Below, piece by piece: positions 1-64,000 of a DNA stretch of 64,000 nucleotides. The stretch comes from Scolanthus callimorphus (taxonomy: Eukaryota; Cnidaria; Anthozoa; Actiniaria; Edwardsiidae), in assembly GCA_033964015.1 (NCBI GenBank), contig CM066920.1:7593912-7657911 (forward strand). The letters are read 5' to 3'. The position numbers and the translations under genes are program-made. A model generated the notes under the pieces. That model was not told where the DNA came from and did no database searches. It saw only the letters and a program-made list of their open reading frames with translations. Positions within the stretch are counted from its first letter, which is position 1. Each line of letters begins with the position of its first letter.

Positions 1-46
1 CGCTCCCACCCTGCCGTCGCTGTTCCGTAGTGCTTATTCTTGACAT

Positions 47-357
47 TTGAAAGAGTTTTAAAGACTTTGAAAGAGTTCCACGAACAGTAAATCCAATAGG
101 CCATTTTCATGTTCCACTTAGTCTCTAAAATAGTAGGATAGGACAATGAAATCTCTCATTTCAACGAGTAACCACGAGTAACCACGATGATAGAAAAATA
201 ATGAAAGAGTTTTGAAGACTTTGAAAGAGTTTCCCGAACAGTAAATCCAAAAGGCTATTCTCATGTTCCATTTAGTCTCTAAAATAGTAGGATAGGACAC
301 GGAAATCTCTAATTTCAACGAGTAACCACGAGTAACCACGATGATAGAAAAATAATG
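47..357. repeat. Internal 157-bp direct duplication in each satellite monomer
   Basis: In the first monomer two adjacent diverged copies begin with TTTGAAAGAGTTTT and end with GAGTAACCACGAGTAACCAC followed by GATGATAGAAAAATAATGA. The reverse complement of the GAGTAACCAC doublet lies just downstream (about 382-402), so the segment can pair with either copy. The same arrangement recurs in every monomer. Confidence 0.85.
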
Positions 358-512
358 ATTGACTCAGTTCTTTTAGACTGTTTGGTTACTCGTGGTTACT
401 CGTTTGAAAATTAATATCTGGCTATCACATTGCTCGAAATTATATAATGTGCTGTCATAAGAGATTGTGACTTATATAGGAATAATTTTAAAAAGTTCTA
501 AGTGATTTAAAA

Positions 513-595
513 CATGCAAATTGGAAGTTTTTCCCGACTAAGTAACGGGCAATTCCAAACCGGAAGTGACAACATAGAACCGGAAATGCAAATTC
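513..595. promoter_or_regulatory. Two octamer motifs per satellite monomer
   Basis: ATGCAAAT occurs at about 514 and again at about 587 in the first monomer, each next to a GGAAGT or CGGAAAT purine block, and both recur in every copy. Octamers are known elements of snRNA and histone promoters, but no such gene was found downstream, so function is unproven. Confidence 0.35.
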
Positions 596-1140
596 GCTTC
601 TGTTAATGTTCTAAAAATTGCACTGCAAATGTGATCGTAAGAAAACAGTTCTATTTTATAGAAGTATTGGTAGTAGCAATCTTCTTGTCGCAGTTTTGCA
701 TTCCTCGGTCTTTGCCTCTCCAATTTGTCTTAGTATCAACCGCTCCTCCGTTTTAGAGACTTCTTCGGGCGCTCCCGCTGTTTCCCTTCCCCTTCCTTTT
801 TTGGCCTTTTGCAGCCATCCGAAGGCTCTTTTACTATTTAAAACTAGGTGCTCTCGAAAGCTCAAGTATTGTTGATATTTTGGAAACGCTAAATCCTCGA
901 TCATTTTTCAAATACTTCATATATGCTCGCGTTTCTGGTGATATGGCCGTCTACTTGCCCATATCTCAAGCGTGCGCCTAATTCCAAAATCAATATTTCA
1001 TGACGTCATTAATTAGCACTGCAATTAACGAGGATAATTGACTATGTAAAACGTTCAGCTTCTCGAGATCTTTAAAATAAGACCAAGGTTGCTCCTCAAC
1101 TCCCTTGTTTCAATGAGATACAGCTTACTATTGCTTTCAG

Positions 1141-1405
1141 ACACTCAGGGACAAAATAGCTGAGACCCCCTACGCAAATTACGGTTAAAATAAAATATTG
1201 CCCTTAAACACCCACAAAATCCCTTTTGCAGAGCCCTTAACCACCTCCCCCCCTCCCCCACATCAATGTTGTTTCCAGACCAATCGTTGTCCTCCAACAT
1301 TGAAGAGGGGGGAGGGGGCTGAGCATGTTGAAAGAGAGTTTCAACGAATTCTCTATTTTTCGTGTACAGTAAGAAAGAGTCTCAGCTATTTTTGTCCCTG
1401 AGTGT
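1141..1405. mobile_element. 265-bp inverted-repeat (MITE-like) segment inside each monomer
   Basis: The ends are a near-perfect inverted repeat: ACACTCAGGGACAAAATAGC at the left and its complement at the right, with weaker pairing a few bases further out. The interior carries a second hairpin whose arms contain CCCCCTCCCCC and its complement around a TCCAGACCAATCG loop. The same segment occurs in all nine copies, and the array's right boundary (14416) coincides with the outer edge of its right arm. No clear target duplication is visible because the unit is tandemly repeated. Confidence 0.6.
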
Positions 1406-4400
1406 CCGAGAGTATCATGTCTAAAAATTAGTTATTTATAAAGTAGTGTTTCCGCGCGCTTTGTTGTATTCTGAAAATATAATCTCACAAGGACCTGTAA
1501 AGATTAGAAAAAGCATTGCTTAGAATAGTTGCGCCTTTTAATGTTACTATTTTCGATAAAATGTTAGCCTGTTTATTTTGACGAAACGAGAGGTTTGAAG
1601 GGACTGCAAACGGATGTGAAAAGGGAGGGGGTCTGGGCGCTCCCACCCTGCCGTCGCTGTTCCGTAGTGCTTATTCTTGACATTTGAAAGAGTTTTAAAG
1701 ACTTTGAAAGAGTTCCACGAACAGTAAATCCAATAGGCCATTTTCATGTTCCACTTAGTCTCTAAAATAGTAGGATAGGACAATGAAATCTCTCATTTCA
1801 ACGAGTAACCACGAGTAACCACGATGATAGAAAAATAATGAAAGAGTTTTGAAGACTTTGAAAGAGTTTCCCGAACAGTAAATCCAAAAGGCTATTCTCA
1901 TGTTCCATTTAGTCTCTAAAATAGTAGGATAGGACACGGAAATCTCTAATTTCAACGAGTAACCACGAGTAACCACGATGATAGAAAAATAATGATTGAC
2001 TCAGTTCTTTTAGACTGTTTGGTTACTCGTGGTTACTCGTTTGAAAATTAATATCTGGCTATCACATTGCTCGAAATTATATAATGTGCTGTCATAAGAG
2101 ATTGTGACTTATATAGGAATAATTTTAAAAAGTTCTAAGTGATTTAAAACATGCAAATTGGAAGTTTTTCCCGACTAAGTAACGGGCAATTCCAAACCGG
2201 AAGTGACAACATAGAACCGGAAATGCAAATTCGCTTCTGTTAATGTTCTAAAAATTGCACTGCAAATGTGATCGTAAGAAAACAGTTCTATTTTATAGAA
2301 GTATTGGTAGTAGCAATCTTCTTGTCGCAGTTTTGCATTCCTCGGTCTTTGCCTCTCCAATTTGTCTTAGTATCAACCGCTCCTCCGTTTTAGAGACTTC
2401 TTCGGGCGCTCCCGCTGTTTCCCTTCCCCTTCCTTTTTTGGCCTTTTGCAGCCATCCGAAGGCTCTTTTACTATTTAAAACTAGGTGCTCTCGAAAGCTC
2501 AAGTATTGTTGATATTTTGGAAACGCTAAATCCTCGATCATTTTTCAAATACTTCATATATGCTCGCGTTTCTGGTGATATGGCCGTCTACTTGCCCATA
2601 TCTCAAGCGTGCGCCTAATTCCAAAATCAATATTTCATGACGTCATTAATTAGCACTGCAATTAACGAGGATAATTGACTATGTAAAACGTTCAGCTTCT
2701 CGAGATCTTTAAAATAAGACCAAGGTTGCTCCTCAACTCCCTTGTTTCAATGAGATACAGCTTACTATTGCTTTCAGACACTCAGGGACAAAATAGCTGA
2801 GACCCCCTACGCAAATTACGGTTAAAATAAAATATTGCCCTTAAACACCCACAAAATCCCTTTTGCAGAGCCCTTAACCACCTCCCCCCCCTCCCCCACA
2901 TCAATGTTGTTTCCAGACCAATCGTTGTCCTCCAACATTGAAGAGGGGGGAGGGGGCTGAGCATGTTGAAAGAGAGTTTCAACGAATTCTCTATTTTTCG
3001 TGTACAGTAAGAAAGAGTCTCAGCTATTTTTGTCCCTGAGTGTCCGAGAGTATCATGTCTAAAAATTAGTTATTTATAAAGTAGTGTTTCCGCGCGCTTT
3101 GTTGTATTCTGAAAATATAATCTCACAAGGACCTGTAAAGATTAGAAAAAGCATTGCTTAGAATAGTTGCGCCTTTTAATGTTACTATTTTCGATAAAAT
3201 GTTAGCCTGTTTATTTTGACGAAACGAGAGGTTTGAAGGGACTGCAAACGGATGTGAAAAGGGAGGGGGTCTGGGCGCTCCCACCCTGCCGTCGCTGTTC
3301 CGTAGTGCTTATTCTTGACATTTGAAAGAGTTTTAAAGACTTTGAAAGAGTTCCACGAACAGTAAATCCAATAGGCCATTTTCATGTTCCACTTAGTCTC
3401 TAAAATAGTAGGATAGGACAATGAAATCTCTCATTTCAACGAGTAACCACGAGTAACCACGATGATAGAAAAATAATGAAAGAGTTTTGAAGACTTTGAA
3501 AGAGTTTCCCGAACAGTAAATCCAAAAGGCTATTCTCATGTTCCATTTAGTCTCTAAAATAGTAGGATAGGACACGGAAATCTCTAATTTCAACGAGTAA
3601 CCACGAGTAACCACGATGATAGAAAATAATGATTGACTCAGTTCTTTAGACTGTTTGGTTACTCGTGGTTACTCGTTTGAAAATTAATATCTGGCTATCA
3701 CATTGCTCGAAATTATATAATGTGCTGTCATAAGAGATTGTGACTTATATAGGAATAATTTTAAAAAGTTCTAAGTGATTTAAAACATGCAAATTGGAAG
3801 TTTTTCCGACTAAGTAACGGGCAATTCCAAACCGGAAGTGACAACATAGAACCGGAAATGCAAATTCGCTTCTGTTAATGTTCTAAAAATTGCACTGCAA
3901 ATGTGATCGTAAGAAAACAGTTCTATTTTATAGAAGTATTGGTAGTAGCAATCTTCTTGTCGCAGTTTTGCATTCCTCGGTCTTTGCCTCTCCAATTTGT
4001 CTTAGTATCAACCGCTCCTCCGTTTTAGAGACTTCTTCGGGCGCTCCCGCTGTTTCCCTTCCCCTTCCTTTTTTGGCCTTTTGCAGCCATCCGAAGGCTC
4101 TTTTACTATTTAAAACTAGGTGCTCTCGAAAGCTCAAGTATTGTTGATATTTTGGAAACGCTAAATCCTCGATCATTTTTCAAATACTTCATATATGCTC
4201 GCGTTTCTGGTGATATGGCCGTCTACTTGCCCATATCTCAAGCGTGCGCCTAATTCCAAAATCAATATTTCATGACGTCATTAATTAGCACTGCAATTAA
4301 CGAGGATAATTGACTATGTAAAACGTTCAGCTTCTCGAGATCTTTAAAATAAGACCAAGGTTGCTCCTCAACTCCCTTGTTTCAATGAGATACAGCTTAC

Positions 4401-7400
4401 TATTGCTTTCAGACACTCAGGGACAAAATAGCTGAGACCCCCTACGCAAATTACGGTTAAAATAAAATATTGCCCTTAAACACCCACAAAATCCCTTTTG
4501 CAGAGCCCTTAACCACCTCCCCCCCTCCCCCACATCAATGTTGTTTCCAGACCAATCGTTGTCCTCCAACATTGAAGAGGGGGGAGGGGGCTGAGCATGT
4601 TGAAAGAGAGTTTCAACGAATTCTCTATTTTTCGTGTACAGTAAGAAAGAGTCTCAGCTATTTTTGTCCCTGAGTGTCCGAGAGTATCATGTCTAAAAAT
4701 TAGTTATTTATAAAGTAGTGTTTCCGCGCGCTTTGTTGTATTCTGAAAATATAATCTCACAAGGACCTGTAAAGATTAGAAAAAGCATTGCTTAGAATAG
4801 TTGCGCCTTTTAATGTTACTATTTTCGATAAAATGTTAGCCTGTTTATTTTGACGAAACGAGAGGTTTGAAGGGACTGCAAACGGATGTGAAAAGGGAGG
4901 GGGTCTGGGCGCTCCCACCCTGCCGTCGCTGTTCCGTAGTGCTTATTCTTGACATTTGAAAGAGTTTTAAAGACTTTGAAAGAGTTCCACGAACAGTAAA
5001 TCCAATAGGCCATTTTCATGTTCCATTAGTCTCTAAAATAGTAGGATAGGACAATGAAATCTCTCATTTCAACGAGTAACCACGAGTAACCACGATGATA
5101 GAAAAATAATGAAAGAGTTTTGAAGACTTTGAAAGAGTTTCCCGAACAGTAAATCCAAAAGGCTATTCTCATGTTCCATTTAGTCTCTAAAATAGTAGGA
5201 TAGGACAAGGAAATCTCTAATTTCAACGAGTAACCACGAGTAACCACGATGATAGAAAAATAATGATTGACTCAGTTCTTTTAGACTGTTTGGTTACTCG
5301 TGGTTACTCGTTTGAAAATTAATATCTGGCTATCACATTGCTCGAAATTATATAATGTGCTGTCATAAGAGATTGTGACTTATATAGGAATAATTTTAAA
5401 AAGTTCTAAGTGATTTAAAACATGCAAATTGGAAGTTTTTCCCGACTAAGTAACGGGCAATTCCAAACCGGAAGTGACAACATAGAACCGGAAATGCAAA
5501 TTCGCTTCTGTTAATGTTCTAAAAATTGCACTGCAAATGTGATCGTAAGAAAACAGTTCTATTTTATAGAAGTATTGGTAGTAGCAATCTTCTTGTCGCA
5601 GTTTTGCATTCCTCGGTCTTTGCCTCTCCAATTTGTCTTAGTATCAACCGCTCCTCCGTTTTAGAGACTTCTTCGGGCGCTCCCGCTGTTTCCCTTCCCC
5701 TTCCTTTTTTGGCCTTTTGCAGCCATCCGAAGGCTCTTTTACTATTTAAAACTAGGTGCTCTCGAAAGCTCAAGTATTGTTGATATTTTGGAAACGCTAA
5801 ATCCTCGATCATTTTTCAAATACTTCATATATGCTCGCGTTTCTGGTGATATGGCCGTCTACTTGCCCATATCTCAAGCGTGCGCCTAATTCCAAAATCA
5901 ATATTTCATGACGTCATTAATTAGCACTGCAATTAACGAGGATAATTGACTATGTAAAACGTTCAGCTTCTCGAGATCTTTAAAATAAGACCAAGGTTGC
6001 TCCTCAACTCCCTTGTTTCAATGAGATACAGCTTACTATTGCTTTCAGACACTCAGGGACAAAATAGCTGAGACCCCCTACGCAAATTACGGTTAAAATA
6101 AAATATTGCCCTTAAACACCCACAAAATCCCTTTTGCAGAGCCCTTAACCACCTCCCCCCCTCCCCCACATCAATGTTGTTTCCAGACCAATCGTTGTCC
6201 TCCAACATTGAAGAGGGGGGAGGGGGCTGAGCATGTTGAAAGTGAGTTTCAACGAATTCTCTATTTTTCGTGTACAGTAAGAAAGAGTCTCAGCTATTTT
6301 TGTCCCTGAGTGTCCGAGAGTATCATGTCTAAAAATTAGTTATTTATAAAGTAGTGTTTCCGCGCGCTTTGTTGTATTCTGAAAATATAATCTCACAAGG
6401 ACCTGTAAAGATTAGAAAAAGCATTGCTTAGAATAGTTTCGCCTTTTAATGTTACTATTTTCGATAAAATGTTAGCCTGTTTATTTTGACGAAACGAGAG
6501 GTTTGAAGGGACTGCAAACGGATGTGAAAAGGGAGGGGGTCTGGGCGCTCCCACCCTGCCGTCGCTGTTCCGTAGTGCTTATTCTTGACATTTGAAAGAG
6601 TTTTAAAGACTTTGAAAGAGTTCCACGAACAGTAAATCCAATAGGCCATTTTCATGTTCCATTTAGTCTCTAAAATAGTAGGATAGGACAATGAAATCTC
6701 TCATTTCAACGAGTAACCACGAGTAACCACGATGATAGAAAAATAATGAAAGAGTTTTGAAGACTTTGAAAGAGTTTCCCGAACAGTAAATCCAAAAGGC
6801 TATTCTCATGTTCCATTTAGTCTCTAAAATAGTAGGATAGGACAAGGAAATCTCTAATTTCAACGAGTAACCACGAGTAACCACGATGATAGAAAAATAA
6901 TGATTGACTCAGTTCTTTTAGACTGTTTGGTTACTCGTGGTTACTCGTTTGAAAATTAATATCTGGCTATCACATTGCTCGAAATTATATAATGTGCTGT
7001 CATAAGAGATTGTGACTTATATAGGAATAATTTTAAAAAGTTCTAAGTGATTTAAAACATGCAAATTGGAAGTTTTTCCCGACTAAGTAACGGGCAATTC
7101 CAAACCGGAAGTGACAACATAGAACCGGAAATGCAAATTCGCTTCTGTTAATGTTCTAAAAATTGCACTGCAAATGTGATCGTAAGAAAACAGTTCTATT
7201 TTATAGAAGTATTGGTAGTAGCAATCTTCTTGTCGCAGTTTTGCATTCCTCGGTCTTTGCCTCTCCAATTTGTCTTAGTATCAACCGCTCCTCCGTTTTA
7301 GAGACTTCTTCGGGCGCTCCCGCTGTTTCCCTTCCCCTTCCTTTTTTGGCCTTTTGCAGCCATCCGAAGGCTCTTTTACTATTTAAAACTAGGTGCTCTC

Positions 7401-10400
7401 GAAAGCTCAAGTATTGTTGATATTTTGGAAACGCTAAATCCTCGATCATTTTCAAATACTTCATATATGCTCGCGTTTCTGGTGATATGGCCGTCTACTT
7501 GCCCATATCTCAAGCGTGCGCCTAATTCCAAAATCAATATTTCATGACGTCATTAATTAGCACTGCAATTAACGAGGATAATTGACTATGTAAAACGTTC
7601 AGCTTCTCGAGATCTTTAAAATAAGACCAAGGTTGCTCCTCAACTCCCTTGTTTCAATGAGATACAGCTTACTATTGCTTTCAGACACTCAGGGACAAAA
7701 TAGCTGAGACCCCCTACGCAAATTACGGTTAAAATAAAATATTGCCCTTAAACACCCACAAAATCCCTTTTGCAGAGCCCTTAACCACCTCCCCCCCTCC
7801 CCCACATCAATGTTGTTTCCAGACCAATCGTTGTCCTCCAACATTGAAGAGGGGGGAGGGGGCTGAGCATGTTGAAAGTGAGTTTCAACGAATTCTCTAT
7901 TTTTCGTGTACAGTAAGAAAGAGTCTCAGCTATTTTTGTCCCTGAGTGTCCGAGAGTATCATGTCTAAAAATTAGTTATTTATAAAGTAGTGTTTCCGCG
8001 CGCTTTGTTGTATTCTGAAAATATAATCTCACAAGGACCTGTAAAGATTAGAAAAAGCATTGCTTAGAATAGTTGCGCCTTTTAATGTTACTATTTTCGA
8101 TAAAATGTTAGCCTGTTTATTTTGACGAAACGAGAGGTTTGAAGGGACTGCAAACGGATGTGAAAAGGGAGGGGGTCTGGGCGCTCCCACCCTGCCGTCG
8201 CTGTTCCGTAGTGCTTATTCTTGACATTTGAAAGAGTTTTAAAGACTTTGAAAGAGTTCCACGAACAGTAAATCCAATAGGCCATTTTCATGTTCCATTT
8301 AGTCTCTAAAATAGTAGGATAGGACAATGAAATCTCTCATTTCAACGAGTAACCACGAGTAACCACGATGATAGAAAAATAATGAAAGAGTTTTGAAGAC
8401 TTTGAAAGAGTTTCCCGAACAGTAAATCCAAAAGGCTATTCTCATGTTCCATTTAGTCTCTAAAATAGTAGGATAGGACAAGGAAATCTCTAATTTCAAC
8501 GAGTAACCACGAGTAACCACGATGATAGAAAAATAATGATTGACTCAGTTCTTTAGACTGTTTGGTTACTCGTGGTTACTCGTTTGAAAATTAATATCTG
8601 GCTATCACATTGCTCGAAATTATATAATGTGCTGTCATAAGAGATTGTGACTTATATAGGAATAATTTTAAAAAGTTCTAAGTGATTTAAAACATGCAAA
8701 TTGGAAGTTTTTCCCGACTAAGTAACGGGCAATTCCAAACCGGAAGTGACAACATAGAACCGGAAATGCAAATTCGCTTCTGTTAATGTTCTAAAAATTG
8801 CACTGCAAATGTGATCGTAAGAAAACAGTTCTATTTTATAGAAGTATTGGTAGTAGCAATCTTCTTGTCGCAGTTTTGCATTCCTCGGTCTTTGCCTCTC
8901 CAATTTGTCTTAGTATCAACCGCTCCTCCGTTTTAGAGACTTCTTCGGGCGCTCCCGCTGTTTCCCTTCCCCTTCCTTTTTTGGCCTTTTGCAGCCATCC
9001 GAAGGCTCTTTTACTATTTAAAACTAGGTGCTCTCGAAAGCTCAAGTATTGTTGATATTTGGAAACGCTAAATCCTCGATCATTTTTCAAATACTTCATA
9101 TATGCTCGCGTTTCTGGTGATATGGCCGTCTACTTGCCCATATCTCAAGCGTGCGCCTAATTCCAAAATCAATATTTCATGACGTCATTAATTAGCACTG
9201 CAATTAACGAGGATAATTGACTATGTAAAACGTTCAGCTTCTCGAGATCTTTAAAATAAGACCAAGGTTGCTCCTCAACTCCCTTGTTTCAATGAGATAC
9301 AGCTTACTATTGCTTTCAGACACTCAGGGACAAAATAGCTGAGACCCCTACGCAAATTACGGTTAAAATAAAATATTGCCCTTAAACACCCACAAAATCC
9401 CTTTTGCAGAGCCCTTAACCACCTCCCCCCCTCCCCCACATCAATGTTGTTTCCAGACCAATCGTTGTCCTCCAACATTGAAGAGGGGGGAGGGGGCTGA
9501 GCATGTTGAAAGTGAGTTTCAACGAATTCTCTATTTTTCGTGTACAGTAAGAAAGAGTCTCAGCTATTTTGTCCCTGAGTGTCCGAGAGTATCATGTCTA
9601 AAAATTAGTTATTTATAAAGTAGTGTTTCCGCGCGCTTGTTGTATTCTGAAAATATAATCTCACAAGGACCTGTAAAGATTAGAAAAAGCATTGCTTAGA
9701 ATAGTTGCGCCTTTTAATGTTACTATTTTCGATAAAATGTTAGCCTGTTTATTTTGACGAAACGAGAGGTTTGAAGGGACTGCAAACGGATGTGAAAAGG
9801 GAGGGGGTCTGGGCGCTCCCACCCTGCCGTCGCTGTTCCGTAGTGCTTATTCTTGACATTTGAAAGAGTTTTAAAGACTTTGAAAGAGTTCCACGAACAG
9901 TAAATCCAATAGGCCATTTTCATGTTCCATTTAGTCTCTAAAATAGTAGGATAGGACAATGAAATCTCTCATTTCAACGAGTAACCACGAGTAACCACGA
10001 TGATAGAAAAATAATGAAAGAGTTTTGAAGACTTTGAAAGAGTTTCCCGAACAGTAAATCCAAAAGGCTATTCTCATGTTCCATTTAGTCTCTAAAATAG
10101 TAGGATAGGACACGGAAATCTCTAATTTCAACGAGTAACCACGAGTAACCACGATGATAGAAAAATAATGATTGACTCAGTTCTTTTAGACTGTTTGGTT
10201 ACTCGTGGTTACTCGTTTGAAAATTAATATCTGGCTATCACATTGCTCGAAATTATATAATGTGCTGTCATAAGAGATTGTGACTTATATAGGAATAATT
10301 TAAAAAGTTCTAAGTGATTTAAAACATGCAAATTGGAAGTTTTTCCCGACTAAGTAACGGGCAATTCCAAACCGGAAGTGACAACATAGAACCGGAAATG

Positions 10401-13400
10401 CAAATTCGCTTCTGTTAATGTTCTAAAAATTGCACTGCAAATGTGATCGTAAGAAAACAGTTCTATTTTATAGAAGTATTGGTAGTAGCAATCTTCTTGT
10501 CGCAGTTTTGCATTCCTCGGTCTTTGCCTCTCCAATTTGTCTTAGTATCAACCGCTCCTCCGTTTTAGAGACTTCTTCGGGCGCTCCCGCTGTTTCCCTT
10601 CCCCTTCCTTTTTTGGCCTTTTGCAGCCATCCGAAGGCTCTTTTACTATTTAAAACTAGGTGCTCTCGAAAGCTCAAGTATTGTTGATATTTTGGAAACG
10701 CTAAATCCTCGATCATTTTTCAAATACTTCATATATGCTCGCGTTTCTGGTGATATGGCCGTCTACTTGCCCATATCTCAAGCGTGCGCCTAATTCCAAA
10801 ATCAATATTTCATGACGTCATTAATTAGCACTGCAATTAACGAGGATAATTGACTATGTAAAACGTTCAGCTTCTCGAGATCTTTAAAATAAGACCAAGG
10901 TTGCTCCTCAACTCCCTTGTTTCAATGAGATACAGCTTACTATTGCTTTCAGACACTCAGGGACAAAATAGCTGAGACCCCCTACGCAAATTACGGTTAA
11001 AATAAAATATTGCCCTTAAACACCCACAAAATCCCTTTTGCAGAGCCCTTAACCACCTCCCCCCCCTCCCCCACATCAATGTTGTTTCCAGACCAATCGT
11101 TGTCCTCCAACATTGAAGAGGGGGGAGGGGGCTGAGCATGTTGAAAGAGAGTTTCAACGAATTCTCTATTTTCGTGTACAGTAAGAAAGAGTCTCAGCTA
11201 TTTTTGTCCCTGAGTGTCCGAGAGTATCATGTCTAAAAATTAGTTATTTATAAAGTAGTGTTTCCGCGCGCTTTGTTGTATTCTGAAAATATAATCTCAC
11301 AAGGACCTGTAAAGATTAGAAAAAGCATTGCTTAGAATAGTTGCGCCTTTTAATGTTACTATTTTCGATAAAATGTTAGCCTGTTTATTTTGACGAAACG
11401 AGAGGTTTGAAGGGACTGCAAACGGATGTGAAAAGGGAGGGGGTCTGGGCGCTCCCACCCTGCCGTCGCTGTTCCGTAGTGCTTATTCTTGACATTTGAA
11501 AGAGTTTTAAAGACTTTGAAAGAGTTCCACGAACAGTAAATCCAATAGGCCATTTTCATGTTCCATTTAGTCTCTAAAATAGTAGGATAGGACAATGAAA
11601 TCTCTCATTTCAACGAGTAACCACGAGTAACCACGATGATAGAAAAATAATGAAAGAGTTTTGAAGACTTTGAAAGAGTTTCCCGAACAGTAAATCCAAA
11701 AGGCTATTCTCATGTTCCATTTAGTCTCTAAAATAGTAGGATAGGACACGGAAATCTCTAATTTCAACGAGTAACCACGAGTAACCACGATGATAGAAAA
11801 ATAATGATTGACTCAGTTCTTTTAGACTGTTTGGTTACTCGTGGTTACTCGTTTGAAAATTAATATCTGGCTATCACATTGCTCGAAATTATATAATGTG
11901 CTGTCATAAGAGATTGTGACTTATATAGGAATAATTTTAAAAAGTTCTAAGTGATTTAAAACATGCAAATTGGAAGTTTTTCCCGACTAAGTAACGGGCA
12001 ATTCCAAACCGGAAGTGACAACATAGAACCGGAAATGCAAATTCGCTTCTGTTAATGTTCTAAAAATTGCACTGCAAATGTGATCGTAAGAAAACAGTTC
12101 TATTTTATAGAAGTATTGGTAGTAGCAATCTTCTTGTCGCAGTTTTGCATTCCTCGGTCTTTGCCTCTCCAATTTGTCTTAGTATCAACCGCTCCTCCGT
12201 TTTAGAGACTTCTTCGGGCGCTCCCGCTGTTTCCCTTCCCCTTCCTTTTTTGGCCTTTTGCAGCCATCCGAAGGCTCTTTTACTATTTAAAACTAGGTGC
12301 TCTCGAAAGCTCAAGTATTGTTGATATTTTGGAAACGCTAAATCCTCGATCATTTTTCAAATACTTCATATATGCTCGCGTTTCTGGTGATATGGCCGTC
12401 TACTTGCCCATATCTCAAGCGTGCGCCTAATTCCAAAATCAATATTTCATGACGTCATTAATTAGCACTGCAATTAACGAGGATAATTGACTATGTAAAA
12501 CGTTCAGCTTCTCGAGATCTTTAAAATAAGACCAAGGTTGCTCCTCAACTCCCTTGTTTCAATGAGATACAGCTTACTATTGCTTTCAGACACTCAGGGA
12601 CAAAATAGCTGAGACCCCCTACGCAAATTACGGTTAAAATAAAATATTGCCCTTAAACACCCACAAAATCCCTTTTGCAGAGCCCTTAACCACCTCCCCC
12701 CCTCCCCCACATCAATGTTGTTTCCAGACCAATCGTTGTCCTCCAACATTGAAGAGGGGGGAGGGGGCTGAGCATGTTGAAAGAGAGTTTCAACGAATTC
12801 TCTATTTTTCGTGTACAGTAAGAAAGAGTCTCAGCTATTTTTGTCCCTGAGTGTCCGAGAGTATCATGTCTAAAAATTAGTTATTTATAAAGTAGTGTTT
12901 CCGCGCGCTTTGTTGTATTCTGAAAATATAATCTCACAAGGACCTGTAAAGATTAGAAAAAGCATTGCTTAGAATAGTTGCGCCTTTTAATGTTACTATT
13001 TTCGATAAAATGTTAGCCTGTTTATTTTGACGAAACGAGAGGTTTGAAGGGACTGCAAACGGATGTGAAAAGGGAGGGGGTCTGGGCGCTCCCACCCTGC
13101 CGTCGCTGTTCCGTAGTGCTTATTCTTGACATTTGAAAGAGTTTTAAAGACTTTGAAAGAGTTCCACGAACAGTAAATCCAATAGGCCATTTTCATGTTC
13201 CACTTAGTCTCTAAAATAGTAGGATAGGACAATGAAATCTCTCATTTCAACGAGTAACCACGAGTAACCACGATGATAGAAAAATAATGAAAGAGTTTTG
13301 AAGACTTTGAAAGAGTTTCCCGAACAGTAAATCCAAAAGGCTATTCTCATGTTCCATTTAGTCTCTAAAATAGTAGGATAGGACACGGAAATCTCTAATT

Positions 13401-14319
13401 TCAACGAGTAACCACGAGTAACCACGATGATAGAAAAATAATGATTGACTCAGTTCTTTTAGACTGTTTGGTTACTCGTGGTTACTCGTTTGAAAATTAA
13501 TATCTGGCTATCACATTGCTCGAAATTATATAATGTGCTGTCATAAGAGATTGTGACTTATATAGGAATAATTTTAAAAAGTTCTAAGTGATTTAAAACA
13601 TGCAAATTGGAAGTTTTTCCCGACTAAGTAACGGGCAATTCCAAACCGGAAGTGACAACATAGAACCGGAAATGCAAATTCGCTTCTGTTAATGTTCTAA
13701 AAATTGCACTGCAAATGTGATCGTAAGAAAACAGTTCTATTTTATAGAAGTATTGGTAGTAGCAATCTTCTTGTCGCAGTTTTGCATTCCTCGGTCTTTG
13801 CCTCTCCAATTTGTCTTAGTATCAACCGCTCCTCCGTTTTAGAGACTTCTTCGGGCGCTCCCGCTGTTTCCCTTCCCCTTCCTTTTTGGCCTTTTGCAGC
13901 CATCCGAAGGCTCTTTTACTATTTAAAACTAGGTGCTCTCGAAAGCTCAAGTATTGTTGATATTTTGGAAACGCTAAATCCTCGATCATTTTCAAATACT
14001 TCATATATGCTCGCATTTCTGGTGATATGGCCGTCTACTTGCCCATATCTCAAGCGTGCGCCTAATTCCAAAATCAATATTTCATGACGTCATTAATTAG
14101 CACTGCAATTAACGAGGATAATTGACTATGTAAAACGTTCAGCTTCTCGAGATCTTTAAAATAAGACCAAGGTTGCTCCTCAACTCCCTTGTTTCAATGA
14201 GATACAGCTTACTATTGCTTTCAGACACTCAGGGACAAAATAGCTGAGACCCCCTACGCAAATTACGGTTAAAATAAAATATTGCCCTTAAACACCCACA
14301 AAATCCCTTTTGCAGAGCC

Positions 14320-14323
14320 CTGG
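14320..14323. other. Internal deletion of the hairpin in the last satellite copy
   Basis: In the ninth copy GAGCCCT joins directly to GGAGGGGGCTGAGC. In the first copy these blocks are separated by 73 bp (1238-1310) containing the C-rich/G-rich hairpin. The deletion removes nearly the whole hairpin, as expected from replication slippage across a stem-loop. Confidence 0.75.
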
Positions 14324-14416
14324 AGGGGGCTGAGCATGTTGAAAGAGAGTTTCAACGAATTCTCTATTTTTCGTGTACAGTAAGAAAGAGTCTCAGCTAT
14401 TTTTGTCCCTGAGTGT

Positions 14417-16400
14417 AGATCAATAAAACCTGGACATTTACATATCATTCGACCCGCCAATTCACTTCCTAGTTTAACACTTTCGTAGGGGAAGATAAAG
14501 AAGCCGGTATTTTGAAATGTTAGTGTTTGCCTCAACCTGCGGGTATGGGCTCTTTGTCTACGTCCGGGTGGGATGCTGTGTAATCCTTGTTCGCTACGGT
14601 GCCAGTAATGTTAATGCATTATTTAGTTTCAGCCACGGGACTGAGGTTTTCTAATAAAGTAAAGCTTATATATTAACGGTGACTTCCAATCAAAGTGGTC
14701 AGTTTTAACATGCAGCCCAAAAGCACGGGCGTTCTGCGCTCAGCAGCTTGAGGTTCGCCCACCGAAAGAAAAAACTATTACAAAAAATAATTTCTCGTGT
14801 CATAGTACCAGACTTGAATAATCAGGTGTATTATGTGGTAAAAATTAATGGAACGAGCTCCATTTCCAACGAAGCCTTCGCGGGAGAATGTTAGACTGCG
14901 CAACTGTAATGAAGACAGCTAGTCTCTATCGCCACCACAACTCTTGCTCTGCGGCGTTCGGGTCTCAAGTCAAGTTTATGTTTGAAATACCACAAAACCG
15001 CAAAATTTATCGATGCAGTTTGGTGGGGACCACATGCTGTATTTTTACCACTAAAGTCCATACACGAACTTAGAAGACAAAAGAGTTGATTAGATATAAC
15101 AAATAGCCGACAAGGCTCGGACCACATTTGAATACACAACCCGTTATGGCTGGTTTTGCAAGAATATTCGGTCGGAATATTATTCTTCAGTATGCGTGCT
15201 GTCATTATTAGTACATTGTGTTGTCGACAAAGTCTAAAAACATAAAAAACATCTAAGAATCTAAAAAAATGATCACGTTTGAGTTAAACAATTATTGTTG
15301 TCGCTTTTTCTAGGTGACCGGGCGTGCCCCATAAACGGCCAAACCCACGCGGCGGGGTAAATATTAAACGACCGCTAGACTGCGAGAGCCACTGAGGAAT
15401 GTGTTAACCTGATACCCTGGTGAGTTCATGACTGTCTACTTTTTTGAAGCTATTTGCATGCAAATAGCTTCTTAGTCATCGCCCTCGAACTATGTATGTA
15501 TGTCACTTCGCGGGAATCATCCAGCTTGCACTCCATGTTGCTCCTTTTTCTACATGGATCATACTTCAGTCGCACAAGAATCACGGGTCATGAAGTTTCT
15601 GCCTTACAAATATTTGAATTTAGCCAATCATAGTCCTGCATCATCTTTACCCTCCCCTCCCTTGTTACATCAATCAGTACGTCTCCCAACTATCCCCTCC
15701 CTGTAGTACCATGGCAGTCACTTGTTCGGCGCTGGGTATCCTGTGTCTCGTCCCTTCTCCCATCTAAGCACCTTACCTTTGCCAACATATATATAGGCCA
15801 CATAGGCCAATCAGTCGTCCATGTGGGACGAGCATTTCTTCTTGGAGGTGATGTGAATTGAGCATGCTCTCGGTATCACGTCATACATGCCCACCATCGT
15901 GTATTATTTAGGATATTACCATTACGACAAGTAAATAAGTATGGCTAAGGTACTAAAACGTTGACAATATTGAAGTTGCCATTGAGCATGCGCAATATGT
16001 TTTTTTAAAATTTTATTGCTACAAGAGATCAAATCACGCCAGAGTGCTTGAAAATAAAACCTTTCCTCAGTTTTGTGCTGCATGTTTTCAACGTCGTGCT
16101 GCTTTCTTCCGATCACCTAATTTACGAGGTGGATGTTTGCGAGTTTAGTCAGTGAATTACGATCGATCAGTTATTAATCGAGCGTGGAATACAGCAAACG
16201 CTGGTCGAAATTGACAAAGAACTATCCATTAAAGCACAAGACATAGACAAATATGGATGAAACTGAAAGGGGAAAAACTGAAAGGTAAGAAATGAGAAAG
16301 AACAAGTCTAAGAAATGAGTTCCGAGATCGAAGTCTTATCGAATCCGAGGACGACTTCGATATTGTTTGTATAAATAATAAAAGTTCCTCATAAAACACG
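14417..16400. other. Intergenic stretch, no gene recognised
   Basis: Unique-looking sequence flanking the satellite. Six-frame reading shows only short ORFs (up to 104 codons) without recognisable motifs. The one notable structure is the 26-bp palindrome at 15446-15471. Confidence 0.5.
15446..15471. repeat. Perfect 26-bp palindrome built on overlapping octamers
   Basis: The sequence reads identically on both strands; its centre is ATTTGCATGCAAAT, giving an octamer on each strand sharing the central GCATGC. Flanks are not repeated. Confidence 0.85.
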
Positions 16401-16404
16401 TGAC

Positions 16405-16490
16405 CTACACAGTGGCCTGGTGGTATGATTGTGGGCACTTTAAGCTGAAGGTCCGGATATCGAATCCCGAGATGGCAATGCTTTTTTTTT
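16405..16490 (+). mobile_element. tRNA-derived SINE head
   Basis: TGGCCTGGTGG matches a polymerase III A box and TATCGAATCCC, about 50 bp on, resembles a B box. This is the spacing of a tRNA-like SINE promoter. It is followed by a T run (16481-16489) and unrelated sequence. It does not fold into a complete tRNA, so no tRNA gene is called. Confidence 0.5.
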
Positions 16491-17269
16491 GCATTTCCTT
16501 TTAAGGCAAATGTTTTTTTGTGTTTTCTTACCGGACGCGTCGTGATTAAAAAAGGCATGTTTTATTCCAAATCGATAGGGAAAGGGTAGAACTACTTCAC
16601 TCTTCAGACAATAAGTCTTTAAGTAAAAGTTGCCAGTGAGCATATGCACAATATTTTCTGAATTTATCGCCTGCTTTAAAAACAAAAACAAAATGAAAAT
16701 TAACACGCATCGCTTTACCGGTGACGCCATTTAAACAAGTCTAATCTTTTTTCTCATGATCAGCCCATTCCTGGGAATGCTGGGAGCAAGGTTGTGACGG
16801 CCGGTCCTGTCCTAGGTACCGAAGAACATCAGCAAATAGCTTCCCGTACGCTCTGCGTACCTATGTTTTTTATTTCCTGGAGCAGCAGTCAGCCCTGGGA
16901 ATACTCTGGGTTTGTCGCTTTTGGAGGTGAAAACAGGGTACGAAAATGATTTAAGCCAGAAAAGGTTACAAGAATATTGGATTTCGATCTGGGATAGGGT
17001 ACGTGAAAATTGCGATTTGGTGTCTGGCACACCTCAAAACCACAACATCAGGGCATTACTCTCCCCTCCCTCGGGGCGGTCAGCACTTGTGGTATAGTGC
17101 TCTTAACTGTAGATCAACTTGAAGGCAGCCAAGGTATGATATCGAGTATAGTATTGGGGTATACTCTGTAAAGTAACTTGATTCATAGCGATTAACGATT
17201 TTTATCTTTCATAACTCTCGAAGAGCAGACAAAATAGCGTCGTCAATAATTGCTATCTATGAGTACCCT

Positions 17270-17592
17270 TGAGTGCTTAACCCTGAGAGATCTTATACTG
17301 GAATAAAAGTCCTGGAACAGAGGAGCAAATGTTTATGTTTTTTAAAAAGGAACTCAAAACTCATCTTACAGATTATGCAGATTATGTACAGATTATACTA
17401 TAGCATAGCTTTATATTCTCACTTTTTATCCCGCTTTCATTTCTATCTACAATTATAAAACATAGTATTTAGCTTGTTAGCCGTATTCCTTTGATTTTTA
17501 AATCTTAATAATGTAAAGCGTTATGAGCAATTCGTATAATAGCGCTATATAAATGTAGTCCATTATTATTGTTATTATTATTTATTATTATA
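17270..17592 (+). mobile_element. LINE-like 3' end remnant
   Basis: A degraded reading frame includes FFKKELKTHLTDYADY, resembling the basic tail seen after reverse transcriptase in L2/CR1-type elements. It is followed by TAATGTAAAGCG, GCGCTATATAAATG and an ATT-repeat tail, the usual 3' end of such elements. It is broken by a frameshift and has no catalytic core. The family assignment is from pattern memory. Confidence 0.45.
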
Positions 17593-17929
17593 TAGGACGT
17601 GATCTTATTCAAAACAAAAAAGCGTCTTTCTCCATTGAATAACTAAATATCCGCTTAATGTTTGACTTGGAACCCTTTAGTGCCTTCAAGCTGCAAAACA
17701 CCCCAAGAAAATAACCACATGCAGGCATAAATCTGAGAGAGTCACGCTATAATCTTGAGGAAGGAATGAATCACAGGGAATTTCTGCAAAAACCTATCCA
17801 TGGGAAAAGCTGAATTTCCATGGTAGAAGCATGTGAAGTGTTTGGATTTCCCATGGTTATCCATGTGAATTCCGACCACTTCCCATGTAAGTACCTTGGG
17901 AAATTCCTGTCTCCCGCATGCACTATACA

Positions 17930-18085
17930 CTAATCTGCGGGAGCGGCCAAAACGCATCCCTGCGAAAGAGGCACTTGACGGCCTCTACGGGGAGTGGCCA
18001 AAACTCAGTACTTAGTGACCTCTGCGGGAGTGACCAGAACACATCCACTAAAGAGGTATTTGGGCGGCCTCTGCGGGAGCTAGAA
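17930..18085. repeat. Degenerate tandem repeat, about 50-bp unit
   Basis: Three diverged units share a core close to GCCTCTGCGGGAGTGGCCA followed by AAAC. No coding potential is apparent. Confidence 0.55.
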
Positions 18086-18519
18086 AGCAGCTCCGGTGTA
18101 ATGGAAAAGCGTGGAAAAGGCGCCTAAGATAAAAAGGAATTAACGTTTGTAGATTTGAAAAAACAACAGAAACCAAAAACACGATTATTGGATGAGGTTT
18201 CAATGTCTCGACATTGATTATTCCGGATATCACAAAACCGAATTCAATAACTGTTTTATTATACATTGTTTAGCAGACAATCAAGATAACAAAACGTGCA
18301 CTGAACCCAGTTAATTGTGTTTCGCAAAGAAAAATGTGCGAGTAAATTCAACGAGCAAAGCACACAGGGAGCTCACCTTTTCATTTAAGTATTTTTTTCT
18401 CTTTTCTTATATTTGTCAATGTGTATTGTTTTACCTCTTGGACCCTAGGGAACGAGATTACGTCATGCTGCTTTCTGATTGGCCACTATCAGTTATGACA
18501 AATCATTGTTTTTTCCTCT

Positions 18520-18600
18520 TACCCGCTATTACGGACTCTCGCTATTACGGACACTAAAGCTACCCCGAGGGTGTCTGCAATAACGGGAGTCGACCGTACA
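18520..18600 (-). mobile_element. pogo/Tigger-like transposon terminus
   Basis: Read on the minus strand the segment starts TACGGTCGACTCCCGTTATT and continues with GTGTCCGTAATAGCGAGAGT. This resembles the terminal pattern of Tigger/pogo elements, which end in a TA target. Only one end is present. Confidence 0.4.
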
Positions 18601-19609
18601 ATGCATACAAGATCTTTTATTATATGGCTTGACAATTTCCTGTGATCTGATTGGCTGGCGCACGGGCTGTATTTTGCGTATTGCCCACGGGCTATATTTT
18701 CCGCCTTAGGGAAGCGGTCAAAACGTTTCTACTCGAACAGAACGCAATTTTATCACGGGAGGTAGTAGGTCCCGGGTTGTACCTACCCACCTGTTTTTTA
18801 AATGCGCATTTTCTCCGTGCTCAAGTAAGGATGTTGGATGTTATTGCATGGATGTGTTGCTCTCGCTATAAGGAAGGCGTTGCTAAGCCAATCATTTGTA
18901 TTCATTTATTATTTTACGAGATGTTTGCAGTTTAAAATGGCCATTTTTTCATAAAAGAAGGTGGGCTGCGGCATACACCACCCTACCGAGTCCCATTCGA
19001 GTACATATGTTTTGACCACTTCCTTAACCACGTGTTCCGGATGAAGATTGTCTTGCATTTTGCGCAATTCTTGTACGCTAGCTTTTTTCGCTTCAAAGTT
19101 TTCGCTGCTTAAGTTATTGCAAAAAGTGTAGGGAAAAAGTAAAATCTAAAAAAAAGCTCAAATACTAAAAAAAGGAGAAACGGAAAAACGGAACGGAAAA
19201 ACCCCGCCAAAGTCCGGAAATGGACAAAATATAATTCAAATTTAAATGAGCCATATAATAAACGAATTATTAACCTCACTTGCTCGGTCTGTACGGGAAA
19301 TATCAGACCTCGGTCTTTTTGTACGTACTGCAAGACAGACCTTGCGCTTTGTTAATAATCTCTTATTAGTATTGGTGGGAAGCTAGTAAAAACGACAGGA
19401 GGCTAACCTTGTGCACGTGCCGAGATGCAATCAAGGGGTCCACCACTTCACTTCTGGATTTTTTGCGTATCCCCATCTTGATTAACTATGTACCGCATAC
19501 ATCAATAGACTGCAAAGAGAAGAAAATATGCCATTAGATTAGCTTTCGTAAAGAATTCGTTAAGATTAATAATTAGATCTCGTTAAGAAATTGATAGGGC
19601 TAGAAATTA

Positions 19610-19860
19610 TGCCTGGGCGAAATCAGGGCTAGGCGACCAGATTTTTTCACTTGGTCGCCAGCTGGCGACCAAACATATTTTTATTGTTTTTTTTTTAGCT
19701 TGATGCCACCTGGCGACCAAAAGTTATGTTCAGGCGACCAGATTTCATTTTTTCATTGTTTTTTTTTTAGCTTGATGCCACCTGGCGACCAAAAGTTATG
19801 TTCAGGCGACCAGATTTTTTCACTTGGTCGCCAGCTGGTGACTAAGAAAACAAGTTAATT
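19610..19860. repeat. GGCGACCA repeat cluster
   Basis: Blocks of CAGGCGACCAGATTT and GCCACCTGGCGACCAAAAG recur two or three times in both orientations, separated by T runs. Related sequence appears at 29870-29965 and 55528-55720, so this is a dispersed family. Confidence 0.55.
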
Positions 19861-20555
19861 TTCACTTAAGGTGGCGTACACCTATTCAAAGGCAAAACAA
19901 CAAAGGTTTAGACACCGAGTTTAGTCATAAAACGTTCCCCGATTAGTGTCATTTTTTGCCAGCCAATAAAACAACTATTCAGCTTTCCACTTGGTATCGC
20001 TTTCTTTGAATAATTTTAACCGATTTCTTGAAATCAGTGAATAGACAAAGTGGGGTAAAATTAAACATGGCCTCCTATTTCCATAAAAACACGGCTAAGT
20101 CCCACTTTTTTGGTTTATAACGACAGCTCTAGTACCCTTTTATGTGCATAACAAAATACTGTACAATTTAGCCTATACCAAAACAAATACTCTTTCTTAG
20201 TTTTGACATATTGACTTTTGTTCAATAACAGAGATTTCAATATTGAGTTTTACTTTCAAGCAATTTCCTATTTTCCAGTTTCACTCAACACCTGAGTTTC
20301 CTGGCAATTTGGAATGTGTAGATTCAGTTGCGTCCCGGACTTAAGGCGCAAGGTAAAAGTAAATATCTTAACTTTCAATTTTAATTGGAGTTATTACAGA
20401 AAACCTTATTGTAAAATATCTCTGAAATTCTCTAAAGAACTATAATAAATTTCCTAGCCAAACTTTATATTTTGTTCTCTGTTATCTGATGAATCATTTC
20501 AGGAGTTAAATAGAATTTCTTTAATACGATGTTTCACAGACCTTCAATTTAAACT

Positions 20556-20879
20556 TGTAAGACACGTAACCTAACTATCTGTGTAAACACAGCTGATTGT
20601 AAAAACGTATAAATAGACCCTGAATTTGTAATCTTTAGGTTAGTTAAAAGTCAGAGTTAGACATGGTCTGACCAAGGAGGTCTGACCAACAGGTCAGTCT
20701 GACTTGTAGTCAGCCAGTAATAATCAGTTAAGTTGTGCAGTACCAGTCTGTGCGTCTCTCTTACTTTCCTTGCTCAATTAATCCATAAGAGCATATTCCT
20801 ATTCCGTCCCTTAGTCTAGGACGAAGGTTTGTGAGCTTTTCCTCTTTCCCCCAAGAGGACACAAAAGAATCATAACACA
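20556..20879 (+). mobile_element. Possible solo LTR
   Basis: The segment begins TGTAAGACACG and ends ATCATAACA. It has a TATA box (GTATAAATAGACC, about 20607) and then an R/U5-like T- and C-rich part. This is the organisation of an LTR. No matching second LTR or gag/pol lies in the window, so it would be a solo or truncated copy. Confidence 0.4.
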
Positions 20880-21212
20880 ACCACCGCGCCAGGTTTCTCA
20901 AATTTCTGGTGACTTTGTATCAGGACTCGCCACAAACGCCCCGGAAACGCGGGAAACTCTCACGGCGACGCTGCGTGTGTGGTTTCTCGAGATACCTTTT
21001 CAATAGGACTGATCCAGATGTTTTAGCCATCGGTAAAATGTGCGACTACAGTGCAGCCATTCATGGCGGTCACAGCTCCGTTTGTTGTGTTTAAAATTAA
21101 CAAAGTTTAAACGGAGTCACGATATTTACTAGTTTTCGTATGCCTTTGATAAAAATACAACTATTGAACAACCCAGTTTATTTCAGCAATAGAACACACA
21201 TTTTTTTTTTTT

Positions 21213-21323
21213 GTTTATAATGTGATAAACGCGCGGGTGTTGGGAGAACACAAGGAAAACTGAGCTTCAAGCTCTTCCAGTGTTCTGCCAACATCCCAAG
21301 TGCGTTTATCACATGTCGTAAAC
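21213..21323. mobile_element. Fold-back MITE
   Basis: An imperfect inverted repeat: the left arm has TGTGATAAACGCGC then GTGTTGGGAGAACAC; the right arm carries the complement (GTGTTCTGCCAACATC then GCGTTTATCACATG). The loop is short, so nearly the entire segment is stem. Confidence 0.7.
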
Positions 21324-21580
21324 AAAATAAATATGTATTTTGTTGCTTTAAAAAAACATAGAAATCTGTGATCTATTGCTTAATGAAAAGCCGAATCATT
21401 TGAAGACGGTTTTTACAAACGAGAAGTTTTCTCGCCCCTGGGGATTTCCGTTAGGGCGTAAGGGGCATGATGTTTGAATCACCTAACCATCTTGCGCGGT
21501 TGAAGATTCGATGATTATTTGAAGGTCTCAGAAGGGTGATATTACAAAATTTGGTTCCATATACGCAGTTCACTCAGGGC

Positions 21581-21653
21581 TTCCCTGCTAGCAGAGGCCT
21601 TTTCTCTCTGCATTTCGCTAATGCAGAGAAAAGAGGCCTCTGCTAGCAGGGAA
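21581..21653. mobile_element. 73-bp palindromic Mutator-like MITE with 9-bp target duplication
   Basis: The two halves are complements (TTCCCTGCTAGCAGAGGCC at each end) around a small loop. The flanks ACTCAGGGC (21572-21580) and ACTCAGGGC (21654-21662) are identical, a 9-bp target duplication as made by Mutator-like transposases. The terminal motif resembles the element at 59575-59722. Confidence 0.8.
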
Positions 21654-21662
21654 ACTCAGGGC

Positions 21663-23040
21663 GATTATTACGCTTGTCAAAAAATCCAGTAATTCCGCCA
21701 ACCGCGGGAAACTTTTTGGGAAATTTAGGACACCCTTTCAGGCCTCAAAATTGCGCCCTATGCACGTGTAAATACGCATACAATTGTTTCTTTTATGCCT
21801 AGCTATTTGACTTATAGGCGTAAAATAACAAACTGGAGTGGTTAAACCATTCACCGAAATTTTATCCAATTTTGCTGTCACGTGATTTCCTAGGTCGAGA
21901 CCTTAATTTAATAAAAAAAAAAAAATACCGAAAACTCGAAACGGTATTTTTGTCAAATGGAAAGAGGTCTCAGTTAGTCTTTTCACTTCCCCATCCCTCC
22001 CCTTCATCTACAAGCTTCACATTGGGTCTAGAACACTGGTCGTCCGTGCCAGCTAAAGCCCGCGAGCTGAACATAGTCATCTTGAAATCTTGAACTTGTA
22101 CTACATAATCAATATATCAACGAACAATGCATTATACGGCAGACCGTATCAGGAACGCTCGATGCTCATTTTCTTGACACAGGCTTAAGCCATTTCAGCT
22201 AAGGGAACCTCAAAGGCATTGGCGTCGGCCAAAAGACAAACCTCTGCGTGAAGGTTAGGCTGCCTTGTGCCAGTGCTATTTGCTTATCATCGCTATTATA
22301 CCGTTGTTGTCGTGGACGATGACAAATTATATATAAATATTATTATTATTATTATTATACACATTCCAGAATAAGGCAAGTTAAGAAATTCTTACCTGCG
22401 GTGTTAGTTGATGAAAGAGAAGGGTACATCTATAAAGCCTGGCGAAAAATAATGCGTCTTACGAGACTATGTCCTGGCGTGTTGAATCGACGTGGAACAA
22501 ATCGATATTTGATCTGCGAAGCAGCGTGAAGGGTTCTAGAAGTTAGAGGCCGGATTAGCTCACAGCGATAAGAGCCCAAGAGCTTGCGTACATACCTTGA
22601 GTTCTTGTCCTTGCTCCTTGACTTGAGTGTCATTCATGCACTGCATATGTGCGTGTTCCGCAGTGAAAGCAAAAAAGCGTTCACAGTTCGAGATCTCGAG
22701 ACAAAATCAGGAGTTACTTTTAGTCGGGATTTTACAATTACTCTGATTACTTACGACCAGTTACTGTCATAATCTACTTTTACCTCGCTTTAAAGGCCTA
22801 GGACCCCGGCCTAGGACACTAGGACATACGCCGGTCTGATCATGAGCCGTTCCTTATGCCGGATGTGGTTGTTTAGTTAGATGAGATGATCTATAGATAA
22901 GATCTATAACACTGAAATGTACATAACGACCATTTCCACACGCATGGGATGTAGCCTGAAGGAGCTGCCTTAATTTCTTACCTTCCTATTTTTAATTTAA
23001 TATTTTCAAGTCCCCAATTTCTCCTCCATCCCCCTACAAC
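21663..23040. other. Intergenic stretch, no gene recognised
   Basis: AT-rich sequence with an A run (21904-21916) and an ATT microsatellite (about 22338-22356). Open frames are short and lack motifs; nothing else is supported. Confidence 0.45.
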
Positions 23041-23905
23041 ATGACCGGTCCCTTTAAAACGATGATTAGACCATCATGTCCTACTTTGTTTATTGGTAAA
23101 AGCTGCCATGAGTTTGGAGTAATTTTCTGTTGAGTATCAAAATTTAATTTACAATCAAGATTCAATGAAACATGTACACAGTGCACTATCCTGTACAATT
23201 ATTGGACTACTAATTTGTATTTATAGTTCGGGTTAAACCGTACATGTGTTTTTATATCGCGGAAAACCCGGTCCGTTCGCTTATCCGGCGCCCTCTTGGG
23301 GGCCATCATGACCGGTCCCTTAGTACCGATGATTAGACCGTCATGTCCTACTTTGTTTATTGTCAAAAGTTACCATGAGTTTGGAGTAATTTTCTGTTGA
23401 GTATGAAAATTTTATTTACAATCAAAATTCAATGAAACATGTACACAGTGCAGCTATCCTGTACAATTCACCGATCCCGCAATCATTGTTATACCCCTAG
23501 CTACTGTTGCTACGTCGGACAAGCCAAATTTTATCTTTGGCATAGAGCGCGGAAAAGACACCGATTGCAGGGAGGTGTTAGAAGTTGTTGCATGCAATTG
23601 GATTTTTATCTTGAAAAGCTGAATAATTATTGAAAAATCTTCGATATTCAAGTTTGTTGCTCGGACATTTTGAATTCCGTAGGGAAAACGTCCTATTGTT
23701 TGCTATGAGTGGGCGGAGCTATCGTCAAAATAGGGATCGGTCTATTATAGACTAGTAATTTGAATTTATAATTCGGGTTAAACCGTACATTGCTGGTGTT
23801 TTTATATCGCGGAAAACCCGGTCCGTTCGCTTATCCGGCGCCATCTTGGACCGCGCATGGCGCCCGATAAGCGAAATGGCCGGTTTTTCCGCGATAAATA
23901 CACCC
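23041..23905. repeat. Local duplication of dispersed repeat sequence
   Basis: The segment from GACCGGTCCCTT through CATGTACACAGTGCA occurs at 23041-23185 and again at 23308-23450. The block from TTCGGGTTAAACCGTACAT through GCTTATCCGGCGCC occurs at 23227-23290 and 23771-23850. The pattern suggests a tandem duplication split by the repeat at 23467-23690. Confidence 0.7.
23467..23690 (+). repeat. Dispersed repeat with ORF-like start, copy A
   Basis: An open frame of 51 codons reads TDPA then LATVATSDKPNF, IERGKDTDCREVLEV and a stop at 23620-23622. Copy B lies inverted at 60410-60661 and encodes TVATSDKPKF and GKDTDRRKVLEV in a longer frame. Similarity continues past copy A's stop (ATCTTCG, CTCGGACATTTTGAAT). 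I do not recognise the protein. It may be a multicopy gene fragment or a non-coding repeat. Confidence 0.55.
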
Positions 23906-24049
23906 AGTTGGCGACTTCACCTTGTACCGCCTTGTTTCTCACTTGTTATGTTGTTCCCAAGGAATTTCAGACTCCAACACCGTTGCTCCCTGAATATTCC
24001 ACTTGAAAGTAGTAAATCGTGAAAAAGGGCAGTCACAAAAAAATCCACA

Positions 24050-24350
24050 CTCCCCCTGTTAAGGACCCCACTCACAGCTACCCACCCTGGATTTTTTTTA
24101 ATTTGAACCACCCACCCTGGAATTCCAGTGATTTTTTTCATGACCACCCTGGAATTTGTGCTTACCCCACCCTGGAATTTTGCATTTTAAGGGTGCCCAC
24201 CTTGGAGTTCCAAGTTCTACTTTGACCACTCCACCCTGGAATTGCGAGCTCCATTTGACCACCCCACCCTGGAATTCCGAGCTCCATTTGACCACCCCAC
24301 CCTGGAATTCCAGAGGTCCTCAACAGGGGGGGGGGGGGGGGGGGGGGGGT
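24050..24350. mobile_element. Fold-back element of CCACCCTGGAATTC units with G run
   Basis: The terminal inverted repeats are CCCCTGTTAAGGACCCC at the left and GGTCCTCAACAGGGG at the right. The interior is diverged tandem units containing CCACCCTGGAATTC. A run of about 23 G follows the right end (24327-24349). Related copies are at 31045-31262, 45108-45680 and 45690-45950. Confidence 0.7.
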
Positions 24351-24726
24351 GCGTGAAGTCTTTTTGTTTTTTAACTTTCTATCGATCCACATGATCATCG
24401 TCGTTACAGCTAAATTCGTTGTTTCACGCTGCGCATATTTGTAACGTCGCTTTTGCGTTTGTGATTTTGTTTTTCTTCCGCTAAAGAACTGTATCATCTA
24501 AGCCAATCAGGTCCTTGCCCTATTAAGATCATTTGACTGGTCGGACAGAAAAAATCCGCAATCACACTCTGTTTTGAAAATTCAAAGCGATCACGAACCA
24601 ACGATTTTGGCTGTACAGGTCTCGCTACACTAGGTTTGTAACGTTAGTTCTGCTCGATCTCTTCGCAAATGCCCAAACATTTGACAGTCTGGAGAGTGAT
24701 GCGTTACTTCGATCCATGTAGAACTT

Positions 24727-24817
24727 TCATATGTTATCCCAGTGGAACACAGAATGACACAGAAGCAGGTAGCCCATGGCGACGGTAGTGGTGACAATCA
24801 TCATGGGAAAGCCAATC
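24727..24817 (-). CDS. OCA2: OCA2 exon 27, C terminus and stop
   Basis: Encodes [20 protein letters not shown] then HSVFHWDNI and TGA (24727-24729), matching [27 protein letters not shown]. No obvious AATAAA was found in the next few hundred bases on the minus strand. Confidence 0.96.
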
Positions 24818-27800
24818 CTACATGATATTAAAGCCAAAAGAGCCTGAACTTAGTACTATATTTTAGGCTGATGGTTGAACTTAAGTCGCGCCGAACTCAT
24901 TCCAAATAGAATGTTGCGACTAAAAGACTGAGTAGTTTTGCACATAGCGATATGGAATAACGGACAACTCGGCAACATTTTCATGACTCTCGTAAATATG
25001 TAAGCCTACTGACACGAATCAACAGGTGCTTTTGTGGGCTTTTCACAAACGAGATTGAGCCAAAATCTACTAATTTAGTACCAAACTTTGTTGCATTTTC
25101 GGCCGTCTTTGAAGCATGCAACCCACCCCCCCCCCTCGATAAATAAGGACAAGAAATTAAGCTCGAGAGTTCCTCCCCAACATAAGTTTGCGTCTCGCAA
25201 GGGAGGCTCTGGTGACAGCCATTTGTGTCCTTTTGTTGATTAGCTGATTTTGTACCTTGGAGCATGCGTAGAAAGTTCTTTCTCTCGACGGCTCTGTATT
25301 AAATATTGCGCATGCGTCAGTGGCTGTCACCAGAACCTCCCCCGCGAGGTGACGAGCCGGGGAGCTCTAGGTACGTGAAAGAGTCAATAGTACCCATGCA
25401 CAAGTTAAAAAGAGTACTCACCTAAAGAATTTATTAAATGTTATAGGATAACCGTACTGTTCTGACAAGCCTGCACAGACAACATTGGCCGACGCACCAA
25501 TCAAAGTACCGTTACCTGAAAGAGATGAATTTTACAAAAGTGTTTCCACGAACGAAAAGACGAACGGCTCATCGCCCATCCTGTACGGTGGATTTACAGT
25601 TCCTAGAGCGAATTTCAGATTAGTGCAGTAAGACTAAATTCACCTAGCCAATCATGTACGAGAGAAAATACGTTGCTGCTGAATGATTTTCCAGTCAGCT
25701 AATCACAAGCCAAGGAAAACCACCATCACGCGCTGAGCACGTAGCGGTTTTCTTTGTAAGCCAAGCAATGTAAAACACTATCAAGCGGTGACCACGTGAT
25801 CACTAAATACTCAGCTGCGTTCAGTTCAGTTCAGCTGCGAATTTTTTCTGCGACTGCCCAATACAAATAATTTTCGACACATCTGAAATCCGCTCTATGC
25901 GATTTTTTGGTTCAAAATGAGAAATAGACTGGGTGACTTGTGGTTATTGTTGGTACTTTTGTGGCAGGGTGGGAAACATGATCGATGATCGTCATGATCC
26001 AGCGCCTCTGTGGGAGCTCATACCAGTGGTTTTATTGTCCAGGAAAAAGCAGCACTGGATCCTCAATAATTGGTCTGCTAAAGCATCGGTTGCTTGGCGC
26101 AATCATTTTGGGAATTAGCCAGCTAAAATTGGGTGCTGTGTTCTAGTCTGAGGCGTATAAGTTATTCAATAAATTTCCAAGATCTACTATGGCCAGATCC
26201 ATTTCTACGTCATGATTGAAACTGTCGACCAATCCATTGAAACATCTGCCGTTTTAGTTTTGAAAAACCCTACGACTCTGGCAAATAAACTCCGTTTATA
26301 GCATGCTGCCAAGCAATCATTTCTACCTTACCTCCTAAGCACGCGCCCATAGCAAGCGCCCAGACCAAAGGCCTTAAAGGAAGCCCTAATTCTTTCTTGT
26401 TGTGAAGCTCAAGTATGACTGGTACCTTAAACACAAAACATGTAGATTTGAATATCTATGAAGTAATACAGCCATGGGTAACTTGGTATCACCACGATTG
26501 TTCTCCCCCTAAGTGATGTTTTGTATTACCCACTTCTTCTCATATCGGTCCGTTTTAGTATTGGGCTGTTCCAAAATTTGTAATAAGAGCCCTGAGTCAG
26601 CCATTCCTTTGTCATTGTTTTCATTCGATAGGAGTAAGATTGTGTAGAAATCTCGAAATAACCATCTACATTGATTTACCGAAGTCGATCGAAAATAATG
26701 CACTAAATCATTGCAGCAGCCGAAATCATTGGTGCTGTGCTGCGGACAAAATGGAGGCTGACTAAGACCCCAGAACTGCATAATTGATTACGACTCACCA
26801 TAGCCGTGGTAAAGGGTATGTTATCAATAAATGATGATGCGATAGCTGATATCCATGTGATAGCAATGATAGCGACAGTGAGTCGAGATCCCTCGTGTAC
26901 GCCCTATAAATGTGAAAAGTTTAATACGTTATAAATGACACATTCGTCCCATTCTTGCGTTTGTGTACTTCGTTCATTTGGTTATCTTGAGCCGGGCGTA
27001 TAATCACTTTGCCACATGGTCTTGTGACCAAGTTAATTTGTTTGTACAGGGTATTAGTAAAAGGAGACCGTGCCTGAAATCCATAACACACACTCACATC
27101 ATAAAACGCGCGCCGCTCCTTCCACTTCTGACCGGCCTAGTCTCCCAGCGTTCGGGTGAACCCATGTTATAGTCTTCTCATCGAGGGAATAAAGATTGCT
27201 TTGGGAATGGGTCTTTGGTCGTCCAGCGATATTCAGGTTTGGTGGTCACTCAAGTAAAAGAATCCTATTGTATTTATTGTGTATGTCAAAGCAACACGAC
27301 CACAAGACAAGGAACGATCGGAGGACTAGGGAAATTGCTGCCCGCACAGCTTACAATCATGAGGCCTCTGAGAGCCCATTGCACCGGGAGACGAAGAGTG
27401 CAAAGGTTTTTTAGCGTCCACCGAGCACTAGCAGGTGGCTTTTGCTGACTTTTTTTATAATTGACTCGCAACTGGATAACAGGAACCAATTTGTGTTTAG
27501 TTTCGTTTTTTTAGCGTCCACCGAGCACTAGCAGGTGGCTTTTGCTGACTTTTTTATATTTGACTCGCAACTGGATAACAGGAACCAATTTGTGTTTAGT
27601 TTCGTTTTTTAGCGTCCACCGAGCACTAGCAGGTGGCTTTTGCTGACTTTTTTTTTATATTTGACTCGCAACTGGATAACAGGAACCAATTTGTGTTTAG
27701 TTTCGTTTTTTAGCGTCCACCGAGCACTAGCAGGTGGCTTTTGCTGACTTTTTTATATTTGACTCGCAACTGGATAACAGGAACCAATTTGTGTTTAGTT

Positions 27801-30800
27801 TCGTTTTTTTAGCGTCCTCCGATCACTAGCAGGTGGTTTTTGCTGACTGTTTTTATATTTGACTCGCAACTGGATAACAGGAACCAATTTGTGTTTAGTT
27901 TCGTTTTTTAGCGTCCTCCGATCACTAGCAGGTGGTTTTTGCTGACTGTTTTTATATTTGACTCGCAACTGGATAACAGGAACCAATTTGTGTTTAGTTT
28001 CGTTTTTTAGCGTCCACCGAGCACTAGCAGGTGGCTTTTGCTGACTTTTTTATATTTGACTCGCAACTGGATAACAGGAACCAATTTGTGTTTAGTTTCG
28101 TTTTTTTAGCGTCCTCCGATCACTAGCAGGTGGTTTTTGCTGACTGTTTTATATTTGACTCGCAACTGGATAACAGGAACCAATTTGTGTTTAGTTTCGT
28201 TTTTTTAGCGTCCTCCGATCACTAGCAGGTGGTTTTTGCTGACTGTTTTTATATTTGACTCGCAACTGGATAACAGGAACCAATTTGTGTTTAGTTTCGT
28301 TTTTTTAGCGTCCTCCGATCACTAGCAGGTGGTTTTTGCTGACTGTTTTTATATTTGACTCGCAACTGGATAACAGGAACCAATTTGTGTTTAGTTTCGT
28401 TTTTTAGCGTCCTCCGAGCACTAGCAGGTGGTTTTTGCTGACTGTTTTTATATTTGACTCGCAACTGGATAACAGGAACCAATTTGTGTTTAGTTTCGTT
28501 TTTTTAGCGTCCTCCGATCACTAGCAGGTGGCTTTTGCTGACTTTTTTTTATAATTGACTCGCAACTGGATAACAGGAACCAATTTGCGTTTAGTTTCGG
28601 GGAAATAATCATGATTGCCTACCTCTATCGCGAGCGCTGTTTGGTTGCTGAGGTATTCAATCAGTCCGAGATAGTCTAAAGCCTAGAAATGAACAAAAAG
28701 GCGGGTGAAACAACATTCACCGGGGTTTACGACTGAAAATTGGAAAAATAGAAAACTCGTACCCAGAGCCCTACAACTTTTGGCCAGCGGCACGATTTCA
28801 GGTAGATCCTTCATATATGGTACACTATAGTGTCCCTATAAATAACTCCCATGTCTTATAGAACGAGGATATACCGTTTCCGGAAACGTTGTCACCCAAA
28901 AAGCCTATAAGCTTGAAGCGCAAGGGATAATGGGGGCATCTAAACTGCTACTGTTTGATCTGAATTCAGACAGTTATCGCAACCACAGGTAAAATCATTG
29001 AATTTCAGCACATTCTAAGCATAGTTGTTTCTAATTTACAGAAAATCACTAATAAATCTTTACCCATACTCCCTAGCGCACCAAGCTGTGTTGTTTTTTC
29101 CAGTGACAACGTATCCCGGAAACGGTATATACAGAAGGACACTATAGTGTAGCATATATGAAGGATCTAGGAGATTTCAGGGCATGAGGGAGGCTCTAAT
29201 GACGATCATTTCTAGGCCTTCGTGGATTGGCTAATATTGGGCATGCGCAGTCTTCGATATCTGTACTCCCGCGCATGCCTCTATTATGGGTTTTGTAAGC
29301 GACTGAGTTCTTCGTGGAAACCCGGCTTGAGGAAAGTGAAAATTTACTCTCAACAACAAGGACCTTCATTCTTTCACGAAAGGAATTGTTTTGCAGCCAT
29401 CAATTATCACTCTTACTCTCATAAGTATAAAGAGTCCAGCGAAAAAGACCAACGTCGTCCATTCCACCATTTCCATCAAGTCTTCAATCTTCTCGATGTC
29501 GGCCAGAAGGATCAGAGCTATCGCTCCCATGATGGCGATCCAACCTGTCACAGAATCACAATACTTAAATTCCCATATACTCTAGGCAGATTGCAGTCAT
29601 CATTGCATTGAAATGAAAAAAAAAAGTCTTAAAAATTCGGATTTCGTTGATATTTCAAGCAAAAGTAGCCGTTGCTATTGCAAGCAAACATTATGGCTGA
29701 TACTTTTGATATCAGGGCTACGACCGACTGCTAGAAAGATCGCCTAAAGGAGTGGCATGATTAATCTTTACGTCTTGAGAAGTAATGATGATGTTACTTT
29801 TATCCGCCTTGCGTCCATTCCAAAGGATAGGTGCAAGGAACGTGACCCTTGGTTCATGTACATATGCCAGGGCCCGACATTGCTACCATATGGTCGCCAA
29901 TGGCGACTAAATTTGGGGCTTGGCGACCAAAGTATTAGAGCTAGTCGCCAAATGGCACTCCATCTTTCTAAGTTCGACTGAGATGCACGTTTATGTGGCG
30001 ACTTAAGGTGGATCGACCCAGTAATTTTGCACCCATGCCAACCAATTTTGAACCTCTCATATAAAAACAGATTGATTTCTATTGCGCAGCCAAAATAACA
30101 CACATACTACAAATAGACTGAAATACATGTCAGTACAAAAATTGGGGAGATCGGAGTTAGTATCACGTGACAATCGAACCAGGCCTACTTTTACTCTCAT
30201 TCCAGTTTCAGGCTGAACCGACATTTGTTTGATAAATGCTCTACGGTACCTCGAGATTGACTGATTGCCTACTTGTAACCGAAGTTTGATTAAATTCTAC
30301 AAGCCCGATCTGAAGATATTCTAGGATTTATAAATCATGGCTATAATTTATGTAAAATTCAGTGTAGCGAATAAATATGTCAGAGTTTGGTACTTCATGG
30401 TTATAGATGAAAGTTTTTTTTATAGCTCATTATATTTGTTATTGTTCAAGGAAGGTCATACTTTTGATTAAAATTGAATATTGTTTTGCGATTTCGAAAA
30501 ATATAGAAATATAAGTATCTACATAATTGCCCCACGCATCAGCTCAACGCGAAATGTGGGCCTACTTTCACGGAATTTGGTCTGATTTAAAAAATCATAG
30601 TTTTTTTCGCTTCAAATTTTTGGAAGACTGAAATAGATCAATGTAAAGTTTGTCTCCAACGTTTCATATCAATTGAAATCCTCTAAGGCTGTCAACTGGG
30701 GACGCAAAGATCGTAAATATTGGATGGATTTCTGTAGTTTCTACTCGGGGATTTGCTATTGTTCTCCGGCACAAAATCGAATTCCAATGAATGCAGTCTC

Positions 30801-33800
30801 GATGCTACAAACAGTTTGAAGACGCTGACATGTTAACCGCGTGGTCCAAGATACAACGTACCTACGCCTAAGTCGATCTTTGCAAACGTATGAATGAAGA
30901 ACAGAAGGATCACCACGGATATGACAATTCCACTCTTGATAAGTAATGGCCAGTCGGTGATCCTGTACTGAGAATGAGAAGAATAAAAGAAAATTACAAA
31001 GAAGCATAGGGAACAAACAGTGGGAAGTCACAAAATAGCAGCAACCCCCTGTTGAGGAGTCCAGTCTCAGCTTACCACCCTGGAAATTGTAAGTTGTTCC
31101 GATCCACCCTGGGATCTATGTTCACACCCATTGTGGAATTCCATAAGTTTGAGATACCCACCCTGGAATTGGCATTCTCCTGTAATACCAACCCTGGAAT
31201 TCTAGGCTGTTTTAGGACCACCCAGCCTGGAACTTCAGAGGTCCTCACCAGACGGAATTATGTATTATCCACCCTGCTTACTCATCAGCATTAATTAAGA
31301 TATAAAGATATGATGACGTCATCCGGAGAGTTGAATAGTGTATTATCCACCCTGCTTACTCATCAGCATTAATTAAGATATAAAGATATGATGACGTCAT
31401 CCGGAGAGTTGAATAGTGTATTATCCACCCTGCTTACTCATCAGCATTAATTAAGATATAAAGATATGATGACGTCATCCGGAGAGTTGAATAGTGTATT
31501 ATCCACCCTGCTTACTCATCAGCATTAATTAAGATATGGAGATATGATGACGTCATCCGGAGAGTTGAATAGTGTATTATCCACCCTGCTTACTCATCAG
31601 CATTAATTAAGATATGGAGATATGATGACGTCATCAGGAGAGTTGAATAGTGTATTATCCACCCTGCTTACTCATCAGCATTAATTAAGATATGGAGATA
31701 TGATGACGTCATCCGGAGAGTTGAATAGTGTATTATCCACCCTGCTTACTCATCAGCATTAATTAAGATATGGAGATATGATGACGTCATCAGAAGAGTT
31801 GAATAGTGTATAATCCACCCTGCTTACTCATCAGCATTAATTAAGATATGGAGATATGATGACGTCATCCGGAGAGTTGAATAGTGTATTATCCACCCTG
31901 CTTACTCATCAGCATTAATTAAGACATGGAGATATGATGACGTCATCCGGAGAGTTGAATAGTGTATTATCCACCCTGCTTACTCATCAGCATTAATTAA
32001 GATATGGAGATATGATGACGTCATCAGGAGAGTTGAATAGTGTATAATCCACCCTGCTTACTCATCAGCATTAATTAAGATATGGAGATATGATGACGTC
32101 ATCCGGAGAGTTGAATAGTGTATTATCCACCCTGCTTGCTCATCAGCATTAATTAAGACATGGAGATATGATGACGTCATCCGGAGAGTTGAATAGTGTA
32201 TTATCCACCCTGCTTACTCATCAGCATTAATTAAGATATGGAGATATGATGACGTCATCAGGATAAATGAATAGTGTATAATCCACCCTGCTTACTCATC
32301 AGCATTAATTAAGATATGGAGATATGATGACGTCATCAGGAGAGTTGAATAGTGTATTATCCACCCTGCTTACTCATCAGCATTAATTAAGATATGGAGA
32401 TATGATGACGTCATCAGGAGAGTTGAATAGTGTATAATCCACCCAGCTTACTCATCAGCATTAATTAAGATATGGAGATATGATGACGTCATCAGGAGAG
32501 TTGAATAGTGTATTATCCACCCTGCTTACTCATCAGCATTAATTAAGATATGGAGATATGATGACGTCATCAGGAGAGTTGAATAGTGTATTATCCACCT
32601 GCTTACTCATCAGCATTAATCAAGATATGGAGATATGATGACGTCATCAGGAGAGTTGAATAGTGTATTATCCACCCTGCTTACTCATCAGCATTAATTA
32701 AGATATGGAGATATGATGACGTCATCAGGAGAGTTGAATAGTGTATTATCCACCCTGCTTACTCATTAGCATTAATTAAGATATGGAGATATGATGACGT
32801 CATCAGGAGAGTTGAATAGTGTATTATCCACCCTGCTTACTCATCAGCATTAAATAAGATATGGAGATATGATGACGTCATCAGGAGAGTTGAATAGTGT
32901 ATTATCCACCCTGCTTACTCATCAGCATTAATTAAGGTATGGAGATATGATGACGTCATCAGGAGAGTTGAATAGTGTATTATCCACCCTGCTTACTCAT
33001 TAGCATTAATTAAGATATGGAGATATGATGACGTCATCAGGAGAGTTGAATAGTGTATTATCCACCCTGCTTACTCATTAGCATTAATTAAGATATGGAG
33101 ATGATGACGTCATCAGGAGAGATGAATAGTGTATTATCCACCCTGCTTACTCATTAGCATTAATTAAGATATGGAGATATGATGACGTCATCAGGATAGA
33201 TGAATAGTGTATAATCCACCCTGCTTACTCATCAGCATTAATTAAGACATGGAGATATGATGACGTCATCAGGAGAGTTGAATAGTGTATAATCCACCCT
33301 GCTTACTCATTAGCATTAATTAAGATATGGAGATATGATGACGTCATCAGGAGAGTTGAATAGTGTATTATCCACCCTGCTTACTCATCAGCATTAATTA
33401 AGATATGGAGATATGATGACGTCATCAGGAGAGTTGAATAGTGTATTATCCACCCTGCTTACTCATCAGCATTAATTAAGATATGGAGATATGATGACGT
33501 CATCAGGAGAGTTGAATAGTGTATTATCCACCCTGCTTACTCATCAGCATTAATTAAGATATGGAGATATGATGATGTCATCAGGAGAGATGAATATTAC
33601 TCCTGTGACAGCTTATCCAGCCTGCTTACTCATCAGCATGGAGATATGATGACGTCATCAGGAGAGTTGAATAGTGTATTATCCACCCTGCTTACTCATC
33701 AGCATTAATTAAGATATGGAGATATGATGACGTCATCAGGAGAGTTGAATAGTGTATTATCCACCCTGCTTACTCATCAGCATTAATTAAGATATGGAGA

Positions 33801-36800
33801 TATGATGACGTCATCAGGAGAGTTGAATAGTGTATAATCCACCCTGCTTACTCATCAGCATTAATTAAGATATGGAGATATGATGACGTCATCAGGATAG
33901 ATGAATATTACTCCTGTGACAGGGTCGCCACCCTGGGATTCTAGGCTGCTCTAGGACCATCCTACCTGGATTTCTAGAGGTCCTCAACAAATGTGGTGCA
34001 GTTTGTTTCCGCCACTGCGAAATGGGCTGTTCCAAAACAAAAACATAGCCCCCCCCCACCCTACCGAGGAACTCCAAATTTTCAAAAATTGCTCTACCCC
34101 TGTCGAAATTCCAGACACCTGTACAACTACTGTGGGCCTGTGGAAATTCCACAGTTGCAAATGAATACCCTGTGGAACTTCCAAGGTAAAATGAATGGCC
34201 CTGTGGAAATGCCAGGGTCAAAATCAACAAGCCTGTGGAAATTCGAGGGTCAAACACAGCGACCCCCTGTGGAAGTTCCTTGTTCCTCGATAGGGGGGTA
34301 ACGGGACAGAGCGGAAATGACCAAAAATGAAATGTCTAACTTCGCCATATTTTAATATATAAGCTCAAGATTCCGTATACAAAGAGTTTCTATGACCGAA
34401 AGCTTAATTCCAAATTTTCAAGAAATTTGAAGAATATGAATTTTAGATATGATTGAACAAAGTTTGCAGAATTCCTGATCAAAGTACTAATTCTCCCATA
34501 AAATGGTACAAAAACCAAAGTTGAAAGCCTAATATCTCAAAGACGGATCCATTAGAAAAAAGTCATTTTTGATATTTTGTTGTTATTCAGGCAAGGAGTC
34601 TGTATGCAAAAAATCAAGCTTATCTGAGTTAAGGGGCCGACCATTTAACTTTTGAGGGGGGGGGTGGGCTTTTTTGTCGGTGCAAGATTTTTTTTTCTAC
34701 CTCTGTTAAGCGGTGAGAACTTTTTTCCAATAAAAAAGAAGGGTTTTAGTCACCATTTTGCTGTGCAGGAAATTTTTTTCGGCCCTTCGGGCCGTGCAGG
34801 AAATTTTTTTTCACAAAAGCCCTCCCCTCAAAAGTTAAATGGTCGGCCCTAACCTGTCCTTATTATTTGAAATTTAATGATCTAAACAGGTCATTTCCGC
34901 TCTGTCGGGTAACGGATATAATCGAAAAACAGGTTTACCTTGTTCTCTAGTTCCTGTAGATTTTGTCTAAAGGCTTCTTCGCGGCTCCTGTGTAAATTAA
35001 AACAGCGATGTCAATGGACGTCCAGGCACTTAAACAGGATAAAACTGAACCAGCACTTACATTCTCCTTTCTAGGTTTCGGATTTCATTTTCTATTATCA
35101 AGGTTTTCTGGATGAGCAAAAGTTTGACTGTTTTCTCTTCCGTAGATACGACAGGAACGCGTTCGGCTGTACGACGCCATATTTCTGCTTCGCGCTTGAG
35201 TTCTATGAAGACAAAGATGAAACCTTAACGTAACTCACAGTTATTGGAAAACGTGCAATATGCAGTACACTTGTGCTCAAACTCGAGTCCTTCCTTAAAC
35301 ACTGGACAAAGATACCTCTTTTATAGAAACTGGAGAAGGGGAGACTTAAATATTATACACTTAATGACTGCTCCCGAGGGAAACATCACTGAGTTTTGTT
35401 TCCCGTTAATCTCGATGTTTCCCGAGACGAAGTCGAGGGAAACATCGAGATTCGAGGGAAACAAAACTGGTGTTTCCCGAGGGAGTGAGTCATTAAGTGT
35501 TTTGTTTATAGCAGAAAATATACTACAATTATTAAGTCAAAACAAATTTTATTTAAAGAATGAAAGAGAAGTTACAAAGTGTGCGCGCGACTGCATCATG
35601 TAAAGGGAAAACACTCCTAAATAACACAATTTTCTTGCATTAGCAAACCTTTAGCAAAGGTTTTTTTTTAAAGACTCGCGTGTTTACAATAAACTTCTAT
35701 TTTTTCCCGCTCTCAAACGCGACGCGCGAAAGCAATATTCCCCAACCGGTCAATAATTTTTCGAAATATTGACTGATCGGGGAATATTTGATATAGCCTG
35801 CTCGCAGGCGCTGGAGAGTAGTTTTTAGGTCGAAAAACTCGAGTTTGCTTTCGCCTGGCCGCCATCTTGGATTTGGCGAAAACTACTAATATTGTTCCTC
35901 TTACCAGCAATCCTCGGAGGGTCTGCATTTTGGAGGTTGACGCGGAGATATAATAACCTGAGAATAATCGAAACAAAGTAAATAATCGTGGTACTGTAGG
36001 GCTGGTCAATCTTTCTTAGCTTAATTACCTCAAGAATCCATAGCCGACGATCAGGCATAGAATGATGCCACCACTGACATGGCTCGTGAAAACTAAGAAG
36101 TCAATTCCCTGAAAAAATGACCATCACATTAACACTCACACTTAAGCCTAGTTTCCATATAGTCTTATCTGTCGCATCAGTCAACCGTGAAACAAAAGAA
36201 TAATTCCAATTTTCATTGTTTCACGGTCGACTGATGAGACAGATACGACAGATAAGACTATATGGAAACCAGGCCTAAAGTAACTTCGACCGGCCTCTGT
36301 GCTTAAAATATTCGGGTTTGCACTGCGACACTAGCAAGCGCACAGGATTAAAGAAGTGTGCTTTAACCACCCAAATCTTATGAGACCATCCGTCATCGAC
36401 ACTTTCGTCACGAACGGACCCCAATCAAGGCCCCGAAAGTTGGTCTGGGAGCCTTTTAGCCCGCAATGAATTTGAATCATCTATGCTAGTACTAGTGCCA
36501 AGAGCCAAGAGACAGTCTTAATTTTATACGCATTATGAGTGAGTGCACATTAACTTCGACATAATCAACTCAACTCACCGTTCCCTTTATCTGACTGTTG
36601 GATACTATGATGACATTGGGTGGATCTCCGATCGCTGAGGAGATAAAAGAAGACTACATCACAAACGCAAACCCAATAATGATCGTGGTGACGTCAAACG
36701 CATAACAGGATGAACAGCAACAGCATTCGCATAAGTATATTGACCACAACCCGTAAAACAAAAAAGAGCAATGCTTAAACACGCTTATTACACTTTCAAC

Positions 36801-39800
36801 ATTTGATTCAGCACCATTCGACATTAGGCGCACTGCTGAGTGATGTTGATCTGGTTTGACACCACCATTTAGCCAGCCTAGCTGGCTCTCGGGTGTGCGC
36901 GAAGCGCGGAGGCGAGTGGAGGCGAGTGCTTGGCGGAGGCGAGTGCGACAGCATCCAGGGCGCCTCGATTTCGTGCGCGCCTGGAATCTGTCTCGGAAAA
37001 CGACTCCTCTCGCAAACAAACAGAGCCGGCTACGCAGGCTACCACCATTCAACACCGTTCACACTGTCTTAGCTTAACCCGCCTAATCACTGCAGTGATC
37101 ACTTACCAGTTGCGGTCCCACCGATGTTCGAGAATATTACCTCGGCTATCAGTACATGGGTTGGGTCCAAGTTGAGAACTTGGCACAATCTGAAATTAGA
37201 GGTGGTTAACTATTTGATAAATGACCATATTTACAGCCATAGTTGAAAACGGAACAGATAGCCCTACAAGTATGCAAGGGAATGGGCTGTTCCAAAACAA
37301 ATCCCGTACCCCCCTATCGAGGAACTCCAAATTTTCAAAAATTGCTCTACCCCTGTGGAAATTCCAGACTCCTGTACAACCCCTGTTCTAATGGGCCTGT
37401 GGATATTCCACAGTTGCAAATGAATACCCTGTGGAAATTCCAGGGAAAAATGCAGCTACGCACACATGCAGCTACGCACCTGCTGTCACAATCTATTTCA
37501 TTTATTTCATTTTACCTTAGAACGTTACTTAGGGACTTGTTGTCCCGTTTTGCCAACAAAGAGCTTTCTCAGCTGTTCCCTCACCTGATAGTAACGGGAG
37601 TTAAGAGTAATACTGTCGTAACGTTATCCTGAGAAGCAATAAGAAAAAGAACATAAACCCATTCATGCATAAACAATGATAAAAGAGAAAGTAAAGGAGG
37701 GGGAGAGAATGAATGGAATGTCATCCTCGGTAGTTGGACACGTGAGTGATTGCACCACGTGAGTGATTGCACCAGTTACATTTCTTACTGCAGTAATTTG
37801 TACCAAACTCCGATGAATGCTAACCATGTGATAAAAGCTCGCTGATGAGGACTTTCTTGTCAAGAAGCAAGTTTATTTTCTTTTTTTGGGTAGTATGGGG
37901 TCTGACTAACAACTGATAACAGACTTTAAAAAAAGCTGACAACTGACAAACTTAAAGTCTAACTGACACTAACTTACTTTGTCGTCTGCTGCCGCTGCCA
38001 GAGTCAAATCCAAGAAAATTATCCGACTTAGAAATCATGAATTTGCGCTCACTGACACTGGGAACCCCATCAAAACCCTATTTTTCCGTTAGTCGACGAA
38101 CAAATGCGTCTAGGTCTAGGAGTTAGAGATCAGGGTCCGGTTGCTCGAAAGTGGTTTAGCACTAATCCAGGATTAATTACCATGGTGACTCGATGGTTTT
38201 TTTCAGAACTAAACCAAGGTTTAAATTTAATCCACCTTTGAACAACCCGCACCAGAGTATAGGGGAGTGTAGCAAAAGGAAAGTCTTTCCGGTGGTTACG
38301 TCAGCACGAGCCATTACCAAGAATGCAGAGACAATCGCGGTAGCGAAACATAACATTGTTATCAGAAGCCAAACCCGGCCTTGGGATAATTTATACGCCT
38401 GCAAAAGAAACAACATGGTGTCAGAGAATTCGGTATGACTGCCGATAAGTCGGCTTTTGAATCGTGCCGCGACCGCAAGTCACGTGCAAGTCGAACTCGA
38501 TACAAAATGGCCAAGAGAAGGCAAGGCCTAGGACCCGCGCCGTACAAAAAGTGATCAACGAGAAAGCGCTAAACCAGACTCGTTAAACACGGAGTTGTAA
38601 AAGGAGCGGGCCCGCGGGCCTTTGATTGTCAGTTGTCACTCAGCTGTTGTAGAGTTAACACCTCTCTGTGACGCGAAATTCAATATTTCTATTCAAAACG
38701 CGAGTTTGTAAAGAAATAAATAGGAACTCTTTGCTTTTTAAACAATTACCTTTTAGTTGCTGCAGAATAATTTTTATTACAACCGGTTTGGCTCAGATAA
38801 AACCTTTTCGTGCGGAGAGCAACACTTATTAGTATTCATAAGGATCGAAATATTCTGAACCGCGAAATTCAAAATGTGAGCTGAAAACGTTAGTAATCAT
38901 CAAATAACCAATTATTCAGTATTCTACAAGTAACTGCATTGCTATTTATTCAAAAATAATTTTATTTAAACTTGTTGGGGGTCCTATAAAAGCACTTTTG
39001 CCGGAGACTGAACATTCTCGACTTTATTGTTGAAATATGAATTTATAATTGCCGATTCAAGCGTGAAAATGGGCGGTCTTTTCCCTTTTATACCGGAACT
39101 CCGTGTTTAAAGTTAGTGCGTTTTGCGTTACAGGACTGTAACCAGTATTGCGTTACTTGGTAGTGGCCTAAAGGCTTATGGGAACGGCGAAGTAAATCCT
39201 CACCATAATCCTTTGCGCGCCTACCAAATCCTTTCAAAACCTTGTGCGTTCGCGACAGAGTATGAGTCTGCTCTTTACCTAGCCTCCTCCACAGGCGCCT
39301 CTCTCTCTAACCGCTCTCAGAACAACGGAAAAGCGAAACCGGAAGCGGCTGTGGCGAGAACCGGCCCCCCTCTCTCTCTAACCGCTCTCAGAACAACGGA
39401 AAAAGCGAAACCGGAAGCGGCTGTGGCGAGAACCTCCTCCCCGCCCCCCTTCGTAATTTTTTGTCGCTAACCCACAGGAAGCCCAATTTCCTGTTTCCTG
39501 TTTCCGTTCTTTCTCTTAAACGGAGTTGCCTGCGGAGGAGGCTACTCTTTACCTTTAATGCCACAAAATCGAAAAACCCAGTCTTGGCAAACACCGCAAC
39601 AAGGATCATCTGTGAAAATTAAAACAATGCGCTGTACATCAGGAAGAAACCTTATCCAGGAATCCAGTTCCATGCCAGACAAACAGGGATTCAATGAGTT
39701 CCGTTGCCATGATATCTGGTTGTGCAGAAGGAATGTATCATGGCTCGAAAGAAGCCCCTGGAAGGATATCGTGTTACCCAAAAAGGCACTGCAGAAGCAT

Positions 39801-42800
39801 TCTTCTGGCTCATGCAACTACCATTCCAAACAGCAAGCTAAGAGTGTCCCACTCTATCCATGTTAATATTTTATCCATCGTGGGTCTCTGAAGAAGAGTA
39901 TATTATTTTGAAGTAAAGTTGGTAATTTTAGCAGCGCAAATCATGCAGTCCGCCATTAATCGCTCGTATTCCATAATTTGGTTATGAAAACCACAGTTGT
40001 GATAACCACAGAGGGATAGCGAGACTTTTCTCTACAACGGGATTATATTATTATTTATTTTTAGTCGCTTCTCATTCTCATTCGAGTGCATACGATAACT
40101 GAGAGTCAAGATCTATATTTGGACTGCCTTGTAGTGGAACATGGCGGTCAGCAAAAGTCGTCTTTTGACAGGCTGAAAATTCTCAACTAAAATTCCGTAT
40201 TTTGAACTTCTAACAGCTAAAACGTATTTACAAATGTTTAATAAACTACGGTATCTGGAATGACATTTTCACAGAAAGGAAGGATTCGAATTTCGTACTA
40301 GTTAGTGCTACTATGGAGAAGGTACTTCCCTTACAAAAGTGTGGTTGGACGACGCATTCGCAGAATGGTGGATGTCTTACCATATTTAGCATGGAGAGTG
40401 CTGCGAGAGCCATTAGTGCACCTAGCATTGCGGCGGTCGCTCGGTGGACGAGCTGAGAAGAAGAAAACATAACTTGCGTAAGGCGAGCAAAAGAGGTCGA
40501 TTCACCAAAAGGTGACCTCTCGAATAAAACGTAAAGTAACAGGATTACATCAAAAATATGATCACCCATTCGAATAATAAATGTTGATACTAACCTCAAA
40601 GATGATAAGAACATAAACAAAAATCAAAATGACGAAGGCAATCACAACCTAGAGAAAGAGAGAAAGAAAAAATATAAGATCAGCCAAGCTCTCGTTTGAT
40701 AAAAGAAAAGGAAAATGAAGGACGTTAGAAGTTTGGCAGGAGACGCAACGTTTGAGAAAGATTTAGATCTGAAACCTAGCAACGACGAAAGCGCGTGCCC
40801 AAATGTTTCATGACATCACAATATGAAATTTATTTCGTCATCAAACTTGGGTTTCATATGACGTCGTCGCATCCGCTTGTCCAAAATCGAAGCGCGCGCA
40901 ACGAAAGAGAGCGCTAGAATGTGCGCGCTCTGAAAAGCAAAGAAGCTGTCGGCAAGTGCGCTGAAAATGGACGACTCTAGTTATAACGAATGCGCGCTGC
41001 ATGGCGATAGTTGTGTTACATTTCACCGTAACTATAATTTCACGAACCAAGTGCCTTGTCTGCGCACGTTGCATCCTTATTATGCATTACATTCCAAAAG
41101 TATTTCTGAAGAAAAGAGAGCGCGCGCATATAGCTGGAATACACCCAATGGACGACATCCGTAACAGCAGAAAAGTGCCGAAAACATGTACTGCATACGG
41201 ATTACAACCAGTGAAGAACGAATTCTGATTTGTGATACATGCGCATAAAAAATTGCGTCCTTTTTTATGAACAAATACATGGGCATCATGCTACATCTTT
41301 TGCTTCTTTGAAAATAACGAAATTGTTATATTCGAGTTTATGATTAAGAATGCACTTCTGACGCAACAAACAGGAAAGATCTGAACTTCATTTCGCCTGG
41401 TCGCAAACAATAACGAGAGCCAAAGAGGAAAAATACCTTCTCTTTATCTAATCTGAACTGTCAATCACCGCCTAACTGAGTGACACTGAATTTCCGTACA
41501 CAGATTTCGCTTGACTCTTACTGAACAGAATGGTAATACATCACAGTGCCTTTTTAAAGCCTTGGTGAAGCGCGCGACTGGGGGAAACAGTTTTCAAAGT
41601 GCGGTCTTCTTTCTGGAGGGGGTCTCGGACCACCCCCATGTTGCTTATATATTTCTTAACATGTCCACTAGGCAACAGAGTCGTGAGACCCCACAACTTT
41701 TTATCCCGCTACATCCCGATGATACCTGATTGTCAATGGACACTGGTTCCACAAAATATCTAAAGGAGAGAGCCCACACACTGTAAAACATCAGACTGGA
41801 ACTGCAAATTTAGCATCCGGGGCCTGAAAGAACCAAAGCATGGATAATGTTAGCTCATGAATATAAAGTTACCATCTCTAAGAGACATACCCAAGTTCCG
41901 AAAAAAGCCATTTCCAAACATTTCTCCACCCTGTGGAATTTCCAGGCTCCTGCCCAACACTTGCAGAAATTTGAATCAGCCCTTGAGGAAGTTCTTATGA
42001 CTTGCAAAAATATACCATGGTAATATTCAGGGTAAAAAACAATGACCCCTGTGGAAATTACAGGTTTCTCGATAATGGGGCAATGGATAATAAAAGGAAC
42101 AGCGCAATGGTTTTTATGTCAGAGTTTCCAAACCATCGTCTTGACTCAATAGTGCATTTTACAGTTATAGAAAATCAAAAGTAGGAAATCGATCAATAGG
42201 ACAGTCAGAACCACCAAACATATTACATCACTCACACATCACTTGTTTTCAGGTCAATTCTGAGAGACTGTTGGACAGGAGTGTTGTTGATCTGCTGCTT
42301 CCCTGTTGACACCTTGACAGACAAGTTGGTCACCTGGCAGGAATTTAACACAACGTGTGCAATGAAAAACATTATAGGGTTGCCTGGCTCTGATGTTACG
42401 GCTGACCTGCAGAGACATATCTATCCACATTTATATGTGTTATTAGTAAGAGTACTGTGAAAAGCAGTATGTTTGGGAAACCAGATGCTCCCTACAAGCA
42501 CGCTTCTGCGCACACAAGTGCACCATTAAGAACTGGGCCAAATATGCGGATGTTAACCCCGTTGCGGCCCGTTTCAACCCAAGCAACGCAGGACACAACC
42601 TAGAAGATCTAAGGATCAAGTGTATAAAGTGGGTTTCAAACTCTAGAGACCTCACAGGTGTTGAGGACTATTGGATGGACACTCTGAAAACAATGGCCTG
42701 AACATCAGAGAAGAACTCTAGAACTCTACCTATTTCTATTTAATTTACATGGGCGGGGATGAGAAACATATTTCTCTTTTTACTTGGCCTGATATCACAG

Positions 42801-45213
42801 CTGTATGAGTTGGCCAGAAAAATAGGGTAAAATACCAACTGTTGACACTCTGGGTTCTGCCTCGTACCCAGGCGTCTCAGGTGTGTCAAAAAAGGGCAAA
42901 CAAAAAACCAGCGGGCGATCCCGTAGCCTCCCCGCAGGCTCTCATTCTGGTGTCAGAGCACGCCGTGTAATTGCAGCTCGAGCGCGCACGTTCGTATGGG
43001 ATTTGCTGCCGGCTCACCTGCCGGCACGTTTTTAGCGTAGACTTTCGCCCACGAATGCAGCAACCTTATTGGAGGAAACCTGTAGAATTTTAGCGGTTTC
43101 ATATGACGTCACATTCGCTTCAAAATTTCAAAAATTCATGCCCGGCAGTGCCTTCAGACGTGAAAAACCGGTGAAAAAGTTGTCTCCTAGTATGGTCTCT
43201 CGTGTTCAAGTTCGGTAAACAGATAAAACGACGTCTTTAGATTACCAAGAACAAAACGCTAAGGGAAAAGAACTTCAACAACTTCAAGAATCACGGCCCT
43301 CGTTAACTTCTTGTCGTCGCCAGTTGCAGGTTTCATGAACATAGACATGCATAATTGCGTTTGGTAGCAGTACCAGGACTTTGTGCATGAATGATTTTTA
43401 CGTTGATTCACGGAGTTCGCTTAAAACAATCCGAGCAAGTGCGAGACGCAAGTGAAAACTTTACAAGATGCCAGAAAAAAAGAACTGTGATTTCGAAAAA
43501 AGTTTTTGGGAAATGGTTTTGCGACAGTGGTGATAGATAAGATTTTGTGATTTTCATTTCGATTTTGATTTTGTGATTTCCGTCTTTCAAAACGTTTGCT
43601 TCTCAGGTCTTTCACCCAGCAACAAATAACTGTAGGTGTATGTAAATATTTTCAACCCTTTTATCTGCTTTGCAATGGCAAGAATTGAATAAAATCGATT
43701 CTGTTGCCAATGTGGAAAAATTTAATAAATTCAGGCGCGAAAAACCAAAACACTGCAATGATTAACGTGAATGTACGCTCTTACTGGCTGTATTTTGACA
43801 GCTGACAAGTAATTGACAACTCGATCACGCGTGCAGTTTTGGGGGTGTGTCAGGGGGCGTCCAGTTAAACACACCGGCCTTCCTGGCAGGCTCTCATGTA
43901 CACGAAAGCTCTCAAAAAGCTTCTACCATGGATCGTAGAAAAGATCCATGCTTCTACCCAAAAACTAGCCTCAAAACAACGTGCGCGCGCTTTGCCTGCC
44001 GCATGTAGTCCGCCGCGCGCCCAATAAAAAACGAGAACTTCAACAGAAACAAAGAGAGCCTGCGGGCAGGCTAGCGATCCCGCAAAAGGCAAAACTCGAG
44101 GCCCGCAATGCATCACGGGAAGGCTTGGGCGCTGTCGCAAAGGACCACGGGAAGGCTCATCCCCTGCGCACTTCACTCGCTACTAGTTTCGCTCGGCCGG
44201 AAATCCACAGAAACGCGCCTGGGTGCGAGGCAGCTCTGGGTTTGTAAGGCTCCTGGATTTTTCTGGATTCCTGGATTTTGTTTGTACTCCTGGTAAGCCC
44301 GGAGTTGAAAGTCTTGGAATTAAAAAAAAAACTCAAAAACATTCAAAAAATTCATTTTCAAAATTGAAGACTAAAGATTGTCCTGGAAAAAAAAGCTGAA
44401 AAAGCTCCAAAAAAAAACGTACCCCCCCCCCCCCCCCTATTGAGGAACTCCAAATTTTCAAAAAATTGCTCTACCCTGTGGAAATTCCAGACTCCTGTAC
44501 AACCTCGATAGGGAGGTAATGGATATATTATGGAACAGCCCAATTCCTGGACTTTTTCCAATCTGAGCATATGGATTACCTTATGGTCAGGTAGGTAAGT
44601 TCCATTTACGTCACTAATCCCAACAGTAAGGTATTCTGATGTGGAGATTTCTATAGAAAACATTAGGAAATATATTGTTCCTTCTAGAAACACACAAAGT
44701 AATCTACATAATCCTGCTGAACACAAATGAAACCCCAGGGAGTTTTGACTAAACCCAACTTAAATTCTGGGAAGCCCGCTAGTCTTATTATAGGATCCCA
44801 TATATAGCCACATGGAAATATTCTAGTAATACTACATTTCTGGGGTATCTAATAATTTTGCTCCACATTTCTCTCAGAATCAGAAACTTCTCCTTCCTGA
44901 TCCATTTTTTTTTTTACACAGAGTACTTCTACTCTACAATTCTGCAAGAATTTCTTGAATTTCTCGCTCTTTAGAGAGAGAAACGTTTTCCCGCGCTTTA
45001 TACGCAAAACACTAATCTGCGCATGCGCAATGCTATCTCATGTAATCTGAGGCACTACTATAACGAGGTAGAATCCCATTACATTCCTTAACATTGGGCA
45101 TAGAAATCTGCACCACCCTGTTGAGGACCCCAGTTACAGCTACCCATCCTTCAATTTTTCAATTTGATCCACCCAGCCTGGAATTCAAGTGAATTTTTCA
45201 TGACCACCCTGGA

Positions 45214-45244
<31 letters not shown>

Positions 45245-47575
45245 CTCCGGGGCCCCAGGCCCCCCTTTTTCGATAGATTTCCCCATACATTTACTGTATT
45301 GGGCAATTCCAGAAAATAAAGGTACCCTCCCCATGGGCGGCACTAGTTTTTGACCCCCCATGCATCCAGAATTTCCAAAATGGTTTACCCCCCATGCATA
45401 TAGAATTCCGGGTAGGTTAAAGAAATCCATCTTCAAAAACCCCCCCTTGCAATCAGAATTCCGATCTCTTAAACCCCCCCATCCCATCGGAATTTCCAAA
45501 TGCCGCCCGTTGGGAGGGGGGGGGGGTACCTTTATTTTCTGGAATTGCCCATTTGCAAGAGCAAGGTTTCAACTTTGGCCTCCCTTTGGGCCCCCCTTTT
45601 TGGAGGTCCTGGATCCGCCCCTGTCCTAGCTCCATTTGACCACCCAACCTGGAATTCTAGAGGTCCTTGACAGAGGGAGTGCTACTGCCAATCTTAGCCC
45701 CAGTTGGAATTGTGCAGTTGCTTTTAATATCTGCACTTCCTACCCTGGTATTGGTGGTCATCAAAAAGCACTGGAATTCCAGGGTGGGTACCCTGGTGGT
45801 ATAAATGGAGGAAAATTCCAAGGTGGGTATCCCCAAAATATGGATTTCCAGGGTAGGTAAACATTTCTAGGGTGGTCATGAGAAAATGCACTGGAATGCC
45901 AGAGGGGTCTTGAACATAGGGGTGTGGATTATTTTTGCAACTGCCCATTACCATCACAAATGGAAACAGGAACCTTTATAGGAACATGACTTGGAATTAA
46001 ATTTTGCTAGGATTAACATACTGCAAGGAAAATAGGATCGAGATAAAAGTATGTCTCATTGGGATCTTTATAGTACCCATACAGACTATAGTTTACCTTT
46101 ATTGTCTGCTGGGAAGGGCCCTGATAAAACTAGACTTACTACTCCTTCCTTTCCCAGGTCTAATGGAATTTCTATGAAGAAAATAAAAGACTGAATCAAC
46201 AAAAAAAAAGAACTCTGACTTGGTCAAGGTGATGTCTTCTGGTGAGCTTCACAGTCAAAAGTAGGAGGATTTGGTGGAATTAAAAGTATAGGGTGGGGGT
46301 CCTATCCCAAACCCATTTCGAGGTGGGCATAAAATTTTCAAAAATCACAAAAAACATAGGAGGTATTGGCCAAAATGGGAAATAAAAAAGGCCTCATTGA
46401 CAAATTTGTGATATGTCCAGAAAAAAACATACCTCCCCACCAAAAGTTATGTTTTCACTGTAATTCAAAGAGGGGTTGAGATGTCCTATCTCGTGGAAGG
46501 AGGGATGGGTGGTATGGGTATTGTCTGGACTCGTGCAATTATTAAAGCAAAGAATTTAAAGATAGGAAAAGCTTGGCACCATGTTAAAATCCTCCTACCC
46601 TCAGATAAATATTTTGAGACACACATTAGCATGGGCTCCTCATACACTTCTTTTTGAGATGCGAACATGCCCTTAAAAAATATATAAATTCCAACATCAG
46701 AAATAAATAGTTGTGTAGTATATATAGGAACTATACAAGCCAGCATGAGACAGATAAAAGGATCTTCAAATACTTACAGCACAGACAAGTGCAATGATGG
46801 TGAAAACAATGGGTTTGCAATCTTGGCGATGATTCTACAAAAAAATAAAAAGTCTTACTTTTGGAAGAAACATAAAAGAAACTATGTGTGAGACAACAAG
46901 TGAAAATACAAATAATAATAATCTTAATCCAATCATGCCATCGTCATCGGCATATTATGAACCAGGAATAGTAAGCCTTACAGCACCTGACCTCTGGTGA
47001 GAACTTGCAATTACAGATCTGCCCCCAGGGGGTACTCAGGAAAAACTTAACAGGGGGATCCCACTTTTTTTTACTTCCTGATGGTATGTATATAACTGAC
47101 AAAATGGTACATTACCCAATCAAACATCAGTCATTTGATTATATTCTGTATTTGAACTTCCCAAAATTAAGTGATTATAGGGTTTGTATAAATGATTTAT
47201 TGAACTTGATCGAAGGAGTTTGATTGCATTTCTGTTCGATTAGATAATCTAATATTTCAATAATATCCTAATATATCAATACTTTATCTGGCCCCATGTA
47301 GTAGGCTTGTCCTCCACATTGTTAGATCCTGACAACACTATAGACATAGGCAAATTCTGGGCTGCATGATTGTCTGCACTCGTGTGTTCTAACAGTGGAC
47401 TTGTTTCTGAGTGTTCCAAAGCACTGTTAGATGTTGCCATCAATCCTGTGTTCACGTTTGCAAATTCTGCAGATCGGCAACTTGCATACAGAGATTCCCC
47501 ACTATCAGCAGTTCTGTAGGAAGCATTCGAAGTAGTTGTGCTTTCTCTGCTACTTGGGCTATCAATGTTTTCCAT
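24727..47575 (-). CDS. OCA2: P protein homologue (OCA2-like membrane transporter), 27 exons
   Basis: Multi-pass protein of the arsenite permease/DASS-like superfamily. In vertebrates OCA2 is a melanosome membrane protein needed for anion conductance and pH control; the role in this animal is inferred only. Coding exons, 5' to 3' on the minus strand: 47283-47575, 46982-47018, 46778-46834, 46599-46671, 46097-46171, 44580-44650, 42236-42333, 41726-41801, 40595-40648, 40381-40452, 39822-39887, 39553-39609, 38318-38398, 37585-37628, 37107-37189, 36579-36634, 36029-36108, 35905-35957, 35061-35202, 34939-34987, 30862-30967, 29417-29544, 28623-28682, 26799-26903, 26332-26425, 25422-25515, 24727-24817. 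They total 2,295 bp (764 residues plus stop) with all phases consistent and no in-frame stop. Signatures include [15 protein letters not shown] (371-385), [11 protein letters not shown] (415-425), DNIPFTTAM (664-672) and [13 protein letters not shown] (704-716). Human OCA2 is 838 residues; the difference lies mainly at the N terminus. Exons 2, 4 and 8 are least certain. Confidence 0.93.
25194..25346. mobile_element. Inverted-repeat MITE
   Basis: GGAGGCTCTGGTGACAGCCA near the left end is matched by TGGCTGTCACCAGAACCTCC near the right end. It lies in the last OCA2 intron. Confidence 0.65.
25422..25515 (-). CDS. OCA2: OCA2 exon 26
   Basis: Encodes [20 protein letters not shown] then [26 protein letters not shown] is invariant in the family. 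Confidence 0.97.
25604..25897. mobile_element. MITE with TAGAGCGGATTTCA-type termini, copy 1
   Basis: Begins TAGAGCGAATTTCAGAT and ends ATCTGAAATCCGCTCTA, giving a 294-bp element. Further copies: 56085-56327, 62665-62923 and a one-ended copy at 60234. Confidence 0.7.
26332..26425 (-). CDS. OCA2: OCA2 exon 25
   Basis: Encodes [20 protein letters not shown] then [11 protein letters not shown], matching [32 protein letters not shown]. Confidence 0.97.
26799..26903 (-). CDS. OCA2: OCA2 exon 24 (second re-entrant motif)
   Basis: Encodes [20 protein letters not shown] then [15 protein letters not shown]. The SSxIDNIPFT signature is the pseudo-symmetric partner of DNVTT in exon 14. Confidence 0.97.
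27413..28600. repeat. Minisatellite, 12 units of about 99 bp
   Basis: Units start AGCGTCCWCCGA at 27413, 27513, 27611, 27712, 27811, 27910, 28009, 28108, 28207, 28307, 28406 and 28506. Each includes CACTAGCAGGTGG, TTGACTCGCAACTGGATAAC and a T run before the next unit. Two subtypes alternate: CCACCGAGC with GGCTTTTGC, and CCTCCGATC with GGTTTTTGC. It lies in OCA2 intron 23. The recurring minus-strand ORFs are repeat translations, not genes. Confidence 0.95.
28623..28682 (-). CDS. OCA2: OCA2 exon 23
   Basis: Encodes [20 protein letters not shown], matching ALAHLHLIEYVGEQTALLI. Confidence 0.97.
28803..29169. mobile_element. 367-bp non-autonomous DNA transposon
   Basis: The termini are long near-perfect inverted repeats, TAGATCCTTCATATATGG followed by CACTATAGTGTCC. 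A second inverted pair sits inside (ATACCGTTTCCGGAAAC with GTTGTCAC). The element lies between OCA2 exons 22 and 23 and has no coding capacity. Confidence 0.75.
29417..29544 (-). CDS. OCA2: OCA2 exon 22
   Basis: Encodes [40 protein letters not shown] and MR. Human GWIAILGAIWLLILADI and VEWATLLFFAALFVLM align throughout. Donor AGA|GTAAGA; human has Glu where Arg 617 is read. Confidence 0.97.
29865..29965. repeat. GGCGACC dispersed repeat fragment
   Basis: Shares CAGGGCCCGACATTG, ATATGGTCGCCAAT and GGGGCTTGGCGACCAA with 55528-55720 and is related to 19610-19860. Confidence 0.6.
30862..30967 (-). CDS. OCA2: OCA2 exon 21
   Basis: Encodes [20 protein letters not shown] then [15 protein letters not shown], matching HRISDGILLAKCLTVLG...LDLGW. 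Confidence 0.96.
31045..31262. mobile_element. Left half of a CCACCCTGGAATT fold-back element
   Basis: Begins CCCCCTGTTGAGGAGTCC, contains CCACCCTGGAAATT-type units and is interrupted by the 78-bp array. The matching right end (ATTTCTAGAGGTCCTCAAC) lies beyond the array at about 33920-33990. Confidence 0.65.
31263..33905. repeat. Minisatellite, about 33 units of 78 bp, each with a CRE palindrome
   Basis: The unit runs TATTATCCACCCTGCTTACT, CATCAGCATTAATTAAGATA, TGGAGATATGATGACGTCAT, CAGGAGAGTTGAATAGTG. Nearly every unit has the perfect 12-bp palindrome GATGACGTCATC. The first units read TAAAGATATG and ATCCGG; later ones mostly TGGAGATATG and ATCAGG. One irregular unit at about 33585-33650 carries the same ATTACTCCTGTGACAG that ends the array at 33920. 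It lies in OCA2 intron 20. Confidence 0.96.
34021..34304. mobile_element. Fold-back element of CCTGTGGAAATTCCA units (interrupted)
   Basis: Begins GGGCTGTTCCAAAACAAAAA and CCCTACCGAGGAACTCC; the right part reads GTTCCTCGATAGGGGGG. The interior is diverged units near CCCTGTGGAAATTCCAGGGT. Its right edge is split by the element at 34305-34906 and resumes at 34907. Related copies: 37280-37455, 41925-42085, 44405-44545. Confidence 0.65.
34305..34906. mobile_element. 602-bp Mutator-like element with 9-bp target duplication
   Basis: The termini GACAGAGCGGAAATGACC and its exact complement are flanked by GGGTAACGG at 34296-34304 and 34907-34915. It has no long ORF. It is inserted in the older fold-back element and itself hosts the inverted-repeat element at 34632-34852. 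Confidence 0.8.
34632..34852. mobile_element. Nested MITE
   Basis: Left end AGGGGCCGACCATTTAACTT and right end AAGTTAAATGGTCGGCCCT are complementary. The interior is T-rich with a G run. It sits wholly within the 602-bp element. Confidence 0.7.
34939..34987 (-). CDS. OCA2: OCA2 exon 20
   Basis: A 49-bp exon encoding [16 protein letters not shown], end of the cytosolic loop (human NWETNIQELQKK). The next intron (30968-34938) holds the 78-bp minisatellite. Confidence 0.93.
35061..35202 (-). CDS. OCA2: OCA2 exon 19 (cytosolic loop)
   Basis: Encodes [20 protein letters not shown] then [20 protein letters not shown] and RNLERR: the long charged loop matching ELKHEIHVWRLTAQRISP in human. Donor AGAAT|GTAAGT. 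Confidence 0.95.
35358..35499. mobile_element. Palindromic MITE
   Basis: CACTTAATGACTGCTCCCGA at the left pairs with its near complement at the right. The interior repeats GAGGGAAACA and its complement, so almost the whole 142 bp can fold. Confidence 0.7.
35905..35957 (-). CDS. OCA2: OCA2 exon 18
   Basis: A 53-bp exon encoding [17 protein letters not shown], matching RLLYWNRKLYNKEPSEIVE. TTCTCAG acceptor, GCTG|GTAAGA donor. Confidence 0.93.
36029..36108 (-). CDS. OCA2: OCA2 exon 17
   Basis: Encodes [20 protein letters not shown] then VGYGFL, a membrane helix matching LDFAGFTAHMFIGI. TTTTTTCAG acceptor, phase 2 out. Confidence 0.95.
36144..36277. mobile_element. Palindromic MITE
   Basis: The termini TAAGCCTAGTTTCCATATAG and its near complement continue as a stem of about 50 bp including CCGTGAAACAA. 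It lies between OCA2 exons 16 and 17. Confidence 0.72.
36579..36634 (-). CDS. OCA2: OCA2 exon 16
   Basis: Encodes [18 protein letters not shown], the invariant [11 protein letters not shown] element of the P protein family. Confidence 0.97.
36870..37041. mobile_element. Mutator-like MITE (TAGCC...GGCTA family)
   Basis: The ends are TAGCCAGCCTAGCTGGCTCT and the complement of TAGCCTGCGTAGCCGGCTCT. The flanking direct repeat is CCACCATT (36862-36869 and 37042-37049). The interior has GGAGGCGAGTG repeated three times. It lies between OCA2 exons 15 and 16. Confidence 0.72.
37107..37189 (-). CDS. OCA2: OCA2 exon 15
   Basis: Encodes [20 protein letters not shown] then NIGGTAT, matching RLCEVLNLDP...AEVIFTNIGGAAT. 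Confidence 0.97.
37280..37455. mobile_element. CCTGTGGAAATTCCA fold-back element, partial
   Basis: Starts GGGCTGTTCCAAAACAAATC and CCCCCCTATCGAGGAACTCC, as in the 34021 copy, but breaks off after CCTGTGGAAATTCCAGGG. Confidence 0.6.
37585..37628 (-). CDS. OCA2: OCA2 exon 14 (first re-entrant motif)
   Basis: Encodes [14 protein letters not shown] and two bases of Arg: the signature DNVTTxLLxTPVTIR of the superfamily, thought to form part of the substrate path. Confidence 0.97.
38318..38398 (-). CDS. OCA2: OCA2 exon 13
   Basis: Encodes [20 protein letters not shown] then AIVSAFL, matching the KAYRLSRGRVW...LSAFL block. Phase 0 to 0. Confidence 0.96.
39280..39544. mobile_element. 265-bp Mutator-like MITE at an OCA2 splice donor
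   Basis: The termini TAGCCTCCTCCACAGGC and GCCTGCGGAGGAGGCTA are flanked by the 9-bp direct repeat CTCTTTACC at 39271-39279 and 39545-39553. The interior has a tandem pair of a ~70-bp unit (CTCTCTAACCGCTCTCAGAA onward). The right target copy is, on the minus strand, the last base and 5' splice site of OCA2 exon 12. Confidence 0.85.
39553..39609 (-). CDS. OCA2: OCA2 exon 12, with transposon at its donor
   Basis: Encodes [19 protein letters not shown], matching MILVAIFSETGFFDY. Its last base and 5' splice site (GGTAAAGAG, 39545-39553) are one copy of the 9-bp target duplication of the MITE at 39280-39544. A second copy of the donor sequence remains at 39271-39279 on the far side of the element. 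Confidence 0.95.
39822..39887 (-). CDS. OCA2: OCA2 exon 11
   Basis: Encodes [20 protein letters not shown] then GM, matching the conserved VVEWIDFETLALLFGM block. Confidence 0.94.
40381..40452 (-). CDS. OCA2: OCA2 exon 10
   Basis: Encodes [20 protein letters not shown] then MLNM, the conserved HRxxAAMLG block. CTTCTCAG acceptor, ATG|GTAAGA donor. Confidence 0.95.
40595..40648 (-). CDS. OCA2: OCA2 exon 9 (second membrane helix)
   Basis: Encodes [18 protein letters not shown], a complete hydrophobic helix matching the segment ending IIFEIVHR in vertebrates. CTCTAG acceptor, GAG|GTTAGT donor. Confidence 0.93.
41726..41801 (-). CDS. OCA2: OCA2 exon 8 (end of lumenal loop, probable)
   Basis: TTTGCAG acceptor and CAG|GTATCA donor, phases 2 to 0 as required. 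It encodes [20 protein letters not shown] then SIDNQ directly before the second membrane helix. An upstream TAA in frame forces this acceptor. Confidence 0.65.
42236..42333 (-). CDS. OCA2: OCA2 exon 7 (lumenal loop)
   Basis: Encodes [20 protein letters not shown] then [12 protein letters not shown], aligning to the V-T-x-N-W-T-V region of human P protein. It has sequons NLS and NNT. Donor GAT GT|GTGAGT, phase 2. Confidence 0.82.
42456..42720 (+). pseudogene. Penelope-like retroelement GIY-YIG endonuclease remnant
   Basis: The frame reads [20 protein letters not shown] then [24 protein letters not shown] and [13 protein letters not shown] before TGA; a one-base shift recovers [10 protein letters not shown]. 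The order QYVxET, LxxRF, H, then HNLEDL and WxxxL matches the C-terminal GIY-YIG domain of Penelope-like elements. No reverse transcriptase part is present. It lies within an OCA2 intron. Confidence 0.55.
42924..44073. mobile_element. 1,150-bp Mutator-like element with perfect 9-bp target duplication
   Basis: The left end is TAGCCTCCCCGCAGGCTCTC; the right end is the complement of TAGCCTGCCCGCAGGCTCTC. Both sides are flanked by GCGATCCCG (42915-42923 and 44074-44082). No transposase-like frame is visible, so it is non-autonomous. It is the longest member of the family that includes 36870-37041 and 39280-39544. Confidence 0.82.
44405..44545. mobile_element. Short CCTGTGGAAATTCCA fold-back copy
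   Basis: Contains a C run, CCTATTGAGGAACTCC, CCCTGTGGAAATTCCAGACT and a right end CTCGATAGGGAGGTAATGGA leading to TGGAACAGCCC. Confidence 0.6.
44580..44650 (-). CDS. OCA2: OCA2 exon 6 (lumenal loop)
   Basis: Encodes [20 protein letters not shown] plus PDHK, with an N-glycosylation sequon NGT. Phase 1 in, 0 out. Confidence 0.82.
45108..45680. mobile_element. CCACCCTGGAATT fold-back element with nested insertion
   Basis: Starts CACCCTGTTGAGGACCCC and ends TAGAGGTCCTTGACAG. Inside are a G run (45218-45243) and a second element (45301-45550) with perfect termini GGGCAATTCCAGAAAATAAA. Confidence 0.6.
45301..45550. mobile_element. 250-bp MITE with 26-bp perfect termini
   Basis: The left terminus GGGCAATTCCAGAAAATAAA continues GGTACC; the right end is its exact complement. 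The interior is C-rich with repeated CCCCCATGCAT. It is nested in the element at 45108-45680. Confidence 0.75.
45690..45950. repeat. CCACCCTGGAATTCC-type unit cluster, inverted orientation
   Basis: Diverged GGAATTCCAGGGTGGGTA units ending in a GGTCTTGAACATAGGGGTGTGG block, the reverse orientation of the family seen at 24050. Confidence 0.5.
46097..46171 (-). CDS. OCA2: OCA2 exon 5 (lumenal loop)
   Basis: Encodes [20 protein letters not shown] plus ADNK, matching the lumenal beta-rich loop near the V-L-A-S-G-P stretch of vertebrate P protein. Acceptor TTCATAG, donor AAAG|GTAAAC. Confidence 0.85.
46599..46671 (-). CDS. OCA2: OCA2 exon 4 (start of lumenal loop, probable)
   Basis: A 73-bp exon, TTTTTTAAG acceptor and GAGG|GTAGGA donor, phase 0 to 1 as needed by exons 3 and 5. 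It encodes [20 protein letters not shown] and continues YLSE, finishing the helix and entering the lumenal loop. An alternative 25-bp exon at about 46432-46456 fits less well because it starts with TGA. Confidence 0.6.
46778..46834 (-). CDS. OCA2: OCA2 exon 3 (first membrane segment)
   Basis: Encodes [19 protein letters not shown]: a basic stretch then a hydrophobic helix, matching the first transmembrane segment of P protein. Acceptor TTTTTTGTAG, donor GCT|GTAAGT. Confidence 0.85.
46982..47018 (-). CDS. OCA2: OCA2 exon 2 (tentative)
   Basis: A 37-bp exon proposed because exon 1 ends in phase 2 and exon 3 starts in phase 0. GGGGCAG|A to GCT|GTAAGG satisfies both and adds [11 protein letters not shown] before the first membrane segment. 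No homology support; a different short exon is possible. Confidence 0.45.
47283..47575 (-). CDS. OCA2: OCA2 exon 1 (N-terminal cytosolic tail)
   Basis: ATG at 47575 follows an in-frame TAA 15 bases upstream, so it is the first usable start. Residues 1-97 are Ser/Thr-rich with an acidic dileucine signal ETSPLL at 57-62. It parallels the ENTPLL sorting motif of vertebrate P protein and implies an endolysosomal destination. Donor AAA|GTATTG, phase 2. Confidence 0.85.
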
Positions 47576-48341
47576 TCGAGTGCAGGAAATTTAATATTTG
47601 ATATGCTTGAGTTGACTGCAGTGTTCTTAGAAAACAGAACCGTCATGTGATTCAAAGGAGGTCGAAACCCCGTCGAAATACTTCAATGTCTCTCTCATTG
47701 ATGCGTTACGATCCCCACGATCTGATAAACACCGTGGCGCCCAAAGCAAACTAAGGTATAAACTCTCCCGTCAAGTACTTGTCCGACAAGTATTTTCAGT
47801 GTCCTCTCAGAAAACGATCTAAAATTCATCAGATCCTTTGAACCAAGGAAGGCAGAAAGACACAGGCAACCCATAAGGCTTATATATTCCACAGGATACC
47901 CGTAAGAAATGAAAGACTACGCAAAATGTATTTCAGTTTTGTTATTTCCTCTTGTTTCTGTTTGACATACAGATCGAAGGTAAGAAGAGATTAAAACTTT
48001 ATATTCTAATTGCGTCTACACTCACGATTCCAAATACCAAGCAAAAACTCATAATTAAAATTTGACAAAATTACTTTTTATTACGTATCAAAAATCACTG
48101 CTTCCTTGAAAAAGTGAATGACTTGAAAATCTGAAGAAAGTTTAGTAAAAAATGATTAGTGGCAAGAGCTCGTTTTAGTGAAAAAGATTTTTTACAATTA
48201 TGCGCATGTCCTGACGGGTAGCGAAATAGTTGATATCGCGGGCTCAATGTGAAGGGAAGTGCCATGAATCATCCAAAATGGCGCTCAGACAAACCTCAAC
48301 CACTACAGATATTTATTTAAATTAATAACTGCTCTGGTCCA
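47576..48341. promoter_or_regulatory. Head-to-head OCA2/SLAIN promoter interval
   Basis: The start codons of OCA2 (minus) and SLAIN (plus) are 766 bp apart and diverge, so both 5' UTRs and promoters must lie here or in unseen upstream exons. No TATA box is obvious at either side. A bidirectional promoter is an inference from spacing. Confidence 0.5.
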
Positions 48342-48601
48342 ATGAGTGCAGCCATGGATTTACGTATATCCGCCGATTCCGATATTAAGCGATTGCGGGA
48401 GATGGTCCAGAAGCTCGAGGAGAAAAATGCCGGATTGAAAATCGGAGAGACTTCGAACTCTGTGTCGAACGAGCAGCCAGTTCAACAAGAAGACGATATG
48501 AATATAGATCCTTCTAAGCGAGTAGCAGTCAAGTTAAACCTTGAAGATGTGCCATTGTTGGACTTAAAAGATGTGGATTCAGGGGAGGAAGAAGACAGCT
48601 G
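48342..48601 (+). CDS. SLAIN: SLAIN exon 1
   Basis: Starts MSAAMDLRISADSDIKRLRE; a second in-frame ATG is 12 bases later. It holds the coiled coil and the acidic DVDSGEEEDS run; the Trp codon is split by the donor TG|GTGAGT. Confidence 0.9.
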
Positions 48602-51600
48602 GTGAGTTGAAAAAGCCATAAGGGTTCTTACTATGACTGAAGGTGGTCCTTCGACTCGGTCACAAGAAAATAATTTTGTTTGTTTGTACAGCATTCTTTT
48701 CTTGGCACATGACCCTATGGCTCTGTCATTGTCAAACAAACGAATAGGTTAACTTAATCCTGGCTAATTCAACGCCCTGACATTTCCCAAGCTGTCTTCA
48801 TTGCACCAAAACATTGGGAAATCAGACAGTTCTGAGCCTTTATCAGTCTGTGGCGTTCAGTATCGATGTGATTGTGTTGTATACATTTTTCTGTTGTTTC
48901 GAAGTGCCACTGACTCACATGAGCGATTTCCTTTATGACTACTCTACAAGCTCCTTCATAGCTGCTCCTTTTGTCAAATATTTGTGTTCTATTTAACTTC
49001 AATTTATAAAGTTATCTGACTTATTAAAAACATCATGCAACCATGTGAAGACTTCCATAGAGCAATGCTCACACATAAGTTAATATTAATCACTAAGACA
49101 AGTAACAGATTGTCTGCTGAGATGTGGTGATAGTCATAGACCAAACAACTCAAATGGGAAATGTTCTGTATTCCTTGTTTTTATGGATATGCAATATGCA
49201 CAATGTTAAAAACGAATTCATGAACATTTCTTGCATTTTACTGAAGTGAATACTTCATGTGGTACACACAGCATGATTACAATGTAGCATGGTCATGGAA
49301 TATTAATTGGCAGGAAGATCAGCGGCACCATCTCCCTTGGATCCACCTTTCTTTTAATTGACAGGAAGCAACTGTGTGTGTTTTACAAGCTGTCTAAACT
49401 ATCAAAACTCCCAGGGGCTTGTGCTTGGACAAAATGGAAGAACCATTTTCTCAGGATACTGCTAATGCATGTATCATACATGTATAATATAATATTACTA
49501 GTTATACAATGCTTTTGAGTGGCATACTGCATAATATCCATGCGTCTCCTGGTATACACCCTTTAGCCTTTAGGTGCGTGTGTATGCTACTGGAGAATAC
49601 AATTGACAAGTGGGATATTCTAATATGCCACTCAAGAGCATTGCATAACTATTTTATACCATGCTACAGAAAATTAAAGGCAGTGCATAATGGGAAGGTT
49701 GAGTGGAATTCCCCTGAATATACAACACCATTCCCGCATTCTGATTGGCTCCATTTTCTGTGGCATGGCATAAATTAATACTAGTTATACAATGAATCTC
49801 ATGGCATACTGCAGAACATCCCACGCGTCAGTTGCATTTTCTGCTGGTATACACACAAGCCTCCAGGCGAGAAAATACAAGTGATTAGTGGGATATTCTG
49901 CAATATGCCATGAGAATTCATTGTATAACTAATTGATACCACGCTACAGAAAATTAAAGCAATGTTCTACATAAATGCAGTGCATGATGGGAAGTTGAGT
50001 GAAATACCACAGAATATACAACACCATTCCTGCATTCTGATTGGCTGTATTTTCTGTAGCATGGTATAAATGGAAAAACAGTCTGTAATAGCAAAAGTTG
50101 ATTGCCGTCTGTAATAGAGTGGACTTCAGGTGACTGTTGAAAAAAAATCAGGCTTGCATTTCTACACATTTCTATTGGTTGAGGTATTGAGGTATTGCAT
50201 TTAGTTTTTAGCACTTGTCTGAAATATTATGCCATAATTTGAAAATTTTGGGTGATGCTCAAATCAAATCATGAAAAATCAAATCAAATCATGGTGCACT
50301 TACATGTCATAATACTTGCTTGTTTTTTTTCAGGCTGTACACATCCCCCCAACACCCTCCAACCCCTGCACAGAAGTCTGTTAGTCCATATAAATATCTC
50401 AAGCACAATATTGATGTTTCTAATCTCAATAAAGTCAGAGGGTCTCTTATGGCCAAGTTAGAGTCTATTGCTTCTCAAGAAGGTATTTGAAATTTTCATA
50501 GAATAAGAAGGGCTAAATTAATGATATAGTATATACAGCGGGTGTTAATAGAAGGTGGCTATCAGTGTTGTAAAGCCCCTACTTTGCCACTGACCGCTGG
50601 CTGTTTCAGGCTGCACTGCAAATGATTTTAGTGAATTTATTTTAATTTCTTGAATCATGAATCTCCAAAGAACTTGCTCTCCAAATGCTGGAAAATGTAT
50701 CTCCAGCACCCAGAATGTCAATTTTTTTTATGGAGGGCATGCCCCAAACCTCCCTGGTGGGCTCAGACTTGCACCTGGTGCATCTCCCATCCGCCTACAT
50801 AAATGCAGCAGCCTTCTACTTAAAAATCTATTGATAACCTGGAAAATATATATGCCCTTGAAATTCCAGGCTCTTATCCACAAAACATGATAAAATGAAT
50901 TTTGCCAACAAACGACAGCACTTTTGCAAGATTCATTAAAAATATTAGTATTTCATTTTTCTTGTCAACCATCATAGAGATCCAATGAGACACCAGACAA
51001 AAGAGTTAGAAATTAATTTGCATTTAAGCAATGGACCATGATGCGTCCAGTGTCTAAGGGTCCGACACTGACTTGATTTGGAACTTGGTACGTATGGGAA
51101 AATCTTGCTGAGGGAAAACTGAATTCACAATGTATTCAAAACTACGGATTAAATAATAATATGTCATCCAATCTAAAGTATTTTAAATCAAACTGCATAT
51201 TATTTTCATTGCCAAGTATGCTTTTCATTGTTTCTTGAGACATATCTCAGCAGGGTATTAAGAAAAATATTACACAGTGTTAAATCTGCTCCTTTGTAGC
51301 TTGTATCAATTACAGTGACTTGAACAGATTTAACCACCTGGAACTGTTTTGCATCATTCCTTTCACTAGATGCTTTGGCCAGACATGATCACCCACCCTC
51401 CCCTCCCAGGAGCAGAAGTTCATCCTCACACATGATGAGAACCACACGAGACCAGGATGAGTGATCATGACGATGGGATAGATGCAATCGACACTGGCAC
51501 TTGTGAGTTATGATTTCCATTTTAGTGGCAGAATTTTATGGAGACCAGAACATGTGCGCTTTGAGGGTTTAGTGCAATTATGACAAGCTGCTCCATACCA

Positions 51601-54600
51601 CAAATTTTTGTTTATCCAACTTTGAATTTGTTATAGCTACAGGTACAAACCTACTTCGTAGTTATGCCCTTGAATTAGAATCTGATCCTTACAAAGATGT
51701 GACAGTGTTAGTGTAGTGCATCTGAGTGTTTGTTTTTATCTCTTTGGGGTAACATGTTTGAGCACCACCCACACCAATATTGTCCTGTGGTGATCACACC
51801 CAACATCTCCCAGGATCTGTATATTCACACAACTTCACAGTGCTCAGAACAAGCCAGTGACCACCCAGAGCTCTGCAGCCACTTAACGTTATTTCACATT
51901 TCACTGTGGCTACTGGTACCTTCATCATCGGATCCCATACAAAAGAATGATGGTCAGCCAAACTGGGCCGGCTACTTTTTTTTGAATAACCACCTGCTTA
52001 AAAACATTCTGACAGCACTGACTTCAGCTTTCAAATCCTTGTGCTGACTTGTATTTCTTATTTTAGTTGTTGTTCAGAGAAAGGCTCACCTAGGAGAGCT
52101 TCACCTAGAAGTTATGGCACAGGTACACTAATGTTTGTATTTTTTGTATTAGTTATGTATTTAATAAAGTGTGTATTGGTATTCCCATATACATGTACTG
52201 GTACTGCCAGGTCTTCTAGTAGGTTTGCCTGATCTAATTTGGTAATAAAGTTTTTTAGGAGACATCTCTTTACCAGATAATAAATTATGCTATAGATTAA
52301 GCAAACTTAAAGGCCTGTCATCAACAAGAACCTTTCCAGGCTATTAGCCAATCAGAGCAGCTGAAAAACAGTAGATAAATGTGAAGAAAAAAATAGGGCG
52401 CAAAGGCTGCCGTTTGATGATGGGCCTTTAATGCAAACTTGTTATCATACACAGCCCTCTGATAATGATAATGGAATGCTATATTTCAAACCCCAGGTGC
52501 AAGATACAGGGCATGGGAAAATCTTGCCGCAACCTATGATGACAATAGTAAGGAGGAAGCAGATTTTAATGATGGTTAGTTTGCCAATCTTATTCTTTGG
52601 TTTGTACTGTAAAATAGCAGCGAAAGAGTGAGATTAAATTTATGATAAATTTCATATCTCCAAGCATCCATGTATTATTCTGTTGATATTTTGTGAAAAT
52701 TTTTTTGATTGGATGAATTTGCCATTATCATAATTTTTCACACTTTGCAAATTAACATTCAGGGGCCAAAATCCTGATAAAACATTATAATAGTTTATAT
52801 TATTAATAACAGTTAATATTGTTGTGGGTGTTGTTTTTGTTATTGGTATTGGTATTTTGCAACACTTGGTCATATCCCTCAACCCACCCCGTTGCCCTGT
52901 ACTTAGTTCCAAGGGCATTTAATCTATTTTAGTTTGTTTTAACACTTGTAATTTTTTTCTTAGCACCAATTGTAAGACGAAGAGGTACTCCATCAGCTGT
53001 GCAAAGAATCCCATCATCGGCAAGTGCCAGTGTTCACATGAATGAAACAATTCATTGAGTTTTATGAGAAAAATTTAATCCTGTTCCCAGCAACCCAAAT
53101 TTAATTTTACTAGCCCCAAATTAGGTAAATCCCTGCTCCCATTTAATGTAACCTCTTCAGGATCCTGAAAAAAAAGCTATCATTGTTGATGTTGAAAATG
53201 TTGCAATATAGTGTCAAGTATGATGATTGTGATGACTGTCATAAATAGATTAGTATAGGCGAGAACAATAAATAACAGCCTTGTAACAAACTCTATTCTA
53301 GAATTCTATGATGACGATGATGATGACGAGGAAGATCTTGGCCCTGTTAAACCCAGAGGGAGTGGCCACATAGACTTTGGCCTCTCAAACCAAGAAGTAG
53401 ATCTAGAGATTCTGATAACATGGGACCTGCTCGCCCCCGAAGTAACCCCTCCCAAGATGACTTTGGTCCTGCGCATCCACGAGGCACCCCTGTCCAGGAA
53501 GACTTAGGACCTATCAGACCTAGAGGCAGTGCTGGCCAGAATTACTCAGCTGCAATGCTAGATGATGATGATATTGAATTTAATAGTGGTATGAACTGTA
53601 TTTACAATGACAACACAGATATTTATCATTATTTAACAATTATGCATCCAAATAGGTGACATGAATATCAACAATTAGTATAAATCTACCTGTATAACAA
53701 ATCCTGCCTTTCTATTGGCCATGTAACTGTACTAATGGCCTCTTAGTGATAGACCTTGGCCCTTTATTTTCTGTGATTATGATCTAGCTGATTTATACTA
53801 AAACAATTAGACCTCTTGGCCTTATGGGTCTTCATTTCTAATAAATCATTAATTAAATAATGGTCCATGAGGCCTTGAGCTCTAATTGTGAAATATTCAC
53901 TGAGACTAAGACTATTTAACAATTTCCTCGAGCCCGAATGGGCTCTGAGTCAATAGAGGCCGAAGGCCGAATGGGCTATTGACTCAGAGGCCATGAGGGC
54001 GAGAGGAATAATTGTTTTAGTCAAATCACACTAGTAGGTCAATTTGTATTGCCAAAAAATGTTTTTGTTCTGGTCATTTGCCATTTTCTGGCTTTCAAAT
54101 CCGACACTTTTCGCTACTAGTAGGCTATAACTTATAGCCTACTAGTAGCTCAACCAATGAGAACGCAGCATTGATAATAGACCACTAGTGTGATTTGACT
54201 AATTGTCAATATTCATGGAGCCTGAGCACTGAATGGATCCCTTTTGGTTTCTATAGAATCTGTGAACTGTGGCATGATTTTATATTTTGTGATACGGAGA
54301 AACATTCATGTGTTCAAGATTCTGATTTCTAGCTTTCAGTAGTAAGTTCCTATTAATTTTAACCTTCCAAGATCGAATAAAAATTGCTGAGCTTTTCTCT
54401 CATTAGTGTTTTCTTATCTCTCTTGTAATTAATTAAAAAAGAAGTTAAGGCTTTTTTAGTAAAAACAACAAGTTAAAGCATTATAATAATACATGTCTTA
54501 TAATGTAATGGTGATAACATTTTCCTAACCCCATTTTTCTAGCTCCAGTAAGGCGAAGAGGAACAGGCAACTCTGCATCATCATTTGCTAGTATGTCATA

Positions 54601-57600
54601 TCTACACTACCAGCACAAACCTCACTTAATTAATTAATTCTCTCTACTTTCTTTAAAAGTGGTGAAATCTTTATATAAGTAATTACTTGAAAATGTCCTT
54701 TTCTTCTGTAAAACGTCTAGAATGAAATGGATGGAAGAGGATGGACCATTCTCATCCCAGAAAACAAAATGCATGTTTTTTGTTTTGTTTTTGAATATCC
54801 ATGTCTTAAGAAGCATGTGACAATAAAAGCTTTGTAAATAAAAGCTTTGGAAAATTGAAAAAACTTTATTGTAGAAAATTGAAGATGATTTTGTAATTTT
54901 CTATTAGGGAATGAGTGGAGAATGTTTGACATCACAGGAAGCATTGGTATTTCTAGGAACAATATGTTGCCAACACAAAGAATAGTTTCAAGGGCGTATG
55001 GAGGGGCCCTCCATGTGATCAAGACATATATTTCAAGAACTCACTGAAGGGGAAAACGGACAGTGAAAACATGGGACGAAAATTTCAAATTTACTCCAGC
55101 AAATGCAGTAAATGTATGAGAAAATCTCCCGAGACAGGGGATACCGCGGGCCCCTCGGTCCTTCCTAAGTCCGCCCCTGCAGTGGAACAGCTGTCACCCA
55201 GGTCCTGCTGTCCATGACTAGAAAGGTTTGTGCACAAAGTTATTTTGGCCAGTTAACTTAAAAGTCATGATTTTTAGGAATGCCAGAAGATGACATGCTA
55301 TCTGGTCCAGTCCGTCCCCGTAGCAGGCCATCACCTGGTTATTCTCCACAAGATGACCCGGGTATGAGAGGGCAAGTGCGATCCCGTGGAAGCCCCGCCC
55401 AGTTCGCTGTAAATGTGCTTGATGATGACGATATGGAGGGAATCAGTAATGGTATGATGGCTTTGTTTTGAAACAAATGATCTACTTTACTCTTTACTCC
55501 CAGTAACTGAGAATGTATTGTCATTGCAGGGCCCGACATTGTGACAATATGGTCGCCAATATCGACTTAATTTGGGGGCTTGGCAACCAACATTTTAAAG
55601 CTAGTTGCCAAATGGCACCCCATTTTCTGAGATCCACGTTTATGCGGCGACTAAATATTTGCATTTTGGAGACTAAATTTTTCTCGATTAGTCGTCAATG
55701 GCGCCGGGCGAAAAAACTTAATGTCGGCATTAGGCACCTGCATCTGTACTTTATATTTTGGTCACAATTTTTCTTGTATATACCCAACATTCTCATATGC
55801 ATATTTCTGGACAGATAACCCACTTAACTATTTCCAGACCCACAAACTCTCTCTCTCTCTCTCTCTCTCTTGCTTTCCCTCTTTGGAGTTTAAAATCTGA
55901 ATAGAGCAGATTTCAAATAAATTGCGTCACTTTCAGCAAAAATGTGCTTGACATACTTTACAAATTTACTTATTTTACGACCTCCAGGTCCTGTGAGAAG
56001 ACGGACCCCCAGGGAGTCTGCTCCACGAACGAATACAGGTACAAAGGATTATGTTAGCAAATGGGCTAGGAAATCCATACAAGATAGAGCGGATTTCAGA
56101 TGAATGTCGAAAACGAAACGCAGAATAAAACACAACTGCCCAATCATGTGACAAGGAAGTACGATTAGCGTTTAGTCGTGACAGAAAAAAAAAACGAGAC
56201 ACTGCGTGTTTGGTTATTCTTCACATTCCTATTGGCTGACTAACAAAGGCCTACAACATCAGCCAATAGGAATGCATAGATAACGCAAGTGTGATTTACT
56301 TTCGACAGTCATTTGAAATCTGCTATATGTAAAAGATATTGTGGAAAATTGTTTTGTGCACTGAGCTCATGTGATGTAAGCATGAATTTGAGCATAGAAT
56401 CGCACAGCTCTGTTCTAAAAGTAATGTACATGCTAATGACCACCAGAGTCGATGGCTTCAAATACCAGCAGCTACACACAAAGAATCCACAAAAGCAGTT
56501 ATCAAAAGGATTTATTCTAGAATATCGCTGAATTTTTACTATTCAGAAAAGAAATCTCTAATGAACACTTGAAATTGTAGTAAAGACACGACAGTTGTCA
56601 ACCAAACTGAATGCAACAATTTTTGCATACAATTCACGCCTCAAGCCCTGCGCAGTAGATTTACCTTTAGAGTTCTGGGCCGGTTCCTGGAACGCCAGTT
56701 AAGAGTTATCAGTGGATAAACCCTTATCCAACGGATAAATCCTGAACCAAACCTATACAACAGATAACTTTTATCCGTGGATAACTTTATCCAACCTTTC
56801 AGGAACCGGCCCCTGGTATTTCCCTTAAGACAACAATATACCTACAAACGCCTTGGTTATTTTTTGTTCACCACAACTAGGTTCACCACAACTAGCATGG
56901 CAAGGAGAGCCTGACGATATAGACTCCAGTCCAGTCCGTCCAAGGCGGCGACCTGTTGCTCCCACCCCGATGCTAGATGGAGATGAGGATGCTGAACTTG
57001 ACAACCAAGGTATTCCAGCCGCCATTTTGTCAGCCTAGCAACATATCGAGTCAGTGAAAGCATTCATTTCCATCGACTGATTTAGGTCATGTAGTGTGGT
57101 ATTTTTTAAATTTATTGGATAACCATCAAACTGTAGATGGTTATTTCTAGATTTGTACACGTAATTCGTCTTCGAATTTCGAACAAAAACAACAACTAAG
57201 AAGTGGCTGGGAGGGTCTTCAAAGAGTACATTATTATAACATTTCTCACATGAGAAACCCAAGTACACTTGGACTCTGTTCATCAAATGCTTTTGCTATA
57301 AAAATGCATATGTTCTGAGAACAATCACGAACGCAGTACTTTCCCAGTACTTGGATCTTTCCATAGCAAGAAAATTTCTCCAAAAACTGTTGAATTGCCG
57401 ACGTTGAAAAACTTCCTTATTAGGAAATCCCCCTCACCTTATTGGAAGGTCTGTAAGTATTTGCCTCCATCTTATGGAATGTATCAATGTAGCAAGAAAA
57501 TTCACCAAACTTGAGGGCCTGGATCGAGATTTCAGAACATACCACAGGCGGCCCGCGTGTATTCGTAAAGACGATAGAACTTTCTTGATATGGTATGGTA

Positions 57601-58865
57601 TGGTTTTTATCCCATTATATTTATATATTTATTCTTATCTTTTGTACAAATTATTATAATTCAGCTCTGGCTGCAGGATAATTTTAATAAACCATCTATC
57701 TATCTATCTATCTCACATGTTTTTTTTTTTTCTTTTGATAGTTCCAGTGGTAAGACGACGAGGGACTCCAACAAATAAACCCTCAGATGACAAACCTTGT
57801 AACAGCGGCAGGTTAGAACGTGCTTTTCTCTGTTTTCTTGAATTCAAATAGTGAGTTTAGTGCATCACAATTACTTTGCTTTTCAGTCCGCCGCCGCCAG
57901 GCTCACACAGGATTCCCAAGTAAAACCACGTGGTTCAGGGGTGCCCAGTCCCCAGTACGGCAGCCTTCCAAGTACGTAATACGATACCAAGGTGGCTCGC
58001 GTGGCATTTTCTATTGTACAACCGCATTCTATCAAAAGGACCAGATATTATGGTGCTGCCCCGCCATTTTATATGACGTCCATTAGGTAGCAGTTCTCCA
58101 AACATAAATCTTACTTTTTCTCCGGCTTCCTCGACTCATTACCATTGTTATCAAAACATCGCTTTTTGGATTTGGGGTTTTTCTGTCTCTTTTATATTGT
58201 CACACATCAACACTAGTCAAATGGTTCACCCTTTGCTTTCTCTCAGCTCCAACCCGTCGTGGCACCCCGTCCAATTACGAGCGTCTGAAGATGCAGAAAT
58301 TCGTCGAAGAAGCCTCCCTCAAGTTCCTTCCTCTCGGTCTAGTCGCCCGCCCTCCTCTTACTCGGACCATCAGGTCACCCCGAGAGGGACTGGGAGCAAT
58401 TCTCCCAAGATGCGGGTGAGATCAGCCTCCCCGGGCGGGAGACTGGGACAGGCGGCTCACCCTGTTGTACCGAGAGGCAGCAAGTTAGCAGCGCCAAGGT
58501 AAGCTTGCACTCCCCGAACGGGATAGAGGAAGTTTTCTTTCTCTTAGGGCCCCGAAATGGTCCATTGCGAGCTTGCACGACCACCCGCTTTTTCTCTGCG
58601 CAACAAATTCTCAAGATTTATCCTTATTACAGTTATGTTCGTTCTATCATAGACTATGAATAGAACGAAGCTGTGTGTATAAATGAACAAATGAACACTC
58701 TAGAATAGTTCGAACCCCCCCAAAAAATATTCCAAGATTTTCCTCTTTTGTTATTGCAGACGAATCCCCGCCCCAAGTAGTACTTATTACAGTAATGAAA
58801 TAGGATGCATGGCAAGATGGCTGTTATTAGCAAGAATTGAAATGGCTGACAAATTTCGTGAGTGA
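48342..58865 (+). CDS. SLAIN: SLAIN-motif microtubule plus-end protein homologue, 14 exons
   Basis: SLAIN1/2 proteins track growing microtubule ends and recruit ch-TOG to EB1. Exons: 48342-48601, 50334-50482, 51370-51502, 52067-52122, 52964-53023, 53302-53588, 54543-54590, 55278-55451, 55988-56038, 56881-57009, 57742-57811, 57901-57971, 58247-58498, 58760-58865. Signatures are an N-terminal coiled coil (DIKRLREMVQKLEEKNAGLK), the hallmark EEEDSWLYTSP across the exon 1/2 junction, and a C terminus with RIPAPSSTYYSN. The middle is a low-complexity Arg/Pro/Ser region of GPxRPRG repeats joined to acidic LDDDD blocks. Exons 3, 6 and 13 each need a one-base correction to stay open and the exon 3/4 junction is out of phase. 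The gene is therefore either mis-assembled at a few bases or decaying. A possible AATAAA is at 59518. Confidence 0.8.
49495..50070. repeat. Two diverged fold-back repeat copies in SLAIN intron 1
   Basis: The blocks ACTAGTTATACAATG, GGCATACTGC, GGGATATTCT and GCATTCTGATTGGCT occur at 49497-49760 and again at 49782-50045. Each copy contains inverted pairs such as ATGGCATACTGCA and its complement. Confidence 0.65.
50334..50482 (+). CDS. SLAIN: SLAIN exon 2
   Basis: TTTTTTTTCAG acceptor. Encodes LYTSPQHPPTPAQKSVSPYK then YLKHNIDVSNLNKVRGSLMA and KLESIASQE, the WLYxSP and C-x-x-L-x-K-L-like blocks of SLAIN proteins. Phase 1 out. Confidence 0.9.
51370..51502 (+). CDS. SLAIN: SLAIN exon 3 (frame break)
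   Basis: Encodes ALARHDHPPSPPRSRSSSSH then MMRTTRDQDE and a TGA at about 51462. The frame one base later reads SDHDDGIDAIDTGT up to a strong GTGAGT donor. A single-base change near 51440-51465 would join them. Its phase does not fit exon 4 as read. Confidence 0.55.
52067..52122 (+). CDS. SLAIN: SLAIN exon 4
   Basis: TTATTTTAG acceptor (or a second AG at 52076-52077). Encodes SEKGSPRRASPRSYGT, phase 1 out into exon 5. Confidence 0.6.
52964..53023 (+). CDS. SLAIN: SLAIN exon 5
   Basis: Encodes PIVRRRGTPSAVQRIPSSA. Two weak donors fit the phase: 53024 (GTGCCA) and 53030 (GTGTTC). VRRRGTP recurs in exons 7, 9 and 11. Confidence 0.7.
53302..53588 (+). CDS. SLAIN: SLAIN exon 6 (five-fold GPxxPRG repeat, frame break)
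   Basis: Begins FYDDDDDDEEDLGPVKPRGS then GHIDFG. One base is missing at about 53379-53381, after which the frame continues PLKPRSRSRDSDNMGPARPR, SNPSQDDFGPAHPRGTPVQE, DLGPIRPRGSAGQ and MLDDDDIEFNSG. The periodic D-x-G-P-x-x-P-R-(G/S) unit spans the break, which supports a lost base and not two unrelated frames. Confidence 0.75.
54017..54202. mobile_element. 186-bp MITE in SLAIN intron 6
   Basis: The termini are a perfect 19-bp inverted repeat, TTAGTCAAATCACACTAGT. The adjacent 53920-54010 region holds another inverted segment (GGGCTCTGAGTCAATAG). Confidence 0.75.
54543..54590 (+). CDS. SLAIN: SLAIN exon 7
   Basis: A 48-bp phase 1-1 exon encoding PVRRRGTGNSASSFA, paralogous to exons 5, 9 and 11. 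TTTTTCTAG acceptor, GTATGT donor. Confidence 0.75.
55278..55451 (+). CDS. SLAIN: SLAIN exon 8
   Basis: Encodes MPEDDMLSGPVRPRSRPSPG, YSPQDDPGMRGQVRSRGSPA and QFAVNVLDDDDMEGISN; phase 1-1. It is the same class as exon 6: GPVRPR units ending in an acidic LDDDD block. Confidence 0.8.
55528..55720. repeat. GGCGACC dispersed repeat fragment
   Basis: Shares GGGCCCGACATTG, ATATGGTCGCCAAT and GGCTTGGC with 29865-29965. It begins 77 bp after SLAIN exon 8. Confidence 0.6.
55845..55871. repeat. CT microsatellite
   Basis: About 12 consecutive CT units in SLAIN intron 8. Confidence 0.9.
55988..56038 (+). CDS. SLAIN: SLAIN exon 9
   Basis: A 51-bp phase 1-1 exon encoding PVRRRTPRESAPRTNT. GACCTCCAG acceptor, GTACAA donor. 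Confidence 0.75.
56085..56327. mobile_element. TAGAGCGGATTTCA MITE, copy 2
   Basis: Begins TAGAGCGGATTTCAGATGAA and ends TCATTTGAAATCTGCTATA. Confidence 0.65.
56881..57009 (+). CDS. SLAIN: SLAIN exon 10 with duplicated acceptor
   Basis: Encodes SPQLAWQGEPDDIDSSPVRP then RRRPVAPTPMLDGDEDAELD and NQ; phase 1-1. The 15-bp sequence GTTCACCACAACTAG is tandemly repeated at 56866-56880 and 56881-56895, so exon starts at 56881 and 56896 are both usable and in frame, differing by five residues. Confidence 0.8.
57742..57811 (+). CDS. SLAIN: SLAIN exon 11
   Basis: Encodes PVVRRRGTPTNKPSDDKPCN then SG, phase 1 in and 2 out. Preceded by a T-rich tract and a TCTA microsatellite. Confidence 0.75.
57901..57971 (+). 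CDS. SLAIN: SLAIN exon 12
   Basis: The acceptor CCGCCGCCAG gives LTQDSQVKPRGSGVPSPQYG then SLP; the nearer TTTTCAG would break the phase. Donor GTACGT, phase 1. Confidence 0.7.
58247..58498 (+). CDS. SLAIN: SLAIN exon 13 (frame break)
   Basis: Opens PTRRGTPSNYERL, then loses frame around 58270-58300. The adjacent frame continues SEDAEIRRRSLPQVPSSRSS, RPPSSYSDHQVTPRGTGSNS, PKMRVRSASPGGRLGQAAHP and VVPRGSKLAAP to a GTAAGC donor in the right phase for exon 14. Confidence 0.7.
58760..58865 (+). CDS. SLAIN: SLAIN exon 14, C terminus
   Basis: TTATTGCAG acceptor. Encodes RIPAPSSTYYSNEIGCMARW then LLLARIEMADKFRE and TGA at 58863-58865. RIPAP resembles the EB1-binding neighbourhood of SLAIN C termini. 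Confidence 0.75.
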
Positions 58866-59574
58866 CAACCCGCGTTGGCCATGTTTTCGTGCAAACGGTG
58901 CTGTGTAGACGATGGGCTTGTAGATTTTACGTCATGGCTAGAGTTAGTCACCTTTCCTGTGGATTCTACACAGAAGTTGCAAACACGTTTCTAGAAGCGG
59001 GATAAAAGTGTATCGAGAACGGTGGACGTCGATTGGAATGAAGCGCTGGTAGGATAGAAATCAACTCTGATGGCCTCTTACTAGGGGAAAAGAACGCTGT
59101 CATATGCCAAAAAAATCAGGTTGCGTTATCGTCGAAGCGACCTTGTGCATGTAATCTCTAGCCTACAATTTCAGCCGTCTTTTTGCCCTACTATATACTC
59201 CAACGACTCTGGGTGTGTAAGGAAAAAATACGGCTAAAAATGTGGGCTATATAATCTCACCATGCTATACAGTCATTTGAAAATATGTTGTTAGTCTATA
59301 AGAGCTTTAAACATAGAAGTTCAATATTTTTATTTATCAATGTTTCTACAGTGCTTCCGTTTTTAGAGCAAAAAGCAAGATAATTTGTGTTTTTACGGCC
59401 ATAGTTGTGAACTTATTTTACCAGTATCGAGTATACAAGCAAAGTTCAAGAGCTCTAGTCAACCAGTCCTTGATGTTTACATTCGATTAGTAGGCGAATT
59501 ACGTGCAGAAATCTGTAAATAAATATCTACAAACAAAGTTTTATACTTGATTTACCAAATTAAATAGAAAATAT

Positions 59575-59722
59575 ACCACGCGAGCAGAGGTTTTTTTCCG
59601 TCAGTTCGTTTACCTTTTTTTGAGGCTGTTCGCGTTGCTAAACGACAACGCGACATACCAGCAACGCGAACAGCCTCAATGAAGGTAAACGAACTGACAG
59701 AAAGAAACTCTGCTCGCAGGGT
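59575..59722. mobile_element. Palindromic Mutator-like MITE
   Basis: The ends ACCACGCGAGCAGAG and the complement of ACCCTGCGAGCAGAG lead into long stems (TCAGTTCGTTTACC, GAGGCTGTTCGCGTTG). Direct flanks ATAGAAAATAT (59564-59574 and 59723-59733) look like an 11-bp target duplication. Confidence 0.72.
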
Positions 59723-59749
59723 ATAGAAAATATCGCACAATATTCTCTA

Positions 59750-59955
59750 ATGCCTGGTGCACACTCGCGACATAAGGACGTTATGTTGCAACGAAAAAAG
59801 CACAGAAAAATAATTGTAATAATCAGTGGAACATAATTAGATTACTTCACCGAAGCAATCTTATGTTATTTTGTTGTGGACGTTTTGAAACCACTATATT
59901 TGGTTCGCGTGATATTTTCCTTTATTTCGTTATGTCGCAAGTGTGCACCAGGCAT
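59750..59955. mobile_element. 206-bp MITE with 26-bp termini
   Basis: ATGCCTGGTGCACACTCGCG continues GACATAA at the left and is matched by its complement at the right with one mismatch. The interior is AT-rich and non-coding. Confidence 0.75.
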
Positions 59956-60233
59956 ATTAATCAGTGCTGGAAATGGATGCTTTCCCTGGGTTGAGTGAGG
60001 CTCTTGAACTATGCTGCAGGCTACAGCTAATATAAGAGTTAGTGCAACAAGAAACACGCAGCTGTCGCCTTTGTTTTGGATGAGTAGCAAATGTTTTTCC
60101 AGGAATTATCTTGTCTGCTGCATGTTTTTTTTCTCAATAAATTCGCACAGGACAATTTTCTGTTTAGTCCAAGCGCACCATGAGCGCTCAATGTAGTTTC
60201 TCAATAATAGCAATGCAGCTAAAATTACCGCAG

Positions 60234-60400
60234 TACAGAGCGGGTTTCAGATGACAGTCGAAATAATTTGTATTGGCGTTTACTTTGCATTCTCATTGGT
60301 TTCTATCAACCAATCATATTTTGAACTAAACGTAGCTTTGTATTTTTATAATCACGTGCTCACCGCGTGATAGTGATAGTGGCATGCGATAGAACAATCC
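60234..60400. mobile_element. TAGAGCGGATTTCA MITE, one-ended copy
   Basis: Starts TACAGAGCGGGTTTCAGATGACAGTCG. Shares CACGTGCTCACCGCGTGATAG-type sequence in inverse order with copy 1. The right end is not clear. Confidence 0.45.
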
Positions 60401-60409
60401 GTCTTCACA

Positions 60410-60661
60410 TTAATTAATCACCAAACAATGGGTAGTTTTCCCTATGGATTCAAAATGTCCGAGAAAAACTCGAAAGGCGAAGATTTTTAATGAATTCTTA
60501 AGCTTTTCGTGACGAAAATATAAAACCCATATATATGAGCAAACTTCTAACACTTTCCTGCGATCGGTGTCTTTTCCATGCTCTATGACAAAGTAAAATT
60601 TTGGCTTGTCCGACGTAGCAACAGTAACTAGGGAGTAGAACAATGAAGCGGGATCGGTCAT
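60410..60661 (-). repeat. Dispersed repeat with ORF, copy B
   Basis: Reads TVATSDKPKF, IEHGKDTDRRKVLEV and LGHFESIGKT in an open frame of 83 codons, homologous to 23467-23690. No known family recognised. Confidence 0.5.
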
Positions 60662-61428
60662 TGGCTTACGGGGAGACCATTCAGCAACAACTTGTCATAT
60701 TCTCGTTTGTGATTGGCTATGTATGTGTGTTTGGTTTAAATGCTGTCATTTGGAATTTGCTCTTATATTTCTAGTTAGGTTGTTGTTCTGTTAATAGTAC
60801 GGAACAAATAAGGAGGATATGTGGGGATATTTTATAGAAAATGCGCAGCAAACAGTTTATGACTTTTCGGCAACCTGAAGATTACCGCGAATCAGCCGGT
60901 GCTTGAAAATTATTGCTCATAAAGCAATTGTAATTGGCCGCCATAATTGAGCCTATATTTAATGTAGGGTAAATAATGTGTAAATATTGCTAGATGTTTC
61001 TTTCGAATAAAAGATTATATTTGCCTGGTGTTGCTGCACAGAATTCAAATCTCACCCTCCCCAGTTCCTCTTAGTCTTAGCCTGACTTTTCAGTCTTCTT
61101 TTCTCTCTATACTCAAAACACTCATTTCAACGAGTCTTGGAGTGCAAGGAGAAACGATGACTGAAAATTCGGGACAAGATCCTCGCTCTCAGAAAGTCAC
61201 AGCCTTACGGTTGCTGGAATGTTTTATCGGGGAAACCAAGGGGAGGACTTTGGGGGTGGGGCCGAGGGGATTGTAGCCCCCTTACTTGGTAGATTTTCCC
61301 ATACATTTACTGCAGTTGCTGAAGGAAATTTGCAATATTTTTTGGTCCTATATTCTCACTATCCGCCCCATACCTGCCAACTCTCCCGGTTTTGAGTCAA
61401 ATCTCCGGTTTTCACCGCAACGTTTTTT

Positions 61429-61429
<1 letters not shown>

Positions 61430-61459
<30 letters not shown>

Positions 61460-61463
61460 GGGG
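61430..61463. repeat. T run followed by G run
   Basis: Long T then G homopolymers, with a C run at 61790-61846. These probably mark sequencing-difficult spots. Neighbouring CATACATTTACTGCAG text is shared with 45283-45297 and, inverted, with about 55095-55115. Confidence 0.8.
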
Positions 61464-61814
61464 TGGGACGAGGTTATGACAACACTTTCCCCTATCTCCC
61501 GGTTTTCACTTGTAAGGTGGCAGGTATGCAGCCCCCCTTTCGGAAATTTCGGGATCTGCCCCTGGAATCCCATGTAGTTCGCGGCTTAGTGACAGGGCTG
61601 CCGCTCAGCTAGCGGGAGATCCAGTGCAGGTTTTAGACACAGTGCTCTGTGTTTCACGCAATTGCACTCATCTCAATTCTAAATCTAGTCTGTTTAAAAT
61701 TTTGCATGACACTGAAAGGCACTCCCCAAAAGTTTCGCATGTTCTAGAAATTTTCCCCCCAATTTTTCAACGTTCTGCAAAATCTACCCCCCCCCCCCCC
61801 CTATAAACCACCAG

Positions 61815-61847
<33 letters not shown>

Positions 61848-62173
61848 TGCGCCGTAATTAACGAACAGTCCCTTATCGGTCAAGAAGAAGCATAGCCGAG
61901 ACGGAAGTCGGCCACGTCAGTGCAACGCAAGTAGCGTCTTACGTCTAGCGTGGTCATTGATTAATTTGCATTTTGGCGCCAAATCTTGTTTACTTGAACA
62001 CTCGGGCCTTCCAGTCAGCGGTTTCATTAGTAAACAAAATGGCGTCCTTGTGGAGTGTAGATTTCTTGCGGTCTCCACAAACAACTGAAAATTATAACTT
62101 GAAAAATAGAAAATCCTGAAAAAATAGCGATGAAAGGCTGACGACTTACTAATAATCTTGTCTTACAACAGCT

Positions 62174-62260
62174 ATGTCGGACAAAGAGCTAAGCGCTGAT
62201 GATTTAAGAGAGAAATTGTTTCACTCTTTTAGAAATCGCGGGGTGATCGATTCTTTGAAA
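62174..62260 (+). CDS. OFD1: OFD1 exon 1
   Basis: 29 codons, donor AAA|GTGAGT. A possible CAACAG acceptor sits just before the ATG, so a non-coding leader exon upstream is likely. Confidence 0.9.
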
Positions 62261-63832
62261 GTGAGTATGAATTTCTTTGCAAACAATGATGTAAACCGGT
62301 TTTTATATTGGAAGCATTAAGCTTAATCAAGAGAAAAAGCGCTTGTTATGGCGAGTATTGCTGTCGCGTAGAAACTTCACAAAAGTTATACATTGGTTCG
62401 AGCGAGGCCGTACCTTATAAGCTTACTTGCAAATAATAACCTGCACAGAAAACGTGTGAGGGTTCTATTTGTTGCCCAAATAATGTGTGGCTGAATCTTT
62501 TCTCAAGCAGTCTGCCTTGCCTGCTGTTAGAATGGTTAAGGTGCCTAGTCACCTTCGCAGGCTGTAGCCGAACCTGACCAGTTCCTCCCACCCTAGCTAG
62601 GGAGTATATTATTCTAAGTTCTCATACCAAGGGGTTTTATGGGAGAAACCTACTTGCTCAATCATAGAGCGGTTTTCACATGACTGTTGTGAAAACAATC
62701 ACAATTGAACAATCGCTAACCAATCAGAATCGCTAGAAATCATGACTTGCTCCTAAATGGCTTTTTTCTCAGCCAATAGCATTAGCCGAACCAATTACTA
62801 AATAATTACACAATTGTATTTACTGCAAAATTTGATTGACTGAGAAAAATGAGTAGCCAATGAGAATGCAAAGCAATCGCAATTATATCACATAGTCTTG
62901 ACAGTCATGTGAAATCCGCTCTATGACATTGTATTCATTTCCTCTCTCTTGTTGATTGTCTTGCAGTCCCAACTCAGAAATCGTCTAGTCCTTGAGCTAC
63001 AGCAGACTGCTAAGATCAACTTGTCTAATGGAAGAGAAAAATCTTCAGAGCAGCTATCACTCTTCCATCAAGCAGCTAATAGCTTGGTTGTCCATCACTT
63101 GGAACAGAGCAACTTAGAATACACTTTGTCTGTGTTCCTACCAGAAAGTGGAACCCCTAAAGATAAAGTAAGTATTATACAGTGTAGCCATTTCTATGGG
63201 TTCAGAGGTGAGAGTATTGTGCAAGGGTTTACTCCGTTCGCTAAAATACCATTGGAGTACATGGTGTGCAGGTGACTGGTTTGTTATTACACTAGTTGCC
63301 ACACTTTGTGTTTGGAAAACCTTGTAGGGTCTGTCTGTATGTACAGGAAACTATTGTGTATTCTTTGTGTTACTTGTCTGAGTCTTTTGAGTAAGCTTGT
63401 TTGTTTGATTGAATTAGGTCAACAGTGCTCCAATAAGCACTGGCTGGTTTAGTTTTTGCTTTGTCTCCTCCCTTAGTATTTTTCATTTGCTTGGGCAGTA
63501 TGGAAAAATTCCAGGTTTCGTACTGCCTAAGTAAACAAGGTTAGTAAGTAGTTATTATTTTTCAAATCAAATTTACAGGTTTTGACTGTCAAGGATATTT
63601 TGCATCTCTTAAAATTGACCCAGAGTCAACATTATACAAGTCACTGGTAAGTTTTCTAATCTAAATGATGTTTTTCTATTTAGTGTCAAATCTGTCTGTA
63701 TCTTATCTGGGATGTTTCTACTATGATCTGAAAAGGATTCGTAAAAGATTCAGCCTGGATTCTAGATTTTAATGATTCTTGGTCCTGTTATTTTCTTAGG
63801 ATTCACCTCTATCAAGAAAAACAACACAAAAA
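62174..63832 (+). CDS. OFD1: OFD1 homologue, first four coding exons (continues right)
   Basis: OFD1 is a centriolar/basal body and centriolar satellite protein needed for ciliogenesis. Exons: 62174-62260 (MSDKELSADDLREKLFHSFR then NRGVIDSLK), 62967-63167 (SQLRNRLVLELQQTAKINLS through FLPESGTPKDK), 63579-63646 (VLTVKDILHLL then KIDPESTLYKSL after a one-base correction) and 63800-63832 (DSPLSRKTTQK). The order LSxDxLRxKLxxxFxxRGxxDxLKxQLRN and the LisH motif at about residues 57-90 (NSLVVHHLEQSNLEYTLSVF) match the OFD1 N terminus closely. Introns are GT-AG; phases are 0 throughout. The gene leaves the window after exon 4, so the coiled-coil bulk is not visible. Confidence 0.92.
62665..62923. 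mobile_element. TAGAGCGGATTTCA MITE, copy 3, in OFD1 intron 1
   Basis: Begins TAGAGCGGTTTTCACATGAC and ends GTCATGTGAAATCCGCTCTA. Confidence 0.72.
62967..63167 (+). CDS. OFD1: OFD1 exon 2 (LisH)
   Basis: 67 codons, TTGCAG acceptor and GTAAGT donor. Contains the LisH dimerisation motif ending LSVFLPESG, almost as in human OFD1. Confidence 0.95.
63579..63646 (+). CDS. OFD1: OFD1 exon 3 (one missing base)
   Basis: 68 bp between TTTACAG and CTG|GTAAGT. The frame is VLTVKDILHLL, then one A is missing in the AAAA run at 63611-63614. With five A it continues KIDPESTLYKSL and the exon becomes 69 bp, keeping phase 0. Human QDLLQLIKINPTSSLYKSL confirms the intended reading. Confidence 0.85.
63800..63832 (+). 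CDS. OFD1: OFD1 exon 4
   Basis: 11 codons, DSPLSRKTTQK; TTTCTTAG acceptor, GTGAGT donor. Confidence 0.75.
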
Positions 63833-64000
63833 GTGAGTAATGCATGTAATAATAATGTGACATAATGACATGAGCACACACTCTCTTTTGCTCTTATGTA
63901 CAATAGTGTGAACATCGCAACATAACAACATTAGACATAATGACATAAGAGAAAAAACATTGTGGTATGTGGTTATGTTCTTGTGTCATTATGTGCTTTT

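Follow-up and report, generated by a model that had tools for sequence, protein, structure and literature searches.

A 64,000-nt stretch of the genome of the cnidarian Scolanthus callimorphus (hereafter, the window) contains the gene OCA2, one of whose introns begins with a short transposon flanked by two copies of a 9-bp sequence that includes the splice donor. An earlier note on this DNA described a Mutator-like MITE that had landed on the donor, with the target duplication regenerating what the insertion should have destroyed. The locus raises two questions: how a splice donor fares when a transposon inserts across it, and what kind of element this is.

We located the OCA2 exons by tblastn with a sequence of the human P protein; they run along the minus strand between 40452 and 24733. 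For the composite of the OCA2 exons in the window (418 aa), the best match is a protein of Nematostella vectensis, with 72% identity across the entire query, and the next named matches are the P proteins of Porites and Acropora corals (57-58%), as one would expect if the host is an anthozoan close to the sea anemones. Pfam searches with single exons returned only weak CitMHS matches, all below cut-off. The exons surrounding the insertion, and a further repeat in the same intron, are as follows.

39822..39887, minus strand: preceding OCA2 exon, 22 residues (tblastn, flanks)
39553..39609, minus strand: OCA2 exon of 57 nt, 19 residues, exon 12 in the numbering of the earlier note (tblastn, flanks, Nematostella homologue)
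38318..38398, minus strand: next OCA2 exon, 27 residues (tblastn, flanks)
38583..39110, no strand assigned: additional high-copy repeat in the intron with the insertion, unrelated to the latter, 528 bp, with ends TTAAACACGGAGTT and AACTCCGTGTTTAA

The 57-nt exon ends ...GCATTAAAG/GTAAAGAG (/ denotes the splice junction), and the next exon starts with GCGTATAAA at 38398, preceded by TTTTGCAG. Across the K/AY join of these two exons the Nematostella homologue shows no gap or insertion. It is thus splicing from the exon-proximal GTAAAGAG that yields the conserved protein, and this copy is presumably the working donor. A literature search on the position of introns in human OCA2 found no paper. 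Tandem repeats also occur in the window: a minisatellite with a 78-bp unit in 34 copies lies between OCA2 exon matches (31261-33907), an array of a 99-bp unit in 12 copies adjoins the OCA2 exon match near 28.6-28.7 kb (27406-28599), and nine 154-bp doublets at a spacing of about 1636 bp (48-13444) suggest a long tandem array.

Directly downstream of the 57-nt exon, the 9-mer CTCTTTACC is present twice in perfect copies, at 39271-39279 and 39545-39553, 274 bp apart from start to start. Between the two copies lies a 265-bp element (39280-39544) whose 17-bp terminal inverted repeats (TIRs), TAGCCTCCTCC[A/G]CAGGC, differ at one base, and in which we saw no genes of its own. Its parts, together with the flanking target-site duplications (TSDs), are listed below.

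39280..39544, plus strand: 265-bp non-autonomous TIR transposon, read as an internal-deletion derivative (TIRs, 9-bp flanks, match to a long element)
39280..39296, plus strand: left TIR, TAGCCTCCTCCACAGGC
39528..39544, minus strand: right TIR, TAGCCTCCTCCGCAGGC
39298..39368, plus strand: internal tandem duplication, first copy (spacing 71-72 bp; the second copy runs from 39369 to about 39440)
39545..39553, minus strand: exon-proximal TSD, GGTAAAGAG, the last exon base plus donor positions +1 to +8
39271..39279, minus strand: intron-side TSD, a potential decoy donor, TAG/GTAAAGAG

The inverted repeats and the perfect flanking repeats bear out a transposon insertion with a 9-bp target duplication, as the earlier note had proposed. 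Its placement of the donor within the duplicated 9-mer also holds: read on the minus strand, the right-hand 9-mer is G/GTAAAGAG, the last exon base being 39553, and this exon-proximal copy contains the OCA2 donor. The second donor-like copy that the note had pointed out, 274 bp downstream in the intron, is likewise present at 39271-39279. Apart from the self-match, the matches of its internal duplication and those of its inverted ends, the whole 265-bp element has no match in the window longer than 28 bp. The TIRs and TSDs point to the insertion of a short element through a 9-bp target. We regard this transposon insertion, 8 nt into the OCA2 intron, as real, well bounded and probably recent.

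The intron measures 1154 nt with this insertion and 880 nt without the 274-bp unit of element and one TSD copy; when the element and the 528-bp repeat are both subtracted, some 350 nt are left. The 528-bp repeat has TTAA-type inverted ends. Of its 739 candidates from a first look at the genome, 40 were scored; they include 39 further long matches at 91-94% identity.

The geometry of the insertion suggests how the donor came through it. A staggered 9-bp cut would have reached from the last base of the exon (-1) to position +8 of the intron, and the filling of the gaps would then have duplicated those 9 bp. The site before insertion would have held a single GGTAAAGAG followed by CAGACTCATACTC, and an uninterrupted exon junction with a single 9-mer would be expected to read ...TTAAAG/GTAAAGAGCAGACTCATACTC. 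With the exon-side copy continuous through +8, recognition by U1 at positions -3 to +6 would be unchanged, and the element would be removed along with the rest of the intron, as the continuity of the protein suggests. In searches of the species' own assembly with the flanks (best 40 candidates scored per flank search), we found no empty allele or paralogue; the flank matches listed, other than the window itself, lie in repeats (query 246-790 of 941 and query 351-749 of 907).

The claim that insertion should have destroyed the donor does not survive a count of the possible target positions. Whatever lies between the exon and the far edge of the duplicated target stays in one piece, so any 9-bp target reaching +6 or beyond keeps the donor. 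Among the 17 offsets at which a 9-bp target overlaps the donor 9-mer, 9 leave positions -3 to +6 intact, and 3 create a second GGTAAAG. At OCA2, the sequence is altered only from +9. An insertion at +8 of an intron is an ordinary event, and nothing needed rescue.

The far copy of the donor stays 274 nt downstream, where its predicted pairing with U1 would be about equal to that of the true donor (-6.7 kcal/mol, compared with -6.8 kcal/mol for the exon-proximal copy). Were it used enough to matter, the exon would gain 274 nt, shift frame and run into a stop inside the element (a predicted 331-nt exon instead of one of 57 nt), and this extended, stop-containing exon would lower OCA2 output, making the insertion regulatory rather than silent. 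The near-equality of the two U1 duplexes speaks for such a role, as does the predicted folding of the RNA of element and TSDs into a strong hairpin (-117.9 kcal/mol, against -99.6 with an sd of 4.5 for shuffles; z -4.06) that leaves both donor copies unpaired at its base. The hairpin is expected from the TIRs alone, however, and does not speak for a function. When the intron's 65 GTs are ranked by U1 pairing, the true donor comes third and the far copy fourth; the GTs at 39203 and 39224 pair better, and that at 38749 about as well. The far copy also has T rather than A at -3, and its use would require a 331-nt exon in place of a 57-nt one. The decoy donor of the earlier note exists where it was said to be but is nothing unusual among the GTs of its own intron, and we consider a regulatory effect through it unlikely.

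To place the element in a family, we searched the genome of the species itself, 597 Mb in 302 contigs. There, the element with its TSDs gave at least 46 match rows, itself included, the rows being alignment pieces. The exact TIR is found at 468 places (238 forward and 230 reverse), while the control, the same pattern read backwards, has 0 occurrences. From fetched loci we assembled 47 TIR pairs with at most 3 mismatches per TIR, a set that includes the OCA2 pair, cross-pairings and decayed copies. The 9-bp flanking direct repeats are perfect in 24 of these 47 pairs and have at most one mismatch in 32, which confirms the borders assigned to the OCA2 element. In the perfect cases, the positions directly outside the repeats agree in just 2/24 and 4/24, so that the TSD length of the family is 9 bp. 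The 34 distinct TSDs, which include those of four long pairs, vary in sequence and show a weak palindromic bias: counted on both strands, G occupies position 1 in 26/68 and T position 4 in 31/68, with positions 9 and 6 mirroring positions 1 and 4 by construction.

Three copies on different contigs share the same 9-bp flank, TACAGAACT, which suggests one insertion later copied in a larger duplicated segment. Against plasmid records, the 265-bp element gave no match. In viral contigs, 35 stretches had one exact TIR match each, which we took as chance, the best blastn match of the element at these loci spanning 41 bp among the first 20 rows listed.

A donor within a target duplication recalls introners, families of which have TSDs that supply splice sites, as described in passages of PMC9860276. 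The OCA2 element shares with the introners of those passages the presence of splice-site bases inside the target duplication, and its target contains GGTAAAG, so that one might suppose a family that aims at donor-like sites or builds introns from its target duplication. In contrast to introners, however, the element and one TSD copy do not make up a whole intron: the OCA2 element is part of a larger one, which extends 880 nt beyond the 274-bp unit and was thus not made by the element. The TSDs of the family are, moreover, varied, with GTRAR on either strand in 3 of the 34 distinct ones, that of OCA2 included. We saw no aiming at splice donors among these 34 target sequences, and hold an introner-like origin to be highly improbable.

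TIRs of this family also bound elements of 11-13 kb, and the enzyme that mobilised the short element was most likely encoded by long elements of this kind, with the same ends. Those used in this work are the following.

C12:1375522-1388114: long element with TSD TATCTTTGT; frames read, Pfam run
C2:37568669-37579935: long element with TSD GTGTACACC; frames read
C1:20727803-20738889: long element with TSDs CCGCATTGT and CGGCATTGT, one mismatch; frames read, Pfam run
C1:5927513-5940354: long element with TSD TGCACTCAT; ankyrin-DUF6589 match, and a further TIR inside at 5939320

In the C1:20727803-20738889 and C12 elements, Pfam identifies a RecQ-type helicase on one strand (PF00270, PF00271 and PF16124). 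The C12 helicase also scores 262 bits against TIGR00614 (cut-off 219.8), its frame being split by one stop. On the opposite strand, the same two elements have further frames and one of 577-584 aa in which ankyrin repeats are followed by a DUF6589 match. This match scores 35 bits in the C12 copy, against a cut-off of 27 that the C1 copy, at 17 bits, does not reach; in C12 it is partial, covering profile positions 264-376 of 410, and another frame gives a weak match to 64-106. Over most of the stretches that blastn aligns between the C2 element and the C1:20727803-20738889 element, among them the helicase and ankyrin-DUF6589 parts, identity is 65-76%.

Protein matches to the ankyrin-DUF6589 protein of the C2 element are annotated DUF6589 in 39 of 101 cases, most without an informative name, and many others are plain ankyrin proteins. 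An alignment profile of the protein searched against solved structures matched in the ankyrin part in the 60 rows listed of 435. Literature searches found no paper mentioning DUF6589, and none that brings together RecQ, ankyrin and a TSD. Elsewhere in this genome, DUF6589 has 103 matches of higher score. A TIR pair 9.2 kb apart on C3 (27808805-27818050), with TSD GCTTTACGT on both sides, was considered as a further coding partner and set aside, as its frames resemble a nested retroelement by eye.

We examined the association between the coding sequences and the TIRs on C1-C3, where every exact TIR place was listed (91 places), allowing a distance of up to 15 kb on each side. Ankyrin-DUF6589 matches on these contigs comprise 45 rows, which fall into 16 loci, 3 of them with the ankyrin part only. 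Three of the other 13 loci lie between a plus and a minus exact TIR, 1 has a TIR on one side and 9 are without, counts that rest on exact TIRs and so miss decayed ends. For a random place on C1-C3, the chance of lying between TIRs is 0.0004. In the three TIR-bounded loci, and in no others, one row alone spans almost all of the query, at 58-100% identity; among the six loci of at least 55% identity, 3 are TIR-bounded, 1 has a one-sided TIR and 2 have none.

These partners bear directly on the name Mutator-like. A 9-bp TSD is typical of MULEs, and the OCA2 family has this TSD length; MULE-domain sequences are also present in this genome (33 matches). Were the 265-bp element a MITE of the Mutator superfamily, mobilised by a MULE transposase, one might look for the MULE domain between TIRs of its family. 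However, none of the six MULE (PF10551) matches on C1-C3 lies between exact family TIRs within 15 kb, and no PF10551 was found at E 0.1 in 8 frames of the C1:20727803-20738889 element or 6 frames of the C12 element. The TIR, at just 17 bp, is short, and what the long elements with the same TIR encode is a RecQ-type helicase together with an ankyrin-DUF6589 protein. The resemblance to Mutator is thus one of TSD length only; with no MULE match on C1-C3 bounded by the TIRs and none in the scanned frames, the label is unsupported, and we think it very unlikely to be right.

Helicase content suggests another comparison. Passages of PMC9587614 present KolobokH as a Kolobok DNA transposon carrying RecQ, and a DNA transposon with a RecQ helicase is what the C1:20727803-20738889 and C12 elements of the OCA2 family also are. 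Kolobok, however, duplicates the 4 bp TTAA, whereas the OCA2 family duplicates 9 bp of varied sequence. The coral CMITEs of PMC2872659 are TTAA elements.

How the 265-bp element arose is suggested by its relation to the long elements. The 12.6-kb element at C12:1375522-1388114 has TATCTTTGT at either flank. The OCA2 element agrees with it at 84 of 85 bp of the left end; at the right end, 112 of 122 columns are identical and the remaining 10 are gaps. The second copy of the internal tandem duplication also aligns to the left end of the long element. In an alignment of seven short copies, that of OCA2 included, both ends are common to all, and the inner breakpoints and lengths differ. Ends shared with a long element, together with differing inner breakpoints, mark the OCA2 element as an internal-deletion derivative, and its closeness to the long element suggests that it is young.

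This relation also qualifies the term MITE. Ds-type elements are internal-deletion derivatives of DNA transposons. With these and with MITEs, the OCA2 element has in common its TIRs, a fixed-length TSD, the lack of visible genes of its own and ends shared with a long coding element. In contrast to a homogeneous MITE, however, the copies of its family differ in inner breakpoints and length. Among the at least 46 match rows, those spanning both ends, besides the element itself, are shorter and only 77% (query 10-278) and 68% (query 10-274) identical, and none of the other rows listed is a near-identical copy with the tandem duplication of the OCA2 element. What stands of the term is a short, non-autonomous TIR element with a fixed 9-bp TSD and the ends of a coding element; a MITE in the strict sense, with homogeneous near-identical copies, it is not.

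Together, these data make it very likely that a deletion derivative inserted in OCA2 through a 9-bp TSD, that it left the donor unchanged and is spliced out with the intron, and that the 11-13-kb elements supply the enzyme. The DUF6589 protein is a putative transposase. A broader reading, which we put forward tentatively and rate at somewhat below even, is that these elements represent an undescribed animal TIR superfamily of 11-13 kb with 9-bp TSDs, whose RecQ-type helicase is accompanied on the opposite strand by a protein of ankyrin repeats and a DUF6589 end that would be a new type of transposase, and which sheds short deletion derivatives into genes.

For the host gene, the insertion illustrates a rule: no splice-site base that lies between the exon and the far edge of a target duplication is lost. 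An element that lands a few bases inside an intron can accordingly be silent and yet leave a spare copy of the donor. For the transposon family, the long RecQ/ankyrin-DUF6589 elements are a better lead than the story of the splice site.
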